DNA from: Morchella semilibera
Lineage: Eukaryota > Ascomycota > Pezizomycetes > Pezizales > Morchellaceae
Assembly: GCA_009192285.1 (NCBI GenBank)
Contig: WBVU01000005.1
Location: 2,374,731 to 2,438,730 of the forward strand
Length of the DNA stretch: 64,000 nucleotides
Direction: 5' to 3'
The stretch's first letter is position 1. Each line of letters starts with the position of its first letter. This document shows, in pieces, positions 1 through 64,000 of this stretch. A program made the translations under genes and the position numbers. The notes beneath the pieces were generated by a model, which had not been told where the DNA came from, ran no database searches, and worked only from the letters and a program-made list of their open reading frames with translations.

Positions 1-1127
1 TATATTCTTTTTTTTATAGAGTTCCATAGATCCAGGCATTTATATTTTATAACACTGACTCAATTAGTTTCGAATTCCGCCATAACTCTAAAAGCAACAG
101 TGAGACAAGAGTGCTAGCTAATGACCGTTCGGGAAATGGAATGTGCAGTCCTTGATGCCTACGTAGTGTGCAGTGATGTTTACTTGCCTTGCCAGGTTAA
201 TCGAATCATTAACATCCATGCATGCCAGGCATCATTCAAAGTCGAGGCCGGGTTTGAACTATTTTTAGATGATTTGTGACTGGGCTGATTAGAGTTGGTA
301 GTACATACATGTACTCCATATATATACTACATGTAGCCTACGGGGGGTGAAGTTGGAACGGCCAGGGTACGTATCAGCTGGCGTGACTTTACACCATAAC
401 TGCTTGGCTGAGCGTCTTGGGCGTTCCAACTTCACTCAAGACTACATACATACGGCCAGTATTTATATAATACTCCGTTTCTTTATCCAGCGAGCCTTTG
501 GAGCGCCCTCATCCATGCCAAAATTGTAACCAGGGAATATCCATATCAAGGCTTGTTAAGTACATGTATATACATACATATGTAGGGATCGAAACGAAAT
601 AAGTATGTATGTATGTACTGGCTTCAAGAGTACATGTATGTCTTTGGATTATGTAGGTATGTAGGTACAAGTACATGTAGTATACTCTATCGATCTAACA
701 GAAAATCCGCCTTTAATTACATGTACTTACATGTAGTTACATGCCTCAATCTGGTGCGGTGCTCATTGCGCACCCTAGCTCTACATATATCATCCTAGGT
801 GTGTCCCCCCTATGATAAGGGTACCATGTATATACACCTCTAAACCCGTTGAAAAGACCTATTAGGCTCTTGGTAAATGAACATCCCATCACTTCAGGCT
901 ACAGGTATCTATTTTTCATTTTTCAGGCTGAAAACCCAATATATTGTAACTTTTAGGTTCTCCGTGTACCGGGTGGTGGTTAAAGTGAACATCTTCGCTA
1001 AAATGCAATTTCCCCCGCATTTTCGCCCTAGAAGCGGCCCACCTATTTATACATATAAGTATATGTCGTCTAGTTTCTTCACGATCGTACTTATTGCGAT
1101 GTTATAAATGTACACGCGTTAGAAGAA
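1..1127. other. intergenic, upstream of the GH43 gene
   Basis: No coding region is supported here. The stretch is AT-rich and carries many copies of the palindrome TACATGTA and related GTACATGTA strings, densest at about 540-740. It also holds one short inverted repeat, listed separately. Short open frames do not resemble any protein and lack codon structure. The promoter of the GH43 gene should lie at the right end, but I cannot point to a specific element. Confidence 0.6.
348..434. repeat. small inverted repeat, 13-bp perfect arms
   Basis: Positions 348-360 (TGAAGTTGGAACG) are the exact reverse complement of 422-434, with about 61 bp between the arms. The surrounding bases (GGG before the left arm, ACTC after the right) extend the similarity only weakly. 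It could be a degraded miniature inverted-repeat element or chance structure. No target-site duplication is evident. Confidence 0.4.
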
Positions 1128-3379
1128 ATGGAGGTGTTTACGAAGAACAGAGGATTTCTAATTACCTTTATCACAATATTACTACGTATGTACGGTCTTT
1201 TGACTTTCGTGTTTTGTTCCTGTAGGCTCTAAATGCATTGTGTGGGAATTATCTACGTATACAGGAATCTCGCACGCATTCCAGAACCCTATCATACCCG
1301 GTTTTAACCCAGACCCCACAATCCAGCGAGTCGGTAGAGACTACTTTCTCGCAACCTCAACCTTTGAATTCTTTCCAGGAGTCCCTATATACCACTCCAC
1401 TGATCTGTAAATGCTCCTCCTCCCAACATCCAATCGCTTCTCAAAATCAGCAGCTAATTATTCATATAGAATCGATTGGAAAATAATTGGCCATGCGCTG
1501 AACCGGCCTTCGCAATTGAATCTTAGGGGCACTGCACCCAGTGGTGGCATTTTCGCACCAACCCTAAGATACAATGAACACACCAGAACATATTACATGA
1601 TCACGACCCTTTTTGATGTCATTAGCCCCCCAGATGTACGTACAGAGCCAGGCCTACTCCCCTTTACTCCCTCCTGCATAATTGAATTAAGACGAGTTCA
1701 TTAATATGATCTGGAAAGAACGTAACACATACTCCCCGAAGCTTCTACGTCACAACAAAAAATATTTGGGACGAAAGTTCCTGGAGCGATCCAACCTATG
1801 TCGACCAGTAAGCAATATAACTCCATTCCTTGCCCACTCATATACATAACAATACTCCCGCTTGCTACCTAGCACTGACTTACGAACGTAATAGATGGGG
1901 GTTTGACCCTGACCTCTTCTTTGACACTGATGGCCGCACCTACCTAACCACCACCCTTGGCTCGCAATTCGCCGACCCCGACTCTGGGTACTTCGCAATC
2001 TGGATCTCCGAGATTGATATCAAAACGGGCGATGCGCTTAGTGAAGCCAGGCTATTCCATGTCAGCGACTTGCCGCTAAATGCCCCGAGGCTGGCGGAGG
2101 GTAGCCATTTGTACAAGAAAGATGGTTGGTATTATCTGCTTACAGCAGAGGCGGGCACCGAGGCCGGTCATAGGGCCATGATCTCCCGCGCAAAGAGCCT
2201 GAACGGGCCTTGGGAGGCAAATCCGCAGAACCCGATATTATACAATGGTACGTGTATCCATAACCATGGAGTACAATGACTTACAATTGTACAATCGGTT
2301 TTCAGGGCGCAATATGTCGAACCCGATTCTAGCCACTGGTCATGCCGATTTTGTTAGCACCCCCACTGGTGACTGGTATGCCGTCTTCCTTGGAACCCGC
2401 CCACAGAATCCCACCAATGCCACAGGCAAGAACCAGCTAGGCCGGGAGACTTTCCTGGCCCCTATGAATTGGATAGATGGGTGGCCGGTGATTAATGGTG
2501 GAAATGATATCACGTTTGAAATGCCCGGACTGTATGACCTTGACAGGCCGAAGAAATGGAGAGATGACTTCGATGGAAAGTTGGTTGATAAGGGTTATTA
2601 TACTCCCAGAACGCCTTATAAGAAGTTTTATAGCCTTGATGAGAGACCGGGATGGTTGAGAATGAAAGGTACAGATAACAACCACCATCATACGAAATTA
2701 AGAGTAGCGATTAACTTAATAAATTTAGGGAATCCGTATACACTAAGTAATAGGGAGACCCCAGCTACTCTGATGCGAAAGCAAGTGGATTTAGGAACCG
2801 TTTGGAGTACTGAGGTACGTTGCTAAACACCCTCACCTACCAATTGTGATTCATGTGCAACATTATTCACATGCCTCCAGCTTGACTTCCAGCCTACCAA
2901 TCCTCGGCATGAGGCAGGTGCCACAATATTTCTTTCTATCCACTACCATAATGAGATAGCCATCACCCTCCACCCGGAAACCAAGAAGCGGGTTATTGCA
3001 GCAAAGACCCGGACTGGTATAAATGCAGCACTCAATACAACATACGCTGAGATCCCAGAAACCGGGGCAGTAAGCCTATATATTAAGGCAGAACCGTCAA
3101 AATATTCACTTGGATATGCCGTGGGCAGGGGAAAGCCAACATATATCACGGAACTAGAGAGTAGATGGCTGCAGGCGTATTTGCCAGGATGGCAGGTATT
3201 CACAGGGTCATTTTTCGGAATATACTCGACGGCTGGATTAGGGTTGCCAATGCTTGTGCCTGCAGTATGTCCCCCCCCCCCACACCCTTTTTTTTCCTTC
3301 TCAATATCCGGGGTGTGGACGAGTTTGCTTACCTTTATTCTAGGACTTTAATTATGTACAGACAGAACTATTACCATAA
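1128..3379 (+). CDS. GH43 family beta-xylosidase / alpha-L-arabinofuranosidase
   Basis: Probable hemicellulose side-chain or xylo-oligosaccharide hydrolase with inverting GH43 chemistry. Exons read 1226-1406, 1470-1635, 1719-1807, 1895-2247, 2306-2668, 2729-2814, 2881-3264 and 3344-3379, all with GT-AG introns and consistent phases. The N-terminal five-bladed propeller shows [12 protein letters not shown] with the catalytic base Asp, GFDPDLFF with the pKa-tuning Asp, and [18 protein letters not shown] with the catalytic acid Glu. From WRDDFDGK onward the sequence matches the beta-sandwich C-terminal domain common in fungal GH43 xylosidases, ending PADFNY plus a short tail. The start is uncertain. 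ATG at 1128 joined through a short 40-bp intron (1186-1225) keeps frame and gives 571 residues with a weakly hydrophobic N-terminus; no other in-frame ATG precedes the conserved core. If that exon is wrong, the 5' end is missing or decayed. Secretion is therefore unproven. Confidence 0.85.
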
Positions 3380-6300
3380 TGAGCATGAGATTACCGAAAA
3401 TATGTAAACTTAGCTGTTAATATAGTTCTTACTAATGATGGGCATCTGAGAGGCTGGGTTAGCTAATTAGATGTGGTCTTGACTTGCTTTGACATATCCA
3501 GACTTCTGAGAAAATAAAGAAATATCACATTCAACGAATCTTGGTCATTAGAGGGTAGTGAATCTCGACGCTATCGATCTCCCATATCACACACCATGCA
3601 GCGATGTAGGCAGCATGTAATTTCTGTGGTTGATAAATGAGCTTAAAACCATGCGGTGAAGCCAAAAATCGTCGGGTTTTGTCTCTTTATCAAGTCTCAA
3701 GACCTGACTCCTGTCTATCACTAATGCTAACTCCATGTATATACTACGTGTAGATATAGAAACAATTTATTTCTTTTTAAAAAGAAAAAGAAAAAGAAAA
3801 AAAAAGGAAGAAGATTACTAAATGCTTCAAAACCGAATGGGGAATCAATTTATTAGCCCCCAAATACTACACATAGGTACTTTACACACTGATCACTAAT
3901 CGACCCAAGTGGAGTGATAACATATGATGCCGCATGAAACAAGCGGACTGTGCTAATATCTTAAGCGCTAAGCGCATGGGTGGCTCTCTTTCTTCGGCTC
4001 TTTAGAAAATGGACTTTGGTTGGCTAGAAGAAGTGCCGCTGCTCGCTGTTCAAATATAGTGCATACTGCAGTACCAGAGCACGTACCAATCAGCTACAAT
4101 ACCTACCAGTGCTTCTTCTGCTGCTTGTTTTGTTGTCGGTAACTATCATGCAGCAAACTTCTAGTGTACTTTTTCTTTTTTTCTTTTCTCTTCTTTTCTT
4201 TTCTTTTTGCTGATCCTCTTCTTTTCTTTCCAGCTTCGATGCTGAAAAATCTGGACTCTGGCTAGGCCCCAATGCATGCAGAGACCCGGGGAATAGGCGG
4301 GAAAGGAAGGGTACTCTACCTACGGTACGGGGAGCCGTCTGTATCTGGTATCACCGCATATTTTAATCTCAGAGCCAGGTTTCGAAATTTCTTCCGCCCA
4401 CTCTTCCCCCTTTCATATTACCACCTAGTACCTCTATGCATGTAGGTCCTTACTCTAGAGAGTAAAAAAAATTAAGTACTCTGCTCACCCTACATATTGT
4501 GATATGCGCTCAATCATGCCTAGTTGCTCTGCATAGGTGCGTTCCTCCCTACCCTAGCTAGAGTGCTCTACCTACTCATCTGAATCCAAGCTACAGTCTA
4601 CCGCGAATTAAGCCATCATCGGTACCCCGAAGAATTTTCTAGTTCGATCTTATAGACCGTACAGGGACAGCAGATAGATTACTCCAGCTAGGCCCGTGCC
4701 GTTCCCTTACAACCACTGTCTGCACCATGCATCTCGGAGCGTTGTCACTCGCTGTCTCAAGTCTAAAGAACCATGGCACGGAAGTCTAGATTAAGCTATG
4801 GTTGATTTTACCGGGTTTACCCAAAACAACCCTGCCTCCCTCCCTTCTCGGGAGATAAACCGTATGGGGGCCGGGCCCGGGTGCCGATCGTTTACTGTTT
4901 ACCTACCGTTGCGAGTAAGAGTGTAGAGAGAGATCTCCAATGTGGCCAATAGGATTCGCAGATGGGTGTACCGGTTCATTGATGTTTAGTGGGGTAACGG
5001 GCGATATTGCGCGCAATATAGGGTGGGATAGAATAGACGTGGCCGGCTAACCTGACCGCTAGACCTACGCTGAGATATGGCATTGTAGTCTTCGATCTCG
5101 ATAACGAGGAAGGGACTATTATTCCTGATATCCCACATTACATTAACGCAGTTCTGGTTGAGAAACAACAACAACCCTCGGCTGATCGGGAAGTTTCAAC
5201 GGTAGCCTACCAGCGAACCAACCTTACCCATCGGCATCACTTAATGTAAGTACACCTTTTTCGATCACCCGCATCACAAATGTAATGCAGGTGCACAGGC
5301 CAAACTAGCTTTATTGTCATAGAAGGGCGAGGAGCGATTTTGACTGTTAGTTCTCTACACAAAGATCTAGAAAAGTCAAAGGCCAATGATCCTGTTAGCA
5401 CCATGGCTGGCCCATGTTGGTGAACGTTAATTTTCAGGAGGAGACAATCAAGGTAATGCATTATATAGATGCATGCGTTATTATTACAAAGACAATTTGA
5501 AAGATAGAGTATTTAATCTTTACCTTGGACGATGTTAGAAGCTACGTAGGTATGTTCTCATACCAACCTACATCGAAGCGCGCCTTCAGGACCTCAGTAT
5601 TCTCTAGTCCGTATTTGTTTCAAAACATGCACTGCAAGCATATGGTTTGAACATTTAGGATGATTTGGCCGATCACACGAATTGTCTTGATTCGTGTTCT
5701 CATTATCTAAAAAAATGATGTGTAGAAACTGTTTATTGCATTAGTCCTTGGGGGCCGCATTGTGGAGAAGGGTGAAGAAAAAAATTTGTTTGGGGGCCAA
5801 TTGCGGTGAAGACAATCAATGAATGCACGGAGCACGTGATACAATTAGAGTACTTCCCCCAAAGTCTTAGTGGACGGGAGCTAATATTGTACTAAGAGCG
5901 GTAGGATACATTATACTTGCCGGTGCGAGGATTTTCGGTGTGGACTCGTCCTCGGGGTGCAAAACCGTATAGCTACCCTTGTCGTATTCAAAATTTTTGG
6001 GTCAAGGCGGACTACATGAACCTGATTGCATGAGCAGAGGCGAACCATCAATTAATTGGTTGAGCCAGGGACAATCTCACGATACTGCGTGATGTTTCTT
6101 ATCTCGGGAAAAAATTTAAGAGCATAACCTGAGCTAGCGATAAGGCCGGACCCTTTTCTTCGGGGGACCTGAACACTTTCTCAACTCATGATATCGAGTT
6201 TTAATATGACTATCTCCAAGGTTGTTCATTCCGTGGCCTATAGAAAAAACGCACCATTTTTCTCTTCCCAAAGGATTGGGTCACTGGGCGAACCAGACCG

Positions 6301-9300
6301 CCATATTGTTTAAATAAATAACTCACCTCTCCGTAACTCCGCGGCTGGCACGAAATACTGCAAGCGTACATATAGAGATACAGGTACATACATGTATATA
6401 GCGGCAACTGTCTAATCTCCCCTAGAAGAACATTCTTACTTAAGGCTGCTTCGTATCTCCCGGCCATTGCTTGTATGCACTTAGGTTCTTACCGATGAGG
6501 GATACAGTACTGTGCATTGTAAGTTACCTACATGTAGCTTCACATGCAGACCGACAGGTTGAACGTGTCAAGTGCCCGGGCCAAGTGCTATACTCTAGAG
6601 TAGGTACTCTGGAAAGCCGCATACCTGAGACTAAAACCCAAATACCACTACTCTGGGATGTTGACATTACAAACTAGTACAGAATAACACCTGCCCCTGC
6701 ATTAAGCGGGTAAATAGGGTAAACCGGCTTTCAACTGGGAGAAAACTACGTTTTTTGCTATCGGTCAATAACCATGATCGCCGCTATATATTAAATTGTA
6801 CTAACTAGAGAACGGAAATCACGGCCAAGGATAGGTGAAATTTTTATAATTATGAGCTATTGATATAGGGTTTAGGATAGAATTTTTCCTCTATACAAAA
6901 CCGGACTATATACTTTATGTAGGTGGAGTGGGTCAATATATGACTTTCATGTACCCGCAGAAAGGGTTCGATACCGATACCCTAGTTTTCCAGCAATGTG
7001 CTGGCAATTGACGGTTATCGATCGGTCTGGTTCGCCATTCCAGGGACAAGAGATCCCAAGACTGAAAAGAGTTAGGTGGTCATGCAGGGCTGTTTTTCTC
7101 TTAGCAAAAATATCAAACCGTGATATATAAGTCATAAACTGGCATTAAAAAATCTTGATCTTTGTGTGGATTGTACTGTAGCTGATCTGCCTTAGTAATG
7201 ATGTTATCATTACATGTATGCAGTCAAACACCTCAGCGGCCAGGCATGTAATATTGCCAGTACTACATGCATGTATTGATAACTATAATTATATAAGATA
7301 AGATATAATCGAATTCCCATGTAAAGAAACCTAATTTTACCAAAGGCCCAAATATACTGCAGTGTTTGAAACACCTGCTTAAGTAGTACTTTAGTATTAC
7401 TCCTATCTAAGTAGTCACGCCAAGAAAAGATCGACAGTTGAGCGCATCTGTGTGGCACGGTGTAGGTTCATGATTCAGAGGAGCCGGTACTTATCAAGCA
7501 TCAACAATCACTCGGCAGCGCAGCAGGGATCGATTCCGTAAAACTACTCAGCTCTATGTACCTGTATGAATTTACAGCCTAGGTTTCATAATCCCTGCAT
7601 CGCTTGTGGATATTGTTTATTTATGGAATCCTCGCTAGGAAAGCACAAGCGACGATCAGGAGCATAGGCCCGGATCAGAAGATCATCTCAAAATGCGATG
7701 CGGCTTAAAAACTCTGCACCTCATGTGTCTTTTTTTTTTTTTTTTTTTTTTCTTCTTCTGGATATCAGTCTGGTGGTGAGAGGGTTTGAACCATTTCGTA
7801 TAGTAACTATAACACGTCAAAAGACATTGTAGGTCACACCATCGAGCACACAGACGCCTCGGTTTTGGCCGGTCGTCAACTAGGGGTCCAATATTGTGTT
7901 ATCAAGAATTAACAACTCTCAATCTTTTGAAACTACATGAATGTACCTATATGTACGTATAAGTTCCTGGAAGTACTTCGTACCTACCTCTATAGTACTC
8001 TAGTTTTGCCACATCCTACACGGCCGTCTAGGTATAACGTATGTCTAGGTCTTTCCTTCCTCCCCTTCACATGCAACGTTATCAAGGAATTTGTCAATGC
8101 CACCCCTAAGATCCTACTTTTTTTGCCTTAAACATCACTCCCGAACCCCGTGCTGATCCCGCCCTTTGGAGAGTGCATAGGCGAGTGTGCAGGTAGACTT
8201 AATTGAAAGCTGACTGACAGTCCGATTGGCCACAGGGTTAGGGTTGCCGCATTTGCAGTAACATCCAAGTAAGTACATACCTAGAATTGTTTCTCAGTAT
8301 ATCACAGGTTACAGTAAATTACATATTTGGGGGAAGTTGAACCGCGGAGAAGTTTCACGAGCCGCGATAGGCTCGAACACCGAGCCCACCTGGCCTGATA
8401 TACATAATGCGCCTCGCAGTTTATGCCTGCCTAGTATGGCACAATCAGCAAGTACATGTATGGAAAGTTTAATTCTAATTTGATCATGATTATATCACTA
8501 ATATCTCGACTCATGATGTCGTTATCAGTATGCAGTATACGCATGCATGTACGTTTGGCTTTTAGCTCTAACGACAGGATCTTCATCAACTCATCTGCGT
8601 ATAGCAGGCAGACAGGCATCTTCTTTGGTGATTCGTATACGTATATATGCGCATCATGTTTTCATTACTCAACTAGGAAATTAACAATATATATATATAT
8701 ATACTAATATATCAACAACTCCAACGCTAATGTCGACAATATGCAACACTCTGGTGGTGTATGCAGTATACGTAGTCTGATCGTTGGATCCACAATGGCT
8801 CTGCATACTAACTTACTCTTATTCATATCATCCCTATCGCCGATCAATCAGCTAGCACATGGAATTACAAAAATAAAGGTATTGAATGAGGAACAAGGAA
8901 TCTTAACGCCGATGAGAAAAAGGAGACATAGAAAAGTACTGCGCGGAGAGAGGGAAGAGGATCCCTGGCCACGCTGCGCGAGGTTTATTCGCCATATATG
9001 CATATCATGAGGCAGATTTCCACTCTCCCTCCACCACGGGTACGGGATTTTACTTTATCTCCATGTATGTACGCATGGATCCCTAAACCGAAAATGCATG
9101 CGCGAGATCTGTGGTTCAGGGTGGGTGAGGTGAGGTGGATCATGGTACATACATGTATACATATGTATGTACCCCGCAGGTGTCAGGAGAGCTCTTACTT
9201 TGGTTTCAAATCAATATACCGCAGCGAGCGAGCACAAAACACCAGAAGAATTATACGTGTTAGGTGAAAATGAGCAAAATTTACTCTCATAATTCGCCAC

Positions 9301-12300
9301 ATGCAGGCAGCGAGGTCATTGGGTATATGCTACGTATTACAAACGTAACCTTATACCCTCACGACCAAGTATCAAAGCTATGTAATTCCTTCTTAGACAT
9401 ATTGAGAGGAGGGGACTCGCTAGGCAGGGAATACACATACATGCAGAACTGTTTATCGACGTTTACCTACATACATACTCCGCTTTCATTTCCGATCACA
9501 AGTCCTAAAATGCCAAACATCGTTAGTTATTACATGTAGTAAATGACCCCAACGAAATTATTAACCAATCCTATATAGGTATAAATTTCCCAAGAGCTGG
9601 CGGGGCCTAAACCAAAGAGAAACTCCAAAATTCTTCACGTACGGACGCAAAATATGGTTGCGTCTTTGACATACCCTGAAGATCGATATATGTGGTTAAG
9701 GTGTGGCTTGGTCAGAATGTGGTCTGTGCACCCCTCATTCTGATAAGATAAATAAAGCAAACATACAGACGTAACATCCTACCTACATACACGCATCTCC
9801 TGAAGAATTCAAAGATAGCTATATCTACATGTATGTCTGTCATAGTGATGATATAATTAATTCCCCGCTGATCATATGTCATCGTGATGGATTGCAAGGC
9901 AAATGGAACTGGTACTCTACGAGATTGATTATGCTATTCTCATACTGCACGCGTACGTTCCTCCCATGGCCATCCATTCACGGCCAGTACCAGTACTCCA
10001 CTTTATCGCTGGTACATGCTCATCACAGTCCATCAGGAACGGGTCCCAACGGTAGCTATTGGATCTCTACCTGAACGCCTTCACGCAGATACTTCCTCTC
10101 TCTTCTACCGGCAGCGGAACCAGAGCCTATTTGATAGCTTACCCCGAAAACGAACGCGTTCACTCGTTCTGCCCACCTACGCTAGTTGGAAGACTCCATC
10201 TTCGAATCGCAAGGTATTCATTCGAAAGGCCCACCATCCAAAGTAGGGTTACGGCGCGGTTCCCGCGGTTAAAAAACTCCTCACGGGTGTCATCCTACGC
10301 TACCACGCCGTATGCACATGCAAGCCGGCATGGGGCATTAGGCGAGTCGAATAAGCAGCTTTTTTCTTTTGTGGAGGAGGTCAATCTCCCGGAGTTTTAA
10401 TCAGACATGTATGTACTTCTTTCTTTTTCTTTCTTTTATTTGGGGGGGGGGGGGTGGGAGGCAGAAAGTGATGCACGAAGATGTCCACCTCAAGTCTTGT
10501 AAGAGCGTGGTTCTTTCTTTTCTTTTTCTTACTTTTCTTTTCTTTTCTTTTTTTTTTCTTGGGTCGGCCCCGACCAAAAACGTCTATCCATAATCTGAGC
10601 GGAAAAACTGGCAGAAAGGGAGGCAAAGTATAAATAAAAATAAACAACTGAGCCACTAAGTGAAAGCTGCCCGTGTCTGCCCCACTTTAATTCAGGTACC
10701 TACATGTAGGCATAGTAGTCGGCATCCCGGCGTTGCAAATGACAACCTGCCACGAAACCCGGCAGGCAGATGCCTAGCTAAGATGCAGTAATAATCCTAG
10801 GAAATTTCCCATGTTTCACTCTCTCTGCTGCCTTCTTGCTTCCAAACCCCGAGACCCCGGGTTCGGAGGGTTATGTACGAAGTAGGACATGTAGGTATCT
10901 GATACTTTGCCTACCAGCTAGATACCTACTACTCGCTGACCTCTTTTTTTTTTTTTTTTTTTGTTTTATTTTTTTATTTTTTTCCTCCTCTTTCTGCGAC
11001 CCAGGCAGCCAAGACACGAAAGGGAAAAAACCGGGTTCTCTGAATCAGGTTATGTACGCGGCATGGGATGGATCCCGATCACGTTATCGGAAGGGGGAGT
11101 AAACTTGCATGCATACGGGAGGGAGGGAGGAAGGGAGGAGTTGACATTGATTGACACTGCCATTAGAGATCAGGTCAGGTGTATCCTCCCTGAGAGTGGG
11201 GGGGGGGTTGAATATGGTCTGAGGATCAACAAGTCTTGAAAGTGTGGATCATAAGAGAGGCCATACGCAGTATATACGACCGTTCCTATATAGATATTGA
11301 AAAGGACACATGATAATACAGCACTTTATTGCCACACACATACATACACATACACATCCACATAAACTGCACACCGTTAGATAAAAAGAAAGGAAGAAAA
11401 AATAGAGAGAAATAAGATGAGGAATCAAGTGAGAGGAATAGAATGTTTAGAGGTCGTTTCATATTCCTTCGGATAAATCTCAGGAGCAATTGTTTGCAAG
11501 TGGTAACTGTAGCAAGTAAGCACGTTGTCTTGGCTTGGCATTCTCTGCAGAGAAATTCGGTTAGTGTTACCTACGCTTGCGGCGGCATTTTTACAAATAA
11601 TTTGCATCTGTGCGACAGCGCCCCTAAATATTGGAAACTAAACCTAGGTCTTCTTTCTATTCGGTGGTATGGCAGTTTGTGTAAAGAGATACGGCTCCGG
11701 AATGACTGGTTGGTTTTCGTCTATATTTTATCAAAGACAAAATATTATTATTATTATTTTTTTTTTGATCAAAAAGAAAGAAAGAAAAAAAAAAGCATTA
11801 AAAAAAGACCAAACTAATATTCACTTCAAACCGGATCCACGGCAACAGACATCATCAAAACATCCCCCCATTGGCCACCAGCAACGACATGGCGCATCTA
11901 GATTCCCTTTCAGAGATTGCTTTATTAGTCAAGTTAGACATTATTTTTCTCCATGTAGACTGTCCACCCTCGTGATGGCTACATAGCTCAATATTTAGGG
12001 TGGTGGTGAATATGTATGGAGTTCAAAATTCTGATATCCGCATCTGGGAAAAGAAGTCTAGACCAGCAACGGTGGGGGGAGGACGAGTGGGTTAGTGACC
12101 TATGGTGTGAATGATAGAACTATGTGGTTACTCGGAGGCGGCAGGCAACTAGAGTAGAGAAAATGGCTTGCATATTGACAGATCTTGCATCCTCGGTTTA
12201 GCGAGAGAGATTCGTTCAGTTGCAATGTGCAGCTGTACAGGGGGGAGGGGGAGGGGGGAGGGGGGGGGGAGGAGGGAAGTGAGTGAGCCAATTCAATCGG

Positions 12301-13964
12301 CTTTTCCGAGTTGACACCTAATTGGCCACGCGCACGCAATAGGTGTTGGGGGATGGATCTTGGCTGGGAGGTGAGGTGAGCATGAGGTACGCGTCCGAAA
12401 ATACTGTGATGGGCATAACCGTTCCTACCTGAGGCTCAACATACCTATTGAGTATATCTGCACTCATACATGTCGGAAATGTGTGTGTGTGTAGTACCGC
12501 TATCTAGGTATTCCAGATATCTGAATACCCATCTACCTACATATTACACACTGTACTGATTCAGAGGAGAATAGATAAATACGGTTGCCGCTGCCTACCT
12601 GACCCTGCGTATACTTCCTCTTTCCTCATTTAGGATATAGATGTATATGTGTGTGTGTGCAAGTGTATGTGTGTATGAATGTAGAGTAGAGAGAGTATCC
12701 TGTATGTATGTATGCATGGTATGTAGATGTGTGGGTACGTACGGCAGGTCAATTACATTACATGTGTGTCTCTATCTGCCTATCTGTATACGGATATTGT
12801 ACAATATGTAGGTACATGTACTCTGCTTAACTCAAGTTTATAGAGTACATACATTTACATGTAGGTACATTGCTGAACCTCATGTAGTTTAAGTAAATAA
12901 TCTAGAGTATTCTATGTACATGTAGGTACATACTATGTACATACATGTCATGTACTCTACCTAGATACTCGAGGTAGAGTACTGTATGTAGAAATACTCT
13001 ACCTACCGGTGTGTGTGTGTGTGTATGCATCTTGCTCTCCATGTACTCCCTCATCCGTATAATGATAATACGGTACGTCCGTAACTCATAAAAAAAATGT
13101 AGGTACATGGGTTCAGACATTGTACAGGACATCCAGTAATCAACCGCCCGAAAACGGTTCGCTACCATAAACCCCTGCAGGCGCCTGGCCATGGGTACAA
13201 TACTGGTATTGTACCTACATTACTGGGGGTGTCTAAAAATTTGTGGAGTTTCCGGCGAATTAGTACAATAATGGAAGTTGGAGTGTAGGCAAATTCCGCC
13301 CCTGCGTATGGGCTGGTTGCGAGAAACTAAAGTAACTACATGGAATATGGCTGATCACTAAAAAAAAACGATCGTCTGAGTGCACGGGCACCTTGCAATT
13401 GTAGGTACATACATACAAAACCACCTACTTACTGGCCCGCCTCCTCGATCTTGGAAATCACCGTACTTACATGATGTACTTTACTGTACACCAAAGGTAA
13501 TTGAGCTATTAGCAAAAAGCGCGGTTTTTGCCGTCTGAATGATAGCCTGTTACAATTGCTGGCCTACTTAAATGGATTCCTGCTCCCTCCTCGGACAGAC
13601 GCTCCAACAAGCTCTGGATCTCGGCCTCTGATTTGATTCTCATTATCATTACTTCCACTCCTCTCTCCTCCTCCCCCTCGAGCTCCCATCACCCCCTCAC
13701 TCGTTTTTTCAAGCTTCTACTTTTACCTGCAGCTCATTACCTAGGAATATTAGAACGTCGAATTCCCTCTGGAGCATTGAATCGAGTCTCTACAATACAT
13801 ATCACATCAGCCTCGACCCCTAGTTGATCTAAGCGTTTATTCATCTTTTCCTATTATATTTATATTTATCTTTATCTTATCTGGTGGTCGGAGAGCTTTA
13901 AAGGAAAGGATCTACAATAGGCCATTGCAGCTAGCTAGCTATTCACCTAGTCCCCTCCCTACCA
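3380..13964. other. 10.6-kb gene-poor stretch
   Basis: I see no gene with family similarity on either strand. The DNA is rich in simple tracts: A/G-rich at 3774-3806, pyrimidine-rich at 4168-4207, 22 T at 7730-7751, (TA)n near 8687-8703, a G run at 10442-10454, T/C-rich at 10510-10560, a T run near 10943-10962 and G-rich sequence at 12240-12280. GT and GTAT microsatellites lie at 12480-12760 and 13011-13024. TACATGTA-type palindromes recur throughout, densest at 12640-13000. Short open frames here are best read as noise. Confidence 0.6.
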
Positions 13965-16228
13965 ATGGCAATGGAGAAAGCAGTTCAACAAGAAGCTCAT
14001 CATCATCATCACCATCATCATCATCCTCCTCCTCCTAGAATACCTCCCCCGGTTGTTACAAGATCACAATCACCACCTGCATCAATTCACGGTTCCACCA
14101 TCTCCGATTCTTCCGACTCAGATAGTAGATATATACTTAGTAAGGAAGAGATTGAGCGTCTGGGACGTGTCAGGCCGGAATGCTTCAAATCTGCTTGGTC
14201 AGAGATAGGATTCGTCCTATCGATTTGCATGAGCCAAATATTGACTGTATGTTTCTCTCCCCCCACCCCCTCTCTCCCATCTTTTTTTCTTAGTGGGGCG
14301 CACTGGAAAATACCCAACAACATATGATTATGATATATCCGGGATATATTCGTAAATACCCCCCATTAACCGACCTACGGAAGAGGAAGATATAATATAT
14401 GTCTCGCACAGCCCACCTTTATTAGAATAGTAGCCGCCTTCATTGCGCATGCCATCATTGGCTAACCTCGTCTCGCGCGCACATATAGGAATACTTTGTT
14501 TCCGGCTTCAACCTCCTCGTGCCCTCGGTGGTGGAAGCCTTTAATATTCCCGCAACCTCGGCAACCTGGCCAGCATCCGCCTTCTCACTAGTAATATCAT
14601 GCTTTTTACTACCTTTTGGCAGACTGTCGGATATGTACGGCGGGAAAATCATGTTTGTGCTGGGTGTAGGCTGGCTGGTAGTGTGGAGCGTAGTCGCGGG
14701 GGTGGCAAAGAACGAGTTGATGTTGGACCTAGCAAGAGCGCTGGCGGGGCTAGGGCCCGCAGCGTTTCTGCCGAGTAGTGTTATGTTGATGGGGTGTGTT
14801 TATCGTCCGGGGCCTAGGAAGAATTTGGTATGTGCTTTTCGTTTTGAGTTTCTTGAGGTCGGGTCATGATCATTGTAGCCTGGAGTCATTTCCCCTAGAG
14901 TACGAGGAGGAGGGGGTGCTTATCGGGAGCCCCAAAATGTACATGTAAAAGATTATACTAATGCGTAACGCTCATGTAGGTATTTTCATTCTACGGCGCC
15001 TGTGCACCTCTCGGCTTCTTCTTTGGAATCTTCTTCGCCGGCATCTCCGCACAATATTCCTCATGGCGCACCTACTTCTTCATCGGGGCCATATTCGCTG
15101 CAATCTCCTTTGTACTCGCCTGGGTTTCCGTCCCCTCCGATAAGGACGAGCGTAGTGGCTTCAATATCAAGATGGACTGGCCCGGAACCATCCTTATTGT
15201 GTCGGGTCTCATTCTAGTTGTCTATGCCATTACCGACTCCTCACGCGCGCACCAGGGCTGGGCATCACCAAATATCTGGATCACCTTTGTAGCAGGAGTC
15301 TGCATGCTCCTCGGTGCCGTATACGTGGAGGGCTGGGTTGCTGAACAGCCGCTCCTGCCGAGCGATATCTGGAAGGTGCCCATGTTCCCGGCCGTTGTGG
15401 CTGCAATGTTTATGCAGTATGGCGGTCTGGGAATCTTTCTCCTCTACTCCACATTCTAGTAAGCCACACCCTTCCCCCCCCCTCCCCCCCCAAAAAAATC
15501 GAGAGGCTAATCACTACCCCCTGTAGCGTCGACGGAGTCATGGGCGCCGGTCCTCTCCAGATCGTAGCGTGGTTCACCCCCCTCTTCGTAGGCGGCATGA
15601 TCATTGCCACAGTTGGCGGCTTTGTCCTCCACATTATCTCTGGAACCAAATTAATGCTCACTGCCGGTGTCGCCTGGGTAATCGCGCCTCTCCTGTTCGC
15701 GGTCATGCCCGAGGGTGCAAACTACTGGGCCTTCGTCTTCCCATCCATGATTATGGCAACCGTCGGTATCGATATCAGCTTTAACATCACAAATATCTTT
15801 ATCACTACTGGTTTGCCGAAGCGACAGCAGGGTCTTGCTGGTGCCATGTATGTTGCCATCCAACACAACCCTAACCCTAAACTATTATGAAAAAAATACT
15901 AACCAGATTGAAAAACGATAGAATCAACTCAAATATGCATCTAAGTATCGCTTTTTTTCTCGGATTCGCGGAGATTATCTCAGCAAAGACACATCATAAA
16001 GGAATAAGGATCAGTTACAAGGCGGTGTTCTGGTTCGAGATTGCGCTGGCGATTGTTGCGTTGATGATCATGGTGGCATGGGTTAGGGTTAGTAAAGCGA
16101 AGAGTGACCTGACAGCGGATGAGAAATTGAGAGAGAAGGAGATGGAGAAAGAGAAGGAGATGGAGAGAGAGAGGGAGATGATGGAGAGAGAGAGGGAGAG
16201 GATCAGGTTGAAGGGACTCGAGAACTAG
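13965..16228 (+). CDS. MFS transporter, DHA2-like (AMF1/YOR378W-type)
   Basis: Predicted 575-residue multi-pass membrane transporter. Exons are 13965-14246, 14489-14827, 14980-15458, 15527-15847 and 15922-16228; phases agree and branch-point-like ACTAA strings precede the acceptors at 14979 and 15921. Residues 138-147 (GRLSDMYGGK) form MFS motif A, and GLGPAAFLPSSVM resembles the motif C region of drug:H+ antiporters with 14 helices. The opening EYFVSGFNLLVPSV and the core WPASAFSLV resemble fungal DHA2 proteins near yeast AMF1/YOR378W (low-affinity ammonium/efflux group), but the substrate cannot be told. The cytosolic N-terminus carries nine consecutive His (residues 12-20) followed by Pro. 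The C-terminal tail of about 35 residues is an E/K/R-rich, probably helical segment. Intron 1 is unusually long (242 bp); intron 4 contains CCCTAACCCTAA. Confidence 0.9.
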
Positions 16229-19200
16229 TTTCTTTTTAATGTTAATATTAGGGGAGGACGAGTTAAATATAATGTGTTACATGTTGGTGGGAGTGGAGGA
16301 GGGGGTTAGGGTTAAAATGGTGGTCTTCAAAGGGTTTTTTTTTTGGCGGGGTCATTGGCTGGCGTTAATTGTTCATTGGGGTTTTGTCTGTTCTTTTTCC
16401 TTCGCTTCTCTTGTAATTAAATTTTGGGGGAAAAGGTGTTGGGGGGAAACAAACAAAAACGTTGTGAAAATATTATAAATGAAGATATCGTCTCATCTCT
16501 ATCTCATCTAAACCGCATCTTGATACTAATGCAATATGTTCCAAATCAGGGAGGGGGCGTTCGAACGTATTTTTTTTTTGCCAGGTGCATTTAAATGTAC
16601 CCTTATCATAACGTGACAAGTGGTGGGTATAACTTATATGTTATACCTGTCGGCACATATCAGCTCTCAATTCAGATGCAGGTTCCACATGTAGAGTAGA
16701 GCGCAGAATAAGACATACAGATACACTTAAGTTACCACCATAAGTATCCAATGATATGTCCGCAGAGTCAACAAAACTCACCGACGGTGACTTTCAAGTC
16801 TTCAGTTTGGTTCAGAAGTATACCGATACCGTGATCAGCTATAATTCTTCTCGATTTAAGGAGTATAATTAGCTTGTTTTTTTTTTTTCCTAATTAGTTC
16901 GTACAAGATCAAGTACGTACTCTCTATATCGAGGCAATAGGTTACTTGATAGGTACACACGTAGGTACTTAGTTGTAGAGCACATGTATCTCTAAAACAT
17001 ACTGTCCAAAATCCAAACCAGCTAGACCCACCGAGAATTATCCCGCTTTGCGGACTCCAAGGAAGTTTGAACGTACCTACTACCTATGCTACCTATGGCG
17101 GAACCTTTAGCCACTAGGTAGAGGAGCAAAGGTTTTGATTTAACCGCCCCCGCAGTATTCCGCTCTATAAATGTGTAAATATATAGTAGATCAGGAGCAA
17201 GGACTTAGACCTTAGAGCCTGTCATGTGCTAGAATCTTTACTCTTTTCTCAGCCTGTAGTGTAGCCAATACGAAGCCCAAGGATACTGAAACTTAGGCTT
17301 GGCCACCCCGGAGACTTTCTGCCGTTCGAATCAACCTTTTTACGTCGGTCTCAATTTGAGACACTAACAACGTCGTTGCAACAACACATGGCTCTTTCGT
17401 TGCCCTTTTTTTCCTTTTACTTTTTTTTTTACCCCCCTCCTTTTCTTTTTCCTCCTCCTCCTCCTCCTCCACCCCCTCTGTCTCTTTCTTTCTTTCTTTT
17501 TTTTTCCCTAACAAAAAGGAAATCTCAACGGTTGGTTCTGGAATTCGGTCCCATCTCCAGAAGTAGGGATGCATATGGGCGGGGGGGGTCTGTGCTTGTC
17601 CGTACAGTGGGGGGAGGGAATTGCCATTTAGATGCCTTTTTTTCTTGGCATGCCGACCGAGTGATAGCGGGAGATTCTACGTATCACATGTACTAGTGCC
17701 AAGTGCCCCCCCTTCCCGCGAAATGTGGAATATCAACCCTAACCCTATTTATGTATTTATGTTCGGCGAGCCTAGCCGCGAAAACGTAGGATGCTGCATG
17801 GGATCGTGTATGGCTTTTCATTCTCGATAGCCTAATACCAAATTTATAGTGGCAACCAATGACCAATGTAGAAGACACCTCGGCGGTTGTATATAGCAGA
17901 TTACCTATAGTACCTGTACAGAATGTGGATGATACATGTATTATGTTGTGTGAATCCACATGTAGCACTCACCTACCGTTACCCTCACTTTCACCCCTTG
18001 AGAACCTGGTGTGTATATGGCAACTTAAATTGATAGAGGTTTATTTGTATAGATAGAGGGCCATACCTAACTAAATATCCCATTTCTACCGTGGTCCCGG
18101 ACAAACTTATGCACCTGTAAGCCAGAGGTGTACCTTAGAGCAGTAATAAAACTACTTATGTATAGCATGTACATAACTTCTAAGCAGAATATGACAAGGT
18201 ACAAACGCCCTGGTAACGTTAGTAGTAGCTATGTAGCTGCATGTTATAATTATGTGATCGACAAAGGCGTAATCTATAATAGCCCACTAGAAGAAGAGGG
18301 ATAACTGATACTTCTTTCATCTCGAACCTACATATCGCCCTTTGGTGCCGCGCGAATTTTTCCCTGGAATACCATGCTGTTCCCAATTCGGAGATTTGTC
18401 TTCCTGGGCGAGTGTTTCCTCTAGTTGTAATCACCTGGACAGTACGTCCCCACGGCTTTGTGCCGCACTATATCGAACCGAGTTCTTGGGAGTTGACTCT
18501 GGGGCGGGCGTGGGGTAGGCGGTACGGGGCTTGGTTGGCATAGCTGGCTATATATAGTAGAAGAGATGACTCTTAGATGCCCATATAAGACAGTCTCAGA
18601 GTGTGTGCAGGACAAACTCGAAAAAATTGGCTATCTCCGGCCAGGGATTACCTCCTTCACGATTGGTTGATGGGCGTAGATTTGATCTCATATGCATAGC
18701 TAATCTTTTCGAGTAATGGCGGTAGCTTTGGGCACTTTAGTTAGGCATACTCGGAAGCAGCGCATATTATGCATAGAATATAAATAAATAAATAAGCATC
18801 ACATATTACATATTACATACAACACGAGTGTTTAATACAATTAATGGATTAAACAAAACAAAACAAAAACATGAGTGTTGAAGTATCAATCAATCAAGTG
18901 TTTATGGAATACCGAGTGATAAGTTGTGATTCTGCTAACTCTCAACCTGCCTGCCTTTTGATCAAAATGACCAAGTATACCATAACCCACATAAATCGGG
19001 GCCATTAACAACCCATATTAGTTCATATTTTACCCAGTCATCCTACGAGTAAACCTATCTACGAAAATAGGGTGCCTAAAAAAAACCCCCCACGGCCCAA
19101 TTAACACTACCAATAACAAAGTAATATAAGTCAAACACTCCGTGTCATTTTTTCCCCTCTATTTATGCATATTAGTGGGGTGGGGTAGGGGGGGATTTTC

Positions 19201-21117
19201 AAATATGGTCACAGCCTATGTACCACGGACTGCATACAATCAATAAACTAACACACACAAGTTAATGAATTAAACCAAAAAAAATAACATAATGTACGCG
19301 AATGTCGCAGACCAGGCCGAGTGATATAATATGATCACCTACATTCTTTTGTTGTCATTAATAGAATTGTATGCAGATAATCACCCACATCCAACCCAGC
19401 AAGCGAGCCACTTGCTGGGAATATCGAGATTTAATACCTAGAAACCCAATCTTCTGACTGGGGGCAATGGGCAATAAGTGACCAGACGGAACGCCACCAA
19501 ATATGCATTTATATATAGGCACATTTTAGCTAGGCCGTCCGATGGCCTAATACCCACCACTGTACATTCGCGACATGGCTAGCTAAGAGATCCAAAGGCA
19601 AAAAAAAGACCCACAAGACACTAATTATGGTCCTGTCGTATACGTTTCCAAGTTCACCGCGATCTGTCAAAAAGTCTCACTATGTACGTGCACACGACAC
19701 TAGTACCTATGTGAATCTCATAAATCACCGAGGATACACCAGACTCATTTACCCCCCCCTGCATTGCCCAGGCGCAGCTGTGCAACTCCGCAATGACCCT
19801 TTCACGAACCTTGCGTGACAGTGACATCGCCGGTGACGGTGCGAACAGTCTAGCCCAACTGCGGTCCGGTATACAGTCCGGACGGACTGCAAGGGCTGCG
19901 GACTACATAAACTACATATACCTAAAAGAGTTTAGTAAATATGTTTGCTATGATTATGATAATTAAATTAAGCTCTACCCTCGGGAATCTTGGAGAGTAC
20001 AACGGGATAAAACCCTTTAGTGTTGATTTGGTTGTCTTCGACGACAGTGGCGATACATATTGTCTATGAGCTCTAGGCTGGAGGTTACCTCATGATCTGC
20101 CTAGCAAGCAAGTGCCTTAGGCAGGACCCCCAAGAACGTTAACTCAGCCTTAACCATGCAATCCGTCTCTTTCAAGGTGGGACTGTGCTCCATCAAGTGG
20201 CAGACCACATCGACACTGCAGCCTCAGTCGTGCCCGTGCCCACGACGGGGAACCATATGTGCAGTCTTGAAGGAGGCATAAACAGCGGCCACCAAGACAC
20301 GGGTCGGGAAGATCAGAGCTTGGGTCAAAGTCAAAGCATTGGCCTCCGCATACGGGGATGCAGGGTGAAATACGCCGATGAATTAAGATTTGCTTGGCGG
20401 TAGAATCTTAACCGCTTAGGCATCTGATAAGATAGTATGTTGTGGGGGCTGTAGTCGCGGTTATCGCGGTTATCAGGGATGTATGGGTTTCCGGAATGAT
20501 AGATAGGGGGTTTGTAGCTGACTTGACCGTGAACGGTAGCTGGAGGGCCTGGACGCCCAAGTTGGGCAGTAGGATTTTGTAAAAATCAAGGCATCGAGTG
20601 ATATATTATGATGAAGGGTTTAATAGGATGCAATTGGAATGGCTTAGTTACCACTTATCTACTTCACCACAACCCCAAGCAATAAGAATTAGATACACCA
20701 GCCATTCAATATAGATAACCCATAGAGTGAAAAAGAAAAGCCAAACCCAAACCAGATTCCTACCTCCCAAACCAGACTGGATAATAGATATAAATAGTAA
20801 AACTCCTTCCAAACCCCCCAGTCCCTAGTTGAGTGAGCTAAAAAAAGAAAAAAAGAAAAAAAAATAGATGATAAAAAAGTAGAGCTTAAGAGATAATGAA
20901 ATTGAATGAGAGTGCATGAATCAGGTTCACGATAACAGTAAAAATATAAAAATAGAAAGCGCCTGACCCAACCAAACCCAACCAAACCAAGGAACCAGTA
21001 ACAATAAAAAAGTTGAAAGCAACGACATCAAGCCATAAGTAGCTATAATTATATACCAGTGAATGTAAAGAAAGACTGAAGGATGGTGATAGAACAAAAG
21101 GAAAATATAAAGGTTAT
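16229..21117. other. intergenic, MFS gene to 911-residue gene
   Basis: No gene is supported. The DNA contains pyrimidine-rich and purine-rich tracts (17408-17510 and 20836-20865), a T run near 16877-16888 and scattered TTAGGG/CCCTAA-like pairs, for example near 16304 and 17735. A Cys-rich frame readable on the minus strand near 20180-20400 is too short and broken to call. The last kilobase is the 3' flank of the minus-strand gene that ends at 21118. Confidence 0.5.
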
Positions 21118-23853
21118 TTACTCCAACCCAAGCCATTTCAATGCTTTACTACCGTTCTTCACCCTCTTCCGGAAGTTTGCCCTCTTCCCGTCACAGTTCT
21201 CTTCCTCATCGGTCTCTTCTTCAAGATAGTAACTAGTGTCCTGCCTGTAGGGCTGCTGAGATTCCGACGATGGTGTCTTGGCCCTGGTGAGGCGGGGAGT
21301 AGGCGGACAATCTGCATCTTGGTTCCTTCTATGGTGCCCAGTCATTCTTTCTCTGGCCTTCAAGGCGGTGTGAATTGCCTCAACAGCATCAATAAAGGCG
21401 CCACTAGAAGCGGTCGTAAAGGGTGGGATGAGCACATCTGCGCTCGAGATAAGACTCTGCTTCGGAATATAGGGGCGCTTTCCCGTGGGTGTCGGCTTTC
21501 GGGGAACTTTGAGCGAGCCATTAGGCGTGGTTGGAGTCCCGGGACCTAGAGAGTAGGAGATTGTGGTAGCGTTCACTGAGGTTCTGATCCTAATACCGAC
21601 TTTCGGGGACTTAGAGGATTTCATGGGCTTGGGCGAGATCTGGGTGACTCCATCGGCGACACATGCGATTTTGAGGATATTGACTTCCGATCCGAGAACA
21701 CGTTTAAGCTCTAGAATGGCAGAAGAGCCGGTATAGAAGTCAAATTCTATAACAAGAATTCGAATTTGGGGGTTATGTGTAATATAGTGTTCTAACTCCG
21801 GGAGAAGAAAATGGCCCTTGACAACAAGACTATCCTTTGTTGATTTATGCTGGGCTCGTACTTTCGTGAGTGAAGATGAGAGAAGGTACTTTAGCCCAAC
21901 CTTGTTCCCATAGTTCCACGAGGATCCCTTCTTATGTGCAATCCCCTCAATCTGCTCCACAAACCGCTTTCGAAGCTCGACCCCCTTCTTAGACTCTGCG
22001 AGATCGCCATCTTCCTCAACCCCAACAGCAACAATAAGATCGAGGCCAGAGTAACCAGACTCATCATCTCCACGGGAACTTAGGACTGGACGCCAGATCT
22101 GCTCAATCTCCTCATCAGCAGTGAGCCAGTGCAGATCCTCCTCATCCTCGTCCTCGTCCTCAGAGCTGGACAGCCTATCCCTATTGCTCAGAGAAGGGGA
22201 GGGAGGCGGTGGGAAGTGATGCCTCATTATCGCACGTAATTCATTCTGGATATCCACTGGTGATTTCTCAGAGCTAAAACTGATAGTAGGAAGACCTGAT
22301 AGTGGATCCGAGTGTCCGTTTGGGATTAATGACGAGCGTATTGAGAAAGGAGTTACATTCGTAGCGGCGGAACCGCCTGACATGGAGGATTGGAATGACT
22401 CTCTTCCGCGAGCATTCCCTAACTGGCCGGATAGTGCTGTCATTGGCGAGAGGTAACGTTTCTGGGTCTCATTGTTGCGCTTGATTAAGAGCATTTGCGG
22501 GTTTGCGCGAAAGATCCCAGGGGTTTGGGGAGTGAAGGAGACAGCAAAGTCTCCAAGAACTTTTTCAAGAAACTGATCACTATTCTCCCTTTTACCCTCC
22601 GGCGAGGGAAAATAGATTACCAAGTTTTCATTGACAGGCGGGAATAGAGGATCTACAGGATCTTTAGAAAGATCTGTAAATGTATCGAAGCCGCCGCTTA
22701 GGTATCTTGGTGAAGGAAGGATTGTAGCACCACTGATATCAGCTGTTGAGCTAGGTGTAGGAGAAGAAGGACGGGTTGAGTCGCGAGACCCCGGTCTCTT
22801 CAATTCTGGGGGCGATTGGAAGTCATCATCCGAGAACGCTGGGAATTGTGAAACTTTGAGATTTGATGTGAGGGCCTTTGCACTTGAAGGGGGGGTCGGA
22901 ATCTCCATAGAGCACATAGATTCAATTGGTGGGAGGGTGTAACTTTCATCCCTATCCTTCCTTCTTGATCCCTTTGCCCTTACTGATTCGGTCAAGGACT
23001 CGGATCGTTTCCTGATTGATTCGCTGTTTGCAAAGCTACCCACATGAAATTCTGTCCTGACAGTCGGCGGTGAAGGCGGCGGTGAGAGACCAGATGCATG
23101 AGTAACAGTAGTATTACTTCTGCTCCGTACACGGACTGCCACTGAAGCCTTGCAAATCTCAACCCCGGCCTCTATTTCCTCGGGCGTCGGACTCCTCGGA
23201 CCGGCACTAACAACCCTCGGCCTCGATATCTCGCGTGATCTTCCCACTTTTGAAATCTCGGAAGTAGCAACGGTTTCTAGCTGTTGAGGATACAATTCCC
23301 TTTCGAAATTATCTCGGTGTCCTGGTTTGGCATGTTGCTCTTCAGGATCCCCATTACTAGTAGCGTATCCCTGTTGGTGCTCGAGCTCGTGTTCCTGCAG
23401 GCCCTGTACACCACCCTGCATGATGTCTTCAAACACCCACTCAGCCTCTCTGCTAGCGTTTTCGATATTGCCATTTTCCTCCGACATGAGCGCGTTGCGC
23501 AGGGCCTCCAAACATGTTGCCTGAGCGCGCGCGAACCCACCATTGAGAAAGACCATCCTGTCTCCGCCATTGCTACTCTCTGCCAAGAAGGACCTTGCCT
23601 TTTCTAGTCTCTCAATATGGGCATGGTGGAGTGAAAGGATATATGATCGTACGGCGGGATCCAATGGCGGTAGCCGTTCCTCCGGGTCGCTCTTTTCACG
23701 TATCGACGGTGCTGGGGGGAGAGTTATTGGTGGTAGACATAGGATATTTGATGAGAACGGAAGTAGTCGTAGCTGTTCCGAGATTGTGGGTTGGTAACCT
23801 TCGAGGGTAATAATAAATCCCTCCTCATGATCTTGTTGCGAGTCGTATTGCAT
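21118..23853 (-). CDS. 911-residue intronless protein of unknown function
   Basis: One uninterrupted frame of 912 codons, far too long to be chance. I do not recognise a catalytic family. Residues 1-50 contain a compact segment, EGYQPTISEQLRLLP, that looks conserved, followed by a predicted helical region (about 65-150). The middle (about 200-560) is Ser/Pro-rich and probably disordered, with many SP motifs that could be phosphosites. An acidic run, SSEDEDEDEEDLHWLTADEE, lies near residues 558-577. A more ordered stretch, GLDLIVAVGVEEDGD, follows near 605-620. The C-terminus is short and basic (KRANFRKRVKNGSKALKWLG). No signal peptide or membrane helix is visible, so a cytosolic or nuclear scaffold or regulatory role is possible but speculative. 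It stands alone, with kilobases of empty DNA on each side. Confidence 0.85.
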   Translation of the reverse strand: MQYDSQQDHEEGFIITLEGYQPTISEQLRLLPFSSNILCLPPITLPPAPSIREKSDPEERLPPLDPAVRSYILSLHHAHIERLEKARSFLAESSNGGDRMVFLNGGFARAQATCLEALRNALMSEENGNIENASREAEWVFEDIMQGGVQGLQEHELEHQQGYATSNGDPEEQHAKPGHRDNFERELYPQQLETVATSEISKVGRSREISRPRVVSAGPRSPTPEEIEAGVEICKASVAVRVRSRSNTTVTHASGLSPPPSPPTVRTEFHVGSFANSESIRKRSESLTESVRAKGSRRKDRDESYTLPPIESMCSMEIPTPPSSAKALTSNLKVSQFPAFSDDDFQSPPELKRPGSRDSTRPSSPTPSSTADISGATILPSPRYLSGGFDTFTDLSKDPVDPLFPPVNENLVIYFPSPEGKRENSDQFLEKVLGDFAVSFTPQTPGIFRANPQMLLIKRNNETQKRYLSPMTALSGQLGNARGRESFQSSMSGGSAATNVTPFSIRSSLIPNGHSDPLSGLPTISFSSEKSPVDIQNELRAIMRHHFPPPPSPSLSNRDRLSSSEDEDEDEEDLHWLTADEEIEQIWRPVLSSRGDDESGYSGLDLIVAVGVEEDGDLAESKKGVELRKRFVEQIEGIAHKKGSSWNYGNKVGLKYLLSSSLTKVRAQHKSTKDSLVVKGHFLLPELEHYITHNPQIRILVIEFDFYTGSSAILELKRVLGSEVNILKIACVADGVTQISPKPMKSSKSPKVGIRIRTSVNATTISYSLGPGTPTTPNGSLKVPRKPTPTGKRPYIPKQSLISSADVLIPPFTTASSGAFIDAVEAIHTALKARERMTGHHRRNQDADCPPTPRLTRAKTPSSESQQPYRQDTSYYLEEETDEEENCDGKRANFRKRVKNGSKALKWLGLE

Positions 23854-26000
23854 CTTGTATGGTCGTAGATAATATTAAGGTTATGAGGCTAGTGTTTCTG
23901 TGGTAACACTTGCAAACTGAGGTAAGGTTCAGGTCAGGTCAGCAACGATGCACAGCATGGGATATATGAAAAGAACGTACCATGAACCAGCAGTTATATG
24001 TAGTTCAACTGAGGAAATTATCGGAAGAGTTGTTCAAGCTTTAGAATTATTGATGGGGATGAAACCGGCTGCGCAGGTAAGGGGATTTCCTTTATTACGG
24101 CGTAGTAAGTAAGGGCAGGAAGGTGGCGTCTATTAGTAGTTATGTATGTGTGTGGGGGTGGGGGCCGTTGATCTATTATTGTAATAATGCAGCGGTGATA
24201 TGAGTAGCAAAAGAAAAATGAATGTGGTTATCAACAAAATATATATTCGTAGATCGAGTTCGAGAGAGACTTGAGAGGTTATCAGGAGTGGGGGGGGGAG
24301 GCGGTTTGTTTATGAGTAGTAGAATAATTGGGGTCAGGTAATCATGGCTTGGGTTTAGTTTCTGATGATGGATATGGTGTGTGTGGTAGGGGAGGGGTGA
24401 CTGGGAGAACAAGGAAGTTTTGAAGACAAGACCAGGAAGGCATGAGGAAGTGCAAGTGCAGGTACCACCGAGGCTTTCTGACAGACACCATACTACACAA
24501 CCAACGGGCAGCGACAGCAACATACTCCTAATATGGGGCAGGGTAGAGTACGAGGGTGGGGGGGGGGGGGGGATTAGCATAATAGTTAGACAAAACCAAA
24601 CACCCCCGACCGGCCCCTCATCATCCTCATATATCCCCCCCTCCATGTTTATTTAGGGTTTACTTCATAGCGTTCGAAACTAAGATGTACCTACATGTAC
24701 CTCATACACGGCGCATACTACATGTAGTAACCCCCCTCCTATATACTCTAACTCTAGCTAGAGTTAAGTACTTAATTATGTACAATATAATGAATACAAC
24801 GCGATAATGGATAATTATAATATAATTACCGTAATTAGAGCTGCCTGTCGCTTCCCTAGATAGCTAGCTATTCTTCCACCGGAGAATGGTGTGTCAAAGG
24901 AAAAGTTGATTCAGGAACACGGGCGCTTGTGTAATATCTAATATTTACATACTCCACACGAGGGACATGAAGTACTATACTAACATGGAGATATTGTACC
25001 AGGTACATTTATTTCTGCCCCGCTAATTGAACAGGACAGAGTTGTTTTTCTGAGTGAGGTGGGTCACTTACTAAATAATAACGGCCAGTATTGCCAGAAT
25101 TACCCTACATCAAAGAGGAAAGCTAATTGCTGATCCCTAGCTTCAAAAGAAGATAATGCTATGACTTTGATCCTCTACCAATACCCATCTACATACAGAT
25201 CTATTGAATAAGGCCTGAACTTCATGAGCCTCTTTTTAGTGTGAAATGTCGAGCTGTTTTCTCCTTCAGAGGTCTCAAATGCTGTGCACCTAGAGGCTTC
25301 TTTACTGTTTAGAGGACCGTGAGTATCTATAAACCACCTCAAAAGTTTACACCGCTCTGACATCTGCATATCACCCCTCCCCCTCAGTGGGCGAACCAAC
25401 CAACCAGTCTCCTGTATCGGACATACCACATTCATGTCTTGAGGTCAGAGCAGAGGCGAGAGAGAGAGAAAAAAAAATAAGCGAGTTTTCTAGCTTGCGG
25501 AACGGCCGCAGAGAAATATGGTACGCATCATTTCGATCCCTTGCACTTACTCGCATCTCTAGCTGCGGACTAGCTTCTTTGATGGATCAACATCAGCCTC
25601 ATGCTCAACCTGCTTCCCCACTACTCTCACCCCGCCTCCCTCCCCGAAACACCAGTGAAACTTCACATATCAACTCTGAGCTGATCAAGAACAAGGCGAG
25701 GGTGAGATCTCACAAATGGATGAGAACGAATCGTGTATTGAATTATGTAGGTAAGCATACCCGAGCCAAATTGCTCGATTCGACCAACGAATGCCGGTAA
25801 CTATTAGGTGTAACCTAGTTGTAGGTACTCCCTCACGCCTCCCTGGTATTACAAGGTCTGGGATATCTATCAGGGAGGGCACGAATAGATGGCGTAATAA
25901 GTCACCTAGGTTTGATCTAGCTATTAGTTCCCTACAAGAGACCATACATAGAAGAGAGTTCACAATGGATCCCATGCGCGAAATCTAGATAGTCTAAACA

Positions 26001-26060
26001 ACGCCCATTCAAGCCCATTCAAGCCCATTCAAGCCCATTCAAGCCCATTCAAGCCGGTTC
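26001..26060. repeat. minisatellite, 10-bp unit x6
   Basis: Six head-to-tail copies of a 10-bp unit. Four are identical (AAGCCCATTC); the first (ACGCCCATTC) and last (AAGCCGGTTC) have diverged. It lies in an intergenic stretch with no flanking gene, and the copy number is probably variable between isolates. Confidence 0.95.
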
Positions 26061-29000
26061 CGCCCCCTGTGAAGGCTTAACCTGGACAACGTGTGCAAAC
26101 ATAAGGAGTACCAAGAGCCCAGTACGAGAGGTACGTGTCTGTACTAATTATTTCTCCTTCTGGGATTCTCCTATAGCTAATTGAAATGATCATGATACTA
26201 GGAATTTAACACTCCTATTAGGTAAACTCAGTTTGTTTCTAGGCCGGGCAGCCAGGGACATACCGTTACCACGCGGTCCACGCCTTACCCATTCCATTTT
26301 CATAGTAGATCGATCACCAATCGCCTTTGGGCAACACTCACCACTTCAACCCCAGAAACACAAAACGCCACTTCGCGTGGCAATTATAGGAACTACTCTA
26401 AAGGCTATCATTAATCTTTAGCCAATACTATGAAGCAGGAATCCTAAAAAAACAAAAACAAAAATGTCGCCATGGCTATGGCCGCCTCCACAAAACGCTG
26501 TCATCTGAAACAAAACTACACCAAATTTCCGTCTGAGACTGTGTTTCTACTCTACTTTTTTTTTCTTCGTTTTCTCCAGATTCGTCATCGGGTGGGTCTC
26601 CCGAGTCTTTGTAGGAATATCCTACCCCCCGAAACGGCCCCACCCCGAGTCGATCACGATTGCTCTTCCTCTTCGACCCTTTACTTTTTTTTGGTTCTCT
26701 TATCATCCCTTTCAAATTCGACTTGAGGACCCCAGGAATACGCAAGAGTGCGACGGTGCTCTACTCCACATGGGGATACACAACCCGTAACATCTCGGGC
26801 AATCTTTGACTGAGCACGTGCAAACTTTTTTTTTTTCACAAACATTTACCAGGAGATCTATGAGGAGAGAAGGGATTTAGGATACAGCGTTGATTGCCAT
26901 CACATGTTCGATTCATGCCATAGAGTAGTTATCCTATATCGTCGTTATTCCTACATATAGATACATGTAAAGTATACTTTACCAACTAAATTAATGCGAA
27001 TGTGCTACCAAGCAGAGATATATATTACTCCGTACCGGTTTACGGATCCAAATATTCATGTCCTCAATCCAGGATCGCTGTAGGGATCCCATCAAGTTTT
27101 TCCGATGTGGTTGCTAAAATAGGAACCATAGAGGCCGGAGGTCCTGGTTTAAGGGGTCGCTGCTAGGCGGGTAATATTTTTAGCCGAGACGCTTGCGGCC
27201 TCGCAAAGTATGCGGCGCCACCGGCCCCTTAACCATCTCAGGATTAATCCGGCGCTTTGCAACAGTGCCGGTGGTGATGGTGGCGACATAGTACTTTGTG
27301 GGGTGGAGATTCTGGATTTTGGACTGGAAACTGTGTTAGGTTATGCACCCAGGACTACTTATTATACAATGACTGCTATTTTTTTTTTTACTATAGTCAA
27401 GTATGAACCAAGTCTCATACTCTGCATGTAGATCTTCGATTCACACATAAAAAAGAGTCATGGTTATCGAGTGATAGCACATGAGGTGGCTTTCGGTGCG
27501 ACGGCAACTTGCATCCATGGGGAACCCTTACCCTGGAAATGGAACCTTCACGGTTCTCCACCATTACTGCATTAATCACTGGATTTACCAATATTTACGG
27601 ACAAATGGAGATGGAGAAAGCTAAGATCTAGTTATCCCAACAACCAATCGGAGCGGTCCGCTGGGTACCTGGGCCACTCTACTCCACCTGGCCTACTATG
27701 TATTCTCCGCTCCACTCTACACATTCTATTTAATTACCCTATTGATCCTCCCTCCCCTAGCTATATAGGCCTACCCTATAATATATCCATCTCCGGGAAA
27801 CCACTGTCTAGAATCTTATACCCAGGTCAAGTCGCATATGATATAAGATCCATCATATGATATCATCCGAAACCCAAGACCCACATTGCACGGCACAATA
27901 TATACGATGCATATCCTGCACGCACTCCATAGGGTAGTATGTATGTATTGAGTAGAGTAATCAAGCGGTCTATGCAGGCCTAGAAGGCGAGACCATACTT
28001 CCAGAAAGCAAGGAAGACGGGAAAAAAAAACGTGGGCCGTAAGCTCACGCATATCTCTGTGAGGGAGTGCAGTGCACGCCGCGAATTGGTAGGATGATGA
28101 TGCCGTCTAAAAGAATGGTCTGAACAGGGAGGGAAATAAAAATAAAGGAAACACGGGTGAAGATTGGCGGGACAAAAGTTCGTGCGACTGGCTGAGACCT
28201 TTGATTCAAGTTGTGTCGTTTAGATCTAGAGCAGTATGTGTGGATGTGCCAGTACGCAACTGGAATAGGTGCCTAGTACATGCGCTTGGGCTTGGGCATG
28301 CACCGGAGATCAGGATTTGGTACAAGATTGGTACCAACGTGTATAAGTACATACAGGTACTTGAACCTGTACAATTGTCATATCGGTTAAGTGCCCTTCT
28401 GGGTGCATCGTATCTGAATCTACTAAGTACTTATTTGAAGAAATAACAAATGTTTAAAATAAACCGGGGATTGGAATCACCTTGGCAGCGCTATAGCACC
28501 ATAGTCGACAGTGTTGAATACGGGATTAGGCCGTATCTGGAGGGAAACGCTGAATCTTATCGCATATTGACGAGAATCGGGTAAACAGCGTATCCCACAT
28601 ATTGTGTATGTCCTATACGCAGTTCGAAAAAGCAAGGTGTTTTAGTTGATCAATCAATTTTGAAATTTGATACGATGCTTAATCAACCAACGAGCGGTCG
28701 AGCGAGCCTTCTGGTATTTTCCAGAGACAAGTTGAGGAAGGTTCCTTTCTTCCCTCTTTCCTTTTTCTTGTTTTTTTTTTCCCTCAAGTCAAACCTATCA
28801 TACGAGAACGGTCAGACCAAATCAATATGTTTCCAGATGCTAGGGTCGTGTTGTGGTTCGTTTCCGGACTGGCCATGGAGGTTTGTTTCTCCAAGAATGT
28901 TTGGTGGGTAGGCCGCCTGTCTCTGTTTTTTGTGGAGACTCTGGGGGTGCCGTTTCTTGTTCCGTTCTTTACCCCTCTCTTTGGTTGAGGTGTGAGGTGT

Positions 29001-29094
29001 GATGTGTGAGATGCGTGCGTGTGTGTCGCAGTGAGCGAGTTTTCATTTCTCAGGTACACACACCATCTCCCTTCTCCGATAAGGACAAGATGTA

Positions 29095-29182
29095 TCCACC
29101 CACCACCCACCACCCCCTCCCACCACCACCACCACCATCACCACCACCACCACCACCACCCACCACCACCACCACCCACCAC
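29095..29182. repeat. ACC/CCA trinucleotide microsatellite
   Basis: Almost pure (ACC)n with a few CCC and ATC interruptions. It inflates apparent His- or Pro-rich and Thr-rich reading frames around it, which I do not consider genes. Confidence 0.9.
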
Positions 29183-32100
29183 AGCAAAACCACAACCCAC
29201 CACAACCACGACCCAAGAAACCCTCACCGCCGCCTGATCCAATCTCGAAACCTGTCGCTATCCCTCCATCAGCCCATCTGTGGCAAGCTCCGCCGATCTA
29301 CAGGGTGCGGTGTGGGAAGCAGGAACAGCAATGTCCGTGCACTGATCCGAGAAATGCTGGCGGGCGACAGTCCCAAAGCAGGGGCAGGAGGAGCTGGAGA
29401 AACGAGAAATCACTAGAGCAGGTAAGAGTAGGTAGGTACAGTCAACTAAGTGACCACACCTTGCTAGGGAGAGGATGGTTGCCGTGGCTCTGGGACGGAT
29501 GGACAGCTGGTATGCAGGTACAGACAGAGATAAAATTACATTTGACCGCTCTGGTGGGATTGAGGTGTGGGGTGTGAGGTGTGAGTGTATGTGACTAGGT
29601 GGGTACGGGAGGTATCTACGGATGTTGATGGCGTGTAGAGCGCATACCTACCTACATACATGTATTGACAACAATACGTACTCTAGATGATAAATTTTAT
29701 TCATCATGCACTCGAGGTTCAACTCCCTCTGAAACCGCTACCTTTGTCCTCCGCGCAACCCCCACGTTTCCCTAGAGCTATCTTGTAGGTATTCGGCGAC
29801 TCAGGGGGGGTTTGCTGGTTACAGACGTACGGACCCGGGGCCAAGGGACAATAGATGAGCTTGTGAGGTGGAGGAGGACGCGGTGAAGAGAGGTGAGGTA
29901 TGCATGGGCATGAATCAAGCAGAGGATTTCACTGGCCTATTGGTCAGTATTGCGTCTTCCCCCCATATCGTGACCACATACACCTACATGTACATGTGGT
30001 TACATGCAACTCTATTTAGTGTGTATCACGATGTACAAATGCTGAAACGTGTTTTAGCATTTTGCTTTAGAGGCAGTTGAATGTCGAGTGATATCAGTCT
30101 TCGGCCTATGAGAAACATGCCTGAACATCGAAAGACGAGGAAGCTATATCCCAGATATTGTCAGCATAATCACCCCGTCGAAACAACTATCATATTGTAG
30201 GGTGACAACTTGGCGACTACTAACTAAGTAGAGACACAAGAAGGATATTGGTTATTGGTTTGATTAGGGAGCTGAAGGCTATCAGAACATAGTACCTAGG
30301 TTTAAGACCTTAGAAAGTTTCTGCTGGTTGCTATGCGGAAATCACGAGAACTTTTGTCACCCCACAATACCTTGCGAGAGATTGTCTGTAGAACACCACG
30401 TACCACTCCCGGACCCCTCCCATAAGCCACCCTCCCGGCAATATCATATTTCCATGGCCACATACATTGCAAGGGCCATTCTGATACGACCACACCTTCA
30501 ATACAAGGCGAGTGCTCAAATCCATATTGCACGATATATGTGCCAAAGCGCTCGGTGGCAGCACCTTATGGAAACTACATACCGAGCAGCTCCCGCAACT
30601 AGTGCACTGGCACTACCAATTCGTAATTTCTCGCGTCGGGTGATTACGGACTGCTTATTCAGGCGTTTCAAAGGTAACTATGGGGCCGAAGATTTCGGTC
30701 ATGCTATATCACTCGGTTTCTAACCTCCTGGCACTTTTTTTTTTTTTTTTTGTTTACATCATTAATTGTATCCAGCCCTTAGCGCCCCTGGCACTTGTCT
30801 TAGGATAGCACTGTTTCGCAGCGTACCTATCCCGACAATATATATATACATAGTTGTTATTTTAATATATTATTATAGTTGTATGGGTTGGTTTCGTCTG
30901 AAGGGCCTGTGTCAGAAGGGGGAATAGGGCACGATCTAGGCACCATTTGATAAAGCGCCAGGTACCAGCGGAAAAGGGTTAAGAAATAAGTAATACCGAC
31001 GGAAGTACAATTCATATGTCGCTACCTAGCGAGTGTAAGGGGTGGTGGTGGTGGTGTGGCCCCTCGTCCTTTCGGGGCCTCATTATACGGGTACGGTCTT
31101 TTCCATCCGCGAGGTTTACTTTAGTTGATTAATTAATGCTTCATACATGCATGCAGCCCATAGGCTATGGCAAAATATTTCCTCCCACCCTCTGGAGGCA
31201 GGGTATGTTTACTTTGGTACTTTGAAAGGGGTATATCGTAATTGTAAAATATGATTTAATTTACTCACTGTTGATGAGCCTATGATCTAGGCAGGCTTCT
31301 CAACTAGAAAGTAGTGGGTATAGGCGCTGGTGCCCTTGATGCTTCGGAAATCAGTACAGGACTGTCGATATATAAGTCACCATCCTAGCTACATATTAGG
31401 AGCTCACAACATAGAATACTTTTAATATACTTGTAGAGTATATATATATATCAGAAGGGGCTAGTACAAGTATTGGAAACCCATCGTGATTAGGCCAAGA
31501 GCGCGGGGTGGATAAGAGCACTAGAGCCGATGTCTCTCGCCCCTGAATCTGGACCGGAGACAACCCCGTTCCCTACATACCGCCGGATAGGATTCCTGTC
31601 GGCGTGTATAAGAGATAAATATAGGTTTACTCTTCGTTAATGAGACGAGCGGCTGCTGTAAGGTTGCTTATATAACTATGTTGCCAGTCAATCACAATCT
31701 ATCACTCGGATTGGGCAACCAGAGTCCTTTTTCCATGGGCAATTATGTTTATTTATTTATACTTCATACTGCATACTTTTCCATGGACAAGGACCCATAT
31801 ATATGTATCAAATAGGCCCGCCATTGGTACATTCTCAAGGGTATCAAACGTTCGAGTGCTCCAATCGTGCCCGCAACATATTACAGACATGGGAAACAAC
31901 GTGTGGGCAGAGCATAACCACCTAAAACGGTCTAGGTATAGTTATTGTGTGCGGCCTCGAGCGGTCAAGGGCCCCGGCGGCAGTAGGGAATGCCGGTACT
32001 GCTTGCCACTCCAAAGAACAGTTGTTGGATCTTATCTGGTCAACGCACATACCCACACAGTAGAGTATAGGGCCATGCTACCTTCGGCGCCCTCACCCTC

Positions 32101-33231
32101 GTCTCTCCGAGAACAGGCCCAGAGAAATGATTGAACGTGGCCGAAGATCTAGAGCTCTTCAATGAAGTCTCTGCGCAATATCACGAAGGGCAAAGAAGCT
32201 AATTTCTCAAATATCTCATCAGAGGTTCCGCTCCAAGAGCCCAGCCCTTATTACCGATAGGGTTCCGGGCATAACATGTAAGTGTCGCTCTATCTAGGCG
32301 ACTAAACATGTATTCAGATGCGTGTATTAGTTCTACTCCTAGGCAGGGTAGAAAGGGTTGGGTTCATGAAAGAGAGGAGGTATAAATCTTCGATATGAAG
32401 TTGAACCCTGGTCTCAAACCCCCTCAATGGCGGGTATGAGAGTTAATTATCACTAGCATGACTCCACAAGAAATAGATCTGTCAATAACATATACATTCT
32501 AAATACACTTACCCTAGGCATCTCCAAGCAGAAAAAGAATATAGCTACATACGTTGTCTTTGGGGTTGGGGTTGGATTAGGAAGCTTCGAAGTCATTAGC
32601 CTCTAGATCACGTAGACCTCGCTATATGTACTTACTACATCCTATACACTGTAAGAAATTATGATCCTTTCCGCTAGCAGTATCTCCGGCACGCAGACCA
32701 CGCAGGGAATCGGATTTTTTTCACAGCATATACCAATTCAGAAGCATATATGAACTATCAATCAATCAATCAATTCAGAGATGTAAATCCACGCCCCGTT
32801 GGCACAGGAATCAAACACAATTACAACGCTATAAGCGTCCTATCCTCACGCAAATTGATTTCATTCAATCTTTGATGCCTGGAAGCATAGGAAATACTAA
32901 TACCGACATCATTTGTTTGAATTGACGCCGAACTTATATACTCACTAAAAGTGGTGAGTGCATAATTTCCATATCCAATGGTGCGCGTAGTAAGTTTCGG
33001 TACTACCTGGGTACATCTTTAGAGTGTTGCTGAACATGACAGGGCTAGGAATTCATTGATGCCACGTCACTTCATGATCTCAAGCAGCTTGGGCCACCTA
33101 GTGGGAGAACGATAGAAGCATGTGATGCTGTAGAGTATAAATTCAAATAAAACCCAAACCGGATACATAAATTAAATAATAAAAAGAGGCAAGCTATAAC
33201 GCAAATATCAAACCCATTACCCACTCAAAGC

Positions 33232-35004
33232 TTAAAGCATAGCCTTTGGAAACTTTCTCATGGCCTGCCTAACCGCTAGATCACCCAAGATTTCCTCCGA
33301 ACCTCCAAGTATCGCATCAAACTTGTATGTTCTATTAAATGACTCGATGACTCTACCCATACCGCTCTTGGTGATACCCCTGCCCCCAAAGATTTGTACA
33401 CTTTCATCGGCAATCTCGTGGGCTGCTCTTGTTGCAAATGTTTTTAGCAACGCAATGGGGCCGGCAAGAGAGACAGATTGTTGAGCATAAGTCATGTTGC
33501 ACATTTGGAAAGTAAGGGATTCAAGCCATGACTGGGAGGACTCGACAAGGGCGATCATCTTGGCTAGTCTAGGGTATGTTAGTCATGAAGAGCGTAATAT
33601 GGGGAGAATACAGCATTTCTTACTTGTTGCGAATTACAGCTTGATCGATGAGACGTTTGTTGAAGACAGTGCGTTGATTTGTCCATTTTAGACATTCTTC
33701 TACAACGACACGACAACTGCGGATGACGGCACAGCACATGACCCACCGCTCGTGGTTGAAGTTGGACATTATGACCGGGAAGCCTTGGTGTTCCTTTCCT
33801 AGTAGGTGGTTTACCGGTACACGAACATTATCAAACGTGATAAATGCAGTTCCAGCAGCTGAGGAATACGATGTTTTAATTTGCTATCAAGCGTGTTAGT
33901 TGGTGGATTTAAGATTACCGCAGTTTCGATAGAGATGGATGACATACTTCTGTTTCGACGCCCTCGCCCCTTTCAATGAGTAAAACACTATAACCCTTCT
34001 CGGTCTTCACAGCCGTGGTGAAGTAATCCGCCCAGACACCGTTCGTAATCCACTTCTTTGTTCCATTTACGATATAGAACTTTCCGCAATCTGACTTTAC
34101 AGCCGTGGTCCTAATCCCAGCGACATCCGAGCCAGCAAAGGCCTCGGAAATGGCGAGGCAAATTGCCTTCTCACCCGAAAAACATTCGCGAGCAACCCTC
34201 TCACGGAGAGCAGGATCGTTACAGAAATTGAGAACGGGTGGAAGGCCGATTACCATACCACCGAGGAAGCCGTCGTTACAAGCTCGTCCGTGTGTTTTTG
34301 AGAGTTCCTGGGTGAGGACTAGTTCGTGGAAGTAATCAAACTCTTCTGGGGCGACTATACCACCCATGAGAGTGTGTCCTTTAAGGTGCTTCCCTGGCCC
34401 AAGCCGCATAGGATTCATTCCATTCTCCCTATATATTGTTAAGCTCTGCCAGGTAAACATAGACCTTTGTGTGCCTACCACATCATCTTGATAATCTCTT
34501 TGCTGGGCCTCTCTCCGGATTCTTCTATGCGAAGGGCCTCGGGACGGAGATGCTCATCTACAAAGATCCGGGCTGCCTTGCGAAGCTTTCTGTGGCTTTC
34601 TTTGTAGTATGGGCTACTAAACTCTGGTACGAGCCACTGAAGTTGAGTTAGCGATAACACCCGAAAAAGTTTCTGTTAATCTTAATACATGCCTGGGGTT
34701 CCGAATAAGGGACGGGTGACAAGTCTCCCGGTCCTATCGTCAATACTTGTGGTGTCTCTCCAGCGATAGTGCCCACGCATAACTTCTCATACTTTAATAG
34801 CACCTCATGGCGATGCATCTGGAAGAATTCGGCGGTAGCATCTTTTCCGGCTACTTGGAGAAGCACATGCGCACCACCTGGATGAGCGTCTGCGAAGGAG
34901 GTAAGGTCATAGACTTTTGAATCTATTATAATAAAGAGCGAGTCGGTAGAGTTGTTACTTGCGACCTCATCGCGAGTGAAAGTTGCGGGAGTAGCTGCGA
35001 CCAT
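33232..35004 (-). CDS. cytochrome b5-acyl-CoA dehydrogenase fusion
   Basis: Predicted 515-residue flavoprotein with an N-terminal haem domain. Minus-strand exons are 35004-34693, 34636-34479, 34428-33948, 33883-33624 and 33568-33232, and frame is kept throughout. Residues 1-95 are a cytochrome b5 fold; haem ligands are expected at His41 (in HPGG) and His64 (in FFQMHRH). Residues 105-515 are an acyl-CoA dehydrogenase: AISEAFAGSDVAG fits the family signature, KKWITNG is the flavin-contact strand, and the C-terminal GGSEE (492-496) occupies the position where related enzymes carry a catalytic or substrate-contacting acid. The fusion is known in fungi, and electron transfer from flavin to the haem is a reasonable inference. 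The C-terminal AML is not a good peroxisomal PTS1, so location is unclear. Intron 1 appears to start with GC rather than GT (34692-34691). A 13-nt C tract lies just upstream of the start on the coding strand. Confidence 0.92.
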
Positions 35005-36011
35005 GTTTTTTTTCCTGAGACGTTTCCCGTTTGTGGAGTAACGAATGGGGGAGGGGGTTAGAGGGTGTCAAAAGGGGGGGGGGGGGGTGCAATACCGTAT
35101 ATATAGGCTTATGAGCTGGGGAATGTGGGGTACGTTTCCAGGTTTCCAGGGCTGAGATTTGCATGTGCTTCTTGGAACTCCGGGGTATGTTGACTGCACG
35201 TGCCAGGGCAACAACATAAAGGGTTCACCGAGAGCCGAAGAGCCGCAAAGGGCCCGTTTTATATCGTACAACGCACGTGAAAGCGATCGAAATTTGAATA
35301 TGGCGTTAAGTCATAGTCTGATTGACCTGGGGGATGAGATATATATATTTGAAGGACCGAAAGTGTCGCTAAATTAAAGAAGTATAGTGTTGAACATTCG
35401 GATCGAGTCGAGTGTCTCCCTTTCACTAAGTTCAAATCTACAAACCTATCAATGCCCTTTAATACATTCTTTTGAGCGTAAATGGTATCCCTAGGTAGTT
35501 CAACCTCTTGGTAAAAGTACCAGAATGTTCTGAATATGGAAGCCGCGGCCGGCTTTCCTACAGTACCGTCAGCTAGCACTTGCACCTAACCAAAAGAGCT
35601 TGAGCCCATTTAACCCACCCAGTCCGGGTCGATATAAATAATAGACAGCACTCGAGCGACGGATTATGGGACAGAGCAACAATATAAAAAAATATTTTTT
35701 AGCTGTAGGAAACTTAGCTCTATACTTAAAGCAGCTCCATGTGCTTTCTAGGGGGTGAAGGCACTGGCAGTAGTACCATAGTCGGAAGGACCATGTAATC
35801 AATGAACCAATAAAACTACATGTAGTCAATCAATGGATAGCTCATAGCTTATCACTCGCTTAGATTGAAGCCTAGGATATACTGGGAAAAGCATATTCGG
35901 CAGGATAACGAATGCTCCCAAAATTCCGCTAACAGATGGCTAATAAGGTCAATCTGCAGCTGAAGTCTCGTCATTGAGGGTTAATCTGCATGTAGGTACA
36001 TGTATATACAG

Positions 36012-36116
36012 CGATGGGGAAAATTATTGTAGAAGTATGGTAAGAGTTCTATTGGCCGGGGCAGCCACCTAAACCCTGTTTTTAGACCCCTGTTTCTACA
36101 ATAATTTTCTCCATCG
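36012..36116. mobile_element. MITE-like element, copy 1 (105 bp, 23-bp terminal inverted repeats)
   Basis: Positions 36012-36034 and 36094-36116 are inverted repeats matching at 22 of 23 positions; each arm runs CGATGG...AATTATTGTAGAA. There is no coding capacity. The interior reappears at 37552-37630 in the opposite orientation, which supports a dispersed family rather than a chance hairpin. I see no clear target-site duplication. Confidence 0.6.
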
Positions 36117-36728
36117 TTGTAGAGTAGGTACTCTACTGTATGCAGTTATCGATCCCACAACCATAGTTTCCAATGATCTAAGCGGGAGCGGGGCGCTAGG
36201 TTTGACTGTTTAGCGAGACGAGGCTATCAATCTTGTTTCGCCTTGTCATGTTCTTCTCCCCGCATTTCAGTAGGACTTCCTCATTCGCCTTACCTGTGAT
36301 TTTTCAGCTCCATGAGACGGAAGTCGTGGCAGCCTGTGGACGTAGGTAAGTGCCAAGACTGAGTTTTCTTCCATGCACAGTGCGGCACCTCATCGAGCGA
36401 GGCATCCACAACTTTCATGATTCTTTCTAGTCCTTCGATCGCATGACGCGCCTTGGGCGAGGCCGTGAAGCATATTGACTAAGCTTCCAGACAATTAAAG
36501 GTGAGAGTACCTACTACATGCTAGAGTACATATATGCATATGTACTCTTCGTGTAATTATGGTAATCGAGTATTTGCGATAGCCATCATATGCTAATTAT
36601 ACATTTAGGTAGCCCTAACGTATAACCATATATCTACTTGTAATCTACGGTTTGAACGAAGCAATAGAGCGTGTACCTACCTGGAGTATACATCTACATG
36701 CATACGCAGTATGTAGGCCATCATGGTG

Positions 36729-36756
36729 AAAAAAAAAAAAAAAAAAAAAAAAAAAA
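36729..36756. repeat. homopolymer, 28 A
   Basis: Uninterrupted run of 28 A on the plus strand. It could be the 3' tail of an old retroposed sequence or simple slippage. No reverse-transcriptase coding sequence is visible nearby. Confidence 0.9.
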
Positions 36757-36992
36757 GAAGATGGAATCACTACATGTATGGTGCGGTGCGTCTTAAAGGT
36801 GACATTCCGGTATATCAGTTGGAACAGTCTTGGCCACTCCGTTTGCTTGTGAACCAATAAGATCCTTAGATTCCAGCCATTTTGTGGCTGAAAACTAAAT
36901 CTTCGCCGCAGGTCTGTGATGTAGGGGTATAAATGGCTATAATACTGTTCCACTTCACCAGGTCTTGGCGCTTTTTACATACAAAAATAGGT

Positions 36993-37135
36993 AAATGGCA
37001 GCTCAAATAACTTTTCAACCAGATAAGTTATCAAAAATCTATGAGATCAGAATCTCTATCATACCTATGCCTACAATCTGATCTCATAGATTTTTGATAT
37101 CTTGTCTAGTTGAAAAGTTATTCGCGCTGCCATTT
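36993..37135. mobile_element. long palindromic element, 59-bp arms
   Basis: The left arm 36993-37051 and right arm 37077-37135 are reverse complements at about 54 of 59 positions, separated by a 25-bp loop. A short direct repeat of the type CTTGGCGC(C)TTTTTAYAT lies outside on both sides (about 36964-36981 and 37186-37203). The transcript would fold into a strong hairpin. Likely a foldback or MITE-type element; no transposase is present. Confidence 0.6.
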
Positions 37136-37551
37136 TTGTCACCTTTATCGTGCGCGCCACCATACCACGTCCCATACAAAGACTTGGCGCCTTTTTATAT
37201 GCTACATGTATCCAATAGCGGCCGTGTTTGGAAACGCCATAAAAAAGGCGAGTATGTGCTATACTACATGTAGGTAAAGCCAGAATTTCTATAACCGTAT
37301 TTAAGGGGATATCGTAGCGGTCCATCCCTTCTTTCGCGGTAGAGTAGAGTACCTCCGGCTGTATGCACAAGTACACGCGACTGTATACAGGGTACTCTGG
37401 AGTACTGGGGTAGTACTGTACCTACATGTACTCGTACTTCTCTGGCCCAAAACCAGGGCCATAGTGTATTTTTGTATGGCATGCAATATCAGTTGTGTTC
37501 AAAAACGTCAGAGAACTACGAGTATGTATGTACCTACAGCGAGAGATGGAG

Positions 37552-37630
37552 TCTCAAAACAGGGTTTGAAAGGCTGATTTGGCCAATAGGACTCTTCCCA
37601 TGGCCACACTTCTACAATAATTTTACCACA
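37552..37630. mobile_element. MITE-like element, copy 2 (partial)
   Basis: Aligns with the reverse complement of 36012-36116: shared blocks include AAAACAGGGTTT, GGCCAATAG-ACTCTT and ACTTCTACAATAATTTT in the same order and spacing. Only one terminal repeat is clearly retained, and the other end near 37543 is worn. It shows that the element at 36 kb belongs to a repeated family. Confidence 0.55.
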
Positions 37631-39471
37631 CGATGTACTTGTGACCTCCGATCTACATACAAATCACTATGCTCGATAGTGTCTCGATATAAGCTCCAAA
37701 ATCGATAATTAATGTAGGAACCCCAGGTTTCACGCCATCTGCCCTACTCTACATATTCTACATACCGAGTTTTCGTATCTCAAATAATGTGGCATAGCAA
37801 AATACTTACATTGTACTGATTGTTGATTAGGTTTAGGTTTGTGGCGGTCTGGGACAACAACAACGCGGCTAGCTAGGTTATATCTATGTAGCATGTGCCT
37901 TCATTCATCCTTAAGGATACAGCACATCACAAAACCCATCGGACGGCCCTTGCCAATTCAGATTTCTCTCGTATAACATCCGGCCAACAGTTGATGCCTT
38001 GAAACGTATTGTTTACTTACGGGGAAATTGATCGACCTGGACATCAGCTTCCGTGTTCTCTATCCCGCTGGCAAGATGTTATGTCGGCTGTTACACATTT
38101 TGTCTGCGTCCTATAAAAGTCTCTATATTGGACACATCGGATACCCTGTATCTTGGCATTATAGGGATATACAGAGGGGTTGGATGGTTGTTGTCAATAC
38201 ATGACATGATGCCCAGCCGGTGTTATCTATACGCACTTTTGGTGAGCAAAAGTCAAGCGCACAGATTTTCTGTATCATCACTAATTTCGATGGGCTCGCT
38301 AGGGCCGAGGATCGGTTTCATGTCAGCTGAAAGATATCTAGCGGATCAGTCCATAAGATTCTGGAATAGTTAAGCGTAGGCCGGTAGCGGACTGTACTTC
38401 GTGGAAGCCATATGCCTTTTGATGCTGGCAGCACATCGCCAAGAACTGTCATCTTTCTGCCAAGAGCGCTAATTTTTTTTTCAAAGCGTCTTATTTCCAG
38501 GCTCGTGTCGAATTTGTCTCACCTCGAGCCAAGTCTTACTTCCTGTTTATATTGATACATACTGAACCAAGAAAAATCGACATGTCGAAGTCCGTATAGT
38601 GTCAATTACATTGAGACGAACTTAAAAATACTTACTGACCTTATGTATGTAGGATCGGGGAGTTAAATCTCAAAGTGATGTTATAATCTACATGTAGTCA
38701 AGTAAGGGATAGCAGGGTTGCATTTCCTTGGCCTTAGTGGACCAGGGATATCATCTCTACAACGATTGGCTGAAAAGTAGTGATCAGCGTCAGTACTGTC
38801 CGTTTGTAGTAAGTTCGATCTCGCATCCTAGCCAATTTTTTTTTTTGAGTTTTGGCATAAGAATGTACTGCGCGTGTTACATTAATACACACGTGTCGAT
38901 TACAGTATAGGGTTGACAGGACTGCCTAGTCAGGCGTCTGGGGTAGGTAAATACAAGTAAGTTCAATAGTAGAGACTTGGTGTCAAAGTCCTTTGAGCGC
39001 CCACTGCCGTCAAAGTTTTACATGGGCAATGGTACTGTATCTCTCAGTGTGGTGCTAAGCTTTAAGTGGGGCGATCCCTGTCTGCATTGAAGGTCAGCGC
39101 AGGAATATGTTTTACTCTCATCACACGCTACCAGTCTGTTTGGCTAATGCATCCCTATCTGTCCCTGTTTCCGAATCACGTATCAACACATGTGCAGAAT
39201 TGGATGAGGGAAGAGGAGAGAGAAGTGCATGCAGGAGTTCAAAATTGCCTTTACCGCCGTAGTATTGGATATTTCAATAACTGGAACTCTGGAATTTCCT
39301 TGGTATTTAGCTATCTCCGGAGAGCTCCGAGATGCCTTTTAAAGAGGCGTGGCTAGCCCGGCATAGTTGAAAAGGAATTTGCCCGCCAAAGGAGCTATTT
39401 TGGACTTGAAGTTTCCCTGAAGAATATCTGCATTCAAAGTTTTCAGCAAACCCTTGGGTAGCCCATGAGGG

Positions 39472-42400
39472 ATGGACACACACACTATGGGTCGGACTCT
39501 CGTTGAGATAGGCTTCGACGGGTTTGAGGCAAAGGAGAAGACAACTTGGATACACAACAAAGGCGTTAGGGATGTTTTAGAGGAACATCTTGATCAGTAC
39601 CCACCATTCGATGTATGTTTTCGACGTGAATATTTTGTCTGAGCCTTTTCTAACATCGGCAACAAGAGACATATTCGCTCAAGACTCTTCTCGTATAGTA
39701 CACCCAAAGACATATAATACCTACTGATATTGCATTAGAACTAATTTTACATTAGATATGGCCCAGATCTTGAGCCTGACCAAAAACTTGTGCTTTCAAA
39801 AAGCTTTGATTTTCATGGATTTGGCTCTTTTCCTAAGATCTTCGACCACCTAAAACCTGGCTCGACCATTGATTATGAGACCGTCTTCAGAAAGCATAAC
39901 TGCCAGTGTTCAAGATGTTCTAAGGATATACCTACACCTTGCGGTAAGATTATTCTGTCACTACTTTGAGAGAATTTTCTAAATATCAATGAATAAGGAC
40001 GGGTGCTTTTGGATGTTACTTTGGGTTACTTCTTCCAGGAACCTACAAAGGCAGGTGAGTCTAAAAACCACAACACGCGGCAAACAGTTCTATCTTAAGT
40101 TATGATAAATGCCTACGGTGTTTGACGATATATATGGTGGTATAGGCTTAGATTGCGATGCCGAAAACACCCCTAGTACAGAGACAAGTTCCAAGACAAC
40201 AAGACCACTCAAGAGAGAGTTCTCGTTTGCTGGGGATAAAATTCACTTTCCAGGGTAAGTGGGCCAAAGCCTTTATTTTTCTAAGCCGAACTTCGTTAAC
40301 TTTGTCATGAAAAGATCCGGAGAATTCGGGATGGCCTTTATAAATCTACGAATGGTGTGTTATCAAGATTCGCAGGGAGTTGGGCGTCTAGAAACGTTCC
40401 GTTTTGGGCCCGCGGGGCGAACTGAGGTACATCATACGCCTATGTCGTATGTAATAGCGGAGATAAAGATGCTGGACACAAATTGGAATGAAATCATTCG
40501 TAAATGCAGGCAGATTTTGTCCACGCTGGTGAGTGGGAGAAGATACAGGCTTATTTATTTAGCGCCGTTGAGACTAAAAATCGAGTTGCTAATGATGATT
40601 TACAAAGAATCGGGGGGTGCTTGAGGATGACAAATTTCAAGATAGGAAGCTTGTTCGGAAAATGGTCAAATACGCCAAAACCTTTGAGCAGCTCCATCGT
40701 GTCTACCAACAGCAATCGGAGGCATTGCACGATATGATCTCAAATGTTTCAGAAAATGAGATTTGGTTCGAGATCAATCGCACCCCTAGTACAGAGTCCA
40801 TTCCTAGGAGTCAACAAGGAAATCAATCGCGAAAGCCCACGGATTTTACTGTAGCCGACTTATCCTCCCTCAATCCTCCCGCATCAGCTGAGCAACAGCA
40901 CCCACAACAACAAAGAAGAAAGCTTAAATATATTAGGGATATGGAAAAGGTTTTGGCTAAGTACGATAAGATCGGAAAAACCATCGAGGACCAACTCCTC
41001 AGGGAAACTCGAGATCTTATCGAAAGAGTAATTTATATAAAGCCCCCGTCTCACTTTCCTAAAATACTGACATATAATGTTTAGACACATAATATCATAT
41101 CCATCGACGAGGCATATAGATCAAGAGATATGAACGAAAGCGTCAAAAGATTGAGTTGGATAACCGTAGGTCTGAACTGCCCGTGTATTTGAATAAGGCT
41201 GACATACGTTAAAGTTTGTGTTTTTACCACTCCTGTTTGTTGCAGTAAGTTCTCACCTATGCTACATAAAGTTATCATCTTCGTGTACACTCACCATTTG
41301 ATAGAGTTTATTCGGAATGAATATCAACATACTAAGGGAAAACCCGAGCTGGTACTATTATCTGGGAATTGCGATACCGATGTTTTGTCTCATAATGATC
41401 GCAGTTGCTTTGTTAAAGCATTGGAAGAAGTTACGGAATCCCCAAACATGGCGAAGTCTTTTGATAAGTCGCGAGAAGATAAACAGAACAATGGTCTGGG
41501 TAGAGGCCACTCGGAAAAGGCTATTCGTCCGAGTGAAAGAGTATGACTTGGAGCAAGGATTTGCAAACGGGAGGGATGAACAATTGATAGCAGCAATTGA
41601 CGCCGATGACAACGAGTTAATAAAGGAGCTATTAGTTCGTAACAATAAAAGTACAAATATGCCGGTTAGGGCATTAGTACGAGGTCATCGAGAGGGCGCA
41701 GAACGGTTCGTCGAACACAGAGATAGTACAACACCACCAACAAATGGGCGTACCCCGTTGCAAGCAGCGGCGGCAAGAGGTAGTCTAGGAACTGTTAGCC
41801 GCTTGCTCGACCTTAGACAAGATATCAACGCACCGCCAGCCTACAATGACGGTCGAACAGCCCTGCAAGCGGCCGCCGAGAAAGGTCATATGAATGTTGT
41901 TGTGCTACTTATCCAGTACAGAGCCAATATAAATGCAGCAGCAGGGACGGTCGGAGGACGAACGGCTCTACAAGGAGCAGCGGGGGGAGGGCATTATGAG
42001 ATAGTTGATACCCTGCTTAATCATGGGGCGGATTGCAACATGGCTCCAGCTCAGTATAATGGACGGACAGCGTTACAGGCCGCAGCAGAAAATGGGCATA
42101 TTGATATTGTCAGGAGACTGATTCAATCAGGAGCTCGCATAAATGCAGCGCCGGGGAGGGATGGGGGGCGTACGGCCCTTCAGGCAGCAGCAGAAGGTGG
42201 AAATCTAGGGGTATTTAAGCTACTGTTAGACGCAGAAGCCGACTTCAATTCGCAGCCTGCTCACACCAACGGGCGCACAGCACTACAAGCAGCCGCGGGG
42301 AGGGGACACCTAGAGGTTGTCATTATACTCCTCAACCATGAAGTTGATTGCAACGAGAAACCAGCACCAGTGAACGGTCGTACATCATTGCAAGCGGCGG

Positions 42401-44581
42401 CCGAAGGAGGCCATATAAACGTTGTACAGCTTTTGCTAGAGTCCGGGGCCGATCCTAACGTTAGCCCCATCCGAAGAAAGAGGATGCACAGCACTACAGG
42501 CCGCAGCAGGAAATGGGCATAAGGAGATCGTTAAACTTCTGATTGATTATAAAGCCAATGTGACAGAGATGGCGGGCTCAGCAGCGCTACAAGCAGCCGC
42601 GGGTGGAGGTCACCACGAAATCGTCGAGACCTTGATCAATAACCAAGCCCCGATTAACTACTTGGGACATGGTAATGTTCTTCAAGCTGCAGCCCGCGGG
42701 GGGCATCAAAGCGTGGTTGAGCTGTTGATAAGCAGAGGGGCTGATACTAGAGCAACTTCAACTGGAATGGGTAGTGTGAATACAGCATTTATGGCCGCTA
42801 TAGAACAAGGGCATCGGGAGATTGTCAAGTTATTAATGGAAAAAAGCGCGAATACCTACGATCTGGCGGAAGCCCTTCTGTTAGCAGCCACGAAGAAACA
42901 AGAAGAAATTCTGGCCCTCTTGACAAAAGATGGAGCAGATATAGATCGCATCGGAGCAAACGGGCAAACTGCACTTCAAATGGCCGCCGGGAAAGCTCTG
43001 AAAGAAACAATGCAGATCCTGATACAAAAAGGAGCTAAGGTTAATGCAGCAGCCGCACCGGAGAAGGGCCGTACAGCACTCCAGGCAGCCGCAGAGGGTG
43101 GTCACAACGGGATAATTGAATTTTTAATTAGTGAAGGAGCTACTATCAGTGTTGCGAACGACTTGCCAGCAAGAAATGGGGGACGGACTGCTCTCCAGGC
43201 AGCAGTGGAGGGTGGAAGTATTGAGACGATTGAGCTACTAATCAGCAAGAAGGCCGAAATTAACGCCTCACCAGCACCGCAAAACGGCCTTACTGCATTA
43301 CAAATTGCTGCAGGGAGTGGAAAGACTAGACTGGTAATGCAGTTGATCAACGTGGGTGCAGACGTCAACGCGGCATCAGCGGTAGTCAATGGTCGGACAG
43401 CACTCCAGGCGGCCGCGGAAGGGGGAAACACGGCGACTGTTGAGCTATTGATTAGAGAGGGCGCGGAAGTAAACGAACTGCCTTCAGCAAATAACGGACG
43501 TACGGCATTACAGGCGGCTGTCCAAGGGGGCAATAAAGCGACTGTTGAACTATTGCTCAACAACGGTGCAAATGTGAATGCAGCGCCGGCAGATGAGAAC
43601 GGATTCTCTGCACTCCAGATCGCAGCTAAATATGGAGATCAGAAACTGGTAAAACTGTTAATCGACAAGAAAGCCAATGTAAACGCCGCACCAGCAGCAG
43701 CCTACGGACTCACAGCATTGCAAGCTAGTGCAAGAGAAGGGCATTTAACGATTGTCCAATTGCTGCTAGAAAAGGGGGCAGATCTCAATGCGCCACCAGC
43801 AGCAAAAGGAGGGTTAACAGCTCTGCAAGCTGCTGTAAGAGGCGGTCACATGGGTATTATAAAGCTCTTTATAGACAAAGGGGCTAACATAAACGCCGCG
43901 CCAGCAGAGATTGGGGGAAGAACAGCCCTACAGGTTGCTTCAGAAAAGGGAGACATGGAGATTTTTCAGTTCCTACTGGAAAATGGAGCGGATGTGAACG
44001 CCCCGCCAGCAGCAAATGATGGGCAGACAGCATTGACAGCAAGCGTTGGAGGAGGCCATATGGATATCACCCAAATATTACTAGACATAAAAGCCAATGT
44101 CAACACGCCTTCGACAACGAACCACCGTACAGCTCTCCAGATTGCAAGAGAAAGAGGGTTTGAGAATATTGCACAGCTTCTTATCGAAAGAGGGGCCATC
44201 GTCGAAACAATACCTATAGTAGTCGATGAGTACAATCCGAAGGAGATAATTGAGGAGACTGAAGGTCTTCCACCGGCCCAGCAGATAGAGAGGGGTCAGG
44301 TATTGGGAGGGTCACCAGATGGTAGGCGACATCGGTTAGGCAGGAGAGTAATTATGGGAATGAGGCGAGAGAAATCGACAGGGGCAACTGGAGATACACA
44401 AGGGGATCCCGAGGCTCTAAGTCCACAGAAAAGGGCATCGACAACAGGGAGCGCGTTGGGTATTAAGCAGCCGGAGATGACAGAACCTGATGATTCCCGC
44501 GGCCAGAGAGGGAGCATATCGATGGCTGGGGGTCTACGGCGAGATCCATCGAGAACGTCCAGTAAAGTGGGGAAATCATGA
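39472..44581 (+). CDS. CorA-like / ankyrin-repeat membrane protein A (frameshifted)
   Basis: Exons: 39472-39612, 39667-39692, 39756-39943, 39998-40054, 40146-40254, 40315-40528, 40608-41027, 41085-41165, 41215-41244 and 41305 onward. Residues 1-412 form an N-terminal domain of unknown fold with Cys105, Cys107, Cys110 and Cys118 in a CxCxxC...C pattern. A CorA-type module follows: helix 1 FVFLPLLFVA, SLFGMN (GMN at 426-428), and helix 2 around YYYLGIAIPMFCLIM. The rest is an ankyrin array, about nine repeats before and 17 after a frame break, with consensus GRTALQAAAEGGH, then a basic, Ser-rich tail. As written, the frame ends at 42522 (about 827 residues). A 1-nt excess in GTTA at 42460-42463 shifts it; past that point, repeats continue perfectly to 44581 (about 1,513 residues in all). 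The start ATG aligns with that of paralogue B. CorA proteins form pentameric Mg2+ channels; the function here is inference. It could be intact with a sequencing error, or a recent pseudogene. Confidence 0.85.
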
Positions 44582-45445
44582 CAATAGCTATCTCATGCAA
44601 GTAAAACTTGATATCCCATCGTAGAGGGATTATTTGCGCTAATGATATATATACTATGAATATAGGCACCTAGATGTGGACCCTCATTAATGTAAATATG
44701 GAAGGAACTAATATTGTGTTGGCATGGTTAACGAAGTATATGTTTTTTTTGTTTATTTTCTGGGAGGTTGTTTGTTGATAGCGGTATTATGGGAGGATTT
44801 GATCAGGCTCTCATCGATATGGCCGTCGAGACACATACATGTAGGTATGGCTGGTTGATGGGGGAAGAGGTTTGGCTGGGCCGGGTTGCCTTTCTGCCGA
44901 TTTCACATACGTGTAATACGTTTAGATGCTTTTCCTATCTCTATAGAGGATTACATTCTCGTAATATATTTCATTTGTGTAAATACCTATCTGGTTTAAT
45001 TGCGCAGCTACGGAGGAAAGGGTATTCCAGGAATAAAAACACTTTCACATCACCCATATGTAGCGTTGATAATTTGTTGTCAGCAATAATGATTGTCATG
45101 ATATATAATTCCACCCATTACAATACTTTTTTATTGACTGGGTTAGTACTGTTTCGAAAAGTTGTTGATGGGAATGCAATGTGAATTACTATCTACTACA
45201 TACATAGGTACTAGCAATACTGTATTAAACGCCGGAATTAAGGAGCCCACAACATACAAGCAAGTAAACTTGATGAAACAACGATACATGTATTTATGGG
45301 TGCATGTAAAGTATGTAGTTTTTAACTGCATGTATATCAGAAACCTGCTCTTATCAAAGCCTAAAAATGAAGTTTTAAAAAATATATAACTACATGTAGC
45401 TATCCGTACCGATTCAGTCTTAGACTGAACACTACATTACAGTAC

Positions 45446-45602
45446 AAAAAGAGGGGTGGGATCACTACGGTATTCTCGTTGATGCGCTAGCAATGCGGTA
45501 AGAATACGGTATCCGTACAGTACTCTTCCTCTAATGCCGATTTAATTCGGTATTTGTCACTAAATGCCGTAGTCCTATGGTAGTGATTTCACCCCATTTT
45601 TT
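45446..45602. mobile_element. 157-bp inverted-repeat element (MITE-like)
   Basis: The ends 45446-45468 and 45580-45602 are inverted repeats at about 19 of 23 positions, both containing a GATCACTAC/ATCACTAC core next to a G- or C-rich block. The interior carries further small palindromes built on GGTAT and TGCCG. There is no coding capacity and no clear target duplication. Confidence 0.5.
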
Positions 45603-46320
45603 CATACTATAATATACCGTATTGTGCACAATACCTAAGTAATGCCGTTTGTTTGGAAAACCAGTACTATTAAAGGAACAATACTCACTTCAAGCTTTTT
45701 TATATATATATATATATATATCCCCGCAGATAACATTAACGTATATACTTACGTATTCCTTGTACTACATGTATGTGTATTATATTACCTGGAATACAAT
45801 ATCACTATAGCCACATGTATATATACATGTATATATACAGAGTTCGTGGGAATATATATTCCCTGTACATGTAGTATGTATTTTAAATTGTCTGTATCCA
45901 CTATATTTCGGAATATACGATCTGGGAGGACGCAGAAGTACTAAAGATATTGACTATACTAGAGTTATGCATTACTCGCACGTTAATTAAACCTTATGAG
46001 CCCGTTATTACCAAGAATTCTTAGGACTTAATCAATACGTGAGTATTTCACAGCGATTAGAGACTTTGCGCAAATGGAGCCAGCTCCATTTCCCGGTAAC
46101 CTGATTGATGCCGATCCCATAGCCTGCCAATCAGATAATCGAAATATAGAACTGGCTGTATTTTACCGACAGAACGATCTTTAACCGTGGGACAAAGTGC
46201 ACCATGCATACTGGGGCTGTGCACTCTTTACGTGACACGTTACACAGCCAACTACATGTAGAGTAGTCAAACCAAACAGAACAATGAAACATGTCAGTCT
46301 CAGAATGCATCCGGTCAGGT

Positions 46321-46344
46321 CAGTCAGTCAGTCAGTCAGTCAGT
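46321..46344. repeat. (CAGT)6 microsatellite
   Basis: Six perfect tandem CAGT units, preceded by a GGTCAGGT remnant. Intergenic. Confidence 0.95.
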
Positions 46345-47161
46345 AGTCACTGTCAGCCCCACAAAACATAACATTGGCTCTCCCTCGCTAATCTGAGGGT
46401 TTACATACATGTATGTACTTTAGTCTAGAGTTGAGCTTGGTACACTGATGTATGTGTAAAAGTAAACTCTATTTTGAACCCCTTACCCGGAGAACCGAAT
46501 CGTGTCTACCTACAAGTACTCTAAGTACTCCATCCACTCTACTCTTTTCTACTTTAATAGAGTATACCTGTACCTACGCCCCGAGATGACGTCTTGACCG
46601 CTTCTTTTTTCTTTTTCCCCTAGAAATGAATAGGCACATGCGGAGGCGCCTCCGAGTGATTGATAAGAGCATTATGTACCACTGCAATGCCTGTCAGTGG
46701 ACCATGGACCGTCTATCTGATTGTGGGATCAGCCTGTGAGGCCGCCCGGGAGAAAAAAAATAAAACAAAAAATACATAAATCGAAGCCTGGTTTTAGACG
46801 GCCGTGGATGCCTAATTTAGTGTCTCGTCACAAAGCGTGGCCTCACAGCTCGGTATTTAACTTGTCGGTCACTTTCTAATCTCGCACTTTGGTTCGAAAA
46901 CCCCTACAGGCACAGTCGACCCATCCGGATTGTGAGAAGCAACAAAAAAAAAAAAGAAAGGAAACGATGAGCATGCACGCGAGAAGGTGGGGTTTGTTAT
47001 CAGAGGTGGATGTTGAATACCCATGTATCAAAGCTCATCGATCCCCCCCCATCTTAAATCGAGGGTACCTCCAATAACATATCACCACCGCTCTAGTGGT
47101 CCTACGAACATAGTCATAGACAATTCGACATCCTAGAGGATCATACCGACCCTTTTGACCC

Positions 47162-50100
47162 ATGGATCAACAGACTCAAGTCGAGGCAGAGTTCTACGAC
47201 AGCAAAGGAAAGTATTCGTATTGGGTGCCTAAAGCTGGATCCCGAAATGCTTTGCGGGAACACCTCGTGGAGAACCCGCCCTTTGCTGTACGCTCTCCAT
47301 CTTCATGTATGGGAGGTGTCGCGAAAACTGGCTAACACGCAATAGAATCATATCCGATCCCGACTCTTTTCGTGCTGCTCCCGTATTGTTGTCTTGCTTT
47401 TACCGAGCTAATTTGTCCCACGCAGATATGGCCCCAAAATTGAAGCCAAAAACGAATCCACCTTGTTTACGGAATTTAAGCTGCGCGGATTTCATGACAA
47501 TCTAGGGATATTCAGTCACTTGCACTCCTCTGTGACGGACTATGAAACCAGGATCCGATCGATCAAATGTCGTTGTCCCGACTGCGAAAAGGGTAAAGAT
47601 TGCGGTGGGTTTTCCTTTTTTCCCCTTTTTGTTCACCTGGTATCTGAAAGTGGCAAGGAAGCTAAAGAGTCGCAGGCTATGAAGTGCTTGATGTGAGCTT
47701 GGGGATCTGTAATATCCAGATAGAGAGTGAGGGAAGTACAAAATGTAAGGCTTCTGGGTATTCTCAAGCACTTACGAGTTATTAATTTGAGACGTCTCAT
47801 CTATATAGCACGTTGGGGAAAGCCACCTAAACGACAAAACACCACAAATGAATTTCGGTACTCTGGCGACCTTGTGGCATTTCCTGGGACTATGCTCGAG
47901 TAAGCTCTCTCTTCTCTTTACGTTCCAAAGAATGGTGATTCACATACAAGCTAGCTCGACAACCCTCGGAATGTCTCTGGTTCGGATCCGGATGTTCCGC
48001 TATCGAGACGCGGGCGGGATAGGTCACCTTGAAACCTTTCGGTTTGGTCCTAGACAGCAGATCCGCCAGACTCCAATTGCATATGTGATTGCGGAGGTGC
48101 AACTGCTCAATAAGGCTTGGAGGGAGGTTATCAAGAGGTGTAAGCAAGACTTGTTTGCATTAGTAAGCCCCCCCCCCCCCCCCCACCTGCTAAGAGCTAT
48201 CATTTCTTATCTAACAGATAAGAATGTAAGCATTTCCTCAGATAGCTTATCCACCGATCGACAATTCCTCCGCAAGCTCGTGAAATATGCTCAAACATGG
48301 GACCAATTCCACCGCATCCAGCAGCAACAACTCAGCGAACTCAAGTACTTTGAGGAAAGAACGGCCGAGAACCGCTCATGGTTCTGTTTGGATCAGCTGG
48401 CAGACGAGGGCTCTTCCGCTATGAAGAATCTTCCCCGGCTAGAGGTTAGACCTGGCGCTGTCGGGACATTAATATTAGGTGAGGGGCCAATAACATCGAG
48501 CGTCGCATCAAGTGTTGTTGGTATTGAGGCCGTTGCGGGGCCTAAGACCGTATTTAAAGGTGGCGAGGAAATCAGTGGGGTTTTGAAAGAACTGGATGAT
48601 ATTGGAAGGACTATTGAGGCTCAGTTGGTCAAAGAGACAAGGAAGCTGATTGAGAGGGTGAGTACCTACTCGACATACAAATGAGGTCAATGCTAACATG
48701 GGCGTATGACTTAGACGCACAATATAATTTCAATCGATGAGGCGTACAGATCGAGGGATCAAAATGAAAGTATCAAAAGATTGAGCTGGATTACTGTATG
48801 TCCTATCTATTCCGGTATCGTTGTAGGCTTAGAGCTCTAACTTAACGAAGTTCATATTCCTGCCCTTACTTTTTGTCTCGGTAGGTTCCCTATCTGGTTT
48901 GATTCTAGTCAAGTACTCACGATTATTTAGAGTCTATTTGGAATGAATGTAGACACCCTCAAGAATGATCCCTCATGGACCTATTACCTGGCCTTCTCCT
49001 TCCCCATGTTCTGTCTTATTATGGCCTCTTTGGTCGTCTGGAAGAAGTGGGAGTCATTAAGGAACTTCCTTCAAGAATTCAAGCAGTCCAAAGATCACTG
49101 GTTCCTCCGGCACCGCCGCCCGAAAGAAGCTATCATAGACCCCGAAAAAGCCCTCGTTAACCCGGAGTCCGAGCTCCTCGTTGCTGCATGTGAGAAGGGA
49201 AACCTTGAAGAGGTGCGGGACCTAGTACGGCAAGGTGTCGGCGTCAATACACCCGTCAGGAATGGACTCACAGCAATACAGTCTGCATCAAAAGGTGGTC
49301 ACTCGGATGTTGTAGAACGGCTAATAAAATACGGAGCCGATGTCAATGCCCCGCCGCCCATGATCAACGGTGGACTCACGGCACTGCAGTGGGCGGCTGG
49401 AGAGGGTCACTTGGGGGTTGTCAAGCTTCTTCTAGAGCACGATGCTGATATCAATGCCGCCCCCGCGTATGATGGAGGGCGTACTGCGCTACAAGCTGCT
49501 GCAGGCGGCGGTCACTTGGAGATTGTGCAACTATTACTTGAAAAGGGGGCTAACATCAATGCCGAGCCTTCACCTCAGGGAGGACGAACCGCCTTACAGG
49601 CTGCAGTGGAGTGTGGGGATGTTGCTGTTTTCGACCTGTTGTTCAATTTTAGGGGTGATTTGGAGCAGAACCATATCCAGCGATTTTCTAGACGGCTCAC
49701 TTCGAGGGCATCTTGGCACATTAGAGGGACAGCGAAGAAATCTGCTCTTGGGGTAGATGTGAACGCAGAGCCGGCGGGCGTAGATGGACGTACGGCGCTC
49801 CAGGCAGCAGCGGAAGGAGGGCATGTAGAAATCGTGGAGCGTCTACTTCTGCGTGGAGCGGACGTCAATAAACCTGCGGCTAATGAGGGAGGAAGTACAG
49901 CTTTAGAGGCAGCTGCAGGGCGAGGATACAGAGACATTGTTGAACTCCTAATTAGCTATGGCGCTAGAGTATCAGGCGCAGAAGGATGTGTTGCCTTGAA
50001 GGCAGCGGCGTCTGCTGGACGCCTGGAAATCATCGAGCTTTTGATCAGCCATCAAGGTGAAGTCAATCATCCTGACCTTGGATGTGTATTACAGGCCGCG

Positions 50101-50673
50101 GCCTGTGGCGGACACTATATGGTTGCCGAGTATCTACTCAACATTGGGGCGGAGGTGAACTCGGCCGCTTCGGGTCGGGTGGGCACAGCATTGGCAGCAG
50201 CTGCAACGCATGGACATGAAGACATCGTCGGGCTCTTGATCAGAAGCGGGGCACACATCGATCAAGCAGGCCTAGACGGCCACACTCCACTCCAAGCCGC
50301 CATAGAAAACGGTCAAGACCAGATCACAGAGCTCTTGGTACGCAGAGGCGCAGATGTGAATAAAGGGCATGGCAGCACCCCGCTTCAGACCGCCGCCGGA
50401 CTGGGCCAGTACCATATTGTCGAAATGTTGATCCGGAATAGGGCCGAGGTTAATGCACCACCAGCAGCGAACGGGTTTACGGCTTTGCAGGCGTCGGCGG
50501 CTGGCGCGCATCGGCAGGTTGTTGGTGTGTTGCTGGGTAGTGGGGCGGTTGTAGATGGGGCGACGTTGCATTTGGTGCGTGTGGGTGCGGAGAAGGCGCC
50601 GCCGAGGTTGAAGAGGGAGTATGATGATATTATGGGGATGCTGGAGAGGGCGGACTGGAAGGGGTATAGATGA
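47162..50673 (+). CDS. CorA-like / ankyrin-repeat membrane protein B
   Basis: Intact paralogue of gene A, 995 residues as modelled. Exons: 47162-47287, 47346-47371, 47426-47604, 47676-47744, 47809-47899, 47955-48162, 48223-48657, 48715-48795, 48851-48880 and 48931-50673. Introns fall at the same places and phases as in A, including exons of 26 nt (NHIRSRLF) and 30 nt (FIFLPLLFVS). The N-terminal domain has Cys99, Cys101, Cys104 and Cys110, then ETFRFGP and QTPIAYVIAEVQLLN blocks shared with A. The membrane module: helix 1 at about 403-417, GMN at 419-421, helix 2 at about 433-452. About 13 ankyrin repeats fill the C-terminus, predicted cytosolic as in CorA topology. A 102-bp in-frame stretch, 49655-49756, interrupts repeat 5; it begins GT and ends AG, and removing it restores a perfect repeat, so it may be an intron (then 961 residues). 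Intron 6 holds a long C tract and is in frame too. Confidence 0.88.
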
Positions 50674-51639
50674 AGGGGATGTCTGGGTTATACGGTTACT
50701 TGTATTATTAATGGGTTTATGTTATTGGGTGGGCGGCTATCAATGGGTCGTTTGATAACGGGGGTGTTAACGATAGGGCAGGTGATGTTCATTAATGACG
50801 ATGTGTTTATTATTTGTCGGGACGAAATTAAATACGTTATAATTTTTTTCTTTTAACAGAATAGTGAAAGATATACGTATGAGAGGGTGTCAACGACATT
50901 TAGTTACAGCGATCATGCACTGGTAACACATGCAGTTATTTATACCCCGATATGTCCCGACTAGTTACCGATCCCGGAAAAGATGATGGCCTAGCGGTGG
51001 TACCAGGGTGTTGACTGGACGAAGAGCATCCACACACCTATATCTACTCTGAAATAGCCTTGTGTACAAATTAACTTCCGTGTGGCTATGAGACCACCGA
51101 ATGTGCACCACTTGCTGATACTCTGGGTACTCCTAGTGTACTCCTGGTTAAATTGCTTACGAGATATTTAGCTCTTGTACTCCCCACTGCTTTGATCCCT
51201 GCAGAAATGGCGGTGGGGTTAGTGCGAGTTGAGAGAGAGACGAGTGATAGTCCATGATTATGCGAGGTCAATGATAATCTCTCTGGTTTTCCTCGCCATG
51301 CGTAGATAAGGATAAGATACATAGTCATATTGGGTAGGATATATATATATATATATTTTAGAGAAGAGAAAGTATGAGAGGAACAGAGAAAGGAAAAGAA
51401 AGGAAAGGAGAAAATATAAGAAGAAGAAGAAGAAGAAGAAGAGAGAGGCTTTGTTAGAGTCGTCGATGTCGATATGCGGAAGAATGGTGAAGTGGTTATG
51501 AGAGGGATGGGGGCTCGGTCGGGCGAGCGCAGGCGTGGAGGTGCGGTGCGGGGGTGATCGGGAGGGAGAAAAAAGTGGGGAAAGAATAACCAGATGAAGA
51601 AGAGCTGAGCTTGAAGGGGAGTCTGGGGGAGGCCCGGCG
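50674..51639. other. intergenic between convergent gene B and the minus-strand ankyrin pseudogene
   Basis: Holds the 3' flank of gene B, (AT)n at about 51341-51356, and A/G-rich DNA including (AAG)n at 51418-51441. A minus-strand open frame runs through 51086-51640 but is low-complexity there and has no ankyrin features, so I treat it as read-through of the pseudogene. Confidence 0.55.
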
Positions 51640-53345
51640 TGGGAAAAGGTTGTGTATGTCCTTTGGCAGAGGCGTGATGTAGTAAGGTCTGACCTAAGTA
51701 ATCCTGAGTACTCATTCAGGCACGATTCCGTACTAATAGCAAGACGACTGTGGCGTGGCCTGACATGGATGCTAGAATTAACGGTGTTCTCTTCTTGGGA
51801 TCAAGACTTTCAATATTCGCCTTCTCGTCTAGAAGCCTTCGGACAAGTAGTACCCTTCCGTTCGCTGCTGCTTCTAACAATTGTGCGTTTATTGTTTGAA
51901 CGGCTGAGTCGTTTGGATGGTTGTGAAGATTTTTATCTTTCCATGCGTTCAGGATTCTTTCTGATGTTCCTCCCAGGACGCTAGTCATACATGAAATTAG
52001 TGTGCGTGAGCTAGTTCAGCGTCAACTTTATCGTATTTGGCCCTGTCGCAAACCACGCGCACAGAGAAGGCGCTTTCGCAAGATAAAGCAATTCTGTCGT
52101 CGACTTTATTGATATATTCATTCGACTCTGATATATTTGTACATGCCCGACGGAGCTCTAAGTATATTTGCCCAGCCTTCATCACTCGTTGTTTTCTTCG
52201 AAAGCATTGGCGGCGGCCTCCGCACAGTGAAAGAGCCATAGGAGCACCCATTCAGCTTGCTCATACCCTCCACTTTCTAAATGAGACTTTGAAGCCTTAG
52301 CAAAGATAGTGAAGAATTCTGTGTCATCAAGCCTAGGAAGCTTCCCGAATTTCGACAACATAGGTACAATGCTCATATACGCTTCCTCGGTATTTGCCAA
52401 CCCTGTTAGCTCGATTTCTTTGACAAGCCCGGTCAACACAGTGGTGCTCATTCCAAATGCCCTTTTTTCGCCCTTATTCCCTCTCGGAGAGATATCTTCG
52501 CTTCGATATTGATATGTGCGGATATGCCGGAAACAAACTCCGCAAGAATTGTTTGTCCACATATACCTTCGAGGTTAGTATCCGAAATGATGCCGAGAAG
52601 TGGATTTTCCATGCTCATTAAGGTGAGGTTTTGAGGGATGCCAATGACATGACCATATTTTCCAACGCCTTCGTTGAATGTTGTAATATATATGTCATTT
52701 TGACAAAGCCAGACCCACGTGTTATCCAGCGCTCGTAGTTTATCTTTCCTGCAGTATCACACTGCCCAAATATACGCAGAAACCGACTCCTCTCCGGATC
52801 ATTTTGTTCCCCATTTCGTGGACTATTCACCTCCTGGGGCTCGATTGCAGTTTTTCTCGCTGAACTTCGGTGTCCTTAAAATGCAACATCCATAACCCGA
52901 ACACGGCCTCAATCTCGCTTTTGGAGGCTCTCCAAGGGCCCTAAGGGCCACCGAGTAATCTAACTCTTTCCATATTCAAGGTTATCTCCTCTAGGTGAAG
53001 TGTGTTTGAGCTGTCGGCAACCTCAACTGCAATATTCTATTTAAAGGACCCTCGAGTCGACCAATATCCTTTGTCTAAAATAACCTCTTCGTTTGAAAAT
53101 AAGAAATTCATAACCGCTTCTAGGGCCTTTTTTGAGCCATTGGCTTGACCATCGAGACAGTGTACCTAGTCGACGTCTTGCTGTAGCCGTGTTTATAGTT
53201 AAGGTACTGCCAGTTGAAGCAGGCTTATCAATACCCATGTAACAACATTTCATTGCTTGCAGCCAACTATATTCCTTGCCATCCAGTCTAACTCGTAACC
53301 CGCCTTAAGTTTTATGCTTTCAGGTTTATGGATGAGATTTCTGCG
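51640..53345 (-). pseudogene. decayed ankyrin-domain gene (third ankyrin locus)
   Basis: Read on the minus strand, coherent protein blocks follow one another but in shifting frames. Order: RVRLDGKEYSWLQAMKCCY; VHCLDGQANGSKKALEAVMN; DKGYW; NIAVEVADSS; SEIEAVFGLWMLHFKDTE; TWVWLCQNDIYITTFNEG; MSMENPLLGI; TVLTGLVKEIELTGLANTEE; GGYEQAEWVLLWLFHCAEAA; VMKAGQIYLELRRAC; then ankyrin repeats (AQLLEAAANGRVLLVRRLLD, GQTLLHHASAKGH). Lesions include two in-frame TAG codons in the 5' half, a frameshift at a six-T tract (plus strand 52463-52468), another at about 52182-52187, and a TGA at 51716-51718 inside the repeats. The N-terminal domain is not CorA-like and I do not recognise its family. It lies tail-to-tail with gene B. 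Some frame changes could be unrecognised introns, but in-frame stops within conserved blocks argue for a dead gene. Missing upstream exons are possible beyond 53345. Confidence 0.75.
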
Positions 53346-56300
53346 GACCCACGCCTTAAGGTAGTCATGATAATAGCCAGCTGGGAAACTGTACTGACCA
53401 ACTTACCGGTCGGGGTTGAGCAGAAATGTATAAGGAAATCGCAGATCAGTCTAACACCTACAAACAGTGATATTAGCATCGGACAGTTGCAAGATAGTGA
53501 GAGTTAGTCCCGTACCTTTTGAGCAGCAGATAAAGGTGGGGACGAGGAAATTTTGACTCTGAAGCTTCGAAGTCTAGGCTGTTGAATGTCGAAATACATG
53601 GAAGATTTCTGCGTAATATGATACGCGTGTGCAAACCACTACGCAGGACCTATGCAGAACCTTTGAGAAATACTCCACCAATACGCAAACGCATATATAT
53701 ATACGTCCCAAGCCCCTAAAACACACCTCCGGATCTTGAGCAGTATGGGGCAGCCACAGACCGCAAGTTCATAGGGCATTGGTTAAGAAAGATGAGAGCA
53801 ACCTTTCAATTACCCTCAGTCTACTTGGGATTGGCCGTTGGTTGGGATATATGGCTCGAGAAGCTATGGAGGGCAGGTGTGCAAACTTCAGCGTTTGCAG
53901 CCAATCAGTCTATAGAAATTGGGAGATCTACTCCCATAATTGTACTACGGGGGTCAGTAGGTGTCTACAGACTTACCCCTAGCTACACCCGTAGTACTAG
54001 TGCCTAGCCTAACGGTCTAATTCCCATACAAAAAAAATTCCTCTGAGGTTTACACACCCACCCCCATGCCTTCTCGCGCCATATGTTACTTCAAGCTCAC
54101 ATCCCTATGTAATTGTGGTATCCACTTGATTTCTTCCCCACCTAAGGGCTATATATATATTGCGTACAACATCTACATCAACTAATCAACTAAATGTATT
54201 ATTTACGGTTTCGAGTCTAGTTAAATAAATAAAATAATTAAGTCTCACTCAAGAGCGTAAACGAACCAGCGATTTGGCCAACAACCTCTAGCTCTGAATC
54301 TAAATATTTGGTTCTTGGAGATAGTTTTTTGGTGTGAAAATCCCTCAAAATTCAAAAACAGGATTAGCCAAATCACTCTCATGCACGTCTTAATCGGTGA
54401 AATTTTATTAGCGATCCAGAATTCTAACGTCACTTCAACTCTTATTACTATCGATAATTATATAAAAGCTACTCTAATATGATCTGTTGACGAACAGGGT
54501 TCTCTGGCTAATAGAAATCATTAGCACATATGGACTACTATTAATCTATTCGTGAACGACTGTTGCTAAATTTATAAAAGCTTATTTTACCGATTCCTAT
54601 TTACTGCTAGATCCACAACCTTCCATTCCAACAGATATATGCTATGGCTGAGTGGAAGATGCATCTTGTAAACACGCTATTCGTTTATAAACCGACCTCT
54701 AGGGTAAAATCTGAGTATGCATGTGTAAGGCGAGGATTTTGTGAACTATCCAGGGTTTATGATGATCTAGCCTACGCCTGAGTTACATACTCACACGCTA
54801 GCAAAACAACCCTACAATTGGGGCTTGCATAAGAAACGTCAAGATTGGGGCCAGCCTCCATTTCTATAACAAAAACCCTCCCCCAATTCTTACAGTAAAT
54901 AGGATTTTGGTGTTGAGTCCTTGGAATGTACCCTGTATGCTTTTTTTTTTCTTACGGAAAGGTTTTCCTTATGTATAATGAGGATTTCCTAGAGGTGCAT
55001 GTTCTACATACTCTACCCTACCTCGAGAGACAATAGAGTATGTAACTCCTACACGCGCGATACCGTAGCAGGTAAACCAGGGTCTGTACCCATACACTAA
55101 AAAACACCGCGCGCTCCACACATAGACATGCCCTCCCCCTGCACCAAAGCTTTCTGACTGCTGATGGAGGTTTGACCGTAAAAAAAGCTAGGTCGGGTGC
55201 TTATACATTCCTAATCTCTAAGATTCTTGCACATAGCGGGGTGTATGTGCGATCAAAAGACTCTATATGACCGAGCTATGAGTTGAGCTAGAAGATTTTG
55301 CTATATAGCAGGTTGAAGGAAGGGACTTGGAGCGGGTGATGGATCTCATAACAGCGCGACGGTGGTGGTAAGGAAAAGGTTTTGCGATTGATGGTGGTAG
55401 AAAGAGCGCCCTAAGTCTGTTAGGTGAATTGAGTGAGAGAAAGTGAATGAGAGATAGTTGATCGTGAGTGAAGTGTCGCTAGGTCAGCCGCGCCGACTTG
55501 CGCACATAGTAAGATCTAGTGAACCCAAGAAACCAGACCAAAATCGGGCAAACCGCGAACCGCAAACCCCATATCCAACCGCCGGAAGAACCCGAGAAAC
55601 CACCCGAGTGTGGACCTGATTAGAGCGTGTTGGCCACACTCATATTTTCAAATTTTGAGCCCAAATTTCGAGCTCTTGGCCCGCTATCCACACCAAAAAC
55701 CAGTCGCCAAGAACTAAATATTTAGACTCAGAAGTTGTTGGTCAATACGCCTTATTCCCTGCCGAGATAGAGCTTTGGCTTGTGGACTTCGGATATGGAT
55801 CGAGAAATTGTACTGAGTGAGCGAAGATGAGTATGTGCGCGGTAGTTTCCATGACATCCTCATTCCTGTTGCTTATGACAACGTAGGATAGTTAGTTTGG
55901 CGTTCATCCACACCCCCCCGAGGAGTTGAACCTTTCCCAAAGGCTTTTTGAACGGGTTAGTCGGTAATTTCGAGGCTGGGGTTATGGTGTAGGGGGAACG
56001 CCTACTCTATCTACATGTGTACTTACTAGTTAAAGTAGCACAACTGATGTCCGCAAGGATCATAAAAATAAAGGGAAAAAAAGAAGGGCTGAACGAGACC
56101 TTCGATCGTGGCCCCTCAAAATCCACTCAATTCAGCCGGCTGCAATCGGAATGGAAAGGAATTCGATTCTCACACATAGAGGCATTGACACGTACAAAGG
56201 ATTTTGTGTTCATAGGCCCGACGCCTGCTGAGTCTTAAATAGATTTCGCTAACTTTTACCTCTTCCTTCCCGATGGCTTTTTTTTGGGGGAGAGGGGGGT

Positions 56301-57657
56301 ATATTGATGTATATGTAGATTACACGAGATGGGTGCGGCTGGAGATACTTTTGGTAGTGATTGAGATCATCAAATCACAGCGCATCACCAACTGACTGTA
56401 CATGTGTGTGGGGTTGCATGTTGAGTGAGTGAGTGAGTGTGAGTTGGTTGTGAGTGGTGTTGGTGCAGGGATTGTAGCCTGGAAATACGAAAAGACCCTC
56501 CTATGTAGTGTGGTCCCCACTTCTCCACTAGGGTAGAGTACCTAGTACTTGTAGTCCCTGCCTCAGCGCAGTTTGAGCCTCAACTTTAAATTATTTTAGT
56601 TTCTTTCTCTAATCGCTCACTTTAGCTTTAGCTGATTTGACTTCTTAAAAAAAAACCCCCCATGGGCCCAGGATCCCCATGCGACCCGAAACTATGGTTA
56701 ACCATAGATATCAACCTCTCGAGGGCGAGACCCCAATCAATGACAACACTCTCGTCTAAATAAGGAAAGATCTTCACTCTGAAATATTACTCGGCCTAGC
56801 AAAAGAAAATATGAGATATCCAATATGTACCGGAATAACTCATTATTGGTAGCTATAGATCAGGGTTTGACTTGCAAGGCTTGGATCACACGTTGTTCCC
56901 CCCAAAATAATGCATTCCATCGAAAACTGATCACTACATGTCCTAATCCGTAGTGCAATACACGCTCCTCAACAGGATAGGACCGGATACAACTGATCTA
57001 GCGAGAGTGCAAGGCAAAGTTACCGGAATGGATCTAGCGCTCTTAGCGAGTCGACCGCGGCCTCATATATTAATAGAAGCTTTTGTCGATCTCAACCATT
57101 AGCAGATAATTGCACTACCATGCACTACCATAGGCAGAAACCCAATTCTGGGTAGCCATCAATAGATCATCACTGCACGAGGAACAGTTGAGCACTTGCA
57201 GATGCTCCCCAGATATGGTAATTGAATCTTCTGTTCCAGTGCAGTGATTTTGTTGCAAGAACTGTCATTGAATGCATTGAATGGCCGATTCTATCTACAA
57301 CATCCGAAATTCCGCTACCACACGTGCCATGCGTATAACCTCCACCTCAGACTACATACCACTATTCATGATCAGTAGATACCATACCCATGGCTGCCTT
57401 AACCTCTTTTATTCAAAGATACGAACGTTATACGGGTTACTCGGGGTTGACATACGCCTGCACATATTCAGTCCGTAGATGATGTCTCGAATGACAATTA
57501 CCTTCTGATCAGGTCACTGACATGACGGCTCGCTGGTTGAAATCATAATGGACATCAAGATATAAAAGACATTGAGTTCCCCGAGATACATCCTACTCTT
57601 CATCCTACTCATCCATCCAGATACACAACCAGACACGCAAATACAATCTCGACAACC
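53346..57657. other. 4.3-kb gene-poor stretch
   Basis: No gene is supported, though the first 250 bases may hold further decayed 5' exons of the ankyrin pseudogene. The interval 54.1-54.6 kb is notably AT-rich. Simple repeats include (GAGT)n at 56425-56440. The right end is the tyrosinase promoter. Confidence 0.5.
57561..57567 (+). promoter_or_regulatory. TATA box of the tyrosinase gene
   Basis: TATAAAA, 91 bp upstream of the ATG at 57658, followed by a pyrimidine-rich CATCCTACTC stretch and an A/C-rich leader ending ACAACC just before the ATG. The spacing fits a fungal core promoter. Inferred from sequence only. Confidence 0.5.
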
Positions 57658-59108
57658 ATGAAGTTGATTCCACTTGTGTGTAGTTTTCTTTTCGCGGTAG
57701 CTTTCTCACTACCGTCACACTCTCGCCGGGGCACATGCGCCAACCCCCCCCTACGCAAAGAATGGTTTGTTCAAATAATCCTTGCGTGGTAACATCAAAC
57801 TAACACCCCCTTTTTTTTTAAAAAAAAAAAGGCGTACCTTGTCCGACCAGGAAAAGTCGAATTACATTGAGGCTGTGAAGTGTATGCAAGAACTACCAGC
57901 AATCAGTACCCCGAACGTTCCAGGCGCTGTGTCGAGATACGATGACTTTGTCGGGCTACACGTTAGAGACGCAAACACTATCCATTTCGTGGTATGTTTT
58001 CCCTCCTTACTTTAATTTGAGTCATCCTGAAATATTTACTAACGGACACAGGGACACACGCTCCCTTGGTATGATTGAGTTGATTTCTTGAGTAGTGAGA
58101 CTTTATATCTGACTTTTACTAGGCACAGATACTTTGTCGCAGCCTTTGAAGTTGCAATGATCAAAGAATGCAACTACACTGGTGGTCAGCCGTAAGTAAA
58201 TCTGAAGATATATTCACCATATTAAGACAAGAAACTAATTACAACAATTTCTTTAGGTACTGGGACTACACACTTGACAGTGCTAGGGAAGAGGACTTCC
58301 TCGCATCCCCCATCTTTGACCCCGGCCCACTTGGTTTCGGCGGAAACGGTCCATGGATTGCCGAAAGTATCGATCCCTTCCCACCCGCTCCCGGACGCAC
58401 GGGTGGAGGATGCGTTCAAGACGGAGCTTTCAAGGACATGGTTGTGCGCCTGGGACCGAGAGAGAACATCCAATTGAATGAGAGATGCTTGACGAGAGAC
58501 TTCAGCCCTTGGATCGCCACTACGTTTTTGTCCGCCCAGTTGATAAAAGATACCATGGAGCAGACTACCTTTGGATGGTTTGATCTCAAGGCACAAGGCA
58601 AGATTCAGAATGTCTATACATACAGATATCATGGTGGTGGGCATCTCGCAATTGGTGGAGAACTTGGAACGGTATGAATCAATTACTGGGTTTTAGGGGT
58701 TATGGATGGCTCGCTGACTTTTTCCTCTTTTGCTACTTAAAGATGGCGGATGTTTGGGGCAGTGCTGGTGGTGAGTTGCACATCTTCTTATCGCCCCCCC
58801 AATTATAAAAGTCACTAACCATACCTAATTCCACAGACCCACTATTTTACCTTCACCACACAAATATGGATCGTCTCTGGTGGGAATGGCAGAAGAAAGA
58901 TCTCCCCTATAGGTTGTACGATATCTCCAACCCTATCTACCCATTCGACTTCCCTTACGGAAACGCAACCTCAAGGGGTAATGTTACTTTGGAGTTTGAG
59001 ATCCCGATGCGTGAGATCGCAGTAACCAAGACAATCGGGGATTTGATGGACATCATGGGAGAAACACTCTGCTATGACTACGAATCAGCACCGATGGGGG
59101 GCTATTAG
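57658..59108 (+). CDS. short secreted tyrosinase
   Basis: Predicted 355-residue type-3 copper enzyme oxidising phenols to quinones. Exons: 57658-57764, 57832-57991, 58052-58068, 58123-58191, 58257-58671, 58743-58770 and 58837-59108. Residues 1-18 are a hydrophobic signal peptide. The CuA ligands should be His79, His87 and His96 (in IHFVGHTLPWHRYF). The CuB ligands should be His243 and His247 (HGGGH) plus one His of the pair at 272-273 in FYLHHTNMDRLWWEW. PYWDYT and FGGNGP are typical of the short fungal class. It lacks the C-terminal lid domain of classical tyrosinases (500-600 residues), so it should not need proteolytic activation. The 17-nt exon 3 splits the Trp codon of the CuA motif. It may act in melanin or secondary metabolism; no companion biosynthetic genes lie in the window. 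The start is supported by the signal peptide and the TATA box. Confidence 0.93.
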
Positions 59109-62100
59109 TGGTAAGAGAGGGGAGGGGTTGGGTAATGGCTGAAGTGTCGCATATAATCTATGTTTTTCCTTTGTATTTCTTGATACGTGGAGGCTTCTCG
59201 GCTCATCTATAATAGTTTATCCCAATTAAATTTTTAAAGAGTCTAATGACTTCAGCGGTTCAGAAAGGATGAAGTAGACTTTTTTGCATGTTTAGGAAAT
59301 TCTGATTAAGCATTGCATGCATAAATGCCCCTAGGCAATGTCGATAAAGCTTAATTAGAAGTTCATCTGATATATAAATTTAGCTCTGTCGGCCATGAAA
59401 TATGCAGGATTGGTTTACTGCATGGATGGGAATAGAAGACTATTCGTGCGCCGCTATAAATCCTCATCAATATTGCATATGTAGCACTTTTATGCAGCAC
59501 CAGTCGTGTTCAGAAACGCTATGAATAGACGAGTGCAGGAAATACGACGTGATGCACATCTATTCGATATTACGCGTGAAAATTGCACTATTACATGTAC
59601 ATACATAAGGGCAAGAATGTAACGGTTTGTCAAACAAGGCAGACAAACTTTTTTCGAATGCGGGGAAATCATGAAGTATCACTCGGCAAGGCAAACGCAC
59701 AATTCTTTTCTTCAAAAATAGAAACCTGTAAGAGACTCCCGGAAGTTCGGCAGAGTGTCTCCTCGACTCTTATAACTTATTCTTGTACCGCGAAATCCTT
59801 CCGGAACGAGGTGGTTTGGAGATAGGTAGGGGTAGCTGGTTGTCATGGGATATCACTCGTTTTCAGCCGGGTAAACATTCGCTTATTATTATTATGCTCC
59901 ATACCATGCGTGCAACCCCTTAGGCTGTAAATATTTGTTTATTGATCGATTAATTGGTTGATCATTGCATGACTTGTGGTTGTGCCATCAGTGTCTTCAC
60001 TCACTTGAAAAGACAAATAACAAGGCCGACGACGATGTAAGGCTAGAGAAAATAGATTACAGTACCAAAAAATACGCTGTATGTAACTCCTTAAAGGGTA
60101 AGGTAAGGTTATACTTGGAAATTGATTGGTTACATGAAAGGGTAGAATCCTCAGTTTAGTACTCTATCGGAATTAATGATCCGTTAAGGCCGGCCTTGAT
60201 GGATATATCATGAATAGCCGCACCCCCTTATGCCGATAACGGATGTTCTGAGGTCTGTACTTTACAAAGGGGATTCCACAATATCATCCATCATCCGATC
60301 GACTCCCTCCATGACCGAATGTTTTCATAGCACTAAGCACGCTAGTGTCTATTTCTGGAGAGAAGTCAACTACAATTAGTCCGCCGTATACTTTAGTGCT
60401 TACCAGTCGTCAGAGAAGGTCTTTTATACGACGTTTTCTGAAGAACTGGGCTTGGATACGTTACTACAACTACTACCAATGAAACATTTAACACGATCTC
60501 CATGGATCCAACCAAAACACTCATATTGTGTAGCCCTGTTCTGCGACCACAATATTCCCTGCTGCTCTCACCATAATATAATACCCTGACAGGCCTTATA
60601 AATGGACTTTTGGCAGTGCACCCACCAAGGGGCGGTTGTTTCGGGCTTTTGATACTTTAAATACTCTGTACACGGCCTATATTTACATGAAAGGTTCGGA
60701 TTTATAGCTCCTATAAACAGGGGGGCTGAGGGAAACCGCTTGTCGTCATCTACTTGGGTAGTAGATTGATACGAGTACGCACGTATTCATAGCGCATGAG
60801 TCCATAATTTTACGAGTTCGTAGTAATTGGTGCTATGAGTCAACTGAAAAAGTAGCTGTGGTAATCGGGTCTTTTAGTAAGATCCGTGGTTTGAGAGGCC
60901 TTTGCCGTAAAATATATTAGTCTGTGGCAGTAGGCGACCAACTCAAACATCTTGCTTAACTGTCTTAATATTGTTGTGTCAATTCTCCAATGTTATATCA
61001 GGTGTACTCTGGCCTTTTGGGACCTTCATACGTGAATTGGCCCCTTTTCCCAGTAATGTCCTAAGTGACTCTTCGTTTCCTATATATAGAGGGTGCGGCG
61101 TATACCGGAGTTTGATTACTATACTTCTTCGGCCTACACTGCCCTCGAGAAGCCTCTTTACAAGTGCAGCCTCTAAAAGTGCAGTCTCCACAAGTGCAGG
61201 GTAGGCAACGGCGTGGTGTAGTGCAACATGATTCGTCTACTCGAACTCCCCGCATCTTCGATTCTCGGGGTGGTGCAAGTCCCCAGACCCTACCTCGCAT
61301 AAAGCCTTGTCCCTCGAATATTTTACCTCAATGTGGTGTCTACCCCCTGTCATTCCTCTCCACGATATTGAACCCACCTCTCAGTATCTGCTCCATCCCT
61401 ACCCCTGTGTAAATCGGTTTCCGACCGGTAGATTCGTCGGTGTAGATAGACCCTACCTATAGTACCCGAGAGGTCCAGCAAGTAGCATGCATCATTGCAG
61501 GGGTGTAAAATCTGGCCTAGATAACCCGGAAAAAACAGAGTTTTGGAAAAGAGGTTCAGCAGATTTTCTGCTAAAGCGCATGATTTATCGAACTTCCCTC
61601 CTCTTTAGGGTTATGTCTCCATCGCTGAGTAGGGATTGTTGAACCAATAGAGCGAGCTGGGTTATCTCGCTGTATTTTCTCCTTGTCTGATCCTTGCCTG
61701 ATCCTTGCCGTTACTCTGGAAACATAATACAGAACGACTTACTGAACCTGATCTCGACCGATATCTAATCTACTAAGTATACAAGCACCAGAAAGCCACC
61801 CGCAGCCGTATATGCAGTGCTACACCCATCGGTCCCTGCAAAGACGTTGGCCCGGCCAGGGCCTCACCCGAGAACCCGGCTCTGCTCGTGTGGGGGGGGG
61901 GGGGGCGCATCGGGTCCGTCCCTTTCCGGATGTGTCCTAGATCCTTGTAACTACCATATCCACTTTTCGGCGGGCGGACGCAGTCCTTTAGAGGCTTGTG
62001 TTGGTGGGGGAGCGGTGGCGCTCGGTGTCGGTGGGCTCTGCTCTCTTGGCTGGCGCGGGTTGACGGATAGTCGTGGGGGCGCGCGGGTTGCATGTGGCAA

Positions 62101-63064
62101 GTACTACATGTACTTTTCTGGTGGCTATCCCGGAGATTCAATCTAGGCGTGTGTACTTTAGGAGGTCTCAAGGAAAGGGTAAACGTGTATCTAGAAGATT
62201 GCAGTTAAAAGTACTTGAGTTACTGCGGGCTTGTCTTTCCTATTGAAGATAACATAGGGGTACGCTGTTGTAAGTAGTCTCGGGGAGTTACTTCACATCT
62301 ACACCACGTAAAGACCTTTGAGCGTCTATTTAGGTCTCATCTGGGATGTAATATAGAGTTTTCATATTCTGTTTCTGGGGTTATGTACTTGTAAACATAC
62401 TTTGGAATCCCTTTTCTGGTTGGTAGAGGGGGTATTTGGCGGGGATTTGTCACAGGACATGGGGGGCCACATATATGAGAAGAACTGTTGACCGGTTCGA
62501 ATCGCACTCCAAGAAAGCACCGCCGCAGTAGGCGAGAGTAGTAGCACCCCCTTACGCAGCATCAGCACAATATACACTCTGGTAGGTTACCCCTAACCCT
62601 GGGGGGATGTGCGAGTGATGGCTCGTGATCTGTGTATTGGATAGGACTGGTTTTTTTTTGTTTACTTCATTAATTAGGATAGGACTGGTTGTGCTGTGGG
62701 TGTGGTGGGTTATGTGATATCAATATCGATTCTATAGCCTGTGGGGTATCTCTAGTCTTGTTTGCAGTCCATACTGTGGTGGTGGTGACGGGTGGGCTTT
62801 GGGATGGATATTTTTCAAATACTGCCCCTATGGCCAGCTAATCTAGGAGGGAGCTTAGGACTCTGGTGTTGGGGGAGAGATGCGCCATATGGGAGTACAT
62901 GTAGCCCCGTGCCTTGATATACGTTTACTGCATGTATGTACCAGACGGTGACTGCAGTACGGTATTCTCATTTATGCATCTGTACTCTTCCCTTAATACA
63001 ACAACACTGCACAGAGTATATTATATTCAACAGATCGCCCCCCCCCTCGACACCAACAACTGGG
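59109..63064. other. 4-kb gene-poor stretch
   Basis: No gene is supported. Small local repeats: imperfect copies of ACAAGTGCAGNCTCT at 61158-61200 and of TGATCCTTGCC at 61688-61710; a G run at 61890-61904; CCCTAACCCT at 62591-62600. The last few hundred bases are the promoter region of the protease gene. Confidence 0.5.
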
Positions 63065-64000
63065 ATGGACCAGAAGGATAGCAAGATAAACTCTCCTGGG
63101 CCCCCCACCGGGTACAGAAACTACCCAGATCTCTCACACAAGATGCCTTTCATCGACTACGACCACGGCCATCGTCTCCCATGGCTCACCCGCATCATTG
63201 TCTACCTCCGCTGCCTCGTCTTCCACTTCCTCCACAAACACATCAATTTCCACGCCCTGAGGGGATTCAAGGTTCTGCCAGTCACCCTCCTGGCACTGGG
63301 AACATACACCGTCATCTTGGTGTACCTGCTGCACCTCGACGGCAGTGTCCCCGCCGTTGCCTCCCTGGAGGAGCAGGGTCTGTGGGGTGTGAGCGTTGAG
63401 GAGGCATATGCGGACCTGGTGACCCTGACCGTAAAGTCCCATCCATACAACAGCCCGCAGATTGCTGTCGTTGGGGAATGGTTGCTCGAGAGGCTGGAAG
63501 GGATAGTTGGGGAGCGGCGGGGGAAGGGGGTAGCGGAGGTGCTTGGTGAAGATGTTGTCGGCGTGGGGGCCAATGCTACCTGGGTGGGGCCTTCTGATGG
63601 GATTGCGGTAGGTGATTCTGTTCTACGTAGCTATTTATAATGCGGCTGAGCGGTATGTTGGCTGTGGTAAAGGTCTACTTTGAGGGGAGGAATATCATGG
63701 TGTATATCCACGGCACGAACCCGAATCTCTCACCCGCGCTGGTCAATGCACATTATGACAGCGTTTCTACATCCCACGGTTGGCAACTCTTCCTTGTTGA
63801 TATACCGGAACTAAAATGTTTGCAAATTCAGGAGTGAGCGACGACGGGGTTGGGGTAGTGACAATACTACAATTGGTTAAGTCGTTCACGAGGAGGGGTA
63901 AACGGCCAAAGAGAGGAATCATAATGCTGTTGAATTGCGGTGAGGAGGATGGGCTGGTATGGGCATGTCTTGTTGGAATTTTTTTTGTTTGGGCGCTGAC
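63065..64000 (+). CDS. vacuolar membrane M28 metalloprotease, PFF1-like (5' part)
   Basis: N-terminal third of a multi-pass vacuolar protease of peptidase family M28, cut by the window end. Exons: 63065-63607, 63673-63778 and 63832 to about 63956, where CTG|GTATGG looks like the next donor. After about 65 hydrophilic residues comes membrane helix 1 (about 68-90, [20 protein letters not shown]). The lumenal catalytic core follows: His208 (in NAHYDSVS), Asp220 (in SDDGVG), Glu254 and Glu255 (in GEEDG), which are zinc ligands and general base in M28 enzymes. The family usually begins close to helix 1, so the N-terminal extension is longer than typical. An in-frame ATG at 62936 would lengthen it further; I prefer 63065 because the upstream part looks like untranslated DNA. 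The remaining helices must lie beyond position 64000. Confidence 0.9.

Follow-up and report, generated by a model that had tools for sequence, protein, structure and literature searches.

CorA channels are self-regulated Mg2+ uptake pores. In a contig of the morel Morchella semilibera, two neighbouring genes (A and B) appear to extend such a pore module by a long ankyrin array, which raises the questions of whether module and array belong to one protein, how unusual the combination is and what an extended pore of this kind might do. We addressed them in the window, i.e. the whole stretch of 64,000 nucleotides that was analysed (C21:2374731-2438730), and in the own genome of this fungus (56.8 Mb in 23 contigs), to which all genomic comparisons refer.

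Pore module and ankyrin array share one exon in each of two tandem genes

The initial annotation had placed here two tandem genes in which a CorA module with a GMN motif is fused, behind helix 2, to a long ankyrin array. This description held for both genes, as did its boundaries, with 39472 as the first position of exon 1 in A and 50673 as the last position of B. A (39472 onward) and B (47162-50673) lie in tandem on the forward strand and comprise ten exons apiece, the splice sites being placed with the help of the homology between the two (Table 1). The series of intron phases is identical in both genes (0,2,1,1,2,0,0,0,0), exon 2 measures 26 nt in each, and every intron in the models is of the form GT...AG, but the sites were picked on that basis. 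One 31-nt intron in B was rejected and replaced by an intron ending at 47954, with exon 6 running from 47955. The modelled coding sequences of A and B contain no interrupting stop except at the frame-change site of A.

Table 1. Coordinates of genes A and B, of single features within and near them, and of related loci (positions in the window unless a contig is named)
Feature	Position	Strand	Evidence
Gene A exons 1-9	39472-39612, 39667-39692, 39756-39943, 39998-40054, 40146-40254, 40315-40528, 40608-41027, 41085-41165, 41215-41244	+	splice model by homology with B
Gene A exon 3, four cysteines common to A and B (residues 105, 107, 110, 118)	39756..39943	+	invariant columns of the A-B alignment
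Gene A exon 10, first frame	41305..42519	+	single open frame, 405 codons; Pfam Ank and CorA
Gene A exon 10, GMN loop; TM2	41314-41322; ~41359-41415	+	
Gene A array, second frame	42440..44578	+	713 codons, 16 ankyrin units (42482-44221), then a tail without ankyrin hits
Gene A array, frame overlap	42440..42522	+	reading frame of the array changes here
Gene B exons 1-9	47162-47287, 47346-47371, 47426-47604, 47676-47744, 47809-47899, 47955-48162, 48223-48657, 48715-48795, 48851-48880	+	splice model
Gene B exon 10	48931..50673	+	single open frame, 580 codons, ends at stop; Pfam; AlphaFold model
Gene B exon 10, GMN loop; TM2	48940-48948; ~48985-49041	+	
Gene B array, non-ankyrin insert of 32 residues (242-273 of exon 10)	49654..49749	+	model pLDDT below 50
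Ankyrin frame beyond B, 99 codons	51719-52015	-	Ank_2 32.3 bits (cut-off 27.3)
Ankyrin-first CorA loci (six)	C21:183260, C15:36258, C15:65120, C21:1176213, C1:5512536, C12:1484242		ankyrin 1.9-3.3 kb upstream of CorA, same strand

While exons 1-9 of A (39472..41244) encode the N-terminal region, the stalk helix and most of TM1, the GMN loop, TM2 and the array occupy a single intron-free exon in both genes, and the fusion of CorA to ankyrin therefore does not depend on how the splice sites were guessed. At the sequence level, this shared exon also speaks against separate CorA and ankyrin transcripts. The exon-10 frames of A (405 codons) and B (580 codons) were rejected as chance open frames, since the longest frame among 200 shuffles of positions 38400-51000 in two-base blocks was 243 codons. 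An ankyrin-first reading, under which the array of A would belong to B across a gap of 2.6 kb, was rejected too, because B has its own ATG exon homologous to exon 1 of A and because TM2 and array share an exon in each gene.

The CorA assignment itself was supported by PF01544, which matched A at residues 363-460 with 62.9 bits and B at residues 365-459 (in the numbering of a B model that was 8 residues too long) with 49.6 bits, both above the cut-off of 27; in either case the match covers the final third of the profile. In both proteins the SLFGMN motif is flanked by two hydrophobic helices, with hydropathy peaks at 411-429 and 441-459 in A and at 404-422 and 434-452 in B, and a further, weaker hydrophobic stretch lies close to the end of the B array (945-963). 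Sequence searches of solved structures retrieved CorA chains with residues 180-467 of A alone (best E 2.2e-4), with a profile of A and B (E 1.8e-5) and with a profile of eight sequences (E 3.7e-9), the matches being confined to the stalk end, TM1, GMN and TM2. Four unrelated chains (three I-BAR and one plant NLR) that appeared at E 0.06-0.08 with the eight-sequence profile were taken as chance. GMN is invariant in all eight aligned modules (G247, M248, N249).

The spliced parts of A and B through the end of TM2 share 45% identity. By region of A, identity is 44% (1-173), 45% (174-290), 12% (291-350), 51% (351-385), 87% over the stalk end, TM1 and GMN (386-430) and 51% over TM2 (431-467). The 87% of the pore region against the 12% of the linker looks like the pattern of a constrained pore.

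The N-terminal region is novel only in part

In front of the pore module the initial annotation had seen a novel domain of about 400 residues. Residues 1-303 of A and 1-296 of B gave no Pfam match over cut-off, and sequence profiles compared with solved CorA did not detect the CorA funnel fold in the N-terminal region of A or B. On the other hand, an HMM built from the six ankyrin-first modules described below scored 153 bits in A (214-461) and 131 bits in B (208-461, first B numbering). Thus from about residue 200 onward part of the supposedly novel domain is the CorA soluble region shared with six paralogues. The segment 1-173 matched no Pfam family over cut-off and no solved structure, and among the places in the own genome listed at E up to 0.01 there were only A and B themselves. 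The four cysteines that the two proteins share within it may form a metal site.

The arrays are long, diverged and, in A, split over two frames

Ankyrin units were counted by the ANK HMM, which gave 12 units in B (49264-50571) and 23 in A, of which 7 lie in the first frame (41746-42474) and 16 in the second. The earlier claim of long arrays was thus correct, while its numbers (~26 and 13) were not, and the array of A is not a single open one. The frame change in A could reflect a genuine break, an error of assembly or an intron that escaped recognition; a single-frame A product stops after 7 repeats.

Exon 10 of B, modelled with AlphaFold from a three-row alignment (mean pLDDT 77.4, pTM 0.60), has two helices spanning residues 16-38 (TM2) and 40-62, a flexible linker of low confidence at 51-75, and paired helices of an ankyrin solenoid from residue ~78 to ~540. 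The non-ankyrin insert that interrupts this solenoid is modelled with low confidence and could be a disordered loop or an unspliced intron. Between repeat units, mean and maximal nucleotide identity were 0.55/0.66 and 0.51/0.67 in A and 0.48/0.63 in B, and the best self identity over 105 residues was 57% and 56% in A and 40% in B, values consistent with old and diverged arrays.

The frame change in A and the 32-residue insert in B are the observations that favour a decaying pair, in which A would be a pseudogene owing to its frame change and neither gene would yield a functional protein. Such decay agrees poorly with coding sequences that are otherwise free of stops, with a second frame of A that stays open for 713 codons after the frame change, with introns that are all GT-AG (as chosen) and with pore residues that are strongly kept, and we regard it as very unlikely.

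Surroundings of the two genes

Beyond B, and convergent with it, lies a further ankyrin frame without a CorA match (51719-52015), which could be another ankyrin gene or a remnant and would fit a region where ankyrin sequence could be picked up; equally, it illustrates how frequent ankyrin sequence is in this genome. Several dispersed repeats were also observed: i) a 175-bp repeat between A and B (45438-45611) that has at least 43 matching pieces in the genome, the best at 97% identity and with paired contigs each contributing to the count, and that might be a small mobile element of the non-autonomous kind; ii) a repeat of ~390 bp upstream of A (36771-37166), which other contigs carry in two copies of 97% and many of 79-86% identity and which in part matches itself inverted; and iii) two short repeats downstream of B (53849-54087 and 55621-55754). 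In a long-DNA search of 39472-50673 the 175-bp repeat was the only sequence among the matches listed, from which even the self match was absent, and this search therefore has no bearing on uniqueness.

Neighbouring frames match a GH43 beta-xylosidase (2203-3348), an acyl-CoA dehydrogenase (33918-34553, reverse strand) and a tyrosinase (58150-58674), and a 918-codon open frame at 21121-23874 (reverse strand) had no Pfam match at E up to 0.01. None of the nine neighbouring frames tested matched an NLR or HET family. Three contig pairs (C21/C22, C12/C13 and C9/C10) gave the same matches at nearly the same positions and may represent haplotypes or overlapping assembly. C21 and C22 agree to ~1.5 Mb, beyond which the matches listed differ, and the part of C21 covered by the window has no C22 match among those listed.

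Six relatives carry the array in front of the pore

CorA-like places in the genome were collected by family and protein searches, hits within one gene being merged and the near-identical contig pairs C12/C13 and C21/C22 being counted once. Of the 17 places, A and B included, ankyrin follows CorA in two and precedes it in six; seven others showed no ankyrin match in the flanking DNA searched (at least 1.5 kb on each side), and the remaining two (C1:5825804 and C6:139075) lie outside the DNA examined for ankyrin. A CorA-like gene in the region of C12:1448688 (L018/L081) scored 51.6 bits and carries GFFGMN. Its frame continues long past TM2 with non-ankyrin sequence, making it another candidate for a C-terminally extended CorA.

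The six ankyrin-first paralogues share one order: array frame, soluble stretch, stalk of the type LV|EF(N/S)LVSI, S/TWIT, F(I/V)FLPL, FGMN and TM2, with the open frame stopping within about 35 residues past TM2 (a later exon is possible). All six modules exceed the PF01544 cut-off, and in five of them an intron follows straight after SWIT at TM1, as in A and B. Introns separate array and module at these loci; given their order, strand and spacing, which recur at all six, we infer that the two form one gene at each. By chance, same-strand ankyrin within 3.5 kb upstream would be expected at ~0.16 of 17 CorA loci, an estimate that assumes 300 ankyrin loci in 57 Mb and that clustering would raise. 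At E up to 1e-6 the genome holds 190 ankyrin-matching stretches, the own window and paired contigs included.

In trees of 13 modules A and B were joined at 99-100, while their tie to the ankyrin-first modules C15b and C1 had a support of only 40 and 58. The reversed order may have been derived from ankyrin-first genes or may stem from a separate fusion. A and B appear to represent a branch, with reversed domain order, of a broader family of fungal ankyrin-CorA proteins, in which the pairing of ankyrin with CorA recurs at six more loci with the array upstream of a homologous module.

Array homogeneity and a possible role in recognition

Arrays of highly similar repeats are a frequent, though not a defining, feature of fungal NLRs: in the accessible text of Dyrka et al., "high internal conservation" stands for 85% over 100 residues and is enriched in fungal NLRs, and the inter-repeat loop is named as part of the binding interface (PMC4986451). 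The ankyrin-CorA genes might by analogy encode a recognition-coupled channel, NLR-like without a nucleotide-binding domain, in which the array would be a variable sensor of non-self or infection and the CorA pore the output. Two of the six ankyrin-first arrays exceed that threshold, with a best self identity over 105 residues of 87% (C21a) and 89% (C1), and their repeat units reach a mean and maximal nucleotide identity of 0.70/0.93 and 0.68/0.97. The eight most variable positions of C21a (23, 24, 29, 30, 32-35) fall mostly in 29-35 (six of eight), chiefly the inter-repeat loop. Moreover, in the available text on vegetative incompatibility in Morchella importuna, mimpvic32, a gene for a PF01544 protein with 8 introns, is one of two candidates (PMC8940278).

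Against these observations stand the diverged arrays of A and B, which miss the threshold, and those of the other four paralogues, which also fall below it (best self identity 38-64%, mean unit identity 0.42-0.52). The variable positions of C1 (14, 18, 19, 22, 26, 29, 33, 34) are scattered over helices and loop, so that, of the two homogenised arrays, C21a is the one with a clear loop pattern; the choice of positions was made post hoc and from a single strain, and a dN/dS split in C21a and C1, drawn from the same data, is descriptive only. Neither A nor B has a NACHT or NB-ARC domain (none listed at E up to 1 in Pfam, where HMMER filters drop most weak matches). Furthermore, mimpvic32 is no more than a candidate in a paper whose main text does not contain "ankyrin" (PMC8940278), and a survey of effector domains in fungal NLRs does not mention "CorA" in its main text (PMC9815663). 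A sensory role of this kind draws on the paralogues and not on A and B; its probability is lower than that of a regulated channel, and we consider it rather unlikely. A broader proposal would take the whole family as fungal recognition receptors without a nucleotide-binding switch, in which variable ankyrin solenoids sit on a CorA-type pore in two opposite orders, a bound cue causes the pore to open or to assemble, and the resulting ion flux signals alarm or death during allorecognition or infection, with A and B as the reversed, slowly evolving branch. This, too, we hold to be unlikely.

A regulated divalent-cation channel as the best explanation

The explanation that we favour, to which we give about an even chance of being right, is that A and B constitute an old pair of tandem genes encoding subunits of the two-TM-GxN (CorA) family and forming an array-regulated divalent-cation channel, drawn from a fungal CorA subfamily that has acquired ankyrin arrays before or after the pore. 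Each protein runs from the soluble N-terminal region through stalk helix, TM1, GMN loop and TM2 to the ankyrin solenoid. In CorA both termini are cytosolic and five subunits form the pore; a pentamer of such subunits would thus present five ankyrin arms at the inner face of the membrane, whichever the order of the domains. The arms might bind a cytosolic partner, whose binding or release would shift the stalk and TM2 and so alter a divalent-cation flux of the Mg2+ type; alternatively, partner binding would place the channel at one site. That the array gates the pore is what we infer. Counting against a regulated channel are i) the abundance of ankyrin in this genome, which would allow for an array that serves as a passive tether; ii) the mere 7 repeats of a single-frame A product; and iii) a match to solved CorA that is restricted to the surroundings of stalk end, TM1 and TM2.

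If the array acted as a tether to membrane or cytoskeleton only, A and B would be housekeeping channels for the uptake of Mg2+ or another divalent cation. The GMN filter, kept in eight of eight modules, agrees with this, as does the ability of the fungal CorA proteins MoAlr2 and MoMnr2 to rescue a yeast alr1 alr2 mutant that is defective in Mg2+ uptake, as given in the accessible part of PMC4945025; in addition, seven other CorA-like loci show no array in the DNA searched. Yet eight ankyrin-CorA loci with arrays very unequal in length and homogeneity are unlike one housekeeping gene, and array-less CorA-type loci are also present in the genome. We therefore think pure housekeeping rather improbable as well.

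Comparison with known systems

The initial annotation had called the fusion itself unusual. This applies to the order, with ankyrin after the pore, and not to the pairing, for which the six ankyrin-first loci and a CorA protein with ankyrin repeats from Fusarium oxysporum MRL8996 (array order not stated in the text available; PMC12345182) provide further cases. In the available portions of the respective papers, CorA and ankyrin families are reported separately as expanded or candidate families in Scedosporium and Endocarpon (PMC10694956, PMC3897900), and "ankyrin" is absent from the main text of a review covering animal, plant and fungal Mg2+ transport proteins (PMC13022745). No description of ankyrin repeats behind a CorA pore was found in the literature searched, chiefly openly accessible papers, and within this scope the ankyrin-CorA family appears little studied. 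If our explanation is true, fungi gate or place divalent-cation channels via protein recognition; with mimpvic32 mapped in Morchella, the family would moreover supply a concrete gene set for asking whether fungi use ion channels as receptors of non-self.

Compared with solved CorA/2-TM-GxN channels (PF01544; chains 2iub, 4eeb, 5jrw), A and B share the stalk end, TM1, the F-G-M-N loop and TM2, but differ by a long N-terminal region in which no funnel was detected and by an ankyrin array that continues for several hundred residues past TM2, whereas the solved chains stop a few residues after the match. With the six ankyrin-first loci they share a homologous CorA module of ~250 residues and an adjoining array, which stands before CorA there and after it in A and B. 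Like fungal NLRs with ankyrin (e.g., PNP_UDP/NACHT/ANK), they carry a C-terminal array behind an output module, but here the output module is a pore and the arrays are not homogenised. In TRPA and TRPN channels a cytosolic ankyrin solenoid is likewise joined to a cation pore, which has six helices and is preceded by the ankyrin repeats. No six-helix ion-transport Pfam family matched A or B, in which a presumably cytosolic solenoid adjoins a putative cation pore of two main hydrophobic helices.
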